64,000 bases of DNA from Pseudonocardia autotrophica (GTDB taxonomy: Bacteria > Actinomycetota > Actinomycetes > Mycobacteriales > Pseudonocardiaceae), in contig NZ_AP018920.1 in NCBI RefSeq assembly GCF_003945385.1, positions 6,944,001 through 7,008,000 of the forward strand. Direction: 5' to 3'. Positions 1 to 64,000 of this stretch are shown one piece after another. A program made the translations under genes and the position numbers. The notes beneath the pieces are model-generated. The model did not search any database. It was given only the letters and a program-made list of their open reading frames with translations, and had not been told where the DNA came from. Position 1 is the first letter of the stretch, and every line of letters starts with the position of its first letter.

Positions 1-1
1 G

Positions 2-151
2 CCGCACGGCATCGCCCGCGACTCCACCGGCGCGCTCTACGTCGCCGAGGTGACCCACAGCTTCGCGATCGCCACCGGGCGGGTCGGCCCCGAGTACGCC
101 GACCAGCTCTTCACCCGACTCATCCCGACCTTCGACGAGGAGACCCCATGA
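2..151 (+). CDS. C-terminal end of a beta-propeller-like protein (partial)
   Basis: Only the last 49 residues are in the window. The frame is open from base 2 and stops with TGA at 149-151, overlapping the ATG of the next gene by 4 bases, which indicates translational coupling. The segment HGIARDSTGALYVAEVTHS resembles the last blade of NHL/SMP-30-type six-bladed beta-propellers, in which 'G-(I/V)-A-x-D-x-x-G-x-(L/I)-Y-V-A' is a recurring blade pattern. Such proteins are often lactonases, amidating lyases or sugar/gluconate hydrolases; with one blade visible the reaction cannot be named. Its coupling to the MetE-like gene suggests the two act in one pathway. Confidence 0.55.
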   Translation, partial: PHGIARDSTGALYVAEVTHSFAIATGRVGPEYADQLFTRLIPTFDEETP

Positions 152-1353
152 GGCGCGAACCCGGCCGGATTCTCACCACCCACGGCGGGAACCTGCCCCG
201 CCCCGCCGACCTGGACGAGCTGATCGGCGACGGCGAGCCGTCGCGGGAACGGCTGCAGGAGCGGCTCCCCGGGGCCGTCGCCGAGGTCGTCGCCCAGCAG
301 ATCGACTGCGGGCTGGACGTGATCAACGACGGGGAGTACGTCAAGGCCGCGAACATGGCGGGCTACAGCGGCTACATCCACGCCAGGGTGACCGGCTGGG
401 AGGTGCTGGACATCGACCCGGCGATCGGGCCGAAGCGAGCCTTCGTCGCCGCCCGGGACCAGGCCGACTTCCCCGGTACCTACGAGTCCGGGCTGTGGCT
501 GACCGGCTCCGGCGGGCCGGTCCGGCCCGGTTTCGCCACGCCCGGCGCCGCGCCGCGCCTGCCGACCACCGAGCGCGTCTGCACCGGCCCGATCCGCTAC
601 ACCGGCCACGACGCGATCGCCGCCGACGTGGCGGCGCTGACGTCGGCGGTCGAGGGCAAGCCGGTGGACGGTTTCATCGCCGCGCTCGGCCCGCTCAGCC
701 TCGGTGCCGGCGCGCGCAACGCGCACTACGCCGACGAGCAGGAATACATGTTCGCCGTCGCCGAGGCGCTCCGCGAGGAGTACAAGGCCGTCACCGACGC
801 CGGCCTCGTCCTGCAGATCGACGAGCCGGAGTTCGCGACGACCTGGCAGTTCCATCCGGAGTGGACGGTCGAGGAGCTCCGCCGGTACCTGGAGTTCGCG
901 GTGGAGGTGCTGAACCACGCGATCGCGGGGCTGCCGTCCGAGCAGATCCGGATGCACTCCTGCTGGGGCAGCGGGCACCGGCCGCACACCCAGGACATCG
1001 GGCTGGTGCACATCGCCGACCTGCTGGTGAAGGTGAACGCGGGCGCGTACGCGATCGAGTCGGGCAACGTCCGGCACGCGCACGAGTGGCGGGTCTGGCA
1101 GGACGTGAAGCTGCCGGAGGGCAAGATCCTCGCCCCCGGCGTCGTCAGCCACGCGACCGACCTGGTGGAACACCCCGAGCTGGTGGCCGAGCGGCTGGTC
1201 AACTTCGCGAGCGTGGTCGGTGCGGAGAACCTGCAGGCCGGAACCGACTGCGGCATCGGTTCGCGGGTCGGCCACGCCGAGATCGCCTGGGCGAAGCTCC
1301 GCTCGCTCGCCGAGGGTGCCGCGATCGCCGGTAAGCGTCTGCACCCGGCCTGA
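148..1353 (+). CDS. MetE C-terminal-domain-like protein (cobalamin-independent methionine synthase family)
   Basis: A 401-residue protein matching only the catalytic TIM-barrel half of cobalamin-independent methionine synthase; full MetE is about 750 residues. The zinc-site signature is retained: H270-S-C272 (MHSCWG), a glutamate in YAIESGN, and C368 in GTDCGIG, corresponding to the His, Cys, Glu and Cys ligands of MetE. It therefore probably binds zinc and activates a thiol or other nucleophile for methyl transfer. Stand-alone proteins of this kind often sit in catabolic or uptake operons and need not make methionine. The ATG overlaps the stop of the upstream gene. The next gene starts 54 bases downstream with its own ribosome binding site. 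Family assignment is firm; the physiological methyl donor and acceptor are unknown. Confidence 0.8.
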   Translation: MRREPGRILTTHGGNLPRPADLDELIGDGEPSRERLQERLPGAVAEVVAQQIDCGLDVINDGEYVKAANMAGYSGYIHARVTGWEVLDIDPAIGPKRAFVAARDQADFPGTYESGLWLTGSGGPVRPGFATPGAAPRLPTTERVCTGPIRYTGHDAIAADVAALTSAVEGKPVDGFIAALGPLSLGAGARNAHYADEQEYMFAVAEALREEYKAVTDAGLVLQIDEPEFATTWQFHPEWTVEELRRYLEFAVEVLNHAIAGLPSEQIRMHSCWGSGHRPHTQDIGLVHIADLLVKVNAGAYAIESGNVRHAHEWRVWQDVKLPEGKILAPGVVSHATDLVEHPELVAERLVNFASVVGAENLQAGTDCGIGSRVGHAEIAWAKLRSLAEGAAIAGKRLHPA

Positions 1354-1406
1354 CCGGTGGTCAGGTCCCGATCCCCCGAATTCCCGCACTGGCCAATGGA
1401 GGTCAC

Positions 1407-3011
1407 GTGAGAGAGCACCGAAACCACCTTCGTCCGAGTCCCGGTCACCGACGTCCTGGTAGCCGACGCCCCGGTAGCCGGCGAGGCACGGTGTGCCGTG
1501 CGCTCGGCCTGCTGACCGTGTCCGCCCTGATCGTCGCGGGTTGCGGCGGCGGAGGCGGTGCGACGGAGCCGGGCGGCGGCGAGCACGACCCGAACGCGGT
1601 CTTCAAGTACGCGGTTCCGGGCATGCCCACCTCGTTCGATCCCCGGCAGGCCGCGCCGCTGGACCCGGTCTTCCTGGACGTGGTCTACGAGAGCCTGATC
1701 GGCCGCACCCCCGCGGGCGACATCGAGCCGGGCCTGGCCACCGAATGGGAGCTGTCCGACGACAACCGGGTCCTCGATCTCACCCTGCGCGAGGGGGTCA
1801 CCTTCACCGACGGCGCGCCGTTCGACTCGGCCGCGGTGGTCACCTCGCTCGAGGCGTTCCGCGAGTCGGGTGCGCAGAAGACCGTGCTCGCACCGCTGCA
1901 GACGGTGGAGGCGACCGGGCCGAACTCGGTCCGGCTGACCTTCGACGCCCCGTCCGGCTACATGGTCAACGCCCTGGCGGGCGAGGCGGGCATCGTCGTG
2001 TCGCCGCAGGCGATCGACGATCCGGACCTCGGCACGAAGCCGGTCGGCACCGGCCCGTTCGCCCTCACCGGGCTGCAGCAGGGCAAGGTCACGTTCAGCA
2101 AGAACGAGGACTACTGGAACGCCGCCGAGACCTCGATCGCCGGCATCGAGATGCTGGTGTTCTCCGACGAGCCGACCCGGCTCCGTTCGGTCGTCTCCGG
2201 GGAGACCGACGGCACGACGATCTCGGCCGGCCAGATCCGGGAGGCCGAGGCGAACGGGCTCAGCGTGGTCAAGGGCCCGAACAGCACGCTGAACGGGATC
2301 CTGCTCAACACCGGACAGCCGGAGTTCGCCGATCCCAAGGTCCGCGAGGCGCTGGTCTACGCCATCGACCGTGAGGCGGTCAACGACAGCCTGTTCGCGG
2401 GTGAGTGCACCCCGAGCGTGCAGCCGTTCGGCCCGGGCTTCTGGGCGAACGTGCCCGAGCTGAACGACATCTCCAGGTTCCACGATCCGGCCCGGTCGAA
2501 GGCCCTGCTGGCCGAGGCCGGTTACCCGGACGGGGTCGCCATCGAGCTCGCACACGGTCCGAACACGACCTACCAGAACCTGTCCCAGGCGTTGCAGGCC
2601 CAGCTCACCGAAGCCGGGTTCCGCGCCGACGTCCGGCCGCTGGAGTTCAGCCAGATGGTCGAGGCCCGGCGGACCGGCAACTTCAGCGCGACGGTGTCGC
2701 TGCTGCAGGCCGGGCGACCGGACAGCAGCCAGTTCGCCGTGGACTTCTACATGCCCGGCGGCACCTACAACCCGGGGAACTTCTCGCTGCCGGGTCTGGA
2801 CGCCCTGCTCGCCGAGTCCCGGGCGGCCGACGACACGGCCGAGCGGGAGGGACCGACCCGGGAGCTGTTCCGCGAGGTCTTCGAGGCGGGACCGCCGGTG
2901 ATCCCGGTGTGCAACGTCATCTGGGTCGCTGCCTTCCGCGATGGCGTCACCGGCTTCGAGGTGCCGACGTACGGCGACTACGGCTTCGCCTCCATCAAGA
3001 TCGCCGGCTGA
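1407..3011 (+). CDS. ABC transporter substrate-binding lipoprotein, family 5
   Basis: A 534-residue SBP family 5 (peptide/opine/nickel type) protein. The GTG start at 1407 follows GGAGG at 1398-1402. An Arg-rich 28-residue leader precedes the hydrophobic segment RALGLLTVSALIVAGC, so C46 is the likely lipidated cysteine; an in-frame GTG at 1491 would give a normal-length signal peptide and is the alternative start. The mature part has the family pattern 'EPGLATEWELS ... GVTFTDGAPFDSAAVV' and 'VGTGPFALTG'. It should sit on the outer face of the membrane and deliver a peptide-like or other organic ligand to a permease. No permease or ATPase gene lies nearby. It is paralogous to the protein at 4157-5659, and each is followed by an SDR gene. 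Confidence 0.88.
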   Translation: MREHRNHLRPSPGHRRPGSRRPGSRRGTVCRALGLLTVSALIVAGCGGGGGATEPGGGEHDPNAVFKYAVPGMPTSFDPRQAAPLDPVFLDVVYESLIGRTPAGDIEPGLATEWELSDDNRVLDLTLREGVTFTDGAPFDSAAVVTSLEAFRESGAQKTVLAPLQTVEATGPNSVRLTFDAPSGYMVNALAGEAGIVVSPQAIDDPDLGTKPVGTGPFALTGLQQGKVTFSKNEDYWNAAETSIAGIEMLVFSDEPTRLRSVVSGETDGTTISAGQIREAEANGLSVVKGPNSTLNGILLNTGQPEFADPKVREALVYAIDREAVNDSLFAGECTPSVQPFGPGFWANVPELNDISRFHDPARSKALLAEAGYPDGVAIELAHGPNTTYQNLSQALQAQLTEAGFRADVRPLEFSQMVEARRTGNFSATVSLLQAGRPDSSQFAVDFYMPGGTYNPGNFSLPGLDALLAESRAADDTAEREGPTRELFREVFEAGPPVIPVCNVIWVAAFRDGVTGFEVPTYGDYGFASIKIAG

Positions 3012-3032
3012 TCAGGGAACGGAACGCAACGG

Positions 3033-3926
3033 ATGCAGAACATCGATCTCAGTGAACGGGTCGCGGTGGTCACCGGCTCCGGACGCGGCCTCGGCCGCGC
3101 CTACGCCGAGGCGCTGGCGGCCGCAGGTGCCGCGGTGGTGGTGAACGACCTGGACGCCGACGCGGCCGGCGAGACCGTCGCCGCGATCACCGGGGCGGGC
3201 GGCAGGGCCGTCGCACACGTCGGCGGGGTCGGTCCGACCGAGACCGCCGAGCAGCTCGTCGAGCGGGCGGTGAGCGAGTTCGGCAGGCTGGACGTGATGT
3301 GCACCAACGCGGGTGCGCTGCGCGACCGGACCCTGCTCAAGCTCGCCGACGACGAGATGGACATGGTGCTGGACAGCCACATCCGCGGCACCATCACCTG
3401 TGGCCGAGCCGCCGCCAGGCAGTTCAAGGAGCAGGGTGACGGCGGCCGGTTGATCCTCATCGGGTCACCGGCGGGCCAGCTGGGCAGTTTCGGGCAGACC
3501 GCGTACGCCGCTTCCAAGGCGGCGATCGTCGGGCTGGTCCGGGTCTGGTCGGTGGAGCTGGCCAGGATCGGGGTGACGGTGAACGCCGTCATCCCGAAGG
3601 CGCTGACCAGGATGGCAGCCACGATCCCGGGGATGGCCGAGGTCGTCGAGCAGGTGGAGGCCGGCGGACCCGTGCCCGAGCACCTGCGGCACAACGGAAC
3701 CGGCACGGTCGCCGATGTCGCGCCGCTGGTCGTGTACCTGAGCGCGGCGGAGTCGGCGAAGGTCACCGGGCAGTACTTCGGGTTCGGCGGCGACCGGTTC
3801 TCGGTGTGGGCGCACCCGTCCGAGGCGTTCGTGACCCACCGGTCCGGTGGCTGGACGACCGAGCAGCTGGCCCTGGACTTCGCCGACTTCACCGATCACC
3901 TGCGGAGTCACCTCCCGGCCGGCTGA
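3033..3926 (+). CDS. Short-chain dehydrogenase/reductase
   Basis: A 297-residue classical SDR that should oxidise or reduce an alcohol/ketone with NAD(P). It has the Rossmann cofactor motif TGSGRGLG at residues 14-21, the NAG motif at 92-94, catalytic S145 and the active-site pair Y158/K162 in AYAASKAA. The extension after residue 215 (the segment EHLRHNGTGTVADVAPLVVYL and a C-terminal tail of about 50 residues) resembles SDRs annotated near hydroxysteroid and acyl metabolism; the substrate cannot be deduced. It starts 21 bases after the substrate-binding protein gene and probably shares its transcript. A strong hairpin 26 bases past the stop ends the unit. Confidence 0.87.
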   Translation: MQNIDLSERVAVVTGSGRGLGRAYAEALAAAGAAVVVNDLDADAAGETVAAITGAGGRAVAHVGGVGPTETAEQLVERAVSEFGRLDVMCTNAGALRDRTLLKLADDEMDMVLDSHIRGTITCGRAAARQFKEQGDGGRLILIGSPAGQLGSFGQTAYAASKAAIVGLVRVWSVELARIGVTVNAVIPKALTRMAATIPGMAEVVEQVEAGGPVPEHLRHNGTGTVADVAPLVVYLSAAESAKVTGQYFGFGGDRFSVWAHPSEAFVTHRSGGWTTEQLALDFADFTDHLRSHLPAG

Positions 3927-3951
3927 ACACGGCCCGGATGGGCGTGGACGA

Positions 3952-3980
3952 CCCCGGGTCCGGCACCGCCGGACCCGGGG
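3952..3980 (+). terminator. Perfect 12-bp stem-loop after the first SDR gene
   Basis: CCCCGGGTCCGG at 3952-3963 pairs exactly with CCGGACCCGGGG at 3969-3980 around a five-base loop (CACCG). There is no T-run, as is usual in high-G+C actinobacteria. It lies between the 1407-3926 unit and the next promoter region, so termination of the first transcript is the natural reading. Confidence 0.65.
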
Positions 3981-4089
3981 TTCCGGCGTGCGCAGGTGCA
4001 GGTCAGCGCTCCGGCACCGGCAATCGGCACTCGGCCGCGATGGCGCGGCCCGCACGGATCATCGGCCCTTCCCAGCGCACTCTCCCGCG

Positions 4090-4131
4090 GATACTATCTA
4101 CATAGTGGACTAGTTGTCCGATTATAGGACA
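4090..4131 (+). promoter_or_regulatory. AT-rich promoter/operator with repeated GGAC/GTCC half-sites
   Basis: In a region above 70% G+C, bases 4090-4131 are markedly AT-rich. They contain GGAC (4107-4110), GTCC (4116-4119) and GGAC (4127-4130), so that two overlapping inverted repeats share the middle GTCC: GGAC-N5-GTCC and TGTCC-N7-GGACA. Directly upstream is a near-palindrome, ACTATCTACATAGT. This has the form of an operator overlapping a -10 region, placed about 30 bases before the start of the second binding-protein gene. Which regulator binds is unknown; none is encoded next to it. Confidence 0.5.
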
Positions 4132-4156
4132 GCTGAGATCTCAAAGGAGAGACTCC

Positions 4157-5659
4157 ATGGCCCGTCGACTCACCGTCGCGCTGGCGGGCGTGACCGCCCT
4201 GCTCCTGCTCACGGCCTGTGGCAGTGCAGCGGGCGACGATCGTCCGAAGGTCTTCCGGGTCGGCTTCGGCGGCGACCCGATCACGATGCATCCGCACCTC
4301 AGCGCGCCCGCGTACAACATCTTCCTGACCCCGGTGTACGAAACCCTGATCAAGTCCACCCCGGACGGCGGGTACGAGCCCGCCCTGGCCACCGAGTGGA
4401 CCCTCGCCGAGGACAGCCGCAGCCTCGCACTCACCCTCCGCCCCGGGGTGACCTTCCAGGACGGCACCCCGTTCGACGCCGAGGCGGTGCGGGCCAACCT
4501 GGAGGCCGCCGCACGCTCCGGCACCCTCACGGCCCGGAGCCTGACCACGGTGGACAGCGTCGACGTCGTCGACGACACGCACGTGGTCCTGCGGCTGAAC
4601 GCGCCGGGTGGTCATCTCGTCGGTGTGCTGGCGAGCGAGGCCGGGATGATGATCAGCCCGGCACTGCTGGACGGCGACGAGGCCGCCCGCAACCCGGTCG
4701 GCACCGGCCCGTACCAGCTGACCGAGCTCACCCGCGGCCGGACCGCCTACGCCCGGTGGGACGGCTACCGCGATGCCGACACGACCGAGCTGGACGGCAT
4801 CGAGATCCACGGCTTCCCGGACGACACCGCCCGGTTGAACGCACTGCGCTCCGGGCAGCTGGACGCGAGCTTCATCTTCCCGTCCCAGATCGACCAGGCC
4901 GAGCAGTCCGGCATGCGCACGACGGTCTTCGAACGCACCGTCTTCCACTCGATGCTGCTCAACACCGGCCGCTCGGAGTTCGGCGATCCGCGGGTGCGGC
5001 GCGCGATCGGACTGGCGCTGGACCGGGCGACCATGGCCCAGACCCTCTACGACGGCAACTGCAGTCCGGCGGGTCAGCCCTACCCGGAGACGCACTGGGC
5101 GCACTCCCCCGAGGTCGGCCAGCCCGAGTACGACCCGGAGCAGGCCAAGTCACTGCTCGCCGAGGCCGGCCTGCCCGACGGGTTCACGTTCACCCTGGCG
5201 GTCTCGAACATCACCACCTACCAGCGCCTCGGCGAGGCGATCCAGGGCGAGCTGGCCCGGATCGGGATCACCGTGAACCTCGACATCATGGACAACCCGT
5301 CACTGACCGCGTTGCGACAGACCGGCAACTTCGACGCCGTCGGCGGGCAGTACGAGTCCGGCCGGCCCGATCCGACGACCTTCCTGACCGACTTCTATCT
5401 GCCCGGTGGGACGTTCAACCCGGGTGACTTCACGACACCCGGCGGGGCGGAGCTGGTGGATCTCGCCCGGCAGTCCACCGACGAGGCGGACCGCACCGGC
5501 CCGGTGCGGCAGGTCGTCGCCGATGCCGCCGAGCTCGGCGCACCGGTGGTCCCGGTCTGCTTCCCCGGTTCCATCGAGGCCGATGCACCGCACGTCACGC
5601 ACGGGGTGACCGTGTCGATCGTGGGCGACCACGACTTCTCCACCGTGCGGATGGACTGA
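4157..5659 (+). CDS. ABC transporter substrate-binding lipoprotein, family 5 (second copy)
   Basis: A 500-residue SBP family 5 lipoprotein. The ATG follows AAAGGAG at 4143-4149. A short signal peptide ends in LLLLTAC, making C21 the lipid-anchored cysteine. The core repeats features of the 1407-3011 protein (STPDGGYEPALATEWTL; VTFQDGTPFDAEAV; VGTGPYQL), so the two are diverged paralogues. It should bind an oligopeptide-like or other small organic ligand outside the cell. Neither permease nor ATP-binding subunits are encoded in the window, so it must use a transporter encoded elsewhere or act as an orphan receptor. An AT-rich operator-like region lies just upstream. The SDR gene 14 bases downstream is presumably co-transcribed. 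Confidence 0.9.
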   Translation: MARRLTVALAGVTALLLLTACGSAAGDDRPKVFRVGFGGDPITMHPHLSAPAYNIFLTPVYETLIKSTPDGGYEPALATEWTLAEDSRSLALTLRPGVTFQDGTPFDAEAVRANLEAAARSGTLTARSLTTVDSVDVVDDTHVVLRLNAPGGHLVGVLASEAGMMISPALLDGDEAARNPVGTGPYQLTELTRGRTAYARWDGYRDADTTELDGIEIHGFPDDTARLNALRSGQLDASFIFPSQIDQAEQSGMRTTVFERTVFHSMLLNTGRSEFGDPRVRRAIGLALDRATMAQTLYDGNCSPAGQPYPETHWAHSPEVGQPEYDPEQAKSLLAEAGLPDGFTFTLAVSNITTYQRLGEAIQGELARIGITVNLDIMDNPSLTALRQTGNFDAVGGQYESGRPDPTTFLTDFYLPGGTFNPGDFTTPGGAELVDLARQSTDEADRTGPVRQVVADAAELGAPVVPVCFPGSIEADAPHVTHGVTVSIVGDHDFSTVRMD

Positions 5660-5673
5660 GGGAGCCGAGTGGG

Positions 5674-6501
5674 ATGACCGGACGGATCGCGGGCCGCGTC
5701 GCGCTCGTCACCGGCGCGGCCCGCGGTCAGGGCCGCAGCCATGCGGTGCGGCTGGCGGAGGAAGGTGCCGCCGTGATCGCGGTGGACATCTGCCGGCAGA
5801 TCGACTCCGTGCCGTACCGGCTCGCGACGTCCGCGGATCTGGAGCGGACGGTCGACGAGGTCCGGGCGGTGGGCGGGCGGATCGTGGCGGTCGAGGCCGA
5901 CGTGCGCGACCCGGTCGCGCTCGGTGCCGCGGTCGGCACGGGGGTCGAGGAGTTCGGCAGGCTGGACATCGCCTGCGCGAACGCCGGCATCCTCAGCTTC
6001 GCCGGGGCCGGTGAGATGGGGCAGACCACCTGGCAGGACGTGATCGACGTCAACCTCACCGGGGCGTGGAACACCGCGCAGGCCGCGATACCGCACCTGA
6101 CCGGCGCCGGTGGTGGGTCGATCGTGCTGACCAGCTCGGCCGCCGGGTTGCGGGCCCGCCCGAACCTGGCGCACTACGTCACGGCGAAGCACGGCCTGAC
6201 CGGGATGATGCGCAGCCTGGCGATCGAGCTGGCGCCCAGGATGATCCGGGTGAACTGCGTGCTGCCCACCGGCGTCGACACCGACATGGTCACCAATCCG
6301 GCGATGTGCGCCCTGTTCCGGCCGGACCTGCCCAGCCCGGGTCCCGACGACATCCGGGAGCGGTGCCGGGAGATGAACGCGATGCCGGTCCCGTGGGTCG
6401 AGGTCCGCGACGTCAGCAATGCGGTGCTGTTCCTGACCTCCGACGAGGCCCGCTACGTCACCGGCGCACTGCTCCCGGTCGATGCCGGAGCGACCCTGTA
6501 G
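5674..6501 (+). CDS. Mycofactocin-type SDR family oxidoreductase
   Basis: A 275-residue SDR with TGAARGQG at residues 13-20, a nearby serine pair (S154/S155) and the catalytic Y168/K172 in HYVTAKHG. The start 'GRVALVTGAARGQGRSHA', the AVDIC after strand 2 and the insertion after it (QIDSVPYRLATSADLERTV) are typical of the mycofactocin-coupled SDR subfamily, which holds its nicotinamide cofactor tightly and passes electrons to the peptide-derived cofactor mycofactocin. That assignment is by sequence style only; no mycofactocin biosynthesis genes are in view. It should oxidise an alcohol. It follows the second binding-protein gene by 14 bases, repeating the arrangement of the first pair. Confidence 0.85.
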   Translation: MTGRIAGRVALVTGAARGQGRSHAVRLAEEGAAVIAVDICRQIDSVPYRLATSADLERTVDEVRAVGGRIVAVEADVRDPVALGAAVGTGVEEFGRLDIACANAGILSFAGAGEMGQTTWQDVIDVNLTGAWNTAQAAIPHLTGAGGGSIVLTSSAAGLRARPNLAHYVTAKHGLTGMMRSLAIELAPRMIRVNCVLPTGVDTDMVTNPAMCALFRPDLPSPGPDDIRERCREMNAMPVPWVEVRDVSNAVLFLTSDEARYVTGALLPVDAGATL

Positions 6502-6566
6502 CACCGCGCGCCCCGGGTGGGCGATCCCGGGCCTGCTGCGACGACGCCCGGTTCAGTTCGGACCGG

Positions 6567-6767
6567 GTGCGCCACAAGGACGCGACGAAGCGCTCCGCGC
6601 AGGAGGTCGAGCAGCTCGCGGCCGCGGCCGATCGCGGGGAGCCGGTCCGCCCGGCCGACGTCGAGCGCAACGACGCGATGCTCGCCGGAGGGCCGGGTGC
6701 GGACCTGGCGAGCCACCGTGACAGGCACCACCGACACCTGGTGGTCGGCGACGACCTGTCAGGCTAA
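6567..6767 (+). CDS. Possible small hypothetical protein
   Basis: A GTG-started frame of 66 residues fills the gap between the mycofactocin-type SDR and the HTH-DUF3887 gene. The product is strongly charged, with an amphipathic stretch (KRSAQEVEQLAAAADRGEP) that could be helical, and a His-rich end. No ribosome binding site stands out, and other frames of this G+C-rich stretch are also open, so it may be chance. I do not recognise a family. Its last bases overlap the inverted repeat in front of the next gene. Confidence 0.25.
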   Translation: MRHKDATKRSAQEVEQLAAAADRGEPVRPADVERNDAMLAGGPGADLASHRDRHHRHLVVGDDLSG

Positions 6768-6775
6768 AGTTGACA
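6757..6775 (+). promoter_or_regulatory. Leaderless promoter inside an inverted repeat (TGTCA-N9-TGACA)
   Basis: TGTCA (6757-6761) and TGACA (6771-6775) flank TAAAGT (6765-6770), a good actinobacterial -10 hexamer. The GTG start at 6778 lies seven bases after the hexamer, the spacing expected for a leaderless transcript. GTTGACA occurs at 6769-6775 and again at 6790-6796. A repressor bound here would cover the -10, so autoregulation by the HTH protein encoded just downstream is plausible but not shown. Confidence 0.5.
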
Positions 6776-6777
6776 AC

Positions 6778-7386
6778 GTGAAGGTGACGTTGACAGATGC
6801 GGTGAGCGAGCTGAGGGCTCGCTCCGACGCCCTGCTGGCGGCTCGCGTCCTGACCGCGGACGGCGATCCGGCGGGACCCATTGCGCACGCCCTCGACGTC
6901 CGGGCCGCCGCCGAGGACGTCGTGCGCGTCGTGGTGCAGGAGGCCCGGCAGGCGGGCGCGACGTGGCAGAGCATCGGCGACGTGCTCGGAGTGTCCCGGC
7001 AGGCGGCCTTCCAGCGCTACGGCAAACCGCTCGACCCCAGAACGGGAGAACCCATGAACACCGCCCCACTGCCCGGCGCCGCCGAACTGGCCGTCGCGAC
7101 CATCGAGGACCTGGCCGCCGGGCGCTGGCCGCAGGTCACCGCCCGGTTCGACGCGACGATGCGCGACGGCCTGTCCGAGGACTCGCTCGCCGCCGCGTGG
7201 GCGCAGATCATCGGCCTGTCCGGCGCATTCGAGGAGCACGGGGCGCCCGAGGTCGTCCGCGCCGGGGACGTGACCGTCACCGACACCCGGCTCTGCATGG
7301 AGGCGGGCGACTACACCGCCCGGATCAGCTACCGCGACGACCGCAGCATCGCCGGTCTGTTCATCCGCCCGCAGGAGACCTCGTGA
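6778..7386 (+). CDS. HTH plus DUF3887 domain protein
   Basis: A 202-residue protein. Residues about 61-82 (ATWQSIGDVLGVSRQAAFQR) form a helix-turn-helix like those of small actinobacterial regulators. After a linker (KPLDPRTGEP) comes a DUF3887-type alpha/beta domain at about 100-200 (AELAVATIEDLAAGRWPQV ... DYTARISYRDDRSIAGLFI), a fold related to NTF2-like ligand-binding domains. GTG at 6778 is chosen because it sits at leaderless distance from TAAAGT and begins the conserved part; longer in-frame starts upstream would run through the promoter. Its stop overlaps the GTG of the CPBP protease gene, so the two are coupled. Likely role: DNA-binding sensor controlling its own operon (inference). 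Confidence 0.72.
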   Translation: MKVTLTDAVSELRARSDALLAARVLTADGDPAGPIAHALDVRAAAEDVVRVVVQEARQAGATWQSIGDVLGVSRQAAFQRYGKPLDPRTGEPMNTAPLPGAAELAVATIEDLAAGRWPQVTARFDATMRDGLSEDSLAAAWAQIIGLSGAFEEHGAPEVVRAGDVTVTDTRLCMEAGDYTARISYRDDRSIAGLFIRPQETS

Positions 7387-8330
7387 GCACCGTCCCGGCC
7401 GCCGGGCCGGTCACGCGTCCGGCCGCCGGGCGCATCGAGCGGCGCGACCTGCGGTCGATCGCCGTGTTCCTCGTGCTGGCGTTCGGGCTGGCCTGGCTCG
7501 TCGCGCTGCCGCTCTGGCTCGGTGATGGTCTCGCCGATCCCGTGTTCACCCCGACGGCGATGCTGATGATGGTGACCCCGGCGATCGCCGCCGTCGTCGT
7601 GGTGTTCCTCGTGGAGCGACCCGCACACCGGGCACGGGCACTCGGACTGTGGCCGCTGCGTCCGGTGGGAAGGCTCTTCGGCTGGATCGCGGCCGGGATC
7701 GCCGTCTGCATGGCGGTGGTCCTGGTGTCACTCCCGGTGGGCGCGCTGATCGGGGTCTATCCGGCCGACTTCACCGGCCTGTCCGGGTTCCGGCAGACGC
7801 TGGCGGACCAGGTGGGATCCGGGCAGGTACCCGGGTCGCTCGGCGTGCTCGCTGCCGTGCAGATTGCACTGATCCCGCTGGCGGCGTTCGTCGGGGTACT
7901 GCCGGCGCTCGGTGAGGAGATCGGTTGGCGGGGCTGGCTGCTGCCGAAGCTGATGCCGCTGGGGCCGGTGCCGGCGATCCTGGTCTCCGGGGTGATCTGG
8001 GGGACCTGGCACGCCCCGGTCCTGCTGCTCGGTTACAACTACCCGGACGCCCCGGGCTGGCTCGCCATCGCCGCGATGTCGGCGATGTGCGTCCTGGTCG
8101 GCGCGATCCTGGGCTGGCTGCGACTGCGGTCCGGGTCGGTGTGGCCCGCCGCCCTCGGACACTCGGCGTTCAACGCCACTGCCGGGTCGTTCCTGCTGTT
8201 CTCCCAGGCCGGTGCGACCATCGACACCACACAGGCGACGATCCTCGGCTGGAGCGGCTGGATCGTGCCCCTGGTGCTGGTCGTCGTGCTCGTCGCGACC
8301 GGCCGGTTCGCCCCCGCCCGAACCGCCTAA
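7383..8330 (+). CDS. CPBP-family intramembrane metalloprotease
   Basis: A 315-residue polytopic membrane protein with about eight hydrophobic segments and all CPBP (CAAX protease and bacteriocin-processing) motifs: E178-E179-x3-R183 in GEEIGWRG, H210 in GTWHAP, and H260-x3-N264 in HSAFN. These ligate zinc inside the membrane. Bacterial CPBP proteins process or protect against peptides, or cleave membrane proteins such as anti-sigma factors; the substrate here is unknown. GTG at 7383 overlaps the upstream stop by four bases (GTGA), so it is co-translated with the HTH-DUF3887 protein. Its TAA stop overlaps the thiolase stop from the other strand by three bases, so the two genes converge with no room for a terminator. 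Confidence 0.85.
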   Translation: MSTVPAAGPVTRPAAGRIERRDLRSIAVFLVLAFGLAWLVALPLWLGDGLADPVFTPTAMLMMVTPAIAAVVVVFLVERPAHRARALGLWPLRPVGRLFGWIAAGIAVCMAVVLVSLPVGALIGVYPADFTGLSGFRQTLADQVGSGQVPGSLGVLAAVQIALIPLAAFVGVLPALGEEIGWRGWLLPKLMPLGPVPAILVSGVIWGTWHAPVLLLGYNYPDAPGWLAIAAMSAMCVLVGAILGWLRLRSGSVWPAALGHSAFNATAGSFLLFSQAGATIDTTQATILGWSGWIVPLVLVVVLVATGRFAPARTA

Positions 8331-9481
8331 ACAGCAGACTCGATGATCGTCGCCGTGGCCACTCCGCCGCCGCCGCACATCGTCGCGAGACCGAGCCCGC
8401 CGCCGGCATGCCGGAGAGCATGGGCGAGGTGGAGCATCTGCCGCGCTCCGGACGCCCCGAACGGGTGCCCGATGCTGATCGCACCGCCGTCGACGTTGAT
8501 GCGGTCGAGATCGAAACCGAAGTGCTGCTGCCAGATCAGTACCGGAACGGCATATGCCTCATGGACCTCTGCCAGAGCGATGTCCTCGGTCCTGATTCCC
8601 GCGCGATCCAGGACCTTCTCGGTGGCGTCGACGGGCCCGTCGAAGATGATGTCGGGGTCATTGCCGACCCAGGTCGCCGACCTGATCCAGGCCAGTGGTG
8701 AGAGGCCGTCTCGCTCGCACATCTCCTCGGAGGCGAGGACGAGCGCGGCGCTTCCGTCGGACAGCTGGCTCGAGTTCGCTGCGGTGTTCACCCCATCCGG
8801 TCGATACACCGGGGAAAGCGCGCTCGCCTTGACGATGTCGGAGTCGGCGCGCACCCCCTCGTCGGACCGGAGCAGGGGTGCTCCGTCGGCCCGGACGAAG
8901 GTGGCTTCGTCGTCGAACCGGCCGGCCTTCCAGGCAGCAGCTGCTGCCTGGTGGGACCGGACCCCGTACTCGTCGCACGCTCGACGCGAGATCGCGTACC
9001 TGTCGGCGGCGCGTTCGGCGGACTCGCCCTGGTGCGGCATGTCCCATCGCTCCGTGAGGGTTGCCGGGATCGGTCGATCCAGCCCGGCCTGCGCAGTCGT
9101 GAACATGGGCACTCGCGTCAGTGACTCGACTCCGCCCACCACTACGACCGACGCGTCACCGCTCGCGATCGTCGCGGCTCCCAGGTGGGCTGCCAGGTGA
9201 CTCGACGGACACTGCGCGTCCATGGTCATCGCCGGAACCTCGTGGGGGAGGCCGGCGGCGAGCCACGCGTTCCGCCCGACGTTCTGCGCCTGACCACCGG
9301 CTTGTCCGGTGGCCCCGAACAGCGCCTGATCGACTCTGCCGGCCTCGACGCCCGCGTCGGAGAGGGCAGCTCCGATCGAGACGGCGAGAAGGTCTGCGGG
9401 GTGGACGTCACGGTAGGCACGCCCCATCTTCGCGACGGGGGTTCGAGCTCCGCCGACGATGGCGACTCGGGTCATGGTCAT
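8327..9481 (-). CDS. Thiolase (acetyl-CoA C-acyltransferase family)
   Basis: A 384-residue thiolase that should cleave or form 3-ketoacyl-CoA in beta-oxidation or a related route. The nucleophilic cysteine is C91 in DAQCPSS, the general histidine H339 in GHPFGASGAR and the second cysteine C369 in MCGGGG; the usual NEAFA motif is varied to VHEAYAVP. The ATG at 9481 (MTMTRVAIVGGARTP) matches the family N-terminus; the second ATG at 9475 is equally possible, with GGGA eight bases before it. The reading frame stays open further upstream but that part is not thiolase-like. Before the mobile block arrived it would have been divergent from the TetR gene now at 20831, so this TetR protein is a candidate regulator (inference). 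Confidence 0.88.
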   Translation of the reverse strand: MTMTRVAIVGGARTPVAKMGRAYRDVHPADLLAVSIGAALSDAGVEAGRVDQALFGATGQAGGQAQNVGRNAWLAAGLPHEVPAMTMDAQCPSSHLAAHLGAATIASGDASVVVVGGVESLTRVPMFTTAQAGLDRPIPATLTERWDMPHQGESAERAADRYAISRRACDEYGVRSHQAAAAAWKAGRFDDEATFVRADGAPLLRSDEGVRADSDIVKASALSPVYRPDGVNTAANSSQLSDGSAALVLASEEMCERDGLSPLAWIRSATWVGNDPDIIFDGPVDATEKVLDRAGIRTEDIALAEVHEAYAVPVLIWQQHFGFDLDRINVDGGAISIGHPFGASGARQMLHLAHALRHAGGGLGLATMCGGGGVATATIIESAV

Positions 9482-9810
9482 TCCCAAACTGGTCGTGTAC
9501 ACGGATGCGAGGTGAAGAGCGAGCAGCGAGGTCACGCGTCGCCGGGCGACGCCCGACCAGATCCCTGACCCCGGCGTCGCCCTCCCGGGCAGCCACCCAC
9601 GGTCATCATGTGAATGGCAAATAGCTATCCTAGGGAAGCACGCCAGGCTTCGACCAGCAAGCATGCTGGATCACAGAATCCTCAGAAGTTTTCCCCACGA
9701 GAGCAGCTGCGTCCCGCGCTCCGGCGCGCGCCGCATCCGTCGGGCCGCCGGCGCGTGACGCCCCGGCCTCCGAGGCTTCCCGTCGCGTCAGGAGCGACGG
9801 CTCCCAGGCC
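9482..9810. promoter_or_regulatory. Thiolase upstream region
   Basis: No credible gene is seen in these 329 bases. They hold the thiolase promoter region. An AT-rich patch at 9612-9635 (around AATAGCTATCCTAGG) is the best promoter/operator candidate; on the minus strand it reads TAGGATAGCTATTT. The mobile block begins at 9811, about 330 bases upstream of the thiolase start. Confidence 0.35.
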
Positions 9811-9818
9811 GCCATACG

Positions 9819-9984
9819 GGCTCTTCCCAGATGAGGGTGTAGGTCGGCCGGGCGCGTCGGTCCGCAGATAGACGTCGAGGTCTCCCGACGATGGAGGTTC
9901 CTACGCCATCCATCCGAAAGACCTCGACGTGTCCGACGCTACCCCGCCGGCCGGGTTCGGCCGCCCTGACCTGACCGCCTTCGC
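9819..9984 (+). mobile_element. Truncated ISL3-family element (left end only)
   Basis: These 166 bases match the left end at 16511-16672 almost base for base: the terminal repeat (GGCTCTTCCCAGATGAGGG), the leader and the first codons of the transposase (GTG TCC GAC ...). Visible differences are an extra CCGG in the leader and a G for C in the PAGF codons, so the copies are related but not identical. The match stops at 9984, and the rest of the element is missing. Confidence 0.85.
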
Positions 9985-10163
9985 GGCTCATCCCAATCGA
10001 CCCTGATCGGGTCTGCTGACCCCCTCGACGAGAACGCAGCGACATCACAGCCACCCAACCCCGACCGTCCGGGAAGCCGGGGCACGTCACATGGCCTGTG
10101 CTGCGGGCGTGTCGAGTGGGTCGTCCAGGGGCGACGCAGGAGCGTCGACGCGACGTGCTGAGA
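9985..10163. other. Relic sequence beginning with an ISL3-type tip
   Basis: Directly at the break of the truncated ISL3 copy, bases 9985-9999 read GGCTCATCCCAATCG, identical to the outermost 15 bases of the ISL3 right end at 20797 (inverted). The next bases differ from that element, so this may be the tip of another ISL3 relative that caused an adjacent deletion. No gene is recognised in the remaining bases. Confidence 0.5.
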
Positions 10164-10171
10164 GGTGGTTC

Positions 10172-11580
10172 GGTGGCGTCCCCGTTGGTGGTGGAAGTAG
10201 CGGCCCTGTCCGGCGTGGCTGACTTCGTAGGAGGGGCCACCGCGTGAGTCTCTGCGTGTACCCGCCAAGGAACACGTAGAGAGGTGCCACGCGATGGCCC
10301 TGGACCAGTCTGCCCTGCTCGAAGTCCTCGATGCACTCAAGGTCGCCGATGTCGGTGACCGTGTCCGCACTGCCGCGGAGACGATCTATCAGGCGTTGAT
10401 CGAAGCCGAGCTCACCGACACGATCGGCGCTGCGCTGCACGAACGCAGCGATGCCCGCACTGCCCAGCGCAACGGGCACCGCACCCGTACCCTGTCGACC
10501 ACCGCCGGCGATTTGGAGCTGCGGATCCCCAAGCTGCGCACCGGGAGCTTCTTCCCGTCGCTGCTCGAGCGCCGACGCCGGGTCGACCGGGCGTTGTTCG
10601 CGGTGGTGATGGAGGCCTACCTGCACGGCGTCTCGACCAGGAAGGTCGACGACCTGGTCAAGGCCCTCGGCGCCGACTCCGGGATCTCCAAGTCCGAGGT
10701 CTCACGGATCTGCGCCGACCTCGACACCGAAGTCGGAGCGTTCCGCGACCGCTCGCTGGCCGAGCAGCGCTTCCCCTACGTGTTCCTCGACGCCACTTAC
10801 TGCAAGGCCCGGGTGAATCACCGCGTGGTCTCTCAGGCGGTGGTGATCGCCACCGGTGTCCGCGCCGATGGCTGGCGGGAAGTTCTCGGGTTCGCCGTCG
10901 GCGACTCCGAGGACGGGGCGTTCTGGACCGCGTTTTTGCGCAGCCTCAAAGCCCGCGGCCTCGGCGGGGTGCAACTGGTGATCTCCGATGCCCACACCGG
11001 GCTCACCCAGGCCATCTCGGCGGTGCTGCTCGGCGCGGCCTGGCAGCGCTGCCGGGTGCACTTCCTGCGCAACGTCCTGGCCCAGGTCCCCAAGGGCAAC
11101 GCCGAGATGGTCGCCGCCGCGATCCGCACGATCTTCGCCCAGCCCAAGGCCGACATGGTCCGCGACCAGCTCAACGTGATCGCAGGGATGCTCGGCCGCC
11201 AATCAGCGAAGGTCGAGACCATGCTGCGCGACGCCGCCCCTGACCTGCTGGCCTTCGCCGATTTCCCTGCCGCGCACTGGAAGAAGATCTGGTCGACCAA
11301 CCCGCTGGAACGGCTGAACAAGGAGGTCAAACGCCGCACCGACGTGGTCGGGGTGTTCCCCAACCCCGAAGCGCTGCTGCGCCTGGCCGGCGCCGTCCTG
11401 GTCGAAGCCCACGACGAATGGCAAGCCGGTGACCGCCGCTACCTCGGCGAAGCCACCATGGCACTACTCGCCCCGCCACCGGCCGGCGACCAACCAGTGG
11501 CAGGACCCGAACTCATCACGGCATGATCTGACCTGCAGAGACCCTCGCGAGCGACTTACACCAACCGAGGGGACGTCACC
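10172..11580 (+). mobile_element. IS256-family element, copy 1 (1409 bp)
   Basis: The boundaries come from comparison with the inverted copy at 14612-16020: identity starts and stops at the same points. Imperfect terminal inverted repeats are GGTGGCGTCCCCGTTGG (left) and GGTGACGTCCCCTCGG (right, inverted). The 8-bp direct repeat GGTGGTTC flanks it (10164-10171 and 11581-11588), so this copy arrived by simple transposition. It carries one transposase gene. Confidence 0.92.
10294..11526 (+). CDS. IS256-family transposase (copy 1)
   Basis: A 410-residue mutator-type transposase that cuts and pastes the surrounding element. DDE residues are D166 (FLDATY), D232 (ISDAHTG) and E339 (NPLERLNKEVKRR, the family signature). 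The CRVHFLRN motif lies between the second D and the E. The ATG has GAGAGG eleven bases upstream. The protein is identical to that of the inverted copy at 14666-15898. The genes differ at least at one silent position (lysine codon AAA at 10948-10950 versus AAG in the other copy), so they are recent duplicates. It looks intact and active. Confidence 0.95.
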   Translation: MALDQSALLEVLDALKVADVGDRVRTAAETIYQALIEAELTDTIGAALHERSDARTAQRNGHRTRTLSTTAGDLELRIPKLRTGSFFPSLLERRRRVDRALFAVVMEAYLHGVSTRKVDDLVKALGADSGISKSEVSRICADLDTEVGAFRDRSLAEQRFPYVFLDATYCKARVNHRVVSQAVVIATGVRADGWREVLGFAVGDSEDGAFWTAFLRSLKARGLGGVQLVISDAHTGLTQAISAVLLGAAWQRCRVHFLRNVLAQVPKGNAEMVAAAIRTIFAQPKADMVRDQLNVIAGMLGRQSAKVETMLRDAAPDLLAFADFPAAHWKKIWSTNPLERLNKEVKRRTDVVGVFPNPEALLRLAGAVLVEAHDEWQAGDRRYLGEATMALLAPPPAGDQPVAGPELITA

Positions 11581-11728
11581 GGTGGTTCCAACCGAGCGCT
11601 AGGACACCGGCTACAGGCATGGCGATAGGTCAGGAACGGCGTCGCTCCCTGCGCAGGAGGGAGCGCAGAGTAGTGGCGTCCACCAAGGTGGTGTGCGACC
11701 CGGTCCTGGTCAGGGCCGTGGCGTCGAG

Positions 11729-13083
11729 GTGTGGGGCGGCCACCGCGTGATCTTCTGGAGACCTTCCACAGTGCTTCAGGAGTTCCACGCGATGACCGCA
11801 CCCTCCAGTATCGACCCCTCCGAGTTCCTGCACGAGCAGCTGTCCCAGGCGAGTCCCGATCTGCTGCGCCAGATGCTCACCACGTTCATCAACACACTCA
11901 TGTCCGCCGATGCCGACGCAGTGTGCGGGGCAGCGTGGGGCGAGCGCAGCGAGGCCCGCACGAACATCCGCAACGGCTACCGACACCGTGACTTCGACAC
12001 CCGCGCGGGCACCATCGACGTAGCGATCCCGAAGCTGCGCAACGGTTCCTACTTCCCCGACTGGTTGCTGGAACGTCGCCGCCGGGCGGAGCGGGCACTC
12101 ACGACGGTGGTCGCGACCTGCTATCTGCTCGGGGTGTCGACGCGGCGGATGGAGAAGCTCGTCGAGTCCCTCGGGATCACCAGACTGTCGAAGTCGCAAG
12201 TCTCGGAGATGGCCCGAGACCTCGACGGCCAGGTCGAGCAGTTCCGGACCCGCCCGCTCGACCAGGGCCCGTACACCTTCATCGCCGCCGACGCCCTGGT
12301 CTTGAAGGTGCGTGAGGGCGGGCGGGTGGTCAACGTGCACGCTCTGCTGGCCACCGGCGTCAACGCTGACGGGCACCGGGAGATCCTCGGCCTGCAGGTC
12401 ACCTCCGCCGAGGACGGAGCCGGCTGGCTCGGGTTCTTCCGAGACCTGACCGCCCGCGGCCTGTCCGGGGTCCGGCTGGTCACCAGCGACGCTCATGCCG
12501 GGCTCGTCCACGCGATCGGCGCCACCCTGCCCGGCGCTGCCTGGCAGCGCTGCAGGACGCACTACGCGGCGAACCTGATGGCCGCTACCCCCAAGTCCAG
12601 CTGGCCGTGGGTGCGGGCGCTGCTGCACTCGGTCTACGACCAGCCCGACGCCACCAGCGTTCACGCCCAGTTCGACCGGGTCCTCGACGGCGTGGCGGAG
12701 AAACTCCCGACGGTGTCCGAGCACCTCGACACCGCCCGCGCCGACGTCCTGGCCTTCACCAGCTTCCCGAAAGAGGTCTGGCGACAGATCTGGTCGAACA
12801 ACCCCTCCGAGCGACTCAACCGCGAGATCCGGCGTCGCACCGACGTCGTCGGCATCTTCCCGGACCGCAACTCGCTGATCCGTCTCGTCGGCGCCGTGCT
12901 GGCCGAGCAACACGACGAATGGGCCGAGGGACGCCGCTACCTCGGCCTCGAGGTCCTCGCCCGCTCCCGCGTCACCGCAGTCCCCGGCACCGGCTCCAGC
13001 AGCGAGGAGGTGACCTCAACAGACACGATCCCGGCGCTCAGCGCCTGACAGAACTAGAAGATCACGCGGTAGTCGTCACACAC
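11729..13083 (+). mobile_element. IS256-family element, second type
   Basis: The transposase is unlike that of the 1409-bp element. Terminal repeats are inferred from a 28-base match, 24 identical, between 11729-11756 and the complement of 13056-13083, both ending in CCGCGTGATCTTCT. A further patch, GTGGTGTGCGAC at 11689-11700, resembles the outer right end (GTGGTGTGTGAC), so the left tip could lie at 11689. No target duplication is visible with either choice, which suggests rearrangement at one end. The right end lies in the 3' end of the regulator gene at 13054-14010. Bases 11589-11728 between this element and IS256 copy 1 hold no gene; they include a CGCTCCC/GGGAGCG hairpin. Confidence 0.75.
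11792..13048 (+). CDS. IS256-family transposase (second type)
   Basis: A 418-residue mutator-type transposase. The ATG at 11792 follows CAGGAG and lies just inside the left terminal repeat; the frame is open upstream to 11693, but that would cross the element end. DDE residues: D167 (IAADALVLK), D233 (TSDAHAG) and E340 (NNPSERLNREIRRR). The CRTHYAANLM motif is present. Identity to the other IS256-type transposase in this window is limited to motifs, so they are separate lineages. No frameshift or stop is seen, so the gene appears intact. Confidence 0.93.
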   Translation: MTAPSSIDPSEFLHEQLSQASPDLLRQMLTTFINTLMSADADAVCGAAWGERSEARTNIRNGYRHRDFDTRAGTIDVAIPKLRNGSYFPDWLLERRRRAERALTTVVATCYLLGVSTRRMEKLVESLGITRLSKSQVSEMARDLDGQVEQFRTRPLDQGPYTFIAADALVLKVREGGRVVNVHALLATGVNADGHREILGLQVTSAEDGAGWLGFFRDLTARGLSGVRLVTSDAHAGLVHAIGATLPGAAWQRCRTHYAANLMAATPKSSWPWVRALLHSVYDQPDATSVHAQFDRVLDGVAEKLPTVSEHLDTARADVLAFTSFPKEVWRQIWSNNPSERLNREIRRRTDVVGIFPDRNSLIRLVGAVLAEQHDEWAEGRRYLGLEVLARSRVTAVPGTGSSSEEVTSTDTIPALSA

Positions 13084-14010
13084 CACGCCAGCGGACTTGA
13101 CCCGCAGAGTCTCGGCGTTCGCGTAGCCGACCCGTCGCGCGATCTCGGCGGAGGTGAGGTCCGTGGTTGCTGAGAGGTGCCGAGCTCGTTCGATGCGAAG
13201 CCGTTGGACGAAGCCGAGCGGAGTGAGGTTGAGCGCCGCACGGACTCGTCGTTCGAGGGTGCGCCGGCTGGTGCCGAGCGACTGCGCGACGACGGCGACG
13301 TTGAACGGTTCGTCCAGGCGGACGCGCACGAAGCGTTCGAACTCGACGACGATCGGGTCCTCGTGCCGGAGATGTTCGTAGGCGACGAAGGCCACCTGCG
13401 ACGGGCGCTCGTCGATGATGAGGAGCTTGGCGACATGTTGGGCCAGGTCGGGGCTGATCGATCGCACGAGTGAGAGCGCGAGGTCGATGTGGGCGAAGGC
13501 GGCGCCGGCGGTGACGAGGTTCCCGTCGACCACGACCATGGTGTCGAGATCGAGGGCGACGGTCGGATAGCGCTTCAGGAACTCCGGCCCCAGGAACCAG
13601 CTGGTCGTCGCCCGCCGATGATGCATCCGTCCGGTCTCGGCGACGGCGAACACGCCGGTGCACGCCGCGGCGATCCGGGTGGTCGCGTCGTCGAGGCGCC
13701 CGAGTGAGGCGATGACCGAACGAGCATCTCGGCTCTGGAGGGCGTCGTGGGTCGCGGCGGCCGTGAGGGTTCCAAGCGCAGGGACGACGACCACGTCGAA
13801 CTCTCCGGACTCCGACAGCGGGTGGTCCACCGACAGGGTCATCGATGCCGTCGTGGTCACTCGCCGTTTCGGTCCGAGGATGGCGAGTTCGATCGGGTCG
13901 ATCCGCGGGTCGACATCGCCGCGGGCTCCGTCGGCCACCCGCACGATGTCGATGACCGACGCGACCGCCGAACCGAAGCAGCCGTCGATCGCGATCAGTC
14001 CGATACGCAT
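13054..14010 (-). pseudogene. GlxA-family transcriptional regulator, C-terminus cut by an IS element
   Basis: A 318-residue frame of the DJ-1/PfpI plus AraC-HTH family. The N-terminal domain (MRIGLIAIDG ... ACTGVFAVAETG with the nucleophile-elbow cysteine) is followed by an AraC DNA-binding region from about residue 225 (FNVAVVAQSLGTSRRTLERRV, first HTH; TSAEIARRVGYANAETLR, second HTH). After 'AETLR' the normal ending (about 20 residues, usually ...GxxPxxYRxxF) is replaced by VKSAGVVCDDYRVIF, most of which is translated from the terminal repeat of the IS256-type element. The second recognition helix is therefore incomplete and the protein is probably inactive. The ATG at 14010 matches family starts. 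It is divergent from the monooxygenase gene, its likely target. Confidence 0.8.
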
Positions 14011-14117
14011 GGCGCGAACAATAGCAATACTGCCGTATACGCCACTCCCCACCGGCCCTCGCTCGTCATACGCTGAACTCGCCCCACGAAGAACCCCGAC
14101 TTCAAGGAGAACCCCTC

Positions 14118-14429
14118 ATGTCCACACCCGCATCACTTCCGTATGCCTTCGTCGCCAAGATCGTCGCGGCCGATGGACAGCACGACGCGCTCGCCGATCT
14201 GCTCGCTGGCGCTGTCGCACTCGCCAACGAAGAAGTAGGAACGATTGTCTGGTTCGCGGCTAGGACCCACGCCGACACCTTCTGGATCTTCGATGCATTC
14301 CCCGACGAGGCCGCTCGCGACGCCCACGCCAACGGCGCCATCGTCGCAGCCCTGATGGCCAACCAGCACCTCCTCGGCGCAGCACCCGAGATCCTGGCGG
14401 CCGACGTCCTCGCGTCCAAGCTCCCGTAG
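14118..14429 (+). CDS. ABM-domain monooxygenase-like protein
   Basis: A 103-residue single-domain protein of the antibiotic-biosynthesis-monooxygenase / YgiN-like quinol monooxygenase fold, a dimeric alpha+beta barrel. Typical elements are the start FVAKIVAADGQHDALADLL, the middle GTIVWFAARTHADTFWIFDAFPDEAARDAHANG and the end LLGAAPEILAADVLASKLP. The ATG follows AAGGAGA at 14104-14110. The family includes quinone-modifying and substrate-oxidising enzymes without cofactor; many members are uncharacterised. It lies divergent from the truncated GlxA-type regulator, a common arrangement for a regulator and its target, so loss of the regulator's HTH may have changed its expression. It is the only non-transposase cargo gene of the block that appears intact. 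Confidence 0.8.
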   Translation: MSTPASLPYAFVAKIVAADGQHDALADLLAGAVALANEEVGTIVWFAARTHADTFWIFDAFPDEAARDAHANGAIVAALMANQHLLGAAPEILAADVLASKLP

Positions 14430-14611
14430 TCCGCCAACGCACGAGACGATCGCGCCCCGCCGAGCCGTCGGACCCGACCGCCTCGACACCCGCACCACGT
14501 TGACGATCCCCGACGGGCCGATCACGAGGAGGCCAGGCAACACCAGGCGCAAGCCTGGAGCGGCACTGTTTCACCGGTGGTCATCGAGAGAGCCAGGCGC
14601 GGCGCGCGCGG

Positions 14612-16020
14612 GGTGACGTCCCCTCGGTTGGTGTAAGTCGCTCGCGAGGGTCTCTGCAGGTCAGATCATGCCGTGATGAGTTCGGGTCCTGCCACTGGTT
14701 GGTCGCCGGCCGGTGGCGGGGCGAGTAGTGCCATGGTGGCTTCGCCGAGGTAGCGGCGGTCACCGGCTTGCCATTCGTCGTGGGCTTCGACCAGGACGGC
14801 GCCGGCCAGGCGCAGCAGCGCTTCGGGGTTGGGGAACACCCCGACCACGTCGGTGCGGCGTTTGACCTCCTTGTTCAGCCGTTCCAGCGGGTTGGTCGAC
14901 CAGATCTTCTTCCAGTGCGCGGCAGGGAAATCGGCGAAGGCCAGCAGGTCAGGGGCGGCGTCGCGCAGCATGGTCTCGACCTTCGCTGATTGGCGGCCGA
15001 GCATCCCTGCGATCACGTTGAGCTGGTCGCGGACCATGTCGGCCTTGGGCTGGGCGAAGATCGTGCGGATCGCGGCGGCGACCATCTCGGCGTTGCCCTT
15101 GGGGACCTGGGCCAGGACGTTGCGCAGGAAGTGCACCCGGCAGCGCTGCCAGGCCGCGCCGAGCAGCACCGCCGAGATGGCCTGGGTGAGCCCGGTGTGG
15201 GCATCGGAGATCACCAGTTGCACCCCGCCGAGGCCGCGGGCCTTGAGGCTGCGCAAAAACGCGGTCCAGAACGCCCCGTCCTCGGAGTCGCCGACGGCGA
15301 ACCCGAGAACTTCCCGCCAGCCATCGGCGCGGACACCGGTGGCGATCACCACCGCCTGAGAGACCACGCGGTGATTCACCCGGGCCTTGCAGTAAGTGGC
15401 GTCGAGGAACACGTAGGGGAAGCGCTGCTCGGCCAGCGAGCGGTCGCGGAACGCTCCGACTTCGGTGTCGAGGTCGGCGCAGATCCGTGAGACCTCGGAC
15501 TTGGAGATCCCGGAGTCGGCGCCGAGGGCCTTGACCAGGTCGTCGACCTTCCTGGTCGAGACGCCGTGCAGGTAGGCCTCCATCACCACCGCGAACAACG
15601 CCCGGTCGACCCGGCGTCGGCGCTCGAGCAGCGACGGGAAGAAGCTCCCGGTGCGCAGCTTGGGGATCCGCAGCTCCAAATCGCCGGCGGTGGTCGACAG
15701 GGTACGGGTGCGGTGCCCGTTGCGCTGGGCAGTGCGGGCATCGCTGCGTTCGTGCAGCGCAGCGCCGATCGTGTCGGTGAGCTCGGCTTCGATCAACGCC
15801 TGATAGATCGTCTCCGCGGCAGTGCGGACACGGTCACCGACATCGGCGACCTTGAGTGCATCGAGGACTTCGAGCAGGGCAGACTGGTCCAGGGCCATCG
15901 CGTGGCACCTCTCTACGTGTTCCTTGGCGGGTACACGCAGAGACTCACGCGGTGGCCCCTCCTACGAAGTCAGCCACGCCGGACAGGGCCGCTACTTCCA
16001 CCACCAACGGGGACGCCACC
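14612..16020 (-). mobile_element. IS256-family element, copy 2 (1409 bp, inverted)
   Basis: It has the same length and ends as copy 1 but lies on the opposite strand. Flanks are GCGCGCGG (left) and CAGCGCCG (right), so there is no target duplication. That suggests recombination or deletion after insertion. The two inverted copies enclose about 3 kb (the second IS256-type element, regulator and monooxygenase). Confidence 0.92.
14666..15898 (-). CDS. IS256-family transposase (copy 2)
   Basis: A 410-residue transposase identical in protein sequence to that at 10294-11526, with the same catalytic D166, D232 and E339. The gene differs by at least one silent base. Both copies look functional, so either could mobilise both elements, or the whole segment between them as a unit with inverted ends. 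Confidence 0.95.
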   Translation of the reverse strand: MALDQSALLEVLDALKVADVGDRVRTAAETIYQALIEAELTDTIGAALHERSDARTAQRNGHRTRTLSTTAGDLELRIPKLRTGSFFPSLLERRRRVDRALFAVVMEAYLHGVSTRKVDDLVKALGADSGISKSEVSRICADLDTEVGAFRDRSLAEQRFPYVFLDATYCKARVNHRVVSQAVVIATGVRADGWREVLGFAVGDSEDGAFWTAFLRSLKARGLGGVQLVISDAHTGLTQAISAVLLGAAWQRCRVHFLRNVLAQVPKGNAEMVAAAIRTIFAQPKADMVRDQLNVIAGMLGRQSAKVETMLRDAAPDLLAFADFPAAHWKKIWSTNPLERLNKEVKRRTDVVGVFPNPEALLRLAGAVLVEAHDEWQAGDRRYLGEATMALLAPPPAGDQPVAGPELITA

Positions 16021-16433
16021 CAGCGCCGGTTCCATGGCAGCGCAACTGTGTCAACTTGCCCTCCGTCCCGCGAGGCGCCGTGGACGGGTCGTGGTTGCGA
16101 TCCGTTGCCGTGACGGGAGACGCGTTGCGCGTCGCAGCGATGACGGGTCGTTGGCGTTCCGGGGCGTTGCGTTCGTGCGCGCCGCGCGTGCGGCATGGAG
16201 CATCTCGCTGCGCACACAACGATCGCTGCGCCGACGCACCGTTGACACCTCGCACGTCCAGGTCGCGACACAACGCCACGCTGCGTTGCCGAGCGGAGCG
16301 AGGCATATCGGCACACGGACAGGATGCCGGCCGCGAGCGCTCAGCCGGCGAGGGGTCCGTCGCAGAGGAGAGCGACGTCGGTGTCGGGCAGAGCCGTGAG
16401 GCCAGCGCATTGCGCGACCACCAGAACCGAACC
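16021..16433. other. Non-coding stretch inside the mobile block
   Basis: No recognisable gene. Short frames on both strands have no family resemblance and no ribosome binding site. The stretch is rich in CGTTGCG-like words. It separates IS256 copy 2 from the hairpin and tRNA remnant and may be native flanking DNA of that tRNA gene. Confidence 0.4.
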
Positions 16434-16465
16434 GCCCCTGCCCTGCGTTTGCGCAGGTCAGGGGC
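16434..16465 (-). terminator. Stem-loop downstream of the tRNA remnant
   Basis: GCCCCTGCCCTGCG pairs with CGCAGGTCAGGGGC around a TTTG loop, with a single C/T mismatch. It lies seven bases beyond the 3' end of the tRNA remnant on the minus strand, the usual place for a tRNA terminator. Confidence 0.6.
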
Positions 16466-16472
16466 TGTTCGC

Positions 16473-16510
16473 CGGAGCCGCCTGTCGGAATCGAACCGAC
16501 GACCTAATCA
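16473..16510 (-). pseudogene. 3' remnant of a tRNA-Thr-like gene
   Basis: Read on the minus strand the sequence contains a complete T-arm (GTCGG TTCGATT CCGAC) followed by AGGCGGC, the acceptor-stem end, then T and CCG where CCA would be expected. Upstream are AGGTC of the variable loop and TGAT, the end of an anticodon stem. The acceptor end AGGCGGCT is the same as in the intact tRNA-Thr(CGT) at 28041-28117, so a threonine isoacceptor is likely. The 5' half is missing: the ISL3 tip starts at 16511. Confidence 0.7.
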
Positions 16511-16961
16511 GGCTCTTCCCAGATGAGGGTGTAGGTCGGCGCGTCGGTCCGCAGATAGACGTCGAGGTCTCCCGACGATGGAGGTTCCTACGCCATCCAT
16601 CCGAAAGACCTCGACGTGTCCGACGCTACCCCGCCGGCCGGCTTCGGCCGCCCTGACCTGACCGCCTTCGCTCGACTCGACGGCCTCGGTCTGAGCGTGA
16701 CCGGGCAACGACTTGAACCGGATCGTGCGGTCCTCGCGTGCCGCGTGGTGGAACCAGATCAGTCTTGCCGACGGTGCGGCAGCGAAGGCGCTGCTCGTGA
16801 CACCGTGATCCGGCGGTTGGCCCACGAGCCGCTGGGCTGGCGACCGACCGTGCTGGAAGTTGTAGTGCGCCGCTACCGCTGTGCCGACTGTGCTGGCGCT
16901 CAGCGAAAATGACCAGTTCTGATCGGTGGAAGTGACCACCCTGGCGCGGCCAGAGTAGTGG

Positions 16962-17357
16962 TCAGGTCGGGGTCATGTGGGTCACCTCCGGGGTGCGGAT
17001 GTGGGCGGCGCCGGCGGGGACGACGACGGTGATGACGGCCAGCTCGGTGCGGCAGTGCGGGCAGCGTTGGACGCCGTTCGCGGCGGGAACGGCGTGCCCG
17101 GGTGGGACGGCGTTCGGGACGGCGTCGGGAACGGCGTGGTCGCCGTTCGGGCTGGTGAGGGCATCGCGCGTGACGGCGTTCGCGGTGTTGAACGAGCCGG
17201 GAACGGCGTCCGGGACGACGTCCGGGGCGGTGTGCGGGTGGTCGCGGTGATGCGCGGCTCGACAGCGCGAGGAGCAGAACCGGCGGTTGGGGTTGCGTCG
17301 GGTCACGGTGACCTGCCGGCCGCAGGCCGGGCAGGGGTGCTCGCCCAGGATGGTCAT
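16962..17357 (-). CDS. Zinc-motif protein, third gene of the IS21 element
   Basis: A 131-residue protein whose ATG overlaps the istB stop by four bases (ATGA), so it is translated with istB. Near the N-terminus C9-x2-C12 and C28-x3-C32 followed by HHRDH (CPACGR ... FCSSRCRAAHHRDH) look like a zinc-binding site of the short ribbon/treble-clef type. A Pro/Val/Ala-rich linker follows, with repeats of 'DAVP' and 'NAVP', and then a further C98-x2-C101 pair (CPHC) near the C-terminus. Standard IS21 elements encode only IstA and IstB. The function is unknown; DNA binding or regulation of transposition is a guess. The translational coupling and the intact motifs argue that it is real. Confidence 0.72.
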   Translation of the reverse strand: MTILGEHPCPACGRQVTVTRRNPNRRFCSSRCRAAHHRDHPHTAPDVVPDAVPGSFNTANAVTRDALTSPNGDHAVPDAVPNAVPPGHAVPAANGVQRCPHCRTELAVITVVVPAGAAHIRTPEVTHMTPT

Positions 17358-18217
17358 GATCGGCCCTGCCCGGTCGGGTCGTGCTCGCCGAGCGCCAGCC
17401 GGAGTTGGTTACTGCGTTGCTGGTGGGCCCGCATCCGGTAGGAGGGCCCGTCGATGGCGACGACGATGCCCCGGTGCAGCAGCCGGTCGAGCAGCGCGGC
17501 GGCCAGCATCGGGTCGGCCAGCCGGTCACCCCAGCTGGCCACTCCGGCGTGGCTGGTCACGATCGTCGACGACTTCAGATAGCGGCGGTTGATCACCTCG
17601 AACAGGGCGGCGTTCGCGTCCGGGTCCGGCGCGGTGCGGGAGTAGGCGAACTCGTCGATCACCAGCAGCCGGGGGCCGCAGTAGAACCGCATCGCGGTGG
17701 CCCAGCGTCCTTCCAAGGCGGCCTTGCGGCAGCGTTTGGCCAGTTCGGCGGCGGTGGTGAAGTAGACCCGGTGCCCGGCATCGACCGCGGCCCGGGCGAG
17801 TGCGACCGCGAGCATCGTCTTGCCGGTGCCGGGTGGACCGACGAACAGGACGTTGCCGGCGTCGTCGAGGAAGCGCAGCGCCGCGAGCTCACGCACGAGT
17901 TTCTCGTCGACCCCGGGTTGGGCGGCGAAGTCGAACTCGTCCAGGGTCCAGGAGTGCGGCAGGCAGGCGAACCGCAACCTGCCGGCCAACCGACGGGCCT
18001 CGGCGTGGGAGACCTCGAGCCCGAGCAGCCGTTCCATCACCGCGGTGGGCGAGAGCTGCTCGGCGCGGGCGGCGTCGAGCACCCCGGTCAACGCCTCGGC
18101 GGCCGTGCCCAGCTTGAGGACCTCCAGGTGAGCGCGCAGCCGCTGATAGGTCGCCGCCTCGCTCGAGCCGTCGGGTTCAGCCTGGTTGACCGCATGGTCG
18201 GGCCGGTGGGTGTTCAT
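17354..18217 (-). CDS. istB: IS21 helper ATPase IstB
   Basis: A 287-residue AAA+ ATPase related to DnaC. Walker A is GPPGTGKT at residues 127-134 and Walker B is LLVIDEF at 184-190, with sensor-type segments after it (TIVTSHAGVASWGD). IstB forms oligomers on target DNA and recruits or stimulates the IstA transposase. The ATG at 18217 overlaps the istA stop (ATGA), the usual coupling in this family. The frame is open far upstream into istA, but that is out of frame with IstA. It is complete and apparently functional. Confidence 0.94.
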   Translation of the reverse strand: MNTHRPDHAVNQAEPDGSSEAATYQRLRAHLEVLKLGTAAEALTGVLDAARAEQLSPTAVMERLLGLEVSHAEARRLAGRLRFACLPHSWTLDEFDFAAQPGVDEKLVRELAALRFLDDAGNVLFVGPPGTGKTMLAVALARAAVDAGHRVYFTTAAELAKRCRKAALEGRWATAMRFYCGPRLLVIDEFAYSRTAPDPDANAALFEVINRRYLKSSTIVTSHAGVASWGDRLADPMLAAALLDRLLHRGIVVAIDGPSYRMRAHQQRSNQLRLALGEHDPTGQGRS

Positions 18218-19593
18218 GAGCTCTCCCGCCCATCCTGTCCGCTGGTCTCGCCGGTGTGGGCGCGTCCGCGCAGCGGGCGGGTGCCGGAGGCGTAGGCGTC
18301 GAAGTCGATGACGACCTGCTCGCCGCTGGCCGGGCCGGCCTGGGCGTGGCGGATCCGATCCGCTTCGGCCAGGGCGTCGGCGGTGGGTGGGCGGCGGTGC
18401 TTGCGCGGGCAGGGCGCGCGGTCGGTGAACTCGGCGAGCACCACCCGGGTCATGGCGTCGACGTGTTCGTCGAGGCGCACCAGTGCGCCGGCTCCGTCCG
18501 GGGACCGCAGGTGATGCGCCAGCGCGACACCGCGTGCGGTGGCGATGTCCAGTGCCGGGGTGCCGAGTTGGTGGCGAACGGTCACGATCTCGCCGGTGTG
18601 CCCGGGTGGGATCGAGTAGCGGTTGCCGCGGAACGCGACCAGGGCCTGCTCGGACACGGTGCGCTCGACGCTCAGCACCGCCGGCAGCGGCGCCGGTGCC
18701 GCCCGCAACGGCTCGGCCTCGGCCAGCGCGCCCACGGTCGTCTTGCCCCCGTCGGCGTCGGCGCGGCGGCGTCCGTCGAGGCGGGCGCAGATCCGGTCCA
18801 GCCCGGCCTGGGCCCCCGCGAGGGTGGTGTCGTCGGCCAGGGTGCGCCACCAGCGTTGGGCGATCACGTGCGCGCTCTTCTCCACCGCGCCCTTGCGCCA
18901 GGCGTGCCGCGGCGGGCAGATGTCGATCCCGACCCGGTAGTGCACCGCCACCGGTCCGAAGCTGACCGTGAGCCGGCCCGAGCCGGGATGACACACCGTG
19001 GACATCCGGTCGAACCGCCACCGCCGCGTCACCCCGCCGAGACGGCCGACGACCTGGTCGAGGCCTTCGATCAGGTGCGGCTGATCGAGCGACTCGGTGA
19101 TCCAGCCCCGCCACCGGCTCGAGTGCGCCAGCACCCCGAGCAGCACGAACGCGCTGCCGGCGAACCCCCAGTGCGCGGGCGGGTCGGTCAGCTCCAGGTA
19201 GTCCCACTGGGTCTCGGCGCCCGGCGGATGGGCGATCACCGCCCGCTGGCTGGTCTTGCCCGACCGACACGGCTCGCAGGCCGGGCGCAGCTCCCGGGCG
19301 CGCAGCGCGCGCGTGAACGAGGGATACGAGCCCGCATAGCCCAGCGCGGTGACCTCGTCGAACAACGTGGTCGCCCACAGATGCGGGTCCGCACCGAGCC
19401 GCAGCCGGCAGTACTCGGCGAACCCCTCGAACGGATCCGGCACGCTGCGGGCCCGCTGCCCCGGCGTGTGTTCGCCGCTCAGATAGCGGCGCACGGTCAC
19501 CCGTGTGACGCCCAGATGCCGGGCGATCGCGGAGATCGTCCATCCCTGCGCGCGTAGTGCTTGTGCTTCCACGTACGACTCCCATGCGAGCAT
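18214..19593 (-). CDS. istA: IS21 transposase IstA
   Basis: A 459-residue transposase. The N-terminal HTH (WTISAIARHLGVTRVTVRRYLSG, about residues 18-40) binds the element ends. The rve/DDE catalytic core has D131 (TQWDYLEL), D195 (RFDRMSTV) and E238 (KGAVEKSA). The C-terminal part includes the usual IS21 segment with YSIPPGHTGEIV. It is complete, and together with IstB it should be able to move the element. Confidence 0.93.
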   Translation of the reverse strand: MLAWESYVEAQALRAQGWTISAIARHLGVTRVTVRRYLSGEHTPGQRARSVPDPFEGFAEYCRLRLGADPHLWATTLFDEVTALGYAGSYPSFTRALRARELRPACEPCRSGKTSQRAVIAHPPGAETQWDYLELTDPPAHWGFAGSAFVLLGVLAHSSRWRGWITESLDQPHLIEGLDQVVGRLGGVTRRWRFDRMSTVCHPGSGRLTVSFGPVAVHYRVGIDICPPRHAWRKGAVEKSAHVIAQRWWRTLADDTTLAGAQAGLDRICARLDGRRRADADGGKTTVGALAEAEPLRAAPAPLPAVLSVERTVSEQALVAFRGNRYSIPPGHTGEIVTVRHQLGTPALDIATARGVALAHHLRSPDGAGALVRLDEHVDAMTRVVLAEFTDRAPCPRKHRRPPTADALAEADRIRHAQAGPASGEQVVIDFDAYASGTRPLRGRAHTGETSGQDGRESS

Positions 19594-20830
19594 CCCGAGT
19601 GGGCTCCCTCGACGACTTCCGGCCGGTTCAACCGGAGCGTCGAGGGGGCCCGCCTACTGGTGGTGGATCTCAGTCGGCGGGTCGCAAGGGTGGTCACTTC
19701 CACTGATCAGCAGTGGTCACTTTCAGATGAGCGGCGGCAACTGCGGACACGTGTGGCGCCAAGACACCAGCGCCGCGGCGGAGCCACGCGCGAAGCTCTC
19801 GCGCACCGGGTTGCGGTGGGCGCTGGAAGGGATCGTGGTCGCACACCTCACCGTCGCCCGTGTCGCCGAGGGACTCGGGGTCGCGTGGGACACCGCCAAC
19901 AACGCGGTCCTGGCCGAAGGCAATCGGCTGCTGATCAACGACCCCACGCGGTTCGAGGGCGTGAAGGTCATTGGCGTCGATGAGCACGTCTGGCGCCACA
20001 CCAGGCGTGGCGACAAGTACGTCACCGTGATCATCGACCTCACCCCGGTCCGCGATGGCGCCGGCCCAGCAAGGCTGCTGGACATGGTCGAGGGCCGGTC
20101 GAAGGCGGCGTTCAAGACCTGGCTCGCCGACCGCGACGACGCCTTCCGTGACGCGGTCGAGGTGGTCGCGATGGACGGCTTCACCGGGTTCAAGACCGCC
20201 GCTGCGGAGGAGATCCCGGACGCGGTCACGGTGATGGATCCCTTCCACGTCGTGCGCCTGGCCGGTGACGCCCTCGACAGGTGCCGGCGCCGGGTCCAAC
20301 TCGCGATCCACGGGCACCGTGGGTTCAGGGACGACCCGCTCTACAAGTCGCGGCGCACGCTGCACACCGGCGCGGACCTGCTCACCGACAAGCAGAGCGA
20401 CAGGCTACGCGCGCTGTTCGTTGATGACGCTCACGTCGAGGTCGAGGCGACCTGGGGTGTCTACCAGCGCATGATCGCCGCCTATCGCCACGAGGACCGG
20501 CAACGTGGCCGCGAGCTCATGGAGAAGCTGATCACCGACCTCAGCGCCGGCGTCCCCAAGGTGCTCACCGAGCTCACCACCCTGGGCCGGACCCTGAAGA
20601 AGCGAGCCGCCGACGTGCTCGCCTACTTCGAACGACCCGGCACCAGCAACGGGCCGACCGAGGCGCTCAACGGACGGCTCGAACACCTGCGCGGCTCCGC
20701 ACTCGGGTTCCGCAACCTGACCAACTACATCGCCCGAAGCCTGCTCGAGACCGGCGGCTTCAGACCCCAACTCCTACACCCCCGATTGGGATGAGCCGCC
20801 ATACGTCGCCACCGCCGCGCCGCCCGGGCG

Positions 20831-21976
20831 ATGACGATGGCGGATACTGCAGCCGTGACCGTCGAGACCCGATCCGGGCGCCGCCCCCGCGACCGTCGCG
20901 CACACATCATTGCCGCGGCCGCCCACCGCTTCTACCTCGACGGATACCACCGTGTCTCGATGGCGGAGATCGCGGCGGACGTCGGAATCGGGCCGAGCGC
21001 GCTATACCGGCATTTCAGCAGCAAAGAATCGATGCTCCTCACCGTGCTCGACGTACTGCTCGCCGAGATGGAAGCACTCGACGGAGATCTGATCACCGAA
21101 CTTGCGGGATTCGTGCTGAAGCACCGCGAATTCGGTGTGCTGTGGCAACGCGAGGTCGGGCACCTTCCGGTGGAGAACCAGCGGACCCTCCGGCATCGGG
21201 TGCGCGGTCTCGCGAAACGGGTCGGCGCCGGCATCGACGACGCGGCCGATTTGCGATCGTGGGCGACACTGTCGGTCCTGGACAGCCCCACGTATCACCA
21301 CACCGACCTCGACGATCGGAGCGTCGTCGACATACTGACCACGGCGGTCGACGCCGTCTCGACCGTCGCCCTGCCCGACGACCAGTCCGTCGTCGACGAC
21401 GGATCGGTGGGCCTGCAGCCGGCGTCCCGTCGAGAAGCACTGCTCATGATCGCGTGTCGCCTGTTCGCCGAGCGCGGCTACCCGTCCGTCGGCCTGATCG
21501 ACATCGGCGCCGCTGCCGGAATCGCGGGAGCGAGCGTCTACAACCATTTCGCCAGCAAGCCAGAAGTACTCGCCACCGCTCTCCATCGCGGCAACGAAGC
21601 ACTGTGGCTGGGCCTGCACGAGGCACTGGCCCATGCCGCGAGCGCTACCGATGCACTCGACCGTCTCGTCACCCATTATGCAAATTTTTCCGTACGCAAT
21701 CCGCACATCATCGCCATCCTGGTGACCCAGACGCTCCATCTGCCCCCCGAGTACTCCGGTGGGCTTCACCGCGCCCAGCGCGACTACGTCGCCGAATGGG
21801 TCGCCCTGGTCCTGAGCAGCCGTCCCGACCTCACCGAGGCCGAAGCGGCGGTCACGGTTCACGCCGCGTTCTGTCTCATGAACAGCCTCTGCCGGATTCA
21901 TGCTCTGCGGTCGCTCCCGGGTCACATCACCAACACCGCCTGCCTGGCGAAGGCGGTCCTCGGCCTGAGCCGGTGA
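20831..21976 (+). CDS. Tandem two-domain TetR/AcrR regulator
   Basis: A 381-residue protein with two TetR DNA-binding domains in one chain. The first is at about 22-68 (RRAHIIAAAAHRFYLDGYHRVSMAEIAADVGIG... LYRHF) and the second at about 200-246 (RREALLMIACRLFAERGY ... DIGAAAGIAGASVYNHF). The ordinary TetR has one such domain in about 200 residues, so this is a duplication or fusion. Each is followed by a helical ligand/dimer part. It starts 26 bases after the ISL3 target duplication, so its promoter now lies in or next to ISL3 DNA. The thiolase on one side and the amidase and acyl-CoA synthetase on the other are candidate targets. The second codon pair offers an alternative ATG at 20837. Confidence 0.85.
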   Translation: MTMADTAAVTVETRSGRRPRDRRAHIIAAAAHRFYLDGYHRVSMAEIAADVGIGPSALYRHFSSKESMLLTVLDVLLAEMEALDGDLITELAGFVLKHREFGVLWQREVGHLPVENQRTLRHRVRGLAKRVGAGIDDAADLRSWATLSVLDSPTYHHTDLDDRSVVDILTTAVDAVSTVALPDDQSVVDDGSVGLQPASRREALLMIACRLFAERGYPSVGLIDIGAAAGIAGASVYNHFASKPEVLATALHRGNEALWLGLHEALAHAASATDALDRLVTHYANFSVRNPHIIAILVTQTLHLPPEYSGGLHRAQRDYVAEWVALVLSSRPDLTEAEAAVTVHAAFCLMNSLCRIHALRSLPGHITNTACLAKAVLGLSR

Positions 21977-22252
21977 GGGCGCGAGCGCGACGTCGTGGCT
22001 CCACCGGCGAGGCGCTCCGCACGGCCGGGAGGTGTGCCGGTGACCGACGCCCCCCGCACGGATGTCCCGGCAACCGCGCCGACTCTAAGTGAAGATCTGT
22101 GAGTCTCATGAAGGCATCCGTCGGCGGCTGACAGCAAGATGAGCACTGTCTTGACGATGTCGGTGAATCTCCAATAGCGTCCCGGGTCACATGGGGTCGA
22201 TGGCGTCCTCGACGCCGGGTCGACCGAGCCCATCGACGGTGAGGGAGTTCGG

Positions 22253-23716
22253 GTGGACACCGAGGAGATCGCGTGGCTCGATGCCACGGCGCAGGCGGCC
22301 CTGGTTCGCGAGGGTGAGGTGTCGGCGTCGGAGCTGGTCGACGCGGCCATCGCCAGGGTCGAGAAGCTGAACCCGCACCTCAATGCTGTGGTCTACGAGC
22401 GCTTCGACCGGGCCCGCTCCGAAGCAGCCGACGCGTCACTGCCGAACGGTCCCTTGCGCGGCGTGCCCTACGTGGCCAAGGACCTGCTCCAGACTTTCGC
22501 CGGGGAACCACAGAGCTCGGGCTGGAAGGTCCTCAAGGACCTCGACTTCCGCGCGCCGATCACCTCCTACGTGGCGCAGAAGCTGACCGACTCCGGCCTC
22601 GTCCGGCTCGGGCAGACCGCGACACCGGAATGGGGTGCCACGGTCTCGGCCGAGACGGACGCGTGGGGAGTCACCCCGAATCCCTGGGACCTGTCCCGGT
22701 CAGCCGGGGGATCGAGCACCGGCTCCGCCGTTGCCGTCGCGTCCGGGATGGTCCCGCTCGCACACGGCAATGACGCCGGCGGCTCGGTCCGGATCCCGGC
22801 GGGGTGGTGCGGCCTGGTCGGGCTCAAGGCGACGCGTGGACGCACCTCGCTGGGACCGGCCTTCGGCGAGTTCGCCAACGGCCACACCGAGGAGGGAGCG
22901 CTGACCCGCACGGTCCGGGACTCTGCGCTGGCGATGGACGTCATCGGTGGTGCGATGCCCGGTGACCCCTACCCGGCTCCTCCGCCGGCGCGGCCCTACG
23001 TCGAGGAACTGACGGTCGACCCCGGCAGGTTGCGGATCGGCTATCTGCGCGAGACGGCCGACGACCTCGCGTCGTTCAGCGTTGATGCCGAGAACGCGGT
23101 GGACACGGCACTGGAGCTGCTGACATCGCTCGGGCACGAGGTGGAGGACTCCCGCCCGAGCCTCCTGGAGACCGAGGGGGTCGCGAACCGCTACCTCGAA
23201 ATGGGCAGCGCCTACATGGCCTCGACCGCGAACACGATGGAACAGGCGATCGGACGCGCGCTGACCCCCGAGGACTTCTCGCCATGGGTCTGGTCGATGC
23301 TCGAGCGCGGCCGACGGAACACGGCTGTCGACTTCCTCGACTACCTCGACTGGCGGAACGCCGCCAGCCGGAACACCGCCGCCTGGTGGGAGGCGGGGCA
23401 CGACGTCCTGGTGGTGCCCACGACGGCGGATGTCGCGCCGGCGATCGGTGAGCTCGGGATGCGTCCGGGTGAGACCTTCGAGGACGTCGCGAACCGCTAC
23501 TACCGCTACGTTCCGATCACCCACGTCTGGAACGCGACCGGCCAGCCCGCGATCTCGCTCCCGCTGTACGTCAGCCCGGCCGGACTGCCGCTGGGGGTCT
23601 CGTTCGTCGCCGCTCAGGGGCGCGAGGACATCCTGTACCGGCTCGCCGCGCAGATCGAACGGGCCGCTCCTTGGGCCGATCGCCGCCCGCCGGCCTGCTT
23701 CGGCAGCGTCAGCTAG
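22253..23716 (+). CDS. Amidase-signature family hydrolase
   Basis: A 487-residue amidase-signature enzyme, hydrolysing an amide (or carbamoyl/ester) bond in the cytoplasm. The catalytic triad is visible: K76 in YVAKDL, S154 in AGGSSTGSAVAVASG and the nucleophile S178 in NDAGGSVRIPAG, with the family spacing of 24 between the two serines. It resembles the AtzF/nylon-oligomer-hydrolase/GatA-like amidases, but the substrate cannot be read from sequence. The GTG start follows GAGGGAG at 22241-22247. The 276 bases before it have no gene. The acyl-CoA synthetase gene begins 33 bases after its stop, so release of an acid from an amide followed by CoA activation is a reasonable inference. Confidence 0.88.
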   Translation: MDTEEIAWLDATAQAALVREGEVSASELVDAAIARVEKLNPHLNAVVYERFDRARSEAADASLPNGPLRGVPYVAKDLLQTFAGEPQSSGWKVLKDLDFRAPITSYVAQKLTDSGLVRLGQTATPEWGATVSAETDAWGVTPNPWDLSRSAGGSSTGSAVAVASGMVPLAHGNDAGGSVRIPAGWCGLVGLKATRGRTSLGPAFGEFANGHTEEGALTRTVRDSALAMDVIGGAMPGDPYPAPPPARPYVEELTVDPGRLRIGYLRETADDLASFSVDAENAVDTALELLTSLGHEVEDSRPSLLETEGVANRYLEMGSAYMASTANTMEQAIGRALTPEDFSPWVWSMLERGRRNTAVDFLDYLDWRNAASRNTAAWWEAGHDVLVVPTTADVAPAIGELGMRPGETFEDVANRYYRYVPITHVWNATGQPAISLPLYVSPAGLPLGVSFVAAQGREDILYRLAAQIERAAPWADRRPPACFGSVS

Positions 23717-23749
23717 CAACGTCGGCCACTGTCCTCCGAAAGGCACAGC

Positions 23750-25312
23750 ATGCGAGTCATCGACTACATCGACAAGGGCGCAGACCGCGACCCCGACCGG
23801 CCGTTGATCGTCACGGACTCGACGATCATCACCCACGGCGAGGCCAGGGCGGCGTCGTGGCGCTACGCGGCCGGCCTGCACGCCGCAGGCCTTCAGGTCG
23901 GTGACGCGGTCGGGGTGCTCGCACCGAACTGCCCGGAGGCGGTCCTCGCGATGTGGGGGCTCTGGCGAGCAGGCGGGGCCTGGGTCCCGCTCAACCCCCT
24001 CAACTCGCTGTCGGCGACCCTGGACTTCGCCAACACCGTCGACTGTCGATGGCTGTTCCTGCATTCGGCATTTGCCGCGGACGTGGACCGGATCCGTGCC
24101 GCCGTGCCCGGCGTGCGCGCGGTGGTCGCGCTCGACCGGCCCTTCCCCGGCGCGACGTCGATGACGGATTTCCTCGCCGCAGGAGCCGGTACCACCGTCC
24201 CCGACTGGGATGACCCGTTCGGCAGCCCGGACGTCACCTGCGCGCTCTGGCCGACCGGCGGGACGACCGGCAAGTCGAAGGCGGTCCGATTTCCGAACTC
24301 CGTGTGGGCGGCGTTGACCGAGACGGCCACCCGGGACTGGTCGATCACCGAGCATCCGGTGAACCTCGCGGTGGCACCGATGACGCACGCCGCGGGCGGG
24401 GTCGCGGTCATCTACGCCTCCGTCGGCGCGACGATCATCCTCAGGCCGGGCTTCGACGCCGACGACGTCCTGACCCAGATCGAGAAGCACCGCGTCACGA
24501 CCGTGTTCCTCCCGCCGACCGCCTACTACGGCGTACTCGACCAGCAGCGGACGAAGCCTCGGGACTGCTCGAGTCTGCAGATGCTGCTGCTGGCCGCGGC
24601 GCCCGTGTCACCCGAGCGACTGGGACAGGGGGTCGAGCTGTTCGGCCCTTGTATCGCCCAGTGCTGGGGTCAGGCGGAGTCCCCGATGGTGCTGACCTGG
24701 TTGTCTCCCTCGGATGTCGCTGCGGCAGTGGCCGGGGACCACCCCGAGAGACTCGCGAGCTGTGGCCGCCCGACCTTCTCCAGTCGGGTTGCGGTGATGG
24801 CAGAGGATGGCCGACTTCTCCCAGCCGGTGAACGGGGTGAGCTCGTCGCTCGCGGCGCCCTCGTGGCACCCGAGTACCTGCACCAGGCCGACGAGACCGC
24901 CGCAATCCGCCGCTTCGGCTGGCACCACACAGGGGACATCGGCTACATCGACGACGACGGGTTCGTCTACATCGTCGACCGCTTGAAGGAAATGATCATC
25001 ACGGGGGGCTTCAACGTCTATCCGGCGGAGGTCGAAGCCGCGCTCCTCCGCCTCGACGGCGTCCGGGGCTGCGCTGTGGTGGGGGCACCGGATCCGAAAT
25101 GGGGCGAGGCCGTCGTCGCCTTCGTCGTGCCGAACGAGCCGGACGCCGTGGATCCGGACTCCGTCATAGGGGCCGTTCGCGAGATGTTGGGTCCGATCAA
25201 GACGCCGAAGCGGATCATGTTCGTCGACCGCCTGCCCCAGACCCCGGTGGGCAAGATCGACAAGAAGGCGATTCGCGCCGAACTGTGGGCGGGGCTCGAA
25301 CGGGCGCTCTGA
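23750..25312 (+). CDS. Acyl-CoA synthetase (AMP-binding, class I adenylate-forming)
   Basis: A 520-residue ligase converting a carboxylic acid, ATP and CoA to acyl-CoA. Visible motifs are TGGTTGKSK at 169-177 (phosphate-binding loop), GWHHTGDIGYIDDDGF (A7), VDRLKEMIITGGFNVYP (A8 hinge) and the catalytic lysine K502 in TPVGKIDK (A10). The ATG follows GAAAGG. It resembles long/medium-chain or aromatic acyl ligases without clear substrate preference. It probably forms a short operon with the amidase; the thiolase on the other side of the mobile block could act further down the same pathway. The 196 bases after it contain no evident gene. Confidence 0.88.
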   Translation: MRVIDYIDKGADRDPDRPLIVTDSTIITHGEARAASWRYAAGLHAAGLQVGDAVGVLAPNCPEAVLAMWGLWRAGGAWVPLNPLNSLSATLDFANTVDCRWLFLHSAFAADVDRIRAAVPGVRAVVALDRPFPGATSMTDFLAAGAGTTVPDWDDPFGSPDVTCALWPTGGTTGKSKAVRFPNSVWAALTETATRDWSITEHPVNLAVAPMTHAAGGVAVIYASVGATIILRPGFDADDVLTQIEKHRVTTVFLPPTAYYGVLDQQRTKPRDCSSLQMLLLAAAPVSPERLGQGVELFGPCIAQCWGQAESPMVLTWLSPSDVAAAVAGDHPERLASCGRPTFSSRVAVMAEDGRLLPAGERGELVARGALVAPEYLHQADETAAIRRFGWHHTGDIGYIDDDGFVYIVDRLKEMIITGGFNVYPAEVEAALLRLDGVRGCAVVGAPDPKWGEAVVAFVVPNEPDAVDPDSVIGAVREMLGPIKTPKRIMFVDRLPQTPVGKIDKKAIRAELWAGLERAL

Positions 25313-25508
25313 TCGACCTGCGCATCTCACGTCGGGGTTCGCTCCCAACGCGTTCGTTCTGGAAGGCGGAGATAGGTCAGACAGCCCGGCACGCGGGCAC
25401 GCCCCCGTCGGGAGTCAACCGAATTCTGGGCCGTCCCGCCCGTCTCGAGCGACAGCCTCTCTGCCGGTCGTCCAGGCCGGCGACGTCGTCAACGTTCTGA
25501 GACGCGGC

Positions 25509-25997
25509 CTAGCAGCCGTCGACTCCGGGTGCGGTGTAGGCGCACCGGGCCCAATACTCGTCCTGCGCCGCGGACTCGGCCGCGTTGAGCTCGGCGTCCT
25601 GCTCGGGTGAGCAGCCGTACCCGATGCAGTCGCGGTCGACCCAGTTCTGCTCGGCGAAGGCCCGGTGCGCTGCTTCCTTCTCCGCGATGAGGTCGAGGCA
25701 GTCCTTGTTCGTGATCATGTCCGGGTCATCGGGGTTGTCGAACCGCGCCGCCGCCGCCGGTTCGCAGGTGAGCACATACTTCGGCAGCGCCTGGACCGCA
25801 GCCCGTGCGTCGGTGACCGCGGTGACCGCCTGCTGCCCACCCACCGGCAGAGACAACTTCTTTGCCGGCGGTGACACCACGACGGCGAGCGGGATGGACC
25901 CCGGCTGCGACTTCGAGGGCGCGGCCCCGGCGGCCCCGGCGAGCCCGAACCCAGCCAGCGCGACGACCACGATCGCGAGCAACACGTGGCGGCTCAC
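25509..25997 (-). CDS. Secreted cysteine-containing protein of unknown function
   Basis: A 162-residue protein with a clear Sec signal peptide (VLLAIVVVALAGFGLAGAAGAA, cleavage near residue 26). The mature part has seven cysteines (for example VLTCEPAA, NKDCLDLI, RDCIGYGCSPE, WARCAY, and the last residue), suggesting disulphides outside the cell. A charged helical stretch (CLDLIAEKEAAHRAFAEQ) lies in the middle. The GTG at 25997 overlaps the stop of the upstream membrane-protein gene (GTGA), so the two are made together. I do not recognise a family. It lies in the segment beside the integrase remnant and may be cargo of an integrated element. Confidence 0.65.
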   Translation of the reverse strand: MSRHVLLAIVVVALAGFGLAGAAGAAPSKSQPGSIPLAVVVSPPAKKLSLPVGGQQAVTAVTDARAAVQALPKYVLTCEPAAAARFDNPDDPDMITNKDCLDLIAEKEAAHRAFAEQNWVDRDCIGYGCSPEQDAELNAAESAAQDEYWARCAYTAPGVDGC

Positions 25998-26827
25998 GAC
26001 GCCCCCTGCATGGTCCAGGTGCAGCCACCGGAGAACTTGACGAACTCGCCCGCACCGATCGTGACCGAGGACGGGCCGTCGGTGATGTCGTTGGCGATGA
26101 TCGACGACGAGTCACCGGAGTCGTCGCTGAGCCGAGCCTGGTAGCAGGCCCGCGCACCGGCGATGGGACCGTCCGTCTTGTAGCGGCCTGCCTCGATGTC
26201 CGCACCGACTTCGTAGGTGCCGTCCGACACCGACGTCGCCGGCCCGGTCGCGACCGGAGCCGGGGCACCGGACTGGCCGGAGGACGCCGAGGGGAACGTG
26301 TACTGCGGGCACAGGTTCCGGTGGGCGGCATCAACCATGACCGCAGCGACCTGCGGGCCCAGCTTCGACGTGCCGAGCTCGGCGACCAGGTCTTCGCGGC
26401 TGTACTCCTGGTAGGCCATCACATCGCAGGCACCTCGCCCGATCCCGACCATCGCCTGGTCGGTCATGGTGCTGTTGAGACCGGGGGTGTCGAGCACGTC
26501 CGCGACGAATGCTTCCTCCGCCGTCGGAACAGCAGATGGTGAGGCAGCCGTCGCGCTGTCGGTCTCGACGCTGCCGGTCGACCGGGCGGTCGTGAGCGCC
26601 ATCCCGGCACCGGCAGCGACGGCTACCACTCCGATGAGGATTGCCCAGGGCCAGCGGCGGCGACGCTTCGGAGACTGAACCGTCGACGCAGATTCCGTCG
26701 CCGCGGACCGCTGGACGGGGATCTGGGTCGAGTCCGATGCGGACCACTGATGCTGCTGCCATGCCTGGAACCGGGCCCACTCCTCGCGGTCCTGTTGGGG
26801 CATCGACTCCCACGTCTGCTTGTCCAC
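25994..26827 (-). CDS. Membrane-anchored protein with DUF732-like domain
   Basis: A 277-residue protein. The order is a cytoplasmic Gln/Glu-rich head (1-50), a basic cluster KRRRR, a membrane segment at about 59-80 and an outside part. Residues about 103-170 (EEAFVADVLDTPGLNSTMTDQAMVGIGRGACDVMAY ... HRNLCP) have the DUF732 pattern with two cysteines, known from mycobacterial secreted proteins. The C-terminal 75 residues (DGTYEVGADIEAGRYKTDGP ... ARACYQARLS ... VKFSGGCTW) look like the small beta-sandwich found in many actinobacterial and phage envelope proteins. It is coupled to the secreted Cys-rich protein. Function unknown; envelope-related is the safest statement. Confidence 0.72.
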   Translation of the reverse strand: MDKQTWESMPQQDREEWARFQAWQQHQWSASDSTQIPVQRSAATESASTVQSPKRRRRWPWAILIGVVAVAAGAGMALTTARSTGSVETDSATAASPSAVPTAEEAFVADVLDTPGLNSTMTDQAMVGIGRGACDVMAYQEYSREDLVAELGTSKLGPQVAAVMVDAAHRNLCPQYTFPSASSGQSGAPAPVATGPATSVSDGTYEVGADIEAGRYKTDGPIAGARACYQARLSDDSGDSSSIIANDITDGPSSVTIGAGEFVKFSGGCTWTMQGAS

Positions 26828-26842
26828 GTCCCCGACCTCCCG

Positions 26843-27247
26843 CTACCGGACGAGCCCTGCTTGGGCCGTTCGGCCGTCACGTCGAGGACGATCACCGCCG
26901 TGTTTCCGCTGGTCATCAACTCTGATGACCAGCGATAGGTTCACGCAACGTTGTGTGCGGCGCGACGACACGGAGTTCGTGACGACTTCGCCCGTGGCCA
27001 CCACACCCCGCCCCTTCGCAGCAGCAGTCGATGATCGGCGGCACAGAGCTGCGAGGCGGTGATGGTACGGGTCCAGCCAGAGAACGGCTGCTTGGAGGCG
27101 ATGGCGATCGCGCTGGGCGAGCTGTCGCTCGTCGGAGACCTCGACGAGCTCGTAGACCAGCTTCGTCGCGGGCGAGTAGCGGACCCGGACGCCCGGCCGT
27201 GCCCACCAGACCAAGATCAAATCTGATGCTACAGGCAGCGACGTCAC
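26843..27247 (-). CDS. Doubtful hypothetical protein
   Basis: A 134-residue frame in the otherwise gene-free 26828-27329 interval. The first half (LVWWARPGVRVRYSPATKLVYELVEVSDERQLAQRDRHRL) has normal amino acid composition and could be real, but the second half is Arg-rich as in a shadow frame. Overlapping frames on the other strand are also open. I see no family, ribosome binding site or coupling. If it is not coding, the interval holds only the promoters of the two divergent units. Confidence 0.25.
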   Translation of the reverse strand: MTSLPVASDLILVWWARPGVRVRYSPATKLVYELVEVSDERQLAQRDRHRLQAAVLWLDPYHHRLAALCRRSSTAAAKGRGVVATGEVVTNSVSSRRTQRCVNLSLVIRVDDQRKHGGDRPRRDGRTAQAGLVR

Positions 27248-27329
27248 GCCGGGACTCTCGGCGCAGCTAACACGCCGACCGGGCGGGACGAATGTGACAG
27301 CGGGGATACCAGGACAGGGAGGCCAGTCG

Positions 27330-27671
27330 GTGAGTGCACGCGACGAGCTGCGGCGGGTGAACGAGCTGCACCACCGCGCCGAGGTGCAGCGGCGGGCGAT
27401 GATGACCCCGCAGGAACGCGCCGCAGCCGACTACGTCCTCGAGTCCGAGCGGACCATGCGGGAAGGCCGCAAGGCTGCCGGCGAGACGGCGATGGCGGTC
27501 GGCGTCGCCGGGTTCTTCGCCGCGATCGTGGCGATGGCCGCGTTGACGCCATGGCTGTTCCTGCCGGTCCTCCTCGCCGGGCTGTGGGCGGCTCGGGTGG
27601 TGTTCAAGATCCGGATGGGTCAGGTGAACCGGGAGCTGTCGGCCGCACCGGCGCCGTGGGACCGGAACTGA
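27330..27671 (+). CDS. Small two-helix membrane protein
   Basis: A 113-residue protein. The GTG at 27330 follows AGGGAGG at 27316-27322. The N-terminal half is a charged helix (DELRRVNELHHRAEVQRRAMMTPQERAAADYVLESERTMREGRKAA), which could be a coiled coil. Two adjacent hydrophobic segments follow (MAVGVAGFFAAIVAMAAL and LFLPVLLAGLWAARVVF), and a short tail. No family is recognised. It is followed after about 30 bases by the integrase remnant in the same direction. Confidence 0.6.
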   Translation: MSARDELRRVNELHHRAEVQRRAMMTPQERAAADYVLESERTMREGRKAAGETAMAVGVAGFFAAIVAMAALTPWLFLPVLLAGLWAARVVFKIRMGQVNRELSAAPAPWDRN

Positions 27672-27703
27672 CACCTCGGTCGATACTTCGGCGGGGCTGC
27701 TGC

Positions 27704-28027
27704 GGAGGCAACTTCCGCCGGAACGTCTTCGACGACGCGGCCGCGCGGGTCGGGATCGTCGGACTGAGTCCGCACGGGCTCCGGCACACGGCGGCGTCGA
27801 TGGCGATCGCGGCCGGGGCGACGGTCGTGGTGGTCCAGACGGTGCTGGGCCATTCCAGCCCGGTCGTCACACTGCGCACGTACTCGCACCTGTTCGCCGA
27901 CGACCTCGACACGGTCGCGGACCGCCTCCAAGAGGCCAAGATCAAAGCGGATGCGGACCAGGTGCGGACCGACCGGCCGGTGTCTGATCTTCCGATGGTG
28001 AAGCAGGAGGCCCGCCATGCTGGCTGA
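27704..28027 (+). pseudogene. C-terminal remnant of a tyrosine integrase
   Basis: The frame from about 27704 matches the catalytic end of phage/ICE-type tyrosine recombinases: FRRNVFDDAAARVGI, then GLSPHGLRHTAASMAIAAG with the H-x-x-R pair, and VLGHSSPVVTLRTYSHLF with the final His and the nucleophilic Tyr. The N-terminal DNA-binding domains and the first catalytic Arg are absent, and the preceding residues are unrelated, so the gene is truncated. It ends 13 bases before the 3' end of tRNA-Thr, the classical position of an integrase gene next to its attachment site. It is the trace of an element once integrated at this tRNA. Confidence 0.85.
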
Positions 28028-28040
28028 CCTGCTGCTTTCC

Positions 28041-28117
28041 TGGAGCCGCCTGCGGGAATCGAACCCGCGACCTACGCATTACGAGTGCGTTGCTCTGGCC
28101 GTCTGAGCTAAGGCGGC
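28041..28117 (-). tRNA. tRNA-Thr (anticodon CGT)
   Basis: The minus strand reads GCCGCCT (acceptor), TAGCTCAGACGGCCAGAGCA (D-arm region), the anticodon arm CGCA-CTCGTAA-TGCG with anticodon CGT at complement 28081-28083, AGGTC (variable loop), GCGGG TTCGATT CCCGC (T-arm), AGGCGGC (acceptor), T as discriminator and an encoded CCA (28041-28043). All stems pair. It decodes ACG. Its 3' end faces the integrase remnant. Confidence 0.95.
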
Positions 28118-28234
28118 GTGCTGCGGGCCAAGTGTAGCGACCATCCCCGCGCCCCCCGCCGCAGCCCCCACCGCCCCGATGATCAACCGAAAGTCGGACG
28201 CCACGGCGCCTCCGCAGCGGGCACCATCCGGATC

Positions 28235-30517
28235 GTGCTGACGCGATGGGTGGCGGTCCTGGTGCTCGTGCTGCTTGCCGGGATGAGCTGGTGGGACGGC
28301 CGCGCCCCGGCCCCGGTCGGGGCCGATTCGCCGGCCGACGGGTTCAGCGCCGGGCGGGCGATGCAGACGGTGGAGGAGCTGGCCGGCGAGCCCCGGCCGG
28401 CGGGGAGCCCGGCCGCCACCCGGGCCCGGGACGAGATCGTGGACCGGCTGACGGCGGCCGGGCTGTCCACCCGGCTGCACTCGTCGACCGGGGTGATCCA
28501 GCGGGACGGCCGGGTGGGCGCCGCCCCGGTCGACAACATCGTCGCGACGCTCCCGGGGACCGATCCGACCGGGGCCGTCGTGCTCGCCGCGCACTACGAC
28601 TCGGTCGCCGGTGGGCCCGGCGCCGCCGACGACATGTCGTCGGTCGCCGCGATCCTGGAGGCCGTCCGGGCGCTGCGGACCGGGCCTCCGCTGCGCAACG
28701 ACCTGATCGTGCTGATCACCGACGCCGAGGAGATCGGCCTGCTCGGGGCCGAGGCCTGGGTGCGCGAGGAGCTCGGTCCGCGGCCCACGGTGACGCTCAA
28801 CTTCGAGGCCCGCGGTGTCTCCGGGCCGTCGCTGATGTTCCAGACCTCGCCCGGCAACGCGGAGCTGGTCCGGGCCTTCGCCGAGGCGGTGCCGCACCCG
28901 GTCGGGGACTCGTCGCTGGCCGAGGCCTACCGGATTCTGCCCAACGACACCGACCTCACCCGGGTGCTCGACGCCGGCCGCCCCGGGATGAACTTCGCGT
29001 TCGTCGAGCAGCCGATCGAGTACCACACCGACGGTGACTCGCCGGCGAACCTGAGCGAGGCCAGCGTGCAGGGCCACGGGGCGGCGGCACTCGGGCTGGC
29101 CCGGGTGCTGGGGGACCGCGATCTCGCTCCGCTCGATCCCGCCGTGTCCGGGGTTCCGCCGTCGGACGACGTCACCTACTTCCGCGTCGCCGGCGGGCTG
29201 GTCGTGTACCCGGGAGCGCTGGTCTGGCCGGTCGCCGGGCTCGGCCTGGTCGCCGTGGCCGGCGCTGTCCTGGCCGGGCGCCGGCGGGGTCTGCTGACCG
29301 TGCCCCGAGTGCTCGGCGCGGCCGGTGGCGTCGTGCTGACGGCGATCGCCGGGACGCTCGCCTCGATCGGGCTGTGGCAGGTGCTGGTGGCGATCCGCCC
29401 GTCGTACGCCGATACCGGGCCGTTCCTGCACCGTCCCGAGCCGGTGCAGCTGGCCGCGGTCGCGCTCGCGGTGCTGCTCACCTCGGTCTGGTACCTCCTG
29501 GTTCGGCGATGGGCCGGGAGGTCCGCCGCGGCGGCCGGGGCGGCTCTGCTGCTCGCCGTGCTGGGGGTGGTGACCGCCGCGACGCTGCCCGGGCTGTCGT
29601 ACCTGTTCGCGTGGCCGGCCCTCGGTCTCGGACTCGGCCTGCTCGCCACGACGTTCCTCGACCGGCGTCCGGTGGCCGCGACGGTCGCCGTCACCGTCGG
29701 CGCGGTCCCGGCCGTCGCGCTGCTGATCCCGCTGGGCTGGGACCTCTTCACGTTGTCCGGGATCGCGGACGGCATCGCGGCCGCCGTGCAGGTACTGACG
29801 TTCGCCGCTCTGACCGCGCTGCTGGTGCCCACCGGAACACCGTCGCCGGCCACCGGCCGAGGCACGCCGGCCGCGCGGCTCGCGGTACCCGCCGGGGCGC
29901 TCGCGGTCGCGGTGGCGCTGAGCGCGACCGGGCTGCTGCTGGACCGCCCGGACCTCTCGCAGCCGCAGTCGTCGCACCTGTCGTTCCTGCAGAACGCCGA
30001 CACCGGCGAGGCCCGCTGGGTCAGCGCGGACACCGCACCCGCGGACTGGACCGCCGGGTACCTCGCGGACGCCGAGCCCGCCGAGGTGCCGGCCTGGCCG
30101 GGGCCGACCCCGGTGCGCACCGGCCCGGCGGCACCGCTGCCGGTGTCCGGGCCGTCCGCCGAGATCGTCGAACGGACACCGGAACGGCTGGTCGTGCAGG
30201 TCACGAGCCCGCGCGGGGCACCGACCGTCGCCGTCCGTACCGATCGGCCGCTGCCCGCCGTGACCGTCACCCCGGCCGGGCGGCCACCGGTGCGGGCGGA
30301 CGGAGCGCTCGACGAGATCCAGCTGAACGCGGTCGGCCCGCAGGGGGTGCGCGTGGAGCTCGCCGATCCCGGCCCCGAGCCGGTCACCCTCACCGTCTCC
30401 GACCTGACCGTCGGCCTCGCCGAGCTGCCGGGTGCGCTGCCGCGCCCGCCGGAGCTGCGCGGGTCGCCGCGCAGCGACAGCGATCGCGTCGTGCTGACCC
30501 GGACCGTCAGCGGCTGA
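28235..30517 (+). CDS. Membrane-bound M28-family metallopeptidase
   Basis: A 760-residue protein. After an N-terminal membrane anchor (WVAVLVLVLLAGMSWW) comes a zinc aminopeptidase-type M28 domain at about 40-300, with H120 and D132 (AAHYDSVAGGPGAADDMSS), E165-E166 (DAEEIGLLG), E191 (NFEARG) and H264 (YHTDGDSP), the two-zinc set. Eight or so membrane helices follow at about 315-590 and a soluble C-terminal domain outside. The order M28 then multi-helix region resembles eukaryotic ER metallopeptidase 1 and vacuolar membrane proteases. GTG 28235 is chosen because it starts the signal anchor and the upstream part of the frame overlaps the tRNA region. Its stop overlaps the convergent gene by 11 bases. 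Confidence 0.85.
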   Translation: MLTRWVAVLVLVLLAGMSWWDGRAPAPVGADSPADGFSAGRAMQTVEELAGEPRPAGSPAATRARDEIVDRLTAAGLSTRLHSSTGVIQRDGRVGAAPVDNIVATLPGTDPTGAVVLAAHYDSVAGGPGAADDMSSVAAILEAVRALRTGPPLRNDLIVLITDAEEIGLLGAEAWVREELGPRPTVTLNFEARGVSGPSLMFQTSPGNAELVRAFAEAVPHPVGDSSLAEAYRILPNDTDLTRVLDAGRPGMNFAFVEQPIEYHTDGDSPANLSEASVQGHGAAALGLARVLGDRDLAPLDPAVSGVPPSDDVTYFRVAGGLVVYPGALVWPVAGLGLVAVAGAVLAGRRRGLLTVPRVLGAAGGVVLTAIAGTLASIGLWQVLVAIRPSYADTGPFLHRPEPVQLAAVALAVLLTSVWYLLVRRWAGRSAAAAGAALLLAVLGVVTAATLPGLSYLFAWPALGLGLGLLATTFLDRRPVAATVAVTVGAVPAVALLIPLGWDLFTLSGIADGIAAAVQVLTFAALTALLVPTGTPSPATGRGTPAARLAVPAGALAVAVALSATGLLLDRPDLSQPQSSHLSFLQNADTGEARWVSADTAPADWTAGYLADAEPAEVPAWPGPTPVRTGPAAPLPVSGPSAEIVERTPERLVVQVTSPRGAPTVAVRTDRPLPAVTVTPAGRPPVRADGALDEIQLNAVGPQGVRVELADPGPEPVTLTVSDLTVGLAELPGALPRPPELRGSPRSDSDRVVLTRTVSG

Positions 30518-31013
30518 ACGGGTAACGCGGGCCGGGCTCCCACGGCCCGCCGTCGTAACGCCACAGCGCCAGGCCGGTCACCGTCGCGTCCCAGGGCGTG
30601 AAACCGGCGGTGAGCTGCTCGTGCAACGCACGGGCCCGCTCCGGGGGGACCTTGTTCTGGACGGTCACGTGCAGCTCGGACTTGCCGGCGTCCTGCCGGG
30701 TCAGGTGGTCGCTCCAGCGTCCGGCGAGATCCCGGCGCAGCGCGAGCAGCGCGGGTGAGTCCAGTGTGTACGCGACACCGCGGCCGAGCGACCGGATGCC
30801 GGCCACCCGGGCCGGCAACGGCGCCCGGTCCGCGGCGGCGGCGACGTCGGCGACCACGCCGGACGAGAACTCCGCGGGCAGCGCGTGGAACAGGGTCAGG
30901 TGTGCGCCGACCTGTAGCCGCTCCGGCGGGAAGTGCCGCGTGCGGAGCCCGTCGAGATGACGGTCGGTGGCCTCGTCGAGCAGGGCGGTGAGGATCAGCG
31001 GCCGGTCATCCAC
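30507..31013 (-). CDS. 2'-5' RNA ligase / cyclic phosphodiesterase-like protein
   Basis: A 168-residue member of the 2H phosphoesterase superfamily. The two defining motifs are H38-L-T40 (GAHLTLFHALP) and H115-V-T117 (ELHVTVQNKV). Such proteins hydrolyse or form 2'-5' or cyclic phosphodiester bonds in RNA or nucleotides. The C-terminal TGLALWRYDGGPWEP is typical of the bacterial branch. Its start overlaps the 3' end of the DNA polymerase III delta' gene by eight bases, so it is the last gene of that leftward operon. The target is unknown. Confidence 0.82.
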   Translation of the reverse strand: MDDRPLILTALLDEATDRHLDGLRTRHFPPERLQVGAHLTLFHALPAEFSSGVVADVAAAADRAPLPARVAGIRSLGRGVAYTLDSPALLALRRDLAGRWSDHLTRQDAGKSELHVTVQNKVPPERARALHEQLTAGFTPWDATVTGLALWRYDGGPWEPGPRYPFSR

Positions 31014-32157
31014 GGTGCAGCGCGGTCATCATCGCCTCGACCGCGATCCGCGGCTTGACGTTCTGCTCGAGGGCGTCCCGGCAGGCCAGCACCGCCTCCA
31101 GCCGGCACAGCGACGACTCCGGCCCCCACTCGGCCGCCGCGAGCCGCACCTCGCGGTCCCGGTCCGGGTTGGTCAGCGCCACCTGCGCGCCGCAGGCCAC
31201 GACGATGGTGTCCCGGTAGAAACCGGCCAGATCCACCAGCGCGCGGTCCAGCGCGTCCCGCTGGGTCCGGGTGGCGCGGCTCTTCTGCCGTTTCTCCAGG
31301 TCGCGTTCCGCCGCCTTCGCCGACCGGGCGGCCGAGGCGGCGCCCTTGCCGGTCCCGCCGGCACCCATCGCGACGGCCAGCTCCTCGCGTTCCGCGTCGT
31401 CCCGGGAGGAGCGCAGCTCCTCGGCCTCGCCCTCGGCCGACCGGATCAGCACCTCGGCGTGGAAGAACGCGTCGCCGAGCCGGCGCAGCTTCGTCGGCAC
31501 GCCGAGGATCTCCTCCCGCCGTGTCCGCGCCTGGGCGTCGCGGGCGAGCCGCCGGGCCCGGCCGACGTGCCCGCCGCACACCGACGCCGCCCACTGCGCC
31601 TGGTCCGGATCGATCCCGTCGCGGTCGCGCAGCACGCCCGCCACCGCCTCGGCGGACGGGCTGCGCAGGTGCACCATCCGGCAGCGGGAGCGGATCGTGA
31701 CCGGCACGTCGTCGGGATGGTCCGACGGGGCGCAGAGCAGGAACACCGTCTCCGGGGCCGGTTCCTCGACCGCCTTGAGCAGCGCGTTCGAGGCGCCCTC
31801 GGTGAGCCGGTCGGCATCGGCGATGATCACGATCTGCCAGCGGCCGGTCGCCGGCCGGCGGGCCGCGAGCTGCACCAGCGAGCGCATCTCGGCGACCGAG
31901 ATCGACAGGCCCTCGGGGACGATCTCGCGCACGTCGGAGTGCGTGCCGGCCAGCACGGTCCGGCAGGCGGCGCACTCGCCGCAGCCCTGGTACGGGCACT
32001 GCAGTGCCGCCGCGAACGCTCGCGCCGCGTTCGACCGGCCGGACCCGGGGGGCCCGGTGAACAGCCAGGCGTGCGTCATCGCGGTGGGATCCGACGCCGC
32101 GCCGCCCAGCTCGGCGACGGCGGCGGGCTGGCCGACCACATCGGCCCAGACGCTCAT
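31006..32157 (-). CDS. holB: DNA polymerase III subunit delta'
   Basis: A 383-residue clamp-loader subunit. It has GPPGSGRS at 35-42 in the P-loop position (Arg in place of the usual Lys, typical of the non-hydrolysing delta' subunit), a zinc module C54-x4-C59-x2-C62-x2-C65, and the LKAVEEP and SRCRMV segments (sensor and SRC motif). It works with DnaX and delta to load the sliding clamp. Its start overlaps the stop of the MFS/kinase gene (ATGA), the known order of tmk-like gene then holB in actinobacteria. Confidence 0.92.
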   Translation of the reverse strand: MSVWADVVGQPAAVAELGGAASDPTAMTHAWLFTGPPGSGRSNAARAFAAALQCPYQGCGECAACRTVLAGTHSDVREIVPEGLSISVAEMRSLVQLAARRPATGRWQIVIIADADRLTEGASNALLKAVEEPAPETVFLLCAPSDHPDDVPVTIRSRCRMVHLRSPSAEAVAGVLRDRDGIDPDQAQWAASVCGGHVGRARRLARDAQARTRREEILGVPTKLRRLGDAFFHAEVLIRSAEGEAEELRSSRDDAEREELAVAMGAGGTGKGAASAARSAKAAERDLEKRQKSRATRTQRDALDRALVDLAGFYRDTIVVACGAQVALTNPDRDREVRLAAAEWGPESSLCRLEAVLACRDALEQNVKPRIAVEAMMTALHRG

Positions 32158-34133
32158 GACGCACCCTCCGTCGCCACGACGCCCGGCGCAGCGGGCAGCA
32201 GTGGGAGCACCCGGTCGCGGACGCGGCCGGCGATCTCGTCGGTGTCGCCGTCGGCGTCGACGACCACGTGTCGTTGCGGCTCCGGGGCCAGTGCGCGGGC
32301 CAGCAGCCGCTGCACCCGGGCGTGCTCGATCCCGGCCACCCCCGGCTCCGTGCGGGGCTGCGGTGCCCGGTCGAGCAGCACCGTCAGGTCGGGCCGCAGG
32401 CCGCCGGTCGCCCAGCGGGCCAGGCTCGCCAGCTCACCGTCGTCCGGCCCGGTGCCGGTCTGCTCGGCGGCGATCCCGAAGCGGGCGAGCGGGCCGGCGA
32501 CGAACCGGTCCACGACGACGACGGCCCCGGCGTCGAGCGACGGCCGCACCACGCGCTCGACCAGGTCGGCCCGCACCGCGGCGGCGGCGAGTGCCTTCGC
32601 CCGCAGCCCCGCGAGATCGGTCGCTATCCCGCCGTGCTCCTCGTGGCCTGGTTCGACGACGTCGTACCCCAGCTCACGCAACGTGCCGGCGAGCCGCTGG
32701 GCCTGGTCGACCGTGTCCTGCGGAGTGGCTCCCTCGACGGCGATCAGCACGCCGGCGCCGGTGCGCCGCTCCCCGGAGCGCAGCGCCGAGACCAGGTCCG
32801 TGACCAGCGGTTCGAGCCCGCGGTCGTCCATCTGCCGGTAGGCGACGGCGCCGACCACGGCGGCGATGAGACCGCCGCCGGCCAGCACGAACCGGGTGCC
32901 GTCGACGAGGAACTCGGAGTCACCGAAGGTGATCGTCCGGGTGGCGACGAGGCCGACGACGACCGGCACCAGCGACATCGAGCCGAGCAGCACCAGCCGC
33001 ACCAGCGACTGGACGAAGGCGTTGATCCGGCCGCGGATCCCGTCCGCGACCTGGGTGCCGATGATGGTGAGGCCGGTGAGGAAGGCGATCCCGGCGAAGG
33101 CGCCGACGAACATCACCGCGGCGATCGCCATGAACAGGTGCACGGCCACCGCGACGACGACGAGTGACAGCCCGGCCGCGACGATCGCGGTGCCGAACAG
33201 CCGGTTGTGCGGCAGCCGCTGGGCCAGTCGCGGGCCGATCCCCATGCCGATCGCCAGTCCGGCGAAGACGGCGCCGAACAGCACCGAGTACGCGGCGTCG
33301 CCGCCGCCGAGGCTGGACGCGTAGAGCTTGGCGGTGGCGATCACCGCGCCGCCCGCGGTGAAGGCGCCGACGATGCCGATGACCAGACCCCGCACCAACG
33401 GGGTGTCGATGACGAACCGGAAGCCGTCGCGGAGCAGGAACAGCATCGACGGCGGTGCCTGCTTGCGGTCCGCAGCGCCGGTCCGGCCGGACACCTCCGG
33501 GATCCGGAAGAACACGACCAGCGCGGAGATCAGGAACGCGAACGAGTTGACGAACAGCGCGATGTACACCGCGGTCGCCGGATCGGCGTCGATGAGCGGG
33601 GCGAGCTTGCTGACCAGTGCGAACAGGCCGGCGCCCGCGAGCACCGCGACGCCGTAGGTGACGACCAGGCCGAGCTGGGCGGCGGCCTCCATCTGATCCG
33701 GGCGGCGCAGCAGGTTGGGCACCGCTGCGTCCTTCGCCGGGATCCAGAACATGGTGCACAGCTCGATCAGCAGGGTGACCACGAGCAGCCACCACAGCGA
33801 CCCGACGAACGGGATCGAGATCAGCAGCCCGAACTTGAGCAGGTCGCAGGTGACCATCACCTTGCGCCGGTCGAACCGGTCCGCGAGCACCCCGGCCAAC
33901 GGCCCGAACAGCAGCGACGGGATCAGCTTCGTGGCGACGACGCCGCCCAGCGCGAAGCTCTGCGCGGTGTAGCCGGCGCCCGCGGTGAGGTGCGTGGCCA
34001 GCGAGGTGAGCGCCAGCAACGACATCCACTCGCCGGTCGAGGTGAGCGCGGTGACCGACCACAGCCTGCGGAACGCGGGGATGGCGAGCACCGAGGACAC
34101 CCGGTGCGCGGTGGAGGCGGGCTGCGGCGACAC
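32154..34133 (-). CDS. MFS transporter fused to a degenerate dTMP-kinase-like domain
   Basis: A 659-residue fusion. Residues 15-435 form a 12-helix MFS transporter (TSTGEWMSLLALT; the signature GVLADRFDRRKVMV). Residues about 458-640 align with thymidylate kinase: IAVEG, LRELGYDVVEPG, VVVDRFVAGPLARFG (DR motif at 542-543) and GLRPDLTVLLDRAP. The P-loop, normally GxDGxGKST, reads GATPQDTV at 468-475, with no lysine or GKS/T, so ATP binding and kinase activity are unlikely. MFS/dTMP-kinase fusions before holB are known in actinobacteria. This one has probably become a transporter with a regulatory or vestigial tail, and a separate tmk would be needed elsewhere. The GTG start has no strong ribosome binding site. 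Confidence 0.85.
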   Translation of the reverse strand: MSPQPASTAHRVSSVLAIPAFRRLWSVTALTSTGEWMSLLALTSLATHLTAGAGYTAQSFALGGVVATKLIPSLLFGPLAGVLADRFDRRKVMVTCDLLKFGLLISIPFVGSLWWLLVVTLLIELCTMFWIPAKDAAVPNLLRRPDQMEAAAQLGLVVTYGVAVLAGAGLFALVSKLAPLIDADPATAVYIALFVNSFAFLISALVVFFRIPEVSGRTGAADRKQAPPSMLFLLRDGFRFVIDTPLVRGLVIGIVGAFTAGGAVIATAKLYASSLGGGDAAYSVLFGAVFAGLAIGMGIGPRLAQRLPHNRLFGTAIVAAGLSLVVVAVAVHLFMAIAAVMFVGAFAGIAFLTGLTIIGTQVADGIRGRINAFVQSLVRLVLLGSMSLVPVVVGLVATRTITFGDSEFLVDGTRFVLAGGGLIAAVVGAVAYRQMDDRGLEPLVTDLVSALRSGERRTGAGVLIAVEGATPQDTVDQAQRLAGTLRELGYDVVEPGHEEHGGIATDLAGLRAKALAAAAVRADLVERVVRPSLDAGAVVVVDRFVAGPLARFGIAAEQTGTGPDDGELASLARWATGGLRPDLTVLLDRAPQPRTEPGVAGIEHARVQRLLARALAPEPQRHVVVDADGDTDEIAGRVRDRVLPLLPAAPGVVATEGAS

Positions 34134-34258
34134 AGGCGTGACGATCGCGGCTCACCTCCTCACGGATCGCGACCGTGGCGGACGACGATTCTCGGGGGGC
34201 CGTCCGGATCACCAGGGTAGTCGGGGGGTCCGACGGTCCGCGGGCGGCGCCGGGCGCT

Positions 34259-35239
34259 TCAGACGATGGTCGAGAGCGTCTGGATGATGATCACCAGGTA
34301 GATCGCCACGAAGAACAGGGTGAACGCCCGCGCGCCGTTGCGTCCGCGGGTCAGCCGGGAGAAGCCGATCAGCCCGGGTTCGATCTCCACCCGGGGCCGC
34401 GCCGACACCGCGGGCGGCCGGTAGATCAGCCCGATCGGCTCGGCATCGCCGCCGCGCGGGCGCCGGGGGGACGGCAGCCCGGGGGCGGGGCCGGTGGGTG
34501 CACGGCGGGGCGCGGGCAGGCTGGGGGTCCCCGGCTCGTCCGGCGTCCGCGGTCCGGGGACCGTCCCGCCGCGGGACGGCCGGGTGGATGCGCGGCCGGT
34601 GCGCGACGGCGGGGGATCGGCCGGGGCCGTCGCCGGGGCGGGGCCTTCCCCGGCGCTGGTGCCGGAGCCGCTGCCGGTCCCGGCAGGGGTGTCGACCGCG
34701 GAGCCGGTCTCGTCGTCGTCGCTCGACGGGTGGGTGTTGTCGGCCGGATCGGGGTGCTCGGCCTGGTCGGTGTCCTGGGCGGTGTCGGCTTCATCGGCCG
34801 GGCCGGCGTCCTCGGCGGTGTCGGCTTCATCGGCCGGGTCGGTGTCCTCGGCCGGGCCGGCATCCTCGGCTGGGCCGGCATCCTCGGCTGGGCCGGCATC
34901 CTCGGCTGGGCCGGCATCCTCGGCGGAACGGGCCTCGTCGGCCGAGCCGGCGCCTTCGGCCGCGTCAATGTGCTCGGCCGCGTCGATGCGCTCGGCCGCG
35001 TCGATGCGCTCGGCTCCGCTCGCCGGACCGGACTCGGGCTCCGGCTCGGGGGCCACAGCGATCCCACCGGCCGCCCCGGGGGACCGGAGCCCACCGGACC
35101 CCGGGCCCGCCGCGGCCCGCTCCCCGGCGAGCCGCGCGGCCTCGCGCTCGGCGACCAGCCGCGCCACGCCCCAGCGTCCGTCGTCGGCGGGGGCCGGCGC
35201 GGTACGCCTGCTCCTCCACCGCACGGCCATGCCCCGCAT
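34259..35239 (-). CDS. Acidic repeat protein with C-terminal membrane anchor
   Basis: A 326-residue protein. The basic N-terminal region (MAVRWRSRRT) is followed at about 70-170 by tandem repeats of Ala-Glu-Asp-Ala-Gly-Pro and Ile-Asp-Ala-Ala-Glu-(Arg/His), strongly acidic. A Pro/Ser/Thr-rich linker follows, then a conserved-looking end: GLIYRPPAVSARPRVEIEPGLIGFSRLTRGRNGARAF and one membrane helix (LFFVAIYLVIIIQTLSTIV) at the extreme C-terminus. The conserved tail suggests the gene is real even though the opposite strand is also open. A tail-anchored protein with a long disordered cytoplasmic part is the likely topology. Function unknown. ATG 35239 or 35230 are both possible. Confidence 0.65.
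   Translation of the reverse strand: MRGMAVRWRSRRTAPAPADDGRWGVARLVAEREAARLAGERAAAGPGSGGLRSPGAAGGIAVAPEPEPESGPASGAERIDAAERIDAAEHIDAAEGAGSADEARSAEDAGPAEDAGPAEDAGPAEDAGPAEDTDPADEADTAEDAGPADEADTAQDTDQAEHPDPADNTHPSSDDDETGSAVDTPAGTGSGSGTSAGEGPAPATAPADPPPSRTGRASTRPSRGGTVPGPRTPDEPGTPSLPAPRRAPTGPAPGLPSPRRPRGGDAEPIGLIYRPPAVSARPRVEIEPGLIGFSRLTRGRNGARAFTLFFVAIYLVIIIQTLSTIV
34855..34926 (-). repeat. 18-bp coding tandem repeat, four units
   Basis: The unit GGCCGGCATCCTCGGCTG (plus-strand sense) occurs four times in a row; the last unit ends GGCGG. It encodes (AEDAGP)n in the acidic protein on the minus strand. Another 18-bp array (TCGATGCGCTCGGCCGCG-like, three units, about 34961-35018) encodes the (ERIDAA)n part. 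Confidence 0.85.
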
Positions 35240-35337
35240 GCTAAGCCGCGACCAGGCCGGATGCCTCGTCCCGAAGCGGTATGCCGCCGACGCACGCCCG
35301 ACCGGGTGACGGCCGGATCCGGCCGGCGGAGTACCCG

Positions 35338-37779
35338 TCAGCCCCCTTCGGGGGGCCCGTCACCGTTCTCGCCGGGTGGCGGGCCACCGTCACCCTGGTC
35401 GCCGTCCGGAGGTCCACCGTTCTCGGGTGGCGGACCATCGCCCTCCGGTGGGGGCGCACCCTGCGGCGGCCCCGGGGGCGGCGGCGGGGCGGGCACCGAT
35501 CCACTGCTGACCTGCAGGGTCACCTGCTCGCCCGGCAGTGCCGCTCCGCGCGGCTCCTGCCCGACGACGGTGCCCTCCGGTGCCCGGTTGTCGACCGTCC
35601 GGGTCGTCACCTGCCAGCCTGCGCCCTCCAGCTCGGCGCGGGCGGCCCCCGCCGAGCGGCCGACGACATCCGGGATCCGGGACTCGGCGCCGCCGTCGAG
35701 GTAGCGCGGGTCGGCCGGCGGGAGCGGGGTCGGCGGCGTGTCGCCCAGCAGCGGCGACACCGCGCCGTACCAGGTCCTGGCGGGGGTCTTCCCGCCGAAG
35801 ATGTTGCCGTTGCCGCAGGCGAACGGGCCGTTGCCGCCGTCGCACAACGGTCGCGGGGAGTTCGAGTTGTCGAAGGTGATGACCGCGCCGGACATCTCCG
35901 GCACCGCCCCGAGGAACGCCGCGGACTTGTTCTGCTGAGTGGTCCCGGTCTTGCCCGCCATCGGCCGCGTCCAGCCGGCCGCGCGCGCCGCGGCGGCGGA
36001 GGTGCCGGAGATGTCGTCCTGGCTCATGCCGTGGACCATCGTGTTCGCCAGGCCCGGCTCGACGGCCTGCTGGCACGGCTCCTCGGTGATCTCGACGTCC
36101 TCGCCGTTCGCGTCGGTGATCGAGTCGATCGGCGACGGTGGGCACCACATGCCCTCGGAGAACAGCGTCGCGCCGACGTTGGCCAGCTCCAGCACGCTGG
36201 TCGGTGTCACGCCCAGGGTGAACGACGCCAGCTTCTGCTCCTTGATCACCTCGGCGATCGAGCGGTCGGTCCGGCGGCCGGAGCCCGGGTCGACGAACGG
36301 CGTCGTCGCCAGGGACTTCATCCCGAGCCGGACCGACATGTCGACGACGTCCGGGACGCCGGTGAACTCCTCCAGCTTGATGAACGCGGTGTTCGGCGAC
36401 TGAGCGAGCGCGTCGGTCAGGCTCATCCGCGCCGGGAGCCCCTCGCTGGCGTTGCGGACCGGGATCGGCCGGCCGCCGCCGTCGGTGTAGATCGGGGACG
36501 CGTAACCGGACGCCGGGACCTGCATCGAATAGTTGATGCCCAGGCCCTTCTCCAGCGCGGTGGCCGCGGTGAAGATCTTGTACGTCGAGCCGGCGCCCAG
36601 GTTCACCGGCTGATACGGCAGGCCGTAGCTGGTCTCCTCGGCGTCCGCGTTCAGCCCGAAGGTGCGGCTCGATCCCATCGCCAGCACCCGGTGCTGGTCC
36701 TTGCCCGGCTGCACCAGCGACATCACGTTCGCGACGTTCGGGGTGTCCGGGGCGACCTCACGGTCCAGCGCGGCCTTGACCTCCTCCATCGCCCGGCGGT
36801 CCAGCGTCGTGCGGATGGTGTAGCCGCCGCGCAGGATCTGCTCCTCGGTGAAGCCGGCCTCGGTCAGGTACTGGACGACGTACTTGCAGAAGAAGCCGGT
36901 GTCCCCGGCGCCGATGCAGCCGTTCGGCACCCGGACCAGCGGATTCGCGATCCCGATCGGGGCCGCCATGGCCTCCTTCGCCTGGGCGTCGTCGATCATG
37001 CCCTGGCCACGCATCTGGTCGATGACCACGTTCCGCCGCTGCATGGCGGTCTCCGGGTGCCGGGCCGGGTCGTAGCGCGTCGTCGACTGGACCATCCCGG
37101 CGAGCGTCGCCGCCTGCGGGACCGTCAGCCGGTCCGGCGTGGTGTTGAAGTACGTCCGCGCCGCGGCCGCCACGCCGTAGGAGCCGTTGCCGTAGAACAC
37201 CATGTTCAGGTAGCGGTTGAGGATCTCGTCCTTGCTGAGCTGGCGCTCCAGCTGCAGTGCGACCCGCGCCTCCTTGAGCTTGCGGGCCGCCGTCTGCTCG
37301 GTCGCCTTGAGCCGCTCGGCCTCGGTCCGGGCCTCGACGTAGAGCATGTAGTTCTTGACGTACTGCTGGGTCAGCGTCGACGCACCCTGGACGACGTTGC
37401 CGGAGGTGGAGTTCGCGACGACGGCGCGCAGCGTGCCCTGCCAGTCGACGCCGTCGTGTTCGTAGAACCGGCGGTCCTCGATGGCGAGCGTCGCGGCCTT
37501 CATCGCGGGTGAGATCTGCTCGTTCGTGACCTCTGTCCGGTTCTGGTCGAACAGGTAGGCGATCGGGCGCCCGTCGGAGTCGGTCAGCGTGGTCGTCCGC
37601 GGAACGGGATTGTTCACCAGGTCCGCCGAGCTGGAGGTGACGCTGTCACCGGCATCGTTCGACAGCACCCCGAGCCCACCGGCCAGCGGGAACGCCATCC
37701 CGGCCGTGACCACGCCGAGCAGGACGCACAGGCCCGCGAGCACGCCGATCGGGCGGAGCAGGCGCCGGGGGAACCTCAC
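35338..37779 (-). CDS. ponA2: Bifunctional penicillin-binding protein with PASTA domain
   Basis: An 813-residue class A PBP making and cross-linking peptidoglycan. It has a short cytoplasmic start and a membrane anchor (12-34). The GT51 glycosyltransferase has E101 in IEDRRFYEHDGVD, GASTLTQQYVKN and RYLNMVFYG. The transpeptidase has S398-T-Y-K401, S461-P-N463 and K610-T-G612. One PASTA domain lies at about 690-755 (RIPDVVGRSAGAARAELEGAGW), and the tail is a long Pro/Gly/Asp/Glu-rich repeat. The presence of PASTA and the divergent neighbour WhiB4 match mycobacterial PonA2 (Rv3682). The 159 bases between the two genes hold both promoters. Confidence 0.95.
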   Translation of the reverse strand: MRFPRRLLRPIGVLAGLCVLLGVVTAGMAFPLAGGLGVLSNDAGDSVTSSSADLVNNPVPRTTTLTDSDGRPIAYLFDQNRTEVTNEQISPAMKAATLAIEDRRFYEHDGVDWQGTLRAVVANSTSGNVVQGASTLTQQYVKNYMLYVEARTEAERLKATEQTAARKLKEARVALQLERQLSKDEILNRYLNMVFYGNGSYGVAAAARTYFNTTPDRLTVPQAATLAGMVQSTTRYDPARHPETAMQRRNVVIDQMRGQGMIDDAQAKEAMAAPIGIANPLVRVPNGCIGAGDTGFFCKYVVQYLTEAGFTEEQILRGGYTIRTTLDRRAMEEVKAALDREVAPDTPNVANVMSLVQPGKDQHRVLAMGSSRTFGLNADAEETSYGLPYQPVNLGAGSTYKIFTAATALEKGLGINYSMQVPASGYASPIYTDGGGRPIPVRNASEGLPARMSLTDALAQSPNTAFIKLEEFTGVPDVVDMSVRLGMKSLATTPFVDPGSGRRTDRSIAEVIKEQKLASFTLGVTPTSVLELANVGATLFSEGMWCPPSPIDSITDANGEDVEITEEPCQQAVEPGLANTMVHGMSQDDISGTSAAAARAAGWTRPMAGKTGTTQQNKSAAFLGAVPEMSGAVITFDNSNSPRPLCDGGNGPFACGNGNIFGGKTPARTWYGAVSPLLGDTPPTPLPPADPRYLDGGAESRIPDVVGRSAGAARAELEGAGWQVTTRTVDNRAPEGTVVGQEPRGAALPGEQVTLQVSSGSVPAPPPPPGPPQGAPPPEGDGPPPENGGPPDGDQGDGGPPPGENGDGPPEGG

Positions 37780-37938
37780 GGCGCAAGAGTACGGCCCGCG
37801 GAGTCAGGAAGCCGTCAGGTCCGTGTCCCCGGGTTGCGTAGTTTTGCGCGCTGCCCCGGCACCGCCCCGCTGCCGAGAATCGACGGTGTCGAACGCGGGC
37901 CCGTCGGGAGGCCCGCCCGGACCGAGGGACCCGCCGCC

Positions 37939-38313
37939 ATGACCGAGCACAACGTCACCCAGATCGACTCGCGCCGCACCGGGCGGCCCCGGCTGCGGCC
38001 CGCCGGGTTGCGGCCCTCGGGCACGGTCTGGAACTGGCGGGCAGCCGCCCGGTGCCGCGCCTCCGATGCCGAGGACCTGTTCGTCACCGGGGCCCGGCAG
38101 CGGGAGGCCCGCGAGTTCTGCTTCGGCTGCCCGGTCCGCACCGAGTGCCTGGCGCACGCGCTCGACCAGCAGGTCGAGTTCGGGGTCTGGGGTGGGACGA
38201 CCGAGCGGGAACGGCGGGCGCTGCTGCGCCGCCGCCCGGACGTCGACGACTGGGCCGACCTGCTCGGGCAGGCCCGCAGCGATCATTACGCCGGTCGGCC
38301 GCGTGGCGCGTAG
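37939..38313 (+). CDS. whiB4: WhiB-family iron-sulphur regulator, WhiB4-like
   Basis: A 124-residue WhiB protein. Four cysteines, C39, C61, C64 and C70 (C-x21-C-x2-C-x5-C), bind a 4Fe-4S cluster. The GVWGGTTERERR motif follows and is the turn that contacts sigma factor; a basic C-terminal stretch (LLRRRP) contacts DNA. WhiB proteins sense redox state and NO. The ATG at 37939 is chosen because upstream codons are not conserved-looking. Its place divergent from ponA2 and near the Get3-like pair makes it the WhiB4 counterpart (Rv3681c in M. tuberculosis), a regulator of the oxidative-stress response. Confidence 0.9.
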   Translation: MTEHNVTQIDSRRTGRPRLRPAGLRPSGTVWNWRAAARCRASDAEDLFVTGARQREAREFCFGCPVRTECLAHALDQQVEFGVWGGTTERERRALLRRRPDVDDWADLLGQARSDHYAGRPRGA

Positions 38314-38335
38314 TGCCGCTGGCTAGGTTCCCCAC

Positions 38336-39031
38336 GTGCAGACCACCGAGTGGCCGGAGCTCCTGTCCGACCTCTACCGGACACATGCCGACGACCTGGC
38401 CGCCGTGATCGCGCAGCAGCGGGCGTTCCTGGCGGAATCACCCACGGTCGTCCCGCAGCTCGACGACGTCGAGGCCGAGATCACCTACCTGCTGCTCCGC
38501 CATCACCGGCCGGCGCAGGTGGTGGAGATCGGGACGTTCCACGGCTGGTCGACCACCTGGATCCTGTCCGCGCTGCGCGACAACGACCACGGCCGGCTGC
38601 ACTCGTTCGACCTGGTCGACCATGTGCGGCGAAGCGTGCCCGCCGAGCTGGCCGGGCAGCGCTGGACGTTCCACCAGGGCGATCTGCGGGACACCATCGG
38701 CGAGGTCCCGGCCGACACCGGCTACCTGTTCGTCGACGCCGACCACGGGCGCCGGTTCGCCCGCTGGTACCTGGCGAACCTGTTCCCGCGGATCCCGTCC
38801 GGCACCCCGACGAGCGTGCACGACGTGTTCCACCTGCGGTGGGCCCGCCCGTTCACCGAGGGCGCCGAGGTGCTCCGCCGGCTGAAGGCCGACTCGGTCC
38901 CGTGGTTCACCGCGGCCCGGCCCGCCGCGCGGGAGAACCTGCGGATGCTCGACGCGGTGCGGGCCGAGGTCGGGATCACCGGGGCCCGGGGGACCACCCG
39001 CAACCCGATGATCTTCTTCACGATGCCCTGA
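38336..39031 (+). CDS. Class I SAM-dependent methyltransferase
   Basis: A 231-residue methyltransferase. Motif I is VVEIGTFHGWSTTWIL, followed by an acidic end of strand 2 (LHSFDLVD), motif III-like GYLFVDADHGRRFARWYLANL and a C-terminal cap. The pattern resembles the methyltransferase-24/O-methyltransferase group that modifies small molecules or sugars; the substrate is unknown. GTG 38336 sits seven bases after TAGGTT (38324-38329), so leaderless transcription is likely. It lies between whiB4 and the Get3-like genes, a position with no methyltransferase in mycobacteria, so it is a lineage-specific addition. It converges with the next gene. Confidence 0.8.
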   Translation: MQTTEWPELLSDLYRTHADDLAAVIAQQRAFLAESPTVVPQLDDVEAEITYLLLRHHRPAQVVEIGTFHGWSTTWILSALRDNDHGRLHSFDLVDHVRRSVPAELAGQRWTFHQGDLRDTIGEVPADTGYLFVDADHGRRFARWYLANLFPRIPSGTPTSVHDVFHLRWARPFTEGAEVLRRLKADSVPWFTAARPAARENLRMLDAVRAEVGITGARGTTRNPMIFFTMP

Positions 39032-39037
39032 TCCGCC

Positions 39038-40183
39038 TCAGCTCCCGGTCGCGACCGCCCCCGGCTCCGGCTCGACCGCCAGCAGCGCCCCGACCTTCCG
39101 CAGCCCGTCCAGGTCGGCGATGTCCCCGGCCAGCGACGGCACCCGCGCCACCGGCACCGACGGATGTGCCGCGGAGAACCGGGTGAGCAGGTGCTCCTCA
39201 CGCTCGTGCAGGTCCACCCGGTCGGCGTGCAGCCGCAGCACGGCCGCCGCGATCTGCGAGCCGGGTCCGCCGACCTGCTCGGCCGCGGCCCGGGACCGGG
39301 CCGCCGACACCGAGGCCAGCACCGGATGCGTCCGGTTCAGCACCAGCCCGGCCAGCGGCATGTCCTCCGACGTCAGCCGATCGGTGAAGTACGCGGCCTC
39401 GCGCAGCGCGTCCGGTTCCGGTGCGGCGACGACCAGGAAGGCCGTCCCCGGCGAGCGCAGCAGCGCATAGGTCTTCTCGGCCCGCTCGGCGAACCCGCCG
39501 AACAGGGTGTCGAAGGCCTGCACGAACGCCGACGCGTCCTGCAGCATCTGGCCGCCGATGATCGTCCCGACGGCCTTCGCGAACAGCCCGAACCCGGCCT
39601 CGACGATCCGGCGCAATCCCCGGCCACCGGCCCGGGCGGGGGCGGCCAGCAGCCGGATCATCCGGCCGTCGAGGAACCGGGACATCCGCTGCGGGGCGTC
39701 CAGGAAGTCCAGTGCCGAGCGGGACGGCGGGGTGTCGACGACGACCAGGTCCCACGTCCCGGCGGCGACGAGCTGCCCCAGCTTCTCCATCGCCATGTAC
39801 TCCTGCGTCCCGGAGAACGACGAGGAGATGACCTGGTAGAACGGGTTCTCGATGATCTTCTCGGCCCGGTCGGGCGGCGCGTGGCCCTGCACCATCTCGT
39901 CGAAGGTGCGGCGCATGTCCAGCATCATCGCGGCCAGCTCGCCGTCGGCCTCGCCCACCGGCGCCGGGTCGTTCGACAGCTCGGACAGGCCGAGCGCCTG
40001 CGCCAACCGGCGGGCCGGGTCGATGGTCAGCACGACGACCTGACGGCCCCGCTCGGCCGCACGCAGCGCCAATGCCGCCGACGTGGTCGTCTTGCCGACA
40101 CCGCCGGAGCCGCAGCAGACGATCACCTTCGTCTCCGGGTCGTCGATCAGTGCGTCGACGTCCAGCACGTCCGGTTCGCTCAT
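39038..40183 (-). CDS. Get3/ArsA-like ATPase, second subunit
   Basis: A 381-residue ATPase of the ArsA/Get3 (SIMIBI) class. The P-loop is [11 protein letters not shown] (GSGGVGKT, residues 25-32), with Ser where the signature lysine of deviant Walker A motifs usually stands. Switch II is [16 protein letters not shown] long helical insert ([24 protein letters not shown]) resembles the membrane-protein binding region. The ATG overlaps the stop of the partner gene (ATGA). The pair corresponds to M. tuberculosis Rv3680/Rv3679, which form a heterodimer next to whiB4. Suggested role: handling tail-anchored or other membrane/envelope clients rather than arsenite export (no arsB, no Cys metal site). 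Confidence 0.88.
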
Positions 40184-41262
40184 CGCCGTGCCTCCAGGTG
40201 CACACCCTGCGCGGTCATCGACTCCGCCAGCTCGTAGAGCGCCCCCAGGTCGACGCCACCGAGCACGGCGGGCAGCGTCAGCCTGGGCAGCGGGGGATCG
40301 GGTTCGGTGTCCAGCCTGCGCAGGGCGGCGGTCTCCCCGGCGACGGCGACGGCGTGCTCCACGGTCTCGGCGACGAGGCCGTCGATCTCGTCGGACGCCA
40401 GCTCGATCCCGGCGCTCTGCAGACCGTTGCGGATCCGGCCGGCGTCGACCCGTCCACCGGCGGCCGCGGTCAGCGACCGGTCCGGCAGCCACTGCTCCCG
40501 CATCCGGTTGACCACGACGGTGCCGACCCCGATCTCCGCCCGGTCCAGTTCGGCGATCGCGTCCAGGGTCTCGCTGACCGGCAGGTCGGAGAGCAGCGTG
40601 ACCAGGTGCACCGCGGTCAGCGGCGAGTGGATCAGCTGGTTGACGCCCTCGGCCTGGCTGTGGATCGGGCCGACCTTCGCCAGGTCCGCCATCGCCTTCG
40701 TGACGTCGAGGAAGGTGACCAGCCGGCCGGTCGGCGGCGCGTCGAGGACGACCGCGTCGTAGGCGGGCCGCCCGTCGGCCTCGCTGCGGGTGACGCACTC
40801 CTTCGCCTTGCCGGTGAGCAGCACGTCGCGCAGGCCGGGGGCGAGGGTGGTGGCGAACTCGATCGCGCCCATCCGGCGCAGCGTCCGGCCGGCCATCCCG
40901 AGCCGGTAGAACATCTCGAAGTACTCGAGCAGGGCGGCCTCGGTGTCGACCGCGAGCGCGCGCACCTCGCCGCCGCCCGGTGCGACCGCGATCCGGCGCT
41001 CCTCGTAGGGCAGTGGCGCGGTGTCGAACACCTGCGCGATGCCCTGCCGGTTCTCGACCTCGACCAGCAGCACCCGCCTGCCCCCGGTGGCCAGCGCGAG
41101 CGCGAGCGCCGCGGCCACGGTGGTCTTCCCGGTTCCACCCTTGCCGGACACGACATGCAGCCGTGCCTGCGCGAGTCCGGCGGGCCAGGCCTCCGGACGA
41201 CCGGTGCCGGTCGCGCTGTCTTCGCTGTCTTCCCCCCGACCGGGGTGGACGGTCGTCGTCAC
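40180..41262 (-). CDS. Get3/ArsA-like ATPase, first subunit
   Basis: A 360-residue partner of the downstream ATPase. The P-loop [14 protein letters not shown] (GKGGTGKT, 40-47) contains the signature lysine, so this is the canonical deviant-Walker-A subunit. Switch II is [16 protein letters not shown], and [12 protein letters not shown] is the adenine-binding strand. GTG 41262 is taken as the start; the frame runs further upstream to 41319 but that is Arg-rich and overlaps the promoter area of the divergent DUF4177 gene. Translational coupling (ATGA) predicts equal amounts of both subunits, consistent with a heterodimer as described for the mycobacterial pair. Confidence 0.88.
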
Positions 41263-41396
41263 ACGTTCACCGTACGGAGCACGCCCGCGGGCGGCCCGTC
41301 GACGAGGCGGGGCCCACACGGACGCCCGTCGCAGTCAGACTGCCATCCGTCGCGGGAGTGCGGTCCGCCCTCGGATGTCCGGGTTAGAGTCCGGCC

Positions 41397-41567
41397 ATGA
41401 GCTCCCCGGCTGTGAAATGGGAATACCTGACCGCCCCGCTGCTGATCCACAACACCAAGGCGATCCTGGACAACTTCGGTCAGGACGGCTGGGAGCTGGT
41501 CACCGTCACGGCCGGCGCGAACGCGGAGCAGCTCGTCGCCTTCTTCAAGCGGCCGGTGCAGCAGTGA
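41397..41567 (+). CDS. DUF4177-like small protein
   Basis: A 56-residue protein beginning MSSPAVKWEYLTAPLLIH, with NFGQDGWELVTVTAGANAEQLVAFFKRP. The 'KWEY ... GxxGWELV' pattern is that of DUF4177 proteins and matches the position of the small gene Rv3678A in M. tuberculosis. The ATG lies seven bases after TAGAGT (41385-41390), so the message is probably leaderless. The end overlaps the GTG of the ridA-like gene. It is divergent from the Get3-like pair. Function unknown. Confidence 0.85.
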   Translation: MSSPAVKWEYLTAPLLIHNTKAILDNFGQDGWELVTVTAGANAEQLVAFFKRPVQQ

Positions 41568-42019
41568 GCGCACTCGCCCGCCTGAAGGAACTCGGCCTGA
41601 CCCTGCCCGCGGTCGCGACGCCGGCCGGCGCCTACATCCCGGCCCGGCGCACCGGGAACCTGGTGTTCACCGCCGGGCAGGTCCCGTTCGTCGACGGGAA
41701 GATCGCCGCGACCGGCAAGGTCGGCGCCGGCGTGACGCCGGAGGACGCCTACGGCCTGGCCCGGATCTGCACGCTGAACGCGCTCGCGGCGATCGACGGC
41801 CTGGTCGGGCTCGACGCCGTCACCGGTGTGGTCAAGGTCGTCGGCTTCGTGTCGTCCGATCCGTCCTTCACCGGGCAGCCCGGTGTGATCAACGGCGCGT
41901 CCGACCTGCTCGGCGAGGTGTTCGGCGAGGCGGGGGCACACGCCCGATCGGCAGTCGGGGTGGCCGTCCTCCCGCTGGACGTGCCGGTCGAGGTCGAGCT
42001 GACCGTCGAGGTCGGCTGA
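41564..42019 (+). CDS. RidA/YjgF-family protein
   Basis: A 151-residue RidA-family protein (trimeric, usually an enamine/imine deaminase that removes reactive 2-aminoacrylate-type intermediates). Recognisable segments are GAYIPARRTGNLVFTAGQVPFVDGKIAATGKVGAGVT, the NALAAIDGLVGLDAVTGVVKVVGFV helix-strand and the ending VPVEVELTVEV. It belongs to the 150-residue branch seen as Rv3678c. GTG 41564 overlaps the DUF4177 stop (GTGA), so the two are coupled. Whether it is catalytic cannot be judged here. Confidence 0.88.
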   Translation: MSALARLKELGLTLPAVATPAGAYIPARRTGNLVFTAGQVPFVDGKIAATGKVGAGVTPEDAYGLARICTLNALAAIDGLVGLDAVTGVVKVVGFVSSDPSFTGQPGVINGASDLLGEVFGEAGAHARSAVGVAVLPLDVPVEVELTVEVG

Positions 42020-42041
42020 GCGGAACCGGCGGGACGAACAC

Positions 42042-42613
42042 ATGGGCACAGCGGAGCGCACGACGCCGGCCGGGCACGAGCTGCTCCTGCAGCTGGCCGG
42101 CCGGGTTCCGGACGAGCTGCTGTGGCGGATGCGGAACTGGCTCGCCTGCGGTGACTCCGACGCGCTGAGCGCCACCCTGCCGCGGACGCTGTTGCGGCAC
42201 CGGATCGGGATCACCGACACCGAACGCGCGCTGCTGGCCGAGGTCGTGGTGCCGGAGTCGCCGTCGCGACGCCTGGTCGACGCGGTGCTTCCCGGCACGT
42301 CCCCGCCCCCGCCGTCGTTCGGGCCGGGCGATGCGGACCTGGCCGCCTGGTCGGCCATGTCGGTCGTGTCCTCGGCGGGCGGCGGCGAGCTGCTCGTCGC
42401 CACCCGGGACGACGGCGCGCGGATCCTGCTGGTCCGGGACGCGGACCGGCCGGTCGAGCTGACCGCCACCCTGCAGCGCCTGCTGCGGGTGCACGCGAGC
42501 ACGTTCCGCGGGTGGAGGTCTGGGTCGGCGACGACCCGCCGGCCGCCTACCACGGGGCGGCGTGTTCCGCCGCCGTGTCGCTGTGGAGCAGGTCGCCGGT
42601 ACCCACCGGCTGA
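42042..42613 (+). pseudogene. Unknown actinobacterial protein with a one-base frameshift
   Basis: The frame from ATG 42042 codes about 151 residues (GHELLLQLAGRVPDELLWRMRNWLACGD ... ELTATLQRLLRVHA) and then turns to shadow-like sequence. From 42497 the -1 frame continues naturally (EHVPRVEVWVGDDPPAAYHGAACSAAVSLWSRSPVPTG) and stops at 42611-42613, just before the ribosome binding site of the next gene. One base appears to be missing after 42496. The start is paralogous to the next protein (YRLLLELAGRVDDDLL). It is either a real mutation or an assembly error; if corrected it would be about 190 residues. Function unknown. Confidence 0.65.
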
Positions 42614-42625
42614 CAAGGAGGCCCC

Positions 42626-45385
42626 ATGTCCGACCCCACGTACCGGCTGTTGCTGGAGCTGGCCGGCCGGGTGGACGACGACCTGCTCGCCACCGGGCGG
42701 GAGCTCGTCGCCGTCGGCGAGGAGGGGCACGCACTGGAACTGCTGGTGGCCGAGCTGGTCGCCGGACGGGTCGTGCTGCCGCCGTCGGTGCGGCTCGACC
42801 TGATCGCGGAGGCCGCGGCGCGGCGGATCCAGCCGGACGCCGACCGCTGCCTGCCCCGCGGTGACCTCGCCTCCGCCGCCGGGATGGCGCACCGCTTCAC
42901 CGGCAGCGGACCGGCCGCGGACGCCGAGGCCGTCGCCGACGCGCTGACCGGTGTCCCGGCCCCCGACGGCGGCTGGCGGCTGGCCTGGCGGACGACGCCG
43001 GCCGGGTCCGCACCGGGACCGCTGCCGCATCCGCTGCTGCTGGCCCGCACCGGTGGCGGGGGTTCCGCCGAGGTCCTGACCTACCAGGCGCAGACCGCGC
43101 TGCGCGGGGCCGGACTGTCGGTGTCGGTCGAGGTGCTCGGCGACGACGACGAGGACACCGCCTACCACCGGGCCGCCCGGGAGGCCGGTGTGCCGCTGCC
43201 GGTCGGTGCGGATGACCCGGCGCCCTCGACCGGCTCCGACGACGAGTGGCCCGGGACCGGCGATGCCCGTACCCCGGATGCCCGTACCCCGGACGCTCGT
43301 GCTTCCGATGCCCTTGCCCCGGACGCCCGTATCCCGGATGACCGTCGGCACGCGGAGCCGTCGATCCTCGACCGGCGCGATGCCGAGGACGACGCGGTGC
43401 GGGAACCGCGCTCCGCCCTCCGAGCGGTCGCGTCCGCCGCACCCGACGACGGCCTCCCGCAGACCGACGACGAGCCCGACCGGCACAGCCAGCCGGAGCC
43501 CGGGCCCGTCGACGAGCAGCCGGGCCCCGGTCCGGCGCCGCACGGATCCGGAGCCCCTGAGCAGGAGGAATCCGGATCACGGTTCGGACCGTCCACGCCG
43601 ACCGAGCCGTCGGGGAGGCCTGAGTCGGCCGAGGCGCCCGACGTCTCCGCGCCCGGCGGGCGGTCCGATTCGCTCCCGCCGTCTGCATCGTCCGAACTCG
43701 GCGGACGGTCCGAGTACTCCGCGCAGTCCGACCCCGCCGCACCGTCCGGATACCCCGCGCGGTCCGAGTACTCCCCGCCGACCGAGGCCTTCGCACAGTC
43801 CGAGGCCTTCGCGACGGCCGAGCACTCCGGGGCACCCCAGCTCTCCGGGTCACCCGCGCTTCCCGAGTCACCCGAGTCACCCGAGTTCAGCACACCGACC
43901 GGGTACTCCGCCTCGTCCGGGTACTCCGCCCCGTCCGAACTCACCGCGACGGCCGAGCACTCCGCACCGTCCGAGTACTCCGCACCGACCGAGCACTCCC
44001 TGCCCACCGAGTCCTCCGCACCGACTCGACTCGCCGCGCCGACCGGCGCACCACCCGTCGCCACGGCCCCGCCGGTGGAACCGCCGGCCCCGGTGATCGA
44101 GCATCCGCCGGGCGACCTGCCGTCGAGCGCCGGTCCGGGCCCCGCGCCCGGCGCCGGGACGTTCGACGCCGGGCTCCCCGGCCCGGACGACCCCGCCGGG
44201 CAGGCCCCCGCAGACACCGCGGCGGACCTCGACACCCCCGCCGCGGCGGCACATCCCGCGCCGCGGCCCTCACCGCCGATCCGCGCGCTGCGCGGGTCCA
44301 CCGGCGGCGACTGGTTCGAGTCCGCCGATCCGGACGGACGGCCCGCAGGCACCGGGCCCTCGAACACGGGTCCCGGCGGTACCGATCCCGGCGGGGCCCC
44401 GGAGCCGCCGCCCGGCGGCCCGGAGCCCGGTGGCGGCACCGGGTACCGGTCGGCCGACGGCCCGCTGCCCGTTCGCGCCGTGCCCCGGCCCGGCGAGCCG
44501 GCGACCCCGGAGACCGGCCTGTCCGTCGTCCGCGGCACCCGTCCGGCCGACGCGGGCGCCCGCACCGACGCCTGGGACGCGACCGGCAGCGTGATCGACC
44601 ACCGGGAGCCGGCCCACTCCGAGTTCGGGCCGGCCGCCGGCAACGGGCATCCGGTCCGCGATCCGTCGCCGCACCCGACAGCCGGAACCCCGGCCCCGGC
44701 CCCGGCCCCGGACAGTGCGTCCGGCGCACCCGGATCGGTTCCGGAGTACCCCGCCGAGGCCGGCCCGCCGGACCGGCCCCACGCCGAACATCGCCTACCG
44801 GACCGATCCCCTGCCGCCCCCGGCCTGCCGGACCGGTCCCACGTCGAGCACGGCCTGCCGGACCGACCCCACGCCGGACCGGCGCCGCTGCGGGCCGTGC
44901 CGTCCAGGACCCCCGCTCGACCGGCCACGGACGAGGCCGCCTGGCTGCAGGACTGGGCGTCCGGAGCCTGGACCGGCGACGCAGGCACGACCTCGGGGAC
45001 ACCGGCACCCGAGGCACCGGCCCCCGAAGGGACCGAGCCCGCGGCCGGGACCGACGACCCGACCCCGGCGCCCGGCGTGCCGATCGTGCACGCGCCTGCA
45101 CCGCCGCCGTCGGCCCCACCCGAGACCGGCGGGGCGCACCGCCCCCGGCACATGCTCATCGCCGAGGACACGACCGGCGATGACACCGCCACGGCGCCCG
45201 CCGACCGCAACGGCATCCCGCGCCCCTCACCGCAACCCCGGCCGCAGCCGACGGGCGGCCTGGTCGACCGGCTCAGCCCGACCGAGCAGGACCTCCTACA
45301 GCGCCTGCACGAGGAGCTCGCGGCCCGGGAGACCGGCGGCGAGCCGACACCGCGGAACGGGACCGCGCGCGCCGATCCCGGCTGA
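42626..45385 (+). CDS. Long disordered protein with small conserved ends
   Basis: A 919-residue protein. The ATG follows AAGGAGG at 42615-42621. Residues 1-195 are a folded-looking region (YRLLLELAGRVDDDLLATGRELVAVGEEGHALELLVAELVAG) related to the preceding gene. Residues about 200-870 are Pro/Ser/Glu/Ala-rich and low in complexity, with (DARTP)n pentapeptides at about 212-236 and Ser-Glu-Tyr-Ser-Ala-Pro-type repeats at about 350-470. A conserved-looking amphipathic end (VDRLSPTEQDLLQRLHEELAARE) closes it. No signal peptide or membrane helix is seen, so it should be cytoplasmic. Function unknown; a scaffold or phase-separating protein is speculation. Confidence 0.75.
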   Translation: MSDPTYRLLLELAGRVDDDLLATGRELVAVGEEGHALELLVAELVAGRVVLPPSVRLDLIAEAAARRIQPDADRCLPRGDLASAAGMAHRFTGSGPAADAEAVADALTGVPAPDGGWRLAWRTTPAGSAPGPLPHPLLLARTGGGGSAEVLTYQAQTALRGAGLSVSVEVLGDDDEDTAYHRAAREAGVPLPVGADDPAPSTGSDDEWPGTGDARTPDARTPDARASDALAPDARIPDDRRHAEPSILDRRDAEDDAVREPRSALRAVASAAPDDGLPQTDDEPDRHSQPEPGPVDEQPGPGPAPHGSGAPEQEESGSRFGPSTPTEPSGRPESAEAPDVSAPGGRSDSLPPSASSELGGRSEYSAQSDPAAPSGYPARSEYSPPTEAFAQSEAFATAEHSGAPQLSGSPALPESPESPEFSTPTGYSASSGYSAPSELTATAEHSAPSEYSAPTEHSLPTESSAPTRLAAPTGAPPVATAPPVEPPAPVIEHPPGDLPSSAGPGPAPGAGTFDAGLPGPDDPAGQAPADTAADLDTPAAAAHPAPRPSPPIRALRGSTGGDWFESADPDGRPAGTGPSNTGPGGTDPGGAPEPPPGGPEPGGGTGYRSADGPLPVRAVPRPGEPATPETGLSVVRGTRPADAGARTDAWDATGSVIDHREPAHSEFGPAAGNGHPVRDPSPHPTAGTPAPAPAPDSASGAPGSVPEYPAEAGPPDRPHAEHRLPDRSPAAPGLPDRSHVEHGLPDRPHAGPAPLRAVPSRTPARPATDEAAWLQDWASGAWTGDAGTTSGTPAPEAPAPEGTEPAAGTDDPTPAPGVPIVHAPAPPPSAPPETGGAHRPRHMLIAEDTTGDDTATAPADRNGIPRPSPQPRPQPTGGLVDRLSPTEQDLLQRLHEELAARETGGEPTPRNGTARADPG
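43261..43343 (+). repeat. 15-bp coding repeats (DARTP-type)
   Basis: Five to six degenerate units of GATGCCCGTACCCCG encode DARTP-DARTP-DARAS-DALAP-DARIP-DDR in the long disordered protein. The first two units are nearly identical, so the array probably changes in length by slippage. Confidence 0.8.
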
Positions 45386-46270
45386 TCACCGTTCGGCGGC
45401 CCGCCGCACGTCCTCGACGACGCGCTGCAGGTGCAGCGCGCGGCGGGCGTCGACCGGCAGCCGCGGGTCGCCCGCCGCGACCGCGTCGGCGAGATCGTCG
45501 AGCAGCCGGGCGTAGCAGGCCACCGCGTCGGCCGGACGGGTGTCCAGCCGGTGCCGCCCCGCCGCGCCGACGACCGACACCTCGAACTCGGTCGGGTCGA
45601 CCGGGATCCGCAGCGACAGCGTCAGCGAGCTGTGCGCCCCACCCGCGTGCGCGAGCCCGATCCGCCACAGGTCCGGTTCGTCGCGGCGGGCCTGGTCGAC
45701 GCCGGTGACCGGGCCGAGCGCGGCGTCCAGCAGGTCGATCAGGTGCGGTCCGACGTCGAGCAACGCACCGTGCTCGGCCCGCCACGCCGACGTCGCGAAC
45801 GGGCCGCCGAGCAGCGCGCCGGAGAGCCAGCGCGCGGTGCCGACGGTGTCCGCTCCGTGCGGGCCGGCCGGGATCGCGTCCAGCCACGCCCGGATCGCCG
45901 GATCGAACCGCAATGTCAGGACGGTCGCCGAGCACACCCCGGCGTCGTCGATCGCGGCGGCGGCCCGCTCGGCGGCGGCCAGGTCGGCGGCGAGCGGCTT
46001 CTCCAGCACGACGTGCTTCCCGGCGGCCGCGACCCGCGCCACCAGCTCGCCCTGGACCTGCGGCGGCACCGCGAAGGCGACGGCGTCGCAGGCGTCGAGC
46101 AGGTCGTCGAGCCGTTCGTGGACGGGACCGCCGCTGATCGCCGCGACCTCGGCCGCCATCGCGGGGCGGCGGGCCCACACGCCGGCCGCGGTCCAGCGCG
46201 GGTGGCCGGCGATCGCCGGCGCGTGCACCGTGCGGGCCCAGGGCCCGGCACCGACGAGACCGATCCGCAT
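45386..46270 (-). CDS. Gfo/Idh/MocA-family oxidoreductase
   Basis: A 294-residue NAD(P)-dependent oxidoreductase. The Rossmann start is MRIGLVGAGPWARTVHAPAI, with the family motif EKP in HVVLEKPLAADLAAAERAAAA, and a C-terminal alpha/beta domain with GPHLIDLLDAALGPV, where the catalytic His is expected. Substrates of this family are usually sugars, inositols or similar polyols. ATG 46270 begins the Rossmann motif directly. It abuts the long disordered protein gene (the stops are adjacent, on opposite strands) and is divergent from the Nudix gene across 52 bases. Confidence 0.85.
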   Translation of the reverse strand: MRIGLVGAGPWARTVHAPAIAGHPRWTAAGVWARRPAMAAEVAAISGGPVHERLDDLLDACDAVAFAVPPQVQGELVARVAAAGKHVVLEKPLAADLAAAERAAAAIDDAGVCSATVLTLRFDPAIRAWLDAIPAGPHGADTVGTARWLSGALLGGPFATSAWRAEHGALLDVGPHLIDLLDAALGPVTGVDQARRDEPDLWRIGLAHAGGAHSSLTLSLRIPVDPTEFEVSVVGAAGRHRLDTRPADAVACYARLLDDLADAVAAGDPRLPVDARRALHLQRVVEDVRRAAER

Positions 46271-46322
46271 GCGGGCATTCTCACGGCCCGGGTGCCGGGA
46301 CGATGACCTAGGGTCCGGAACC

Positions 46323-47141
46323 ATGGGCACCGCAGCTCCGCACCCGGCCCGGCCGCAGCCGGTCGAGCCGAGACCCGCCGCCACCGTGCTGCTCCTCCGG
46401 GACTCCCCGGAGGGCGGTGAGCTGCAGGTGTTCCTGCAGCGGCGGGTCACCGGGATGGCGTTCGCCGGCGGGATGACGGTGTTCCCCGGCGGTGGCGTGT
46501 CGCCCGACGACGTACCCGACCCGGCGCGCTGGCGGGGCCCCGGACCGGCCCGGTTCGGCTCCCGGCTCGGCCAGCCCGAGACCTTGGCCGCCGCGCTGGT
46601 GACGGCCGCGGTCCGCGAGACGTTCGAGGAGTGCGGGGTGCTGTTGGCGTCCCGGCCCGGATGCCCGCCGGTGCCGGTCGCCGAGGCCCCGACCTGGCGC
46701 GCGGACCTGGAGGGGCGCCGCGTCACGCTGCCCGCCCTGCTCGACCGGCACGACATGGAGCTGCGCGCCGACCTGCTGGTCCCGTGGTCCCGGTGGATCA
46801 CCCCGCCGGTGAACCCGCGCCGCTACGACACCGCGTTCCTGGTGGCCAGGGTCCCCGACGGGCAGGTCGCCGACGACGCGACCACCGAAGCCGTGGAGGC
46901 CCGCTGGTGGGCGCCCGCCGAGGCGCTGGCCGGGCACACCGCCGGCGAGCTCTCGCTGATGGCGCCGACCCTGCACACCCTGCAGGACCTGGCCCGGCAC
47001 CCGAGCGCCGCCGCGGTGCTCGACGCCGCCGCCCGCCGGGACATCTCCCCGGTGACACCGGAGGTCCGGCGCGAGGGGCGGGTCGCGGTGATCACCCTGC
47101 CCGGTGACCCGGACTGGCGCTACGAGGAGACCGTGAGATGA
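46323..47141 (+). CDS. Nudix hydrolase with extended Nudix box
   Basis: A 272-residue Nudix protein. FAGGMTVFPGGGVSPDD contains the Gly part of the box, and AAVRETFEECGVLL the R-E-x2-E-E-x-G part (R98-E99, E102-E103). About 25 residues more than the canonical 23-residue box lie between them, an insertion known in the NUDT19-like (CoA/acyl-CoA) group. It probably hydrolyses a nucleoside diphosphate linked to another moiety. The ATG at 46323 lies nine bases after TAGGGT (46309-46314), close to leaderless spacing. The metallo-hydrolase gene follows after ten bases. Confidence 0.82.
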   Translation: MGTAAPHPARPQPVEPRPAATVLLLRDSPEGGELQVFLQRRVTGMAFAGGMTVFPGGGVSPDDVPDPARWRGPGPARFGSRLGQPETLAAALVTAAVRETFEECGVLLASRPGCPPVPVAEAPTWRADLEGRRVTLPALLDRHDMELRADLLVPWSRWITPPVNPRRYDTAFLVARVPDGQVADDATTEAVEARWWAPAEALAGHTAGELSLMAPTLHTLQDLARHPSAAAVLDAAARRDISPVTPEVRREGRVAVITLPGDPDWRYEETVR

Positions 47142-47151
47142 GTGATCCGAG

Positions 47152-47940
47152 ATGAGCCATCCGCTCTACGGCAGCCTGCGCGCGGTGCACCCGCTGGCAT
47201 CGGTGCTGTTGCAGCACAATCCCGGCCCGATGACGCTGGAGGGCACCAACACCTGGGTGCTGTCGGTACCCGACTCCGGGGAACGGCTCGTCGTCGACCC
47301 CGGTGAGGACGATGGCACCCACCTGGAGACGCTGGCCGACGGTGCGCCGGTCGCCGCGGTCGTCCTGACCCACCGTCATCACGACCACGCCGGCGGCATC
47401 GGCCGGTTCGTCGAGCTCACCGGCGCTCCCGTGTACGCCGCCGATCCGTCGCTGGTGTCGGGCACCGAGCCGCTCACCGACGGCACGGTGATCGCCGCGG
47501 CGGGCGTCGAGCTGGCCGTCATGACGACGCCGGGGCACACATCGGACTCGGTGTCGCTGCTGCTCACCGGTCCGGGTTCGGACGGTGCCGCACTGCTCGC
47601 CGGGGACACCGTGCTGGGCCGCGGCACCACCGTCATCGCGTACCCGGACGGCGCACTCGGCCCGTACCTGGACTCGCTGCGCCGGATCGCCGAGCTGCCC
47701 ACCGGCACGCCGGTGCTGCCCGGGCACGGACCGGAGCTGCCGGACGCCGCGGAGATCGCGAACACCTACCTCAAGCACCGCGAGCAGCGCCTGGAGCAGG
47801 TCCGCGCCGCGCTGGAGGAGCTCGGGCCGGACGCGCCGCCGCGCGCTGTCGTCGAACTGGTCTACGCCGACGTCGACACCTCGCTGTGGGACGCCGCGGA
47901 GCTCTCGGTACGGGCCCAGCTCGACCACCTCCGCGGCTGA
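47152..47940 (+). CDS. Metallo-beta-lactamase-fold hydrolase
   Basis: A 262-residue MBL-fold protein. The metal motif is H74-x-H76-x-D78-H79 (LTHRHHDHAGG), with PGHTSDSVSLLL, AGDTVLGRG and LPGHGPEL supplying the further ligands. The start (NPGPMTLEGTNTWVL) and the C-terminal HREQRLEQV helix resemble LACTB2-type proteins, which include RNA endonucleases, and the position matches Rv3677c next to crp in M. tuberculosis. It is likely a hydrolase of RNA, thioester or phosphoester; no antibiotic role is implied. It is in one operon with the Nudix gene and converges with the HD gene. Confidence 0.87.
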   Translation: MSHPLYGSLRAVHPLASVLLQHNPGPMTLEGTNTWVLSVPDSGERLVVDPGEDDGTHLETLADGAPVAAVVLTHRHHDHAGGIGRFVELTGAPVYAADPSLVSGTEPLTDGTVIAAAGVELAVMTTPGHTSDSVSLLLTGPGSDGAALLAGDTVLGRGTTVIAYPDGALGPYLDSLRRIAELPTGTPVLPGHGPELPDAAEIANTYLKHREQRLEQVRAALEELGPDAPPRAVVELVYADVDTSLWDAAELSVRAQLDHLRG

Positions 47941-47944
47941 GGGC

Positions 47945-48649
47945 TCAGGGCGCGGGCGGCGCCGTCGCGTCGTCGCCGTGCGCGTCCACCCATTCCTCCC
48001 GGAAGCGGCGCAGGAACTCCTCCAGGGCGGCGTGCCTGCGCTCGCCCATCTCCCGACCGGCCGCGGTCCGCAGCTCCCCGCGCAGCCGGAGCAGCTTCTC
48101 GTGGAAGTGCGCGACCACCGAACCGGTCGGCCCGGACCGGTAGCGCTGCGACGACGGCGGCGCGGACGGATCCCACAGCGGTTCGCCGATCGCGCCGCCG
48201 TAGGCGAACGCGCGGGCGATCCCGATGGCGCCCATGGCGTCGAGCATGTCGGCGTCGTGCAGGCAGGCCGCGATGACGGCGGCGGCCCCCACCGGGTCCG
48301 GGGCCGGCTCCCCGGCCGAGAACGTGTAGCGGCCGGTGGCCTCCACCGCGTCGAGTACCGGATCCCAGAGCGCCTCCTCGATCGCGGCCCGGCGCAGCGC
48401 GTCCCGGGCCTCGTCGCGGCACTCCGCGGGTGCGACGACCCGGCCGAGCCGCGCCTCGGCGGCACGGTGGTGGTCGTGTACGTACGCGGCGACGGCGGCG
48501 ACGAACCCGTCCCGGCCCTCGCGCATCGCGAGCCGGGCCGTGAGCCCGGCGACCCGGTCCAGATGCCCGAGATCGTGCGCGACGTCCGCGCCCGCCATGT
48601 CGGCCGCGACCACGTCCCGCAGTCGTCGCAGCGCGCCGGCCCCGCTCAC
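47945..48649 (-). CDS. HD-domain phosphohydrolase
   Basis: A 234-residue HD-superfamily protein. The metal-binding set is H in DVAHDLGHLDRV, H-D in AAYVHDHHRAAEA and a further HD in AACLHDADMLDAMGAIG. It resembles YedJ-type uncharacterised phosphohydrolases acting on nucleotides or phosphate esters. GTG 48649 overlaps the stop of the upstream MFS gene (GTGA), giving a two-gene unit; an internal ATG at 48598 is the alternative start. This pair separates the metallo-hydrolase gene from crp, unlike in mycobacteria, where they adjoin. Confidence 0.78.
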   Translation of the reverse strand: MSGAGALRRLRDVVAADMAGADVAHDLGHLDRVAGLTARLAMREGRDGFVAAVAAYVHDHHRAAEARLGRVVAPAECRDEARDALRRAAIEEALWDPVLDAVEATGRYTFSAGEPAPDPVGAAAVIAACLHDADMLDAMGAIGIARAFAYGGAIGEPLWDPSAPPSSQRYRSGPTGSVVAHFHEKLLRLRGELRTAAGREMGERRHAALEEFLRRFREEWVDAHGDDATAPPAP

Positions 48650-49920
48650 GACGCGCTCCGGGCGGGGGTGCGCTCGGCGGTCCCGGCCATCGTCTCCCGG
48701 CGGGTCCACAGCACCACCGCGAGCAGCATGCCGAGCACTCCTCCGGCGGCGTACCCGGCCGGGCCGAACCGGTCGATCATCACGCCGGAGATCGCCTGCC
48801 CCGCCGAGACGCCGAGCACCGCCGCCGTCACCACCCAGTTGAACGCCTCGGTGGCCGAGTCGGCGGGGGCCGTCCGCTCGACCCCCAGTGAGTGCGCGGT
48901 GACCTGCGGCGTGATCAGCGCGCCCGCCGCCATCATCACCACGGCCAGCAGCACCAGCGAGCCGATCGGGGAGACCAGGCCCATCGCCGTCACCAGCAGC
49001 CCGAACGCGCCGAGCAGCACCGGTAGCCGCAGGCCCAGCGACCGCGGCCGGGGGCGCAGCCCGTACAGCACGCCGGCGAGCACCGAGACCACCGACCACG
49101 CGGACAGCAGGATCCCGCCCATCGCGGGCGATCCGGCGAACGCCGTCGCGGCGAGCACCCCGACCTCCGCCGTCCCGGCGACGAGCCCGAACCCGAGAGC
49201 CGCCAGTGCGACCGTGCGCAGCCCGGGGCGGCGGATCACGCCGAGCAGGCCGGCGTCGCGGGACAGCGTTCCGGAGGCCCGGGCGGCCCGGATCCGGGCC
49301 GAGCGCCGCCGGACCGCGCGGGTCAGCGCGAACCAGGTGGTCCCGATGATCTCGGCAGCCGCGGCGACCAGCAGCGCGGTGCCGGGCCACGGGGTGGAGA
49401 CCGCGAGCAGCGCGGCGAGCGCCGGGCCGAGGATGAAGAAGGTCTCGAGGCTGATCGCCTCGTAGGTGTAGGCCGCCTCACGGGTACGGCCGACCGGCAC
49501 CAGGTCCGACCAGAGCGCCCGCGACGAGCCCTCGATGGCCGGCGTCACGAGCCCGGTGAGCAGCCCGACGAGCAGGATCACCGGCAGCGCGGCCCGCGCC
49601 TCGATACAGGCGACGAACCCACCGACCGCGACCGCGTAGACCGCGACGAGCAGCAGCAACAGGCGGCTAGGACCGAGCCGGTCCAGCAGCCGTCCCTGCA
49701 CGACCGTGCCGAGCGCCGTCCCGACCAGCAACGACGCCGATACCGCGCCGGCGATCGCGTAGGAACCGTCGATCTCCCGGACGTAGAGCAGGGTCGCGAG
49801 GCTGTGCATCGCGATCGGGAAACGGCCGATCACCGATGCGCACACCGGCGCAGCCGCACCGGGAGCGCCCAGGGCGTCCCGGTAGTCGGAGGGTGAGGCG
49901 GGCATGCCGCCCAGCATCAC
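48646..49920 (-). CDS. MFS transporter
   Basis: A 424-residue 12-helix major-facilitator protein. After the first helix the loop VQGRLLDRLGPSRLLLLL carries the conserved D/R motif between helices 2 and 3. Hydrophobic segments alternate throughout and no extra domain is seen. The organisation resembles drug/metabolite efflux proteins with a variable central loop (RRRSARIRAARASGT). The GTG at 49920 has an alternative ATG three bases later. The substrate is unknown. The gene lies directly downstream of crp in the same direction (28-base gap) and may be read from the crp transcript. Confidence 0.82.
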   Translation of the reverse strand: MMLGGMPASPSDYRDALGAPGAAAPVCASVIGRFPIAMHSLATLLYVREIDGSYAIAGAVSASLLVGTALGTVVQGRLLDRLGPSRLLLLLVAVYAVAVGGFVACIEARAALPVILLVGLLTGLVTPAIEGSSRALWSDLVPVGRTREAAYTYEAISLETFFILGPALAALLAVSTPWPGTALLVAAAAEIIGTTWFALTRAVRRRSARIRAARASGTLSRDAGLLGVIRRPGLRTVALAALGFGLVAGTAEVGVLAATAFAGSPAMGGILLSAWSVVSVLAGVLYGLRPRPRSLGLRLPVLLGAFGLLVTAMGLVSPIGSLVLLAVVMMAAGALITPQVTAHSLGVERTAPADSATEAFNWVVTAAVLGVSAGQAISGVMIDRFGPAGYAAGGVLGMLLAVVLWTRRETMAGTAERTPARSAS

Positions 49921-49947
49921 ATGATCTGGGACGGGCGTACCAGTGTT

Positions 49948-50622
49948 TTAGCGCGCGCGGCGGGCGAGCCGCTCCGGCTCCAGGATCAGCACGCTCTTGC
50001 CCTCCAGCCGCAGCCAGCCACGGTGCGCGAAGTCGGCGAGTGCCTTGTTCACGGTCTCCCGGGAGGCGCCGACCAGCTGGGCGATCTCCTCCTGGGTGAG
50101 GTCGTGGGTGACCCGCAGCAGACCCGACTCCTGCGAGCCGAACTGGCGGGCGAGCTGCAGCAGCGACTTCGCCACCCGTCCGGGGACGTCGGTGAAGATC
50201 AGGTCGGCCAGCATGTTGTTGGTACGGCGCAGCCGGCGGGCCAGCACGCGCAGCAGCTGCTCCGCGATCTCCGGCCGCTTGCCGATCCACTCACGCAGCG
50301 CGCTGCGGTCCATGGTGTAGCAGCGAACCTCGGTCACCGCCGTCGCCGAGGACGTGCGCGGGCCCGGGTCGAAGATCGACAGCTCGCCGAACATGTCGGA
50401 CGGGCCGGCCACCATGAGCAGGTTCTCCCTGCCGTCCGGTGACTTGCGGCCGAGCTTCACCTTCCCCCCGGCCACGATGTAGAGGCGGTCACCGGGCTCA
50501 CCCTCGGAGAAGATGACCTGCCCACGGGAGAACTCGGCGGACTCCAGCGCCTCGGTCAATGCCTCGGCGGCCTGGGGCTCAACCCCCTGGAAGATCCCGG
50601 CCCGGATCAGAACCTCATCCAC
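49948..50622 (-). CDS. crp: cAMP-responsive regulator Crp/GlxR
   Basis: A 224-residue CRP/FNR-family regulator. The cyclic-nucleotide domain has [15 protein letters not shown] and the phosphate-binding cassette [18 protein letters not shown]. The winged HTH is [29 protein letters not shown]. The sequence closely follows the pattern of mycobacterial Crp (Rv3676) and corynebacterial GlxR, global regulators of carbon, respiration and stress genes. The GTG start follows GAGGAG, and TACACT about 60 bases upstream is a probable -10. No clear TGTGA-N6-TCACA palindrome is visible in its own leader. Confidence 0.95.
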
Positions 50623-50785
50623 TGCAATGCTCCTCGTTCACCGGCCGCGATCGTCACGGCGGGTCGTCGGCGCGTCAGTGTAGAGGCCTTCGCCACACAC
50701 GTGCGCACCACTGACCCGATCGGACTCTCATCCGATCGGGCCTGTTGCGTGTACCGGGCGCGCCGCGGCCCCCGTTACGATCTTG

Positions 50786-51034
50786 TCACGTCGACGGAAC
50801 CTGGCTGCGACGAGTCCCCCGCCGACGGCGGTTGCGCAGCCGGAACAGCTCCAGTGCGCGGCTCGTCCCGGACCGGAAGAGGGCCCGTACCTCGTCCGGA
50901 CGTGGCTGTTCCAGCATCTCGTCCAGCTCGTCCTGTCGCACCGTGGATTCCCGCAGACGGGACTCGACTCGTTCCATCCCGAGCGCGAAGAACATCACGA
51001 GCAGCGGGACGAGGACGCTCAACCAGGCAGTCAT
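50786..51034 (-). CDS. Small single-helix membrane protein next to crp
   Basis: An 82-residue protein beginning MTAWLSVLVPLLVMFFALGMERVESRL: one membrane helix, then a charged helical tail (LRESTVRQDELDEMLEQ) and an Arg-rich end. The ATG has GGAGGTGCC before it. Position and layout match Rv3675 between crp and nth in M. tuberculosis. The function is unknown. The 163 bases between it and crp hold the crp promoter. Confidence 0.78.
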   Translation of the reverse strand: MTAWLSVLVPLLVMFFALGMERVESRLRESTVRQDELDEMLEQPRPDEVRALFRSGTSRALELFRLRNRRRRGTRRSQVPST

Positions 51035-51208
51035 GGCACCTCCGATCCTCTCCTACTGGTTCGCTCGCCGATGCTCCGGGGGTAGCCGGACCGCCCGCTT
51101 CGTGACGTGTTCGTGACCTTGTTCGGCACCGAGCAGGCGTTCGGCGGAGCCCCGGGACCGTTCGCCGCGCCCGCACGGGCCGCCGACGGAGCCGGGCGGG
51201 CGGACGGC

Positions 51209-51262
51209 GCCGGCGGAGCCGCACTGCCGGACCGAGCCGGCGGAGCCGCACTGCCGGACCGG
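51209..51262. repeat. 27-bp tandem duplication upstream of nth
   Basis: Two consecutive 27-base units starting GCCGGCGGAGCCGCACTGCC differ only at the last base, and an 8-base start of a third follows. They lie in the 281-base gap between the small membrane gene and nth, which otherwise shows only Pro/Arg-type shadow frames and the nth promoter. Functional meaning is unknown. Confidence 0.75.
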
Positions 51263-51315
51263 GCCGGTGGTGACACGGCGCACGGCTGTCGGGGGTCACC
51301 CGTACGCTCGGTGAC

Positions 51316-52131
51316 GTGAGTACCTCCGCCCGACGGACGGCCCGGCCCACCCGGCGCGCGGCGGCCGGTCTCGCCGCACGGGTCGCGGCCGGGGAGAACC
51401 CGATCGGGCGAGCACGGCGGGTGAACCGGATCCTGCGCGCGCTGGCCGAGGCCTACCCGCACGCGCACTGCGAGCTCGACTTCTCGACTCCGCTGGATCT
51501 GGCCGTCGCCACGATCCTCTCCGCCCAGTGCACCGACGAGCGGGTCAATCAGGTCACGCCGGCGCTGTTCGCCCGGTACCCGACGGCGGCCGACTACGCC
51601 GGGGCCGACCGCACCGAGCTGGAGACCCTGATCCGGTCGACCGGCTTCTACCGGAACAAGGCGACCTCGCTGACCGGCCTGGGCGCCGCCGTCGTCGACC
51701 GGCACGGCGGTGAGCTGCCGGCCACGCTGGACGAGCTGGTGAAGCTGCCCGGGATCGGCCGCAAGACGGCCAACGTCATCCTGGGCAACGCGTTCGGCGT
51801 CCCCGGGATCACCGTCGACACCCACTTCGGGCGGCTGGTGCGGCGCTGGGGATGGACCACCGAGGAGGATCCGGTCAAGGTCGAGCACGCGGTGGGCGAG
51901 CTCGTCCCGCGCCGGGACTGGACGATCGTCTCCCATCACGTGATCTTCCACGGGCGCCGGGTCTGCCACTCCCGCAAGCCCGCCTGCGGGGTGTGCACCC
52001 TCGCGGCCGACTGCCCCGCCTACGGCACCGGGCCGACCGACCAGGCCGAGGCCGCCGCGCTGGTCAAGGGCCCGGAGCGGGACCGGCTGCTGGAGCTGGC
52101 GGGAGTCACCGGCAGCGGGGACGGGCGGTGA
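51316..52131 (+). CDS. nth: Endonuclease III
   Basis: A 271-residue DNA glycosylase/AP lyase for oxidised pyrimidines. The HhH-GPD motif [16 protein letters not shown] contains the catalytic K150, and D168 is in ITVDTHFGR. The 4Fe-4S loop is C217-x6-C224-x2-C227-x5-C233. A basic, disordered N-terminal stretch of 30 residues precedes the fold. GTG 51316 lies eight bases after TACGCT (51303-51308), near leaderless spacing. It is the first gene of a four-gene chain with overlapping stops and starts (nth, thioredoxin-like, Nudix, marP), the order known as Rv3674c-Rv3671c. Confidence 0.95.
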
Positions 52132-52793
52132 GCCGGACAGGCGCCTCGCGCTCGGAGATCGTCTCGACCGCCGTGGTCGCCGTGCTGGTCGCGCTCGGGG
52201 TATGGGCCCTCTGGCCCTCCGCACCGGCCCCACAGCCCGCGAGCGGCCCGCCGGGCGCTGCCGCGCAGGCGAACCGTGCCGACGGCGACCCGGCCGCCGC
52301 CGATCCGGCCGCGCTCGCCGCCGCCCGCGAGTCCGCGGCCCTGGCTCCCTGCCCGGAGCCGACCGGCGCGCCGCCGGCCGGGCCGCTGGCCGGGATCACC
52401 GTGCCCTGCCTGGGCGCCGAGGGCGCCGTCGACGTCGGCGAGGTGCTGGCCGGACGGGCGGTGCTGGTCAACTTCTGGGCCTCCTGGTGCCTGCCGTGCC
52501 GGGAGGAGCTCCCGGCCCTGCAGGAGTACGCGCAGCGGCCCGGGGCGCTCCCGGTGCTGACCGTGGACGTCCAGGACGATCCGGTGGCCGCGCTCGGCCT
52601 GGCCGCGGAGCTCGGGATCACGCTCCCGGCGCTGACCGACCCGCGTGGCGAGCTGCGCGCGGTGCTGGACACCCCGCCGGTGCTCCCGTTCAACTACGTC
52701 GTCCGGGCCGACGGCTCCCCGGCGATGGTCGACCCGCCGGTCCCGTTCCGGACCGCCGACGATGTCGAGGCCGTCGTGGAACGGCTCTCGTGA
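52128..52793 (+). CDS. Membrane-anchored thioredoxin-like (TlpA/ResA-type) protein
   Basis: A 221-residue protein. One N-terminal membrane helix ([20 protein letters not shown]) is followed by an Ala/Pro-rich linker and a thioredoxin fold facing outside. The redox motif is W-C-L-P-C in [22 protein letters not shown], and the cis-Pro segment is [11 protein letters not shown]. Two more cysteines (APCPEP and VPCLGA) lie before the fold. It should oxidise or reduce disulphides of extracytoplasmic proteins. GTG 52128 overlaps the nth stop (GTGA). It matches Rv3673c by position. MarP, encoded two genes on, contains an extracellular cysteine pair that could be a client. Confidence 0.88.
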
Positions 52794-53536
52794 CCGCCGT
52801 CGTCGTCCCCGAGCCGGATCCCGCCGCCGCACCGGAGCCACTGAAGCCGCTGGTGGAAGGCGCGCTGGGGCTGGATCCGGGCTGGTTCGGCCCGCGGCGC
52901 GATCCGGCGGGGCAGCAGGCCACGGCGCGGCGTGCGGCCGTGCTGATGCTCTTCGGCCCCGACGGCCCGGACGTGCTGCTCACCGAACGGGCCGCCACCC
53001 TCCGCTCGCACGCCGGACAGGTCGCCTTCCCCGGCGGGGCACTGGATCCGGGCGACGCCGGCCCGGTGCACGCCGCGCTGCGCGAGGCGCAGGAGGAGAC
53101 CGGGCTCGATCCGGCGGGCGTCGTACCGCTGGCCGTGCTGCCCGATCTGTTCATCCCACCGACCGGCTACCTGGTGACCCCGGTACTGGCGCACTGGGCC
53201 ACCCCGGCACCGGTCCGGGCGATCGATCCGGCCGAGGTCGCGCGAGTGGTCCGGGTGCCGGTCGGGGAGCTCGCCGACCCGGCCAACCGCTTCACCGTGC
53301 GTGGCCCGAGCGGCTACACCGGGCCCGCCTTCCGCATCTCGGGGCTGGTGATCTGGGGATTCACCGGGGGCCTATTGTCCGCACTGCTGCACTGTTCCGG
53401 CTGGGAACGCCCCTGGGACGGCACGCGGATCGAGAACCTCGACGAGGCCTGGGCGGCCGCCCGGGCGGAGCAGCGACACCCGCGAGGAGCACCTGTGATC
53501 GACCCCGCCGACCGTCCCGACGAGGTGGGCCGGTGA
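52790..53536 (+). CDS. Nudix hydrolase, coenzyme A pyrophosphatase type
   Basis: A 248-residue Nudix protein. It contains the CoA-specific signature LLTERAATLRSHAGQVAFPGG (here split as LLTERAATLRSH and AGQVAFPGG) and the box GGALDPGD ... ALREAQEETGLD. These motifs mark the group that cleaves CoA to 4'-phosphopantetheine and 3',5'-ADP. GTG 52790 overlaps the thioredoxin stop, and its own stop overlaps the GTG of marP. It corresponds to Rv3672c by order. Assignment to CoA or its oxidised form as substrate follows from the family. Confidence 0.88.
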   Translation: MTAVVVPEPDPAAAPEPLKPLVEGALGLDPGWFGPRRDPAGQQATARRAAVLMLFGPDGPDVLLTERAATLRSHAGQVAFPGGALDPGDAGPVHAALREAQEETGLDPAGVVPLAVLPDLFIPPTGYLVTPVLAHWATPAPVRAIDPAEVARVVRVPVGELADPANRFTVRGPSGYTGPAFRISGLVIWGFTGGLLSALLHCSGWERPWDGTRIENLDEAWAAARAEQRHPRGAPVIDPADRPDEVGR

Positions 53537-54738
53537 GCCTGAGCTGGGTCGACGTCGTGGTCGTCATCCTGGCGCTGCTGGCGGCGGCGTCCGGCTGGCG
53601 GCACGGGGTCGCGGTCGCGCTGTTGTCGTTCCTCGGTGTACTGACGGGGGCGGTGCTGGGCCTGCGTCTGGCGCCGCTGCTGGCCGATCAGGTGGAGTCC
53701 CAGCCGGCCAAGGTGCTGCTCGGGATCGGCGCGGTGGTGCTGTTCGTCGCGCTCGGCGAGGCGACCGGGGTCTATCTGGGGCGCTTCGTCCGGGACCGGA
53801 TCCGGCGCGAGGGCACCCTCAAGGTCGACTCGGCGCTCGGTGCCGGGGTGCAGGCGGTGGCCGTGGTGGTCGCCGCCTGGCTGATCGCGCTGCCATTGGC
53901 CTCGACCAGCATCGCCACCCTGACCAGCGGCGTCCGCGACTCGCGGGTGCTCGCCGGGGTCGACGGCGTGATGCCCGACGCCGCGCGGCGGCTGCCCGCC
54001 GAGCTGCGCCAGATCCTCGACGACTCCGGCTTCCCGGACGTCGTCAGCCCGTTCTCGCGCACCCCGGTCGCCGCGGTCGGGCCACCCGACTCGGCGCTCG
54101 CGCAGTCCCCGGTCGTGACCGAGGTCCGGGACCGGGTGCTCAAGGTCCGGGGGCGCGCACCCGCCTGCCGCCGGGCCCTGGAGGGGACCGGTTTCGTGGT
54201 CGCACCGCAGCGGATCATGACGAACGCGCACGTCGTCGCGGGCACGTCCAGCACGACGGTCGAGGTCACCACCGCGGCCGGCCGGACCCGCCAGCTGGAC
54301 GCCGAGGTGATCCACTACGACGCCGATGTGGACGTGGCGGTGCTCGCCGTCCCCGGGCTGGACGAGGCGCCACTGCGGTTCACCCCTGATCCGGCCCGGG
54401 TCGGCGACGACGTGATCATCCTCGGCTACCCGCTGGACGGGCCCTACACCGTGACGCCGGGCAAGGTCCGCGAGCGGATCCGGCTGCGCGGCCCGGACAT
54501 CTACGAGCAGGGCAGCGTGCTGCGCGACGTCTACACCGTCCGCGCGGTGGTCCGGTCCGGCAACTCCGGCGGCCCGATGATCAACCCGGACGGCCAGGTC
54601 GTCGGGGTGGTGTTCGGCGCCGCGCTGGACGACTCGGAGACCGGTTTCGTGCTGACCGCCGAGCAGGTCGCGCGGGCGCTGGGCGTCGCGGCCGACGGCG
54701 GCTCGCGGCCGGTGGACACCGGGGAGTGCGCCTCCTGA
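53533..54738 (+). CDS. marP: Membrane serine protease MarP
   Basis: A 401-residue protein. Four membrane helices come first (about 5-125, CvpA-like), then an extracytoplasmic trypsin-like domain. The catalytic triad is H233 (MTNAHVVAG), D267 (DADVDVAVLAV) and S344 (SGNSGGPM). C212 and C399 occupy the positions of the disulphide that controls activity in the M. tuberculosis enzyme. MarP (Rv3671c) is needed there for acid and oxidative-stress resistance and cleaves envelope proteins such as a peptidoglycan hydrolase. GTG 53533 overlaps the Nudix stop. The chain nth to marP is thus fully coupled. Confidence 0.94.
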   Translation: MSLSWVDVVVVILALLAAASGWRHGVAVALLSFLGVLTGAVLGLRLAPLLADQVESQPAKVLLGIGAVVLFVALGEATGVYLGRFVRDRIRREGTLKVDSALGAGVQAVAVVVAAWLIALPLASTSIATLTSGVRDSRVLAGVDGVMPDAARRLPAELRQILDDSGFPDVVSPFSRTPVAAVGPPDSALAQSPVVTEVRDRVLKVRGRAPACRRALEGTGFVVAPQRIMTNAHVVAGTSSTTVEVTTAAGRTRQLDAEVIHYDADVDVAVLAVPGLDEAPLRFTPDPARVGDDVIILGYPLDGPYTVTPGKVRERIRLRGPDIYEQGSVLRDVYTVRAVVRSGNSGGPMINPDGQVVGVVFGAALDDSETGFVLTAEQVARALGVAADGGSRPVDTGECAS

Positions 54739-54797
54739 TCCGTCCCATCATCCGGGACGGATTCGCCACCTGGTGAGACGGCACCTAGCGTGGACGA

Positions 54798-55994
54798 GTG
54801 CCTTCCGACGTGACCCGCAGCCGTCGCCGCTGGCTGGTGCTGGCGGTCGGTGTGTTCGCGCAGACCGCGGCCTGCTCCTTCGTCTACGGGATGCCGTTCC
54901 TGGTGCCGCTGCTGCGCGACTCCGCCGGGCTGTCGCTGGCGCAGGTCGGTGCGTACGTCGGGGCGCCCACGGCAGGCCTGCTGTGCACGCTGGTGCTGTG
55001 GGGGGCGTTCGCCGACCGGTACGGCGAGCGCGGGGTGATGAGCATCGGGCTCGTGCTGTGCGCGATCGCCGTCGCCGCAGCCGCGCTGGCACCGGTGCGA
55101 CCCGGACCGGCGCTGCTGGTCCTGCTCGGGCTGGGCGGGGCGGGTGCCGCGTCGGTGTTCGCCGCCAGCGGCCGGATGGTGATGGGCTGGTTCGGCGCCC
55201 ACGAACGGGGCGCCGCGATGGGGATCCGGCAGACCGCCCAGCCGCTCGGCGTCGCACTGGCCGGGCTGACCCTGCCCACCCTCGCCGGTGCCGTCGGGCC
55301 GTTCCGGGCCCTGCTGCTCCCCGCGGTGCTGTGCCTGGTGACGGCGGTCCTGGTCGCGGCCCTGGCGCCGAACCCGCCGCGGGCGCCACTGCGCCCCGGT
55401 GCGGCGCCGGACCGTTCCCCGTACCGCACCCCGGTGCTGTGGCGGGTACACGGCGCGAGCGCGCTGCTGGTCGTGCCGCAGTTCGCGGTCGCCTCGTTCG
55501 CCACCGAGTACCTCGTCCGCGAGCAGGGCTGGCACGTGGCCGCGGCGGGCGCGTTCGTCGCGGCCAGCCAGGTCGCGGGCGCGGCCGGGCGGATCGCGAC
55601 CGGGGTCTGGTCGGACCGTGTCGGATCCCGGCTGCGGCCGATGCGCCAGGTCGCCGCCGCCGCGGCGGTGGTGCTGCTGTTGTTCGCGCTCGGCGACGCC
55701 GTCGCCGGATGGCTCGCGGTGGCCATGCTGGCGGTCGGCGCGGTCGTCACCGTCGCGCCGAACGGGCTGGCCTTCACCAGCACCGCCGAGCTCGCCGGGC
55801 CGTCCTGGTCGGGACGGGCACTGGGAGTCCAGAACACCGGGCAGAACATCGTCGCCTCGATGGTGCCGGCCGCACTGGGCGCGCTGGTCGGCGCGACCGG
55901 CTACGGCATCGGGTTCGCGCTCGCCGCGCTCGCCCCGCTGGCCGCGATCGGGGTGACCCCGGTGTCCGACGAGCGCAGCTCACCGACGGACTGA
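54798..55994 (+). CDS. MFS transporter
   Basis: A 398-residue protein with 12 predicted helices. The conserved loop after helix 2 is GAFADRYGERGVMSIGL, and GIRQTAQPLGVALAG in helix 5 resembles MFS organic-acid/metabolite carriers of the MmyJ/nitrate-like group. The GTG at 54798 lies seven bases after TAGCGT (54786-54791), so leaderless transcription is likely. The substrate is unknown. The end converges with purA across 46 bases of G+C-rich sequence with a weak hairpin. Confidence 0.85.
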   Translation: MPSDVTRSRRRWLVLAVGVFAQTAACSFVYGMPFLVPLLRDSAGLSLAQVGAYVGAPTAGLLCTLVLWGAFADRYGERGVMSIGLVLCAIAVAAAALAPVRPGPALLVLLGLGGAGAASVFAASGRMVMGWFGAHERGAAMGIRQTAQPLGVALAGLTLPTLAGAVGPFRALLLPAVLCLVTAVLVAALAPNPPRAPLRPGAAPDRSPYRTPVLWRVHGASALLVVPQFAVASFATEYLVREQGWHVAAAGAFVAASQVAGAAGRIATGVWSDRVGSRLRPMRQVAAAAAVVLLLFALGDAVAGWLAVAMLAVGAVVTVAPNGLAFTSTAELAGPSWSGRALGVQNTGQNIVASMVPAALGALVGATGYGIGFALAALAPLAAIGVTPVSDERSSPTD

Positions 55995-56040
55995 CCCGGG
56001 CTCACCGCCCGCGCCGGTCGGCGCCGCCGCCAGACCGGGA

Positions 56041-57330
<1,290 letters not shown>

Positions 57331-57402
57331 TCACACACGCTCGTCACGGCCGCGGGCCCGGGCGTGGTTACCGGATTCCGCGGCGAGGAGGGTACTCGAT
57401 CA

Positions 57403-58107
57403 GTGGTGTCGACCGATCCCGAAGCGGTGCTGCTCGCCTGCGTGCCGCAGCGCCGCCGTCGTCGGACATACGGTATCCGCCCCGCCTGGCGCCGGGAACG
57501 GGTACCGGCGTCCCTCGCGTCCGATCCAGCGGTGCGCTCGGTCACCGTCGGCCCGCGGCCCGGAAAGACCGAGGTCGATCCGCTGCTCACCGAGCATCCC
57601 GGCGTCCGGCTGATCGTGCACGGCGACGACGCCGACCTGGCCGCGGTACTGGTCCGGCTGCTGCGGGCCGGGGCGCTGGGCACCGAGGTGGCCTACCTGC
57701 CGGTGTCCCGCCGCTCCGCGGCCGCCGCCTGCTGGGGTGTCCCGGCCGCGCCGGCCCACGCCGCCGCGCTCGCCCGGTCCGGGACCGCGCGCCCCGAGCC
57801 GTTGCTGCGCGACGACAACGGCGGGGTGCTGGTCGGGCGCGGCGAGATCCGCGACCTGTACGGCGAGGCCTACTGCGACTCCACCCGGGTGTTCCACGGC
57901 CGGATCCCGGCGCTCGTCGTCGAGGCGGGCCCGGCCGGGGTGCGGGTCCGCGGCGGACGCGGTGTGACGGCGACGACCGGGCGGGCGATCCAGATCGGCT
58001 CCACCGGATCCACCCCCGTCCGGGACGGCGAGCCCTACCCGCGGGTGATCAAGCGCTGGGCCTGGTACGAGCACACCGAGCCGTGGCATCCGGTGCTGCC
58101 GGGCTGA
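57403..58107 (+). CDS. Conserved hypothetical protein next to purA
   Basis: A 234-residue protein. GTG 57403 (or 57406) follows GAGGAGGG at 57385-57392. It begins STDPEAVLLACVPQRRRRRTYGIRPAWRRE and contains GVRLIVHGDDADLAAVLVRLLRAGALGTEVAYLPVSR, an alpha/beta unit reminiscent of nucleotide-binding strands, and ends IKRWAWYEHTEPWHPVLPG. No signal peptide or membrane helix is present. The position beside purA parallels the conserved gene Rv0358 in M. tuberculosis, whose function is also unknown. It converges with plsC with only three bases between the stops. Confidence 0.75.
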   Translation: MVSTDPEAVLLACVPQRRRRRTYGIRPAWRRERVPASLASDPAVRSVTVGPRPGKTEVDPLLTEHPGVRLIVHGDDADLAAVLVRLLRAGALGTEVAYLPVSRRSAAAACWGVPAAPAHAAALARSGTARPEPLLRDDNGGVLVGRGEIRDLYGEAYCDSTRVFHGRIPALVVEAGPAGVRVRGGRGVTATTGRAIQIGSTGSTPVRDGEPYPRVIKRWAWYEHTEPWHPVLPG

Positions 58108-58110
58108 GCG

Positions 58111-58806
58111 TCAGGCGGCGGACAGCGACTCGTCCGGACGCCGGTGGTAGGAGTCCACATAGGTCTGGCCGGAGAGGTCGGCGATGGCGTCCATGATCTC
58201 GTCGGTGACCGCGCGCCGGATCGCCGGCGCGCCCTCCAGCCCCTCGTAGCGGCTGAACTCCAGCGGTGCCCCGAACCGGATCTCCACCCGGGCCAGGCGC
58301 GGGAACAGCCGGCCCACCGGCTGCACCCGTTCCGTGCCGCGCAGGCCCACCGGGACGACGACGGCGCCGGTCGACAGCGCGAGGCTGGCCACCCCGGTGT
58401 GACCGCGGTGCAGCCTGCCGTCGAGCGAGCGGGTGCCCTCCGGGTAGATCCCGAAGACGCCACCGGCCTGCAGCACGCCGCGGCCCGCGGCGAGTGCGGC
58501 GAGCCCCGCACGGGCGTTCCCCCGGTCGACCGGGATGTAGCCGAGCGCGCGGAGGAACGAGGCCATCAGGCGGCCGCGCAGGCCGCGCCCGGTGAAGTAC
58601 TCGGCCTTGCCCAGGAACGCCACCCGGCGGGACGCCACCAGTGGGATGAAGGCGGTGTCGACCGCGGCACGGTGGTTGGCGGCGAGGATCACCGGGCCGT
58701 GCGCCGGGATCCGGTCGGCGCCGTGGACGGCGGGGCGCCACAGCAGCCGGACCAGCGGGGCGAGGACGTAGCGGATGAGCAACTGCACGTGGTGGACCCC
58801 GATCAC
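58111..58806 (-). CDS. 1-acylglycerol-3-phosphate acyltransferase (PlsC family)
   Basis: A 231-residue membrane-associated acyltransferase making phosphatidic acid or a related lipid. The catalytic motif is N44-H45-x4-D50 (AANHRAAVDTAF), and the acyl-acceptor binding motif EGTRS is at 123-127 (IYPEGTRSLDG). GTG 58806 (VIGVHHVQLLIRYVLAPLVR) is chosen because it begins the family's N-terminal amphipathic helix; the longer frame to 58923 adds an Arg/Cys-rich stretch unlike the family. The N-terminal hydrophobic segment should hold it at the membrane. Confidence 0.9.
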   Translation of the reverse strand: MIGVHHVQLLIRYVLAPLVRLLWRPAVHGADRIPAHGPVILAANHRAAVDTAFIPLVASRRVAFLGKAEYFTGRGLRGRLMASFLRALGYIPVDRGNARAGLAALAAGRGVLQAGGVFGIYPEGTRSLDGRLHRGHTGVASLALSTGAVVVPVGLRGTERVQPVGRLFPRLARVEIRFGAPLEFSRYEGLEGAPAIRRAVTDEIMDAIADLSGQTYVDSYHRRPDESLSAA

Positions 58807-58948
58807 TGGGCGACGCTCGCGGTGCGGGCATCGGTGCGGGCGACGGCGGCGGCCACACCACACCGTGCAGGGGGACGAGTCGTCCCGGCGCCGAGCAGCG
58901 CCGATTCTGCTCCGTGACCGCACCGTGACGGAACCCCCACTCCCCCGA

Positions 58949-60091
58949 TCAGCCCAAGTCGGCGTCGGGGAGCCGTCCCCGGAGCGCGCGCAACGCCTCG
59001 GTCCGGCTCATCCCGGTCGCCTGCAACAGATCCACCGCGATCGACCGGATCTGCGCGACGAGCACCGGCACCGAGACCGCCGCCGTGCCGTCCGGCGGCC
59101 CGGCGGTGAGCTGCCGGTCGGACAGCACCGGGGAATGCCCGACGGCGTCGAGGAACGCCGGCCGGGCACGCTCCCGGTCACCGTCCTGGCCCAGCTCGCG
59201 GATCAGCGCGCCGACCGCCCCGGCCAGCTCGGTGATCGCGTCGACCAGCTCGGGCGGGACCCGCTCGTCGTCCTCGATGGCGGTCAGGGTGCGGCGGGCG
59301 AGCACCCGCGCGTTGCGGTGCGCGTAGTCGGCCCGGTCGGCCAGCTCGCGGTAGCGGCGCAGCATCCGCCGGCGGGGCCGGTGCAACGGCGACACGGCCG
59401 CCACCTCGCCGGCGCCCCCGACCGCGGCCCGCAGCTCGTCGATCCCGTCCTGGGTGTCGCGGGCCCGGCGCAGCGCCCGCGCGGCGGATGCCCGGTCGTG
59501 CTCGCGCAGCGCGGACGCGATGTCGGTCAGCACCGTGACCAGGTCGTCGAGCACCCGGCGGGCGGCCCGCCGGACGAACCGGATCGGGTTCACCGGGATG
59601 ACGGCGGCGACCAGGATGCCGGCGAGGCCGCCGATCAGCGCGTCCACGCAGCGGTCGATGCCGCCGCTGTCGCCCGGCGGCAGCAGTGTCGTGACCAGCA
59701 CCGCTGACGCACCCGCCTGCGCGACGATCAGGTTGCCGCCGTCGAAGAAGGTGGCCAGCGTGATGGCCAGCGCGACGACCAGCATCAGCTGCCAGACCCC
59801 GCTGCCGATCTCGGCGATGATCAGGTCGCCGACGAGCACCCCGAGGCTGACCCCGACGACCAGCTCGGCGGCCCGGCGCAATCGCGAGTTGAGCGAGACG
59901 CCCAGGCTGATCACCGCGGCGATCGGGGCGAAGAACGGCCGGACGTGACCGAACAGGTCGCCGGCCACCCACAGCGCGAGCCCGGCGGCGACCGCGCACT
60001 GCAGGATCGGCAGCCAGGACGCCCGCACCCGGCGCGCACCGAGCCGGCCGCGCGCCCGCAGCCGGGCCACCGGCCTCCTCGTGCCCGTCAC
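58949..60091 (-). CDS. FUSC/aromatic acid exporter-like membrane protein
   Basis: A 380-residue protein. The N-terminal half has six hydrophobic segments in the aromatic acid exporter/fusaric acid resistance pattern (ILQCAVAAGLALWVAG, PFFAPIAAVISLGVSLNSRLRRAAELVVGVSLGVLVGD, IVAQAGASAVLVTTLL, ALIGGLAGILVAAVIPVNP). The C-terminal half is a cytoplasmic helical domain rich in Arg and Ala (LDDLVTVLTDIASALREHDRASAARALRRARDTQDGIDELRAA). This half-size form may act as a dimer. The transported compound is unknown. Confidence 0.83.
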   Translation of the reverse strand: MTGTRRPVARLRARGRLGARRVRASWLPILQCAVAAGLALWVAGDLFGHVRPFFAPIAAVISLGVSLNSRLRRAAELVVGVSLGVLVGDLIIAEIGSGVWQLMLVVALAITLATFFDGGNLIVAQAGASAVLVTTLLPPGDSGGIDRCVDALIGGLAGILVAAVIPVNPIRFVRRAARRVLDDLVTVLTDIASALREHDRASAARALRRARDTQDGIDELRAAVGGAGEVAAVSPLHRPRRRMLRRYRELADRADYAHRNARVLARRTLTAIEDDERVPPELVDAITELAGAVGALIRELGQDGDRERARPAFLDAVGHSPVLSDRQLTAGPPDGTAAVSVPVLVAQIRSIAVDLLQATGMSRTEALRALRGRLPDADLG

Positions 60092-60107
60092 GCCGGAACG
60101 GGGCGGC

Positions 60108-60521
60108 TCAGTCGATGCCGAGCGCGGCGAGCGCGGCCGGATCGGAGTCGCCGATCAGCGTGCGCAGCCGCTCGACCTCGGCGGTCTCGTCGATCGCTGC
60201 CGCGGCGCGCAGCAGCGCCCCACAGGCGCGCAGGTAGCCGCGGTTCGGCTCGTGCGACCACGGCACCGGGCCGAAGCCCTTCCAGCCGTTGCGGCGCAGC
60301 TGGTCGAGCGCGCGGTGGTAGCCGGTGCGGGCGTAGGCGTAGGCCGCGACGGTCTCGCCGGAGTCCAGCGCCCGCTCGGCCAGCACCGCCCAGGCGATGC
60401 TCGACGACGGGCTGGCCGCGGCCACACCGGCCGGGTCGGCGCCGCCGTCCAGCTCGGCGGCGGCCGGGTCCACCGGCAGCCGCGTGGACTCGGGCTCGAG
60501 CAGGTTGCCGTGCAGACTCAT
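60108..60521 (-). CDS. DUF3151 protein
   Basis: A 137-residue protein of the actinobacterial DUF3151 family: MSLHGNLLEPESTRLPVD, AWAVLAERALDSGETVAAYAYARTGYHRALDQLRRNGWKGFGPVPWSHEPNRG, and a helical end. It is all-helical in appearance (TPR-like). It always lies near fba in relatives (Rv0360c in M. tuberculosis), as here. No function is known. Confidence 0.88.
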   Translation of the reverse strand: MSLHGNLLEPESTRLPVDPAAAELDGGADPAGVAAASPSSSIAWAVLAERALDSGETVAAYAYARTGYHRALDQLRRNGWKGFGPVPWSHEPNRGYLRACGALLRAAAAIDETAEVERLRTLIGDSDPAALAALGID

Positions 60522-60594
60522 GCCGCCATTGTGGCGCCGCGCGGCCCGCGGGTGGTCATCGGGGCCGGGGCCCCGACGACCGCTCCCGGGAAAC

Positions 60595-61623
60595 TCAGAG
60601 GGCCTTGCCTGCGGACTTGAGCGCCTCGCAGGCCTCGATCACGCGCTCGCTCATCGCGATCTCGGCCTTCTTCAGGTACGACCGCGGGTCGTAGGCCTTC
60701 TTGTTGCCGACCTCGCCGTCGATCTTGAGCACGCCGTCGTAGTTCTCGAACATGTGCGCCGCGATCGGGCGGGTGAAGGCGTACTGGGTGTCGGTGTCGA
60801 CGTTCATCTTGACGACGCCGTAGCTCAGCGACTCGTGGATCTCCTCGAGCAGCGAACCGGACCCGCCGTGGAACACCAGATCGAACGGCTTGTCCGCGGC
60901 ACCGGCGCCCAGCTTCTCGCGGGCGACCTGCTGACCCTGCTTCAGGATCTCCGGGCGGAGCTTCACGTTGCCCGGCTTGTAGACGCCGTGCACGTTGCCG
61001 AACGTCGCGGCGAGCAGGTAACGGCCCTTCTCACCGGCACCGAGCACCTCCACGGTGCGCTGGTAGTCGCCGGGGGCGGTGTAGAGCTTGTCGTTGATGT
61101 CGTTGGCGACGCCGTCCTCCTCGCCACCGACGACGCCGATCTCGACCTCGAGGATGATCTTCGCCTTGACCGCCTCGTCGAGCAGCTCGGCCGCGATCGA
61201 GAGGTTCTCCTCGAGCTCGACCGCGGAGCCGTCCCACATGTGCGACTGGAACAGCGGGTTCTCACCCCGGTCGACCCGCTCCCGGCTGACCGCGATCAGC
61301 GGCCGCACGAAGCCGTCGAGCTTGTCCTTCGGGCAGTGGTCGGTGTGCAGGGCGATGTTGACCGGGTACTTGTCGGCGACCACGTGCGCGAACTCGGCGA
61401 GGCCGACCGAGCCGGTGACCATGTCCTTCACCCGGGTCCCGGACAGGAACTCGGCGCCGCCGGTGGAGATCTGGACGATGCCGTCCGAACCCGCCTCGGC
61501 GAACCCGCGCAACGCCGCGTTCAGGGTCTCCGTACCGGTCACGTTGATCGCCGGGTAGGCGAACTCGCCACTCTTGGCGTTGTCCAGCATCTGGTTGTAG
61601 ATCTCGGGCGTGGCGATCGGCAC
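60595..61623 (-). CDS. fba: Fructose-bisphosphate aldolase class II
   Basis: A 342-residue zinc-dependent aldolase splitting fructose 1,6-bisphosphate in glycolysis. Characteristic segments are PAINVTGTETLNAALRGFAEAGSDGIVQ, ALHTDHCPKDK (D95 and the zinc ligand H96), VEIGVVGGEEDGVAN (with the active-site Glu), ATFGNVHGVYKPG and VFHGGSGS. GTG 61623 is chosen over the further upstream ATG at 61641 because GAGGAGG lies about seven bases before it and the product then begins (M)PIATPEIYNQM, as in relatives. Confidence 0.96.
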   Translation of the reverse strand: MPIATPEIYNQMLDNAKSGEFAYPAINVTGTETLNAALRGFAEAGSDGIVQISTGGAEFLSGTRVKDMVTGSVGLAEFAHVVADKYPVNIALHTDHCPKDKLDGFVRPLIAVSRERVDRGENPLFQSHMWDGSAVELEENLSIAAELLDEAVKAKIILEVEIGVVGGEEDGVANDINDKLYTAPGDYQRTVEVLGAGEKGRYLLAATFGNVHGVYKPGNVKLRPEILKQGQQVAREKLGAGAADKPFDLVFHGGSGSLLEEIHESLSYGVVKMNVDTDTQYAFTRPIAAHMFENYDGVLKIDGEVGNKKAYDPRSYLKKAEIAMSERVIEACEALKSAGKAL

Positions 61624-61800
61624 GGGCGGCCTCCTCGTCATCGGCGGTCACTGCTCGTCGCAGCGCTTGCTCTCCGGGTGAGTATCACGTACCCGCCCGG
61701 CGCGGACAGTCATCCACCGGATGGGTCTGGTCACCTCCTCCGGACGCCCGATGGGGCGAGCCCGCGAACGGTGTCGGAGGTGGTCGCTACGCTGTTGACC

Positions 61801-62478
61801 GTGGAGGAGGAGCGGGCCGAGAACGCCGTCGACCGGACACTGGGCCGGTTGCGCGCCATCGACAGCAGACCGGCGCCCGAGGGCGGCGGTCCGTTCGCGA
61901 CCGTTCCGGACGGTCCGGGTGGCTCGGGGGCGCAGCAGCCGGCGCCGGCCGACGAGAAGCCGCTCACCCTCGCCGATCTCTACCGCGACCACCGGCTGCG
62001 GCTGATGCGGCTGGCGATGCTCCTGGTCGACATCCCGGCCACCGCCGAGGACGTCGTGCAGGAGGCGTTCACCGGCCTGCACCGGCACTGGACCGGACTG
62101 CGCGACGAGACCGCCGCGGTCGCCTATCTGCGCGCCGCTGTGGTGAACGGTTCCCGGTCGGTGCTGCGCCGCCGCCGGACGGCCCGCGAGTACGTCCCGC
62201 CGCACGCGGCCAACGCCCGGTCGGCGGAGTCGCTGGCGATGCTCTCGGCCGAGCACCAGTCGGTGGTCGACGCGCTGGGCCTGCTGCCGCCGCGGCAGCG
62301 CGAGGTGCTGGTGCTGCGCTACTACGGCGGCCTGACCGAGTCCGAGATCGCCGAGGCCGCCGGGATGAGCCGCGGCACCGTGAAGTCGACCGCCAGCCGA
62401 GCGCTCGACGCGGTCGCCCGCATCATGGAGGAACGTGCCGGCGCTCCCGTGCCGCGCCGTCCGGAGGAGCCGCGATGA
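61801..62478 (+). CDS. ECF sigma factor (SigE-like group)
   Basis: A 225-residue RNA polymerase sigma factor. After about 55 variable residues comes region 2 (LYRDHRLRLMRLAMLLVDIPATAEDVVQEAFTGLHRHW) and then region 4 (LGLLPPRQREVLVLRYYGGLTESEIAEAAGMSRGTVKSTASRALDAVARIM). GTG 61801 lies eight bases after TACGCT (61788-61793), close to leaderless spacing. The group is common in actinomycetes and mostly unstudied. It is followed by an overlapping small membrane-protein gene, which could be its partner or anti-sigma factor. Confidence 0.9.
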   Translation: MEEERAENAVDRTLGRLRAIDSRPAPEGGGPFATVPDGPGGSGAQQPAPADEKPLTLADLYRDHRLRLMRLAMLLVDIPATAEDVVQEAFTGLHRHWTGLRDETAAVAYLRAAVVNGSRSVLRRRRTAREYVPPHAANARSAESLAMLSAEHQSVVDALGLLPPRQREVLVLRYYGGLTESEIAEAAGMSRGTVKSTASRALDAVARIMEERAGAPVPRRPEEPR

Positions 62479-62843
62479 CCGGGCCGCAGAACACGGCGCA
62501 CGACCCGTACCGGGACGACGCCGAGCGCCGGGTCGGCGAGGCGCTGCACGCGCAGGCCCGCGGCCGGCCGATGCCGCCACCGCGCCCGGCCGGTCCGCCG
62601 CCCGGCCCGCCCCGGGTGCCGGGCCGGGTCCCGCCGCCCGTCGCGCCCCGCCCGGCCCCGCCCCAGCAGCGCAGGCCCGCGGCCGCCCCGGTCGCGGCCG
62701 CACCCCGGTCCCCGGGCGGCCGGGCGCTCACCGCGCAGATCCTGTGGGCCGCCCTGATCGCGCTGCTCGTGGGCGCACTGCTGGGCGGCGGGATCGCGCT
62801 CGTCTCGGTGCTGCTGCCGGGAGCGCTGCCGGCACTGGGCTGA
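62475..62843 (+). CDS. Proline-rich single-helix membrane protein, possible sigma partner
   Basis: A 122-residue protein whose ATG overlaps the sigma stop (ATGA). Residues 1-32 are charged (DPYRDDAERRVGEALHAQARGR), 33-80 are Pro-rich, and one membrane helix follows (ILWAALIALLVGALLGGGIALVSVLL) near the C-terminus. The topology (cytoplasmic N-terminal part, then membrane) is that of a simple membrane anti-sigma factor, and the coupling supports a role with the sigma factor, but no HXXXCXXC or other anti-sigma signature is present. Confidence 0.72.
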   Translation: MTGPQNTAHDPYRDDAERRVGEALHAQARGRPMPPPRPAGPPPGPPRVPGRVPPPVAPRPAPPQQRRPAAAPVAAAPRSPGGRALTAQILWAALIALLVGALLGGGIALVSVLLPGALPALG

Positions 62844-62939
62844 GCCGGCGATCCGGTTCCCGACCCGGTGTCCGGTTCGTCCTTCCGCTGGTGACGGCGC
62901 CGTCGGGCTGCCTGCGGCCCGCCGGTACCGTTTCGCTGC

Positions 62940-63833
62940 GTGACGGTTCTCGCCGCGACCCAGACGCTCGCACTCGGCCCCTCGTGGCTCGACCCGGCAG
63001 TGATCATCGAGTCCCTCGGCCCGTGGGCCCTGATCGGGCTGGCGGCGATCGTGTTCGCCGAGTGCGGCCTGCTGCTGGGCTTCTTCCTGCCCGGGGACTC
63101 CCTGCTGTTCACCGCGGGGCTGTTCGTCGCCCAGGGTGCGATCGACGTCCCGTTGTGGCTGGTGTGCGTCGTGCTCGTGGCGGCCGCGGTGGCCGGCAAC
63201 GCGGTCGGGTACGGCATCGGCCTGCGGGCCGGTCCGGCCGTCTTCGACCGGCCCCGATCGCGGCTGTTCAACCCGAAGCACGTGGCGAAGACCCACGAGT
63301 TCTTCGAGAAGTTCGGCAACCGGGCGATCGTCCTGGGCCGGTTCGTGCCGATCGTCCGGACGTTCATCACGGTCAGCGCCGGGGTCGCCCGGATGGACGC
63401 GCGGCGCTATCTCACCTACTCGCTGATCGGCGGCATCGCCTGGGCCGCCGGGGTGACCGTGCTCGGGTACTTCCTCGGGCAGTTCGCGATCGTGCGGGAA
63501 CGGATCGACCTGATCCTGGTGACGATCGTGCTGATCTCCGTCGTCCCGATCCTGTTCGAGGTGCTCCGGGCGCGGCTGATGGCGCGGCGCGGCGCTGCGG
63601 TCGCCGGTCCGGGGATGCCGGTCGCCACCGCCACCGCCACCGCCACCGGTGCCGGCGCCGGCGCCGGTGACGTGGATCCGGCGGCCGTCACGACCCGGAT
63701 GCCGGTCGTGCCCCGCCCGGCAGCCGTGCAGCACCCGGCGGACGCTGCCGCTCCGGTGCCGCCGGGCGTCGTCTCCCGGGGGCCGGACCGGCCCGCGGCC
63801 GGGCCGCCGATGCCCCCACGAGAGCCCCGCTGA
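62940..63833 (+). CDS. dedA: DedA-family membrane protein
   Basis: A 297-residue DedA/VTT-domain protein. Conserved segments are FAECGLLLGFFLPGDSLLFTAGLF, AGNAVGYGIGLRAG, FFEKFGNRAIVLGRFVPIVRTFITVSAGVARMD (the G-R-F-x-P-x-x-R motif) and FLGQFAIVRERID. DedA proteins act in phospholipid carrier (undecaprenyl-phosphate or lipid) translocation and pH/antibiotic tolerance. The C-terminal 75 residues are disordered, Ala/Thr/Pro-rich, with (AT)n repeats. GTG 62940 follows TACCGT at near-leaderless spacing. The neighbourhood with fba mirrors Rv0363c-Rv0364. Confidence 0.9.
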   Translation: MTVLAATQTLALGPSWLDPAVIIESLGPWALIGLAAIVFAECGLLLGFFLPGDSLLFTAGLFVAQGAIDVPLWLVCVVLVAAAVAGNAVGYGIGLRAGPAVFDRPRSRLFNPKHVAKTHEFFEKFGNRAIVLGRFVPIVRTFITVSAGVARMDARRYLTYSLIGGIAWAAGVTVLGYFLGQFAIVRERIDLILVTIVLISVVPILFEVLRARLMARRGAAVAGPGMPVATATATATGAGAGAGDVDPAAVTTRMPVVPRPAAVQHPADAAAPVPPGVVSRGPDRPAAGPPMPPREPR

Positions 63834-63971
63834 CCTGATCCGGCCTGATCCGGGCGGTTCCGACGGCCGCCGGCGGCACATCTCCGGCCGGGGCCGCACC
63901 CGCCGGAGCCGGCCCGGCCACACCACACGAGCCCGCCCCGGCCGCACCACACGTCGCGGGTCCGGGGCCGG

Positions 63972-64000
63972 TCACCAGGCGTCGGACAGGTCGGCGTGCC
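63972..64000 (-). CDS. 3' end of a leftward gene (partial)
   Basis: The minus strand at the window edge reads ...HADLSDAW followed by TGA (complement of 63972-63974). The codons are plausible for a C-terminus, and in M. tuberculosis the gene after dedA (Rv0365c) also points this way. Only eight residues are visible, so identity is unknown. The 138 bases before it contain short repeats (CCGCACCACACG-like) and no gene. Confidence 0.35.

Follow-up and report, generated by a model that had tools for sequence, protein, structure and literature searches.

Several ISL3-family elements with passenger genes have been described. The ISL3-like fosB transposon of enterococci lies between AT-rich 8-bp target duplications, and its two copies on one plasmid were ascribed to separate insertion events (PMC5559704). 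ISPpu12 and ISPst2 also belong to the ISL3 family, with a putative signal peptidase and a metal antiporter, or an ArsR regulator and a permease, as cargo (PMC4133298, PMC6305408). In Brevibacterium aurantiacum, actinobacterial DNA between two ISL3-family elements, ISAar39 and ISAar42, has been proposed to be a composite transposon, and ISPfr2 is found in every B. aurantiacum strain of that study (PMC6579920).

The unit described here resembles ISPfr2 and the ISL3 family in its transposase (PF01610 and NF033550) and its 8-bp duplication. Relatives on plasmids bear the annotation "ISL3-like element ISPfr2 family transposase." The unit departs from ISPfr2 in carrying two genes, one for an AraC-type regulator and one for an ABM-like protein, and in relying on the left tip of a further, truncated copy. 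With the fosB transposon it shares an ISL3-type transposase accompanied by a passenger gene, inverted repeats, and AT-rich 8-bp duplications; that element differs in cargo, host phylum, size (about 2.5 kb), and its perfect 25-bp repeats, and its circles were shown by inverse PCR (PMC5559704). A composite-like right arm is not described in the accessible parts of the ISPpu12 and ISPst2 reports (PMC4133298, PMC6305408). The ISAar39/ISAar42 region involves other insertion sequences, spans 11.8 kb, and has iron-uptake cargo, and the accessible part of that report mentions no AraC-ABM unit on ISPfr2 (PMC6579920). Our literature search, which covered few subscription journals and so does not prove absence, recognized no description of an AraC-ABM ISL3 transposon. 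The mechanism belongs to a kind already known; what stands out is how broadly the unit has spread.

Ends and flanking duplications of the unit

In the window, the whole 64-kb stretch of DNA that was analyzed, positions 9819 to 20797 almost certainly represent, as judged by sequence comparison, a copy of a passenger-carrying, ISPfr2-like transposon of the ISL3 family lying between duplications of GCCATACG. The features are as follows.

8327..9664, minus strand: thiolase, left neighbor, outside the transposon
9811..9818: left 8-bp target duplication, GCCATACG
9819..9984, plus strand: left arm, a 166-bp ISL3 left end, ISPfr2-like
9985..9999, minus strand: a 15-bp stretch, reversed, that is identical to the right tip of ISL3
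10172..11580, plus strand: IS256-family insertion A, transposase at 10294-11526, duplication GGTGGTTC at 10164-10171 and 11581-11588
11672..13102, plus strand: IS256-family insertion B, transposase at 11693-13048, 8-bp duplication CGCAGAGT
13054..14052, minus strand: cargo 1, AraC/GlxA-type regulator (DJ-1_PfpI and HTH_18)
14118..14429, plus strand: cargo 2, 103-aa ABM-like protein
14612..16020, minus strand: IS256-family insertion C, an inverted identical copy of A
16503..16510: inner flank CCTAATCA, a single target copy beside the right ISL3
16511..20797, plus strand: right arm, ISL3 with PF01610 transposase; its right tip is the right end of the transposon
16891..19739, minus strand: IS21-family insertion, IstA-like at 18214-19593 and IstB-like at 17354-18295, 4-bp duplication ACTG
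20798..20805: right 8-bp target duplication, GCCATACG
20831..21976, plus strand: TetR-type regulator, right neighbor, outside the transposon

A sequence-only reading of this DNA had placed GCCATACG just outside both outer ISL3 tips, and this is what we find: the copies at 9811-9818 and 20798-20805 abut the tips exactly (left tip from 9819, right tip to 20797), with no third occurrence within the 64-kb window. Two occurrences are an unremarkable count (shuffle mean 1.06, with two reached in 27 of 100 shuffles), while at one fixed place such an 8-mer is expected by chance about 2 times in 100,000, assuming a base composition of G and C near 35% each and A and T 15% each. A chance match is ruled out by the position of the pair and by the second copy described below. 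The left ISL3 copy, which the same reading called truncated, is a 166-bp left end followed by the 15 bp of 9985-9999, and the inner flank of the right ISL3, CCTAATCA, differs from the outer one, as had been read. A 5-bp insertion and one base set the left arm apart from the genome's complete ISL3 copies, and these differences are identical in the window unit and in the second copy. Imperfect terminal inverted repeats, GGCTCTTCCCAGATGAGGGTGTAG and GGCTCATCCCAATCGGGGGTGTAG, are present. The 8-bp duplications of ISL3-type insertion in this genome are GCCATACG, GGCAATCC, GCTTGTCC, and ATCAAAGG, two simple ISL3 insertions having them likewise. The TetR open reading frame begins at 20831, 25 bases downstream of the right GCCATACG.

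The working ends would be two tips, the left one of the ISL3 remnant (166 bp) and the right one of the complete ISL3. An ISL3 transposase, presumably acting on these tips, would move everything between both ends and insert it into an 8-bp target with a central A/T, duplicating those 8 bp. The right ISL3 probably arrived separately at TGATTAGG in the tail of the unit, becoming its new right end.

As in a composite transposon, the outermost insertion sequence tips bound one unit that moved whole, with a single duplication around it. A classical composite has a complete insertion sequence at each end, but here the left copy comprises 166 bp and lacks a transposase; because the left arm is just an insertion sequence end, we call the unit composite-like. 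As in a passenger transposon, genes unrelated to transposition lie between the working tips, but instead of a single left and a single right tip the window unit has an additional left tip, which starts at 16511. Short forms without this inner tip would have one of each.

A second copy and its empty site

On a second contig of this genome (C2), positions 20835 to 24676 hold the same transposon in a simple form of 3,842 bp between copies of GGCAATCC. Its inner CCTAATCA junction is identical to that of the window unit, identity over the main segments, which are 353 to 1,500 bp long, is 99.8 to 100%, and there are 2 substitutions outside insertion junctions. The C2 flanks are uninterrupted in the Pseudonocardia alni plasmid pPaSha1, which thus represents the empty site, and the flank matches there overlap by exactly 8 bp. 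The partner-end search that the earlier reading had proposed locates one further CCTAATCA adjoining ISL3 in this genome; it lies on C2, within the same unit. Across 62 genomes of the genus, the exact inner junction occurs in this one only (G000), twice, once per unit; uniqueness of the junction thus holds in the genus.

Two routes to the arrangement had been left side by side, recombination of ISL3 copies and transposition of the whole unit. By the first, homologous recombination would have integrated a circle, whose ISL3 was flanked by CCTAATCA, into a simple ISL3 standing at GCCATACG; for the window this predicts outer flanks like those observed and an inner flank of foreign origin. Recombination between such units is indeed suggested by unequal flanks in five of five two-tipped Rhodococcus plasmid copies. 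For this block, however, we consider it very improbable, as the left arm, cargo, and inner junction recur on C2 in a different perfect duplication with an existing empty site, and the same tips bound the unit at 29 of the 33 testable loci treated below, so that recombination would be needed anew at each site. The part that stands is transposition as a whole, in composite-like form, which is favored by the second copy with its own duplication, by the empty site of that copy, and by the duplications at those 29 loci. Sequence comparison shows two copies with different duplications, an empty site for one copy, and many separate insertions in further genera, and what had been a puzzling 8-bp match becomes documented transposition with a second copy, its empty site, and a target rule.

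An empty GCCATACG site was also sought for the window locus, with the thiolase flank (60 genomes), TetR (62 genomes), and the joined flanks (62 genomes) as queries. Besides the genome itself, not one of the genus genomes searched (62, or 60 with the thiolase flank) has both flanks; elsewhere the matches are confined to paralogues, short stretches alike by chance, and the coding part of TetR. Among 12 other TetR-type loci with 1.5-kb flanks, a thiolase-like match lies near two, L034 (26%) and L041 (24%).

Later insertions in the window copy

Once established at GCCATACG, the copy in the window gained four further elements, three of the IS256 family and one of the IS21 family. They enlarged the unit from 3.84 to 10.98 kb, and the IS21-family element splits the transposase gene. 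Insertion A is not in the C2 unit. Insertion B, which interrupts the AraC gene near its 3' end, has two further identical copies, both on C2, and the flanks of insertion C are altered, with no clean duplication seen. ACTG stands at either side of the IS21-family element within the right ISL3 transposase; uninterrupted ISL3 copies, which remain on C2 as well as at two further sites in the chromosome, are 1,434 bp long. That the window copy does hold four later insertions would fit one ordinary ISL3 at GCCATACG that further insertions and deletions tore apart in place, the inner ISL3 left end being a local duplication. This is scarcely credible given that the arm, cargo, and inner junction are present on C2 without those insertions, and that the left arm and cargo, minus the right junction, are found in many other genera.

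Inner junction

The sequence of CCTAATCA stays uninterrupted in the unit tails of relatives, and we infer that it is a target struck by an ISL3 within the unit's own tail. TGATTAGG or TGATCAGG beside a diverged ISL3 is also seen in L098 and L090. The inner flank had been taken for a tRNA remnant, a claim that we do not uphold: it is merely T-arm-like, ARAGORN calls no tRNA there, and the four Rfam matches (three of plant or animal type, one riboswitch) all fall below gathering scores. ARAGORN places no tRNA inside the unit in 16 related loci scanned; 14 are without any tRNA, and L046 and L052 have one each, outside the unit.

Related loci in other actinobacteria

The analysis exposes a near-identical passenger transposon at 80 related loci from 31 named actinobacterial genera, its cargo core being 96.2 to 99.8% alike at the DNA level; a good AraC match was the criterion for choosing the loci, and some of the contigs stop short. 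Genera are normally far less alike in DNA, and the transposon must therefore have passed between them recently. Both outer tips are present in 34 of the 80 loci, one or both being missing in 46, some at contig ends. Flanks are readable in 33, and 29 of these have a perfect 8-bp duplication (28 distinct sequences), compared with 2 matches among 1,056 cross-locus flank pairs used as a control. The target 8-mers (n = 32) have A/T at position 4 in 31 cases and at position 5 in 29. Duplications are lacking at the other four testable loci (L052, L059, L068, and L103) and in all five Rhodococcus plasmid copies with both tips, indicating that the flanks of such units do get rearranged. A sample of 396 genomes from the phylum contains 6 that match the cargo at E <= 1e-50, two of which, G000 and G339, have the mobile form; the unit is thus widespread, not common per species.

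By a string test, the inner left tip is missing and ISL3 is fused to the cargo in 10 of the 80 loci. Six loci of the fused form (L085, L092, L094, L117, L119, and L120) have both outer tips, perfect duplications, and lengths of 3,190 to 3,193 bp, and L109 (3,190 bp) and L122 (3,189 bp), missed by the string test, look like fused short forms. The fused loci speak for classing the unit, rather than as a composite, as an ISL3 transposon that has a single transposase and carries passengers in the manner of ISPpu12 or the fosB element, with the inner left end as a leftover. We give this classification serious weight, at a little under an even chance; against it, the right ISL3 of the window and C2 units possesses its two tips and would presumably be mobile by itself, in composite fashion.

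Cargo and transposase

The right ISL3 transposase matches PF01610 at 4.1e-56 (window ORF 19505-20794), and that of the C2 copy scores 362.7 bits with NF033550, against a cut-off of 180. The AraC and ABM-like genes lie between the working tips in both units. AraC has an uninterrupted 327-aa form in the C2 unit (L019:1229-2212), and in the window its last residues are replaced through insertion B. The ABM-like protein reaches 19 bits with PF03992, below the cut-off of 23.1, and matches PDB 2pd1 at 9.3e-23.

Cargo is kept more often than transposase: at 80 loci picked by AraC match, some on contigs that end early, the ABM gene is present at at least 95% length in 77 and the transposase in 39. ABM has few amino acid changes, with a dN/dS of 0.17, and the values are 0.42 for AraC and 0.34 for the transposase; as AraC is no more constrained than the transposase by this measure, the argument that the cargo is under selection is carried by ABM and by retention. 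It is conceivable, though rather unlikely, that the AraC-ABM pair drives the spread, either through protection from a common reactive compound or through AraC governing transposition or persistence of the element. If so, this would be among the most widespread passenger transposons of Actinomycetota, with a cargo function that nobody has looked for.

Non-mobile AraC-ABM pairs (L128 to L130) are 80 to 89% alike, with no ISL3 within 1.5 kb and no shared gene context in the ORFs scanned (17 of 28 listed). Close to the pair in G308 lie a mycothiol-S-transferase and an alpha/beta hydrolase, which are absent among the scanned ORFs of the other two. The nearest AraC cluster contains 3,200 member sequences.

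Structure of the block and its second copy

The block at 9819-20797 is a real finding: a composite-like ISL3 transposon with passenger genes, whose transposition accounts for it. Within the 64-kb window, GCCATACG occurs only at 9811-9818 and 20798-20805, and both copies abut ISL3 tips, with GGCTCTTCCCAGATGAGGGTG starting at 9819 and CACCCCCGATTGGGATGAGCC ending at 20797. The right ISL3 starts at 16511, directly preceded by CCTAATCA. The sequence-only reading had placed GCCATACG at the two tips and CCTAATCA at the inner flank, and its coordinates are borne out.

Features of the window copy
9819-9984: left arm, ISL3 left end, 166 bp
Directly after 9984: reversed right tip, 15 bp, identical; end of left arm
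10172-11580: IS256-family insertion A, clean 8-bp duplication
11672-13102: IS256-family insertion B, clean 8-bp duplication; cuts the end of the AraC-type regulator gene
13054-14052: AraC-type regulator, DJ-1_PfpI and HTH_18 domains; end lost to insertion B
14118-14429: ABM-like protein, 103 aa
14612-16020: IS256-family insertion C, altered GC-rich flanks, no clean duplication
16511-20797: right arm, ISL3 ending in the right tip (1,434 bp in uninterrupted copies)
16891-19739: IS21-family element interrupting the right ISL3, ACTG at either side

Insertions A and C are identical in sequence and inverted in orientation, and they flank cargo within the transposon; the pair could be a composite of its own inside it.

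The P. autotrophica genome comprises two contigs, C1 (7.25 Mb), which contains the window, and C2 (289,155 bp). The right part of ISL3 has four 100% matches in this genome and three weaker ones at 72-76%. Two of the four are plain ISL3 insertions, flanked on both sides by GCTTGTCC and ATCAAAGG, respectively, while the match on C2 has CCTAATCA at one side and GGCAATCC at the other. This C2 element is the CCTAATCA-flanked partner end expected elsewhere in the genome, and it lies inside a second, complete unit (C2:20835-24676), which is bounded by GGCAATCC on either side and consists of left arm, AraC, ABM, CCTAATCA, and an ISL3 without interruption. The C2 unit lacks all four later insertions of the window copy, from which it is separated by two substitutions once the insertion junctions are left out. 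Of the 62 genus genomes searched, one has the CCTAATCA-ISL3 junction, at two places, which are the window and C2 units. From the window sequence, either recombination of two ISL3 copies or transposition of the whole unit had been proposed. Transposition would place the unit at both sites, each with a duplication of its own (GCCATACG and GGCAATCC), whereas homologous recombination between ISL3 copies would not, and whole-unit transposition is therefore the reading retained. C2 also carries several repeats of 0.9-1.4 kb, each in two identical or almost identical copies (14319-15246 and 41920-42851; 46443-47799 and 200370-201726; 83885-85276 and 212072-213463), which are perhaps IS copies.

Empty sites were searched for with the C2-copy flanks joined through one GGCAATCC. 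Pseudonocardia alni plasmid pPaSha1 matches this query in a single piece (bases 2-308, 95.5%); there, the C2 left flank extends to position 1748 and the right flank begins at 1741, so that the two share exactly 8 bp, which read GGTAATCC. The P. alni gene at the empty site is annotated as multicopper oxidase domain-containing. The sole other plasmid match, from Mycolicibacterium gilvum, spans the junction unbroken at 70% (query bases 103-406). For the window site, no empty relative was found among the 62 genus genomes, the others matching at most the coding portion of TetR or short segments, with TetR relatives no more than 57% alike.

Distribution of the transposon

The transposition mechanism itself is already known, and similar ISL3 passenger elements appear in published accounts (PMC6579920, PMC6305408, PMC5559704, PMC4133298); a literature search found no published account of the AraC-ABM ISL3 element or of its spread. 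With the AraC protein as query, 176 encoding loci were identified in GTDB species genomes, and the best 80 were analyzed. These best 80 of 176 are 96-99% alike in protein and 96.2-99.8% in cargo core DNA, and they represent 31 named genera, plus further bins. Both outer tips are present in 34 of the 80, one in 26, and none in 20. Flanks are readable at 33 of the 34 loci with both tips (L071, which runs off its contig, was left out), and a perfect 8-bp duplication is seen in 29 of these 33, 28 of the duplications being distinct; L052, L059, L068, and L103 have none. In a cross-locus control, 2 of 1,056 flank pairs match, which is explained by a target sequence common to L061 and L064. Of 32 targets (the 28 distinct ones plus four of the P. 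autotrophica genome), 31 have A or T at position 4, and 29 have it at position 5. Within the genus, the left arm is found at ≥99% over 349-353 of 353 bases in 7 of 62 genomes, the own genome included, and the five readable left-tip flanks (two of the own genome and three others) are all different.

At least 80% of the unit is also present in 13 plasmid records from Rhodococcus, Tsukamurella, and Dietzia. Six Rhodococcus plasmids were examined, five of which (L133, L135, L136, L137, and L138) have both tips, with equal outer flanks in none of the five. As some share a left or right flank with another, this points to later recombination between ISL3 units on these plasmids.

Variation at the right junction

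Loci L056, L060, and L067 read GACG-TGATTAGG-TCGTCGG unbroken, TGATTAGG being the reverse complement of CCTAATCA, and have ISL3 238 bp further out, after CTGAAACG. ISL3 is placed exactly at TGATTAGG in the window and C2 units and at CGCAAAGC, 13 bp from that site, in L046 and L052; all three sequences obey the A/T-centre rule. In the simplest account, fresh ISL3 copies would land in the unit's tail, each turning into a new right end. No leftover tail lies past the right tip of the window copy or the C2 copy, and both therefore look like products of later moves, from a birthplace not seen in the P. autotrophica genome. Diverged ISL3 elements in L098 (Microbacterium) and L090 (Leucobacter) share their TGATTAGG/TGATCAGG position with the P. 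autotrophica copies, reflecting either one site hit repeatedly or an older arrangement.

Among the right-junction types in the best 80 of 176 loci, a short form without the inner left tip accounts for ten. Four loci, L059, L061, L064, and L127 (the last from another family), carry 2,452-bp forms that would have to rely on transposase from elsewhere, since most of their own is missing.

Cargo genes and their relatives

Some sources class relatives of the AraC protein as GlxA-type regulators. Our guess, based on the folds of ABM and DJ-1, is that the cargo may help to deal with reactive quinones or aldehydes. The nearest 90% cluster is 95% identical to the AraC protein and has 3,200 member sequences, two near clusters have 174 and 189, and most others among the 120 listed have at most 20, counts that take in repeated isolates and assemblies and so overstate breadth. 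Relative to the C2 copy, mean dS and dN are 0.041 and 0.007 for ABM (77 loci), 0.031 and 0.013 for AraC (80 loci), and 0.020 and 0.007 for the transposase (39 loci, 14 with indels), all from the best 80 of 176, a selection biased towards intact AraC. Loci L128, L129, and L130 have AraC-ABM pairs that are 80-89% alike and lie without ISL3 within 1.5 kb; nonmobile pairs of this type are a possible, even likely, kind of source for the cargo.
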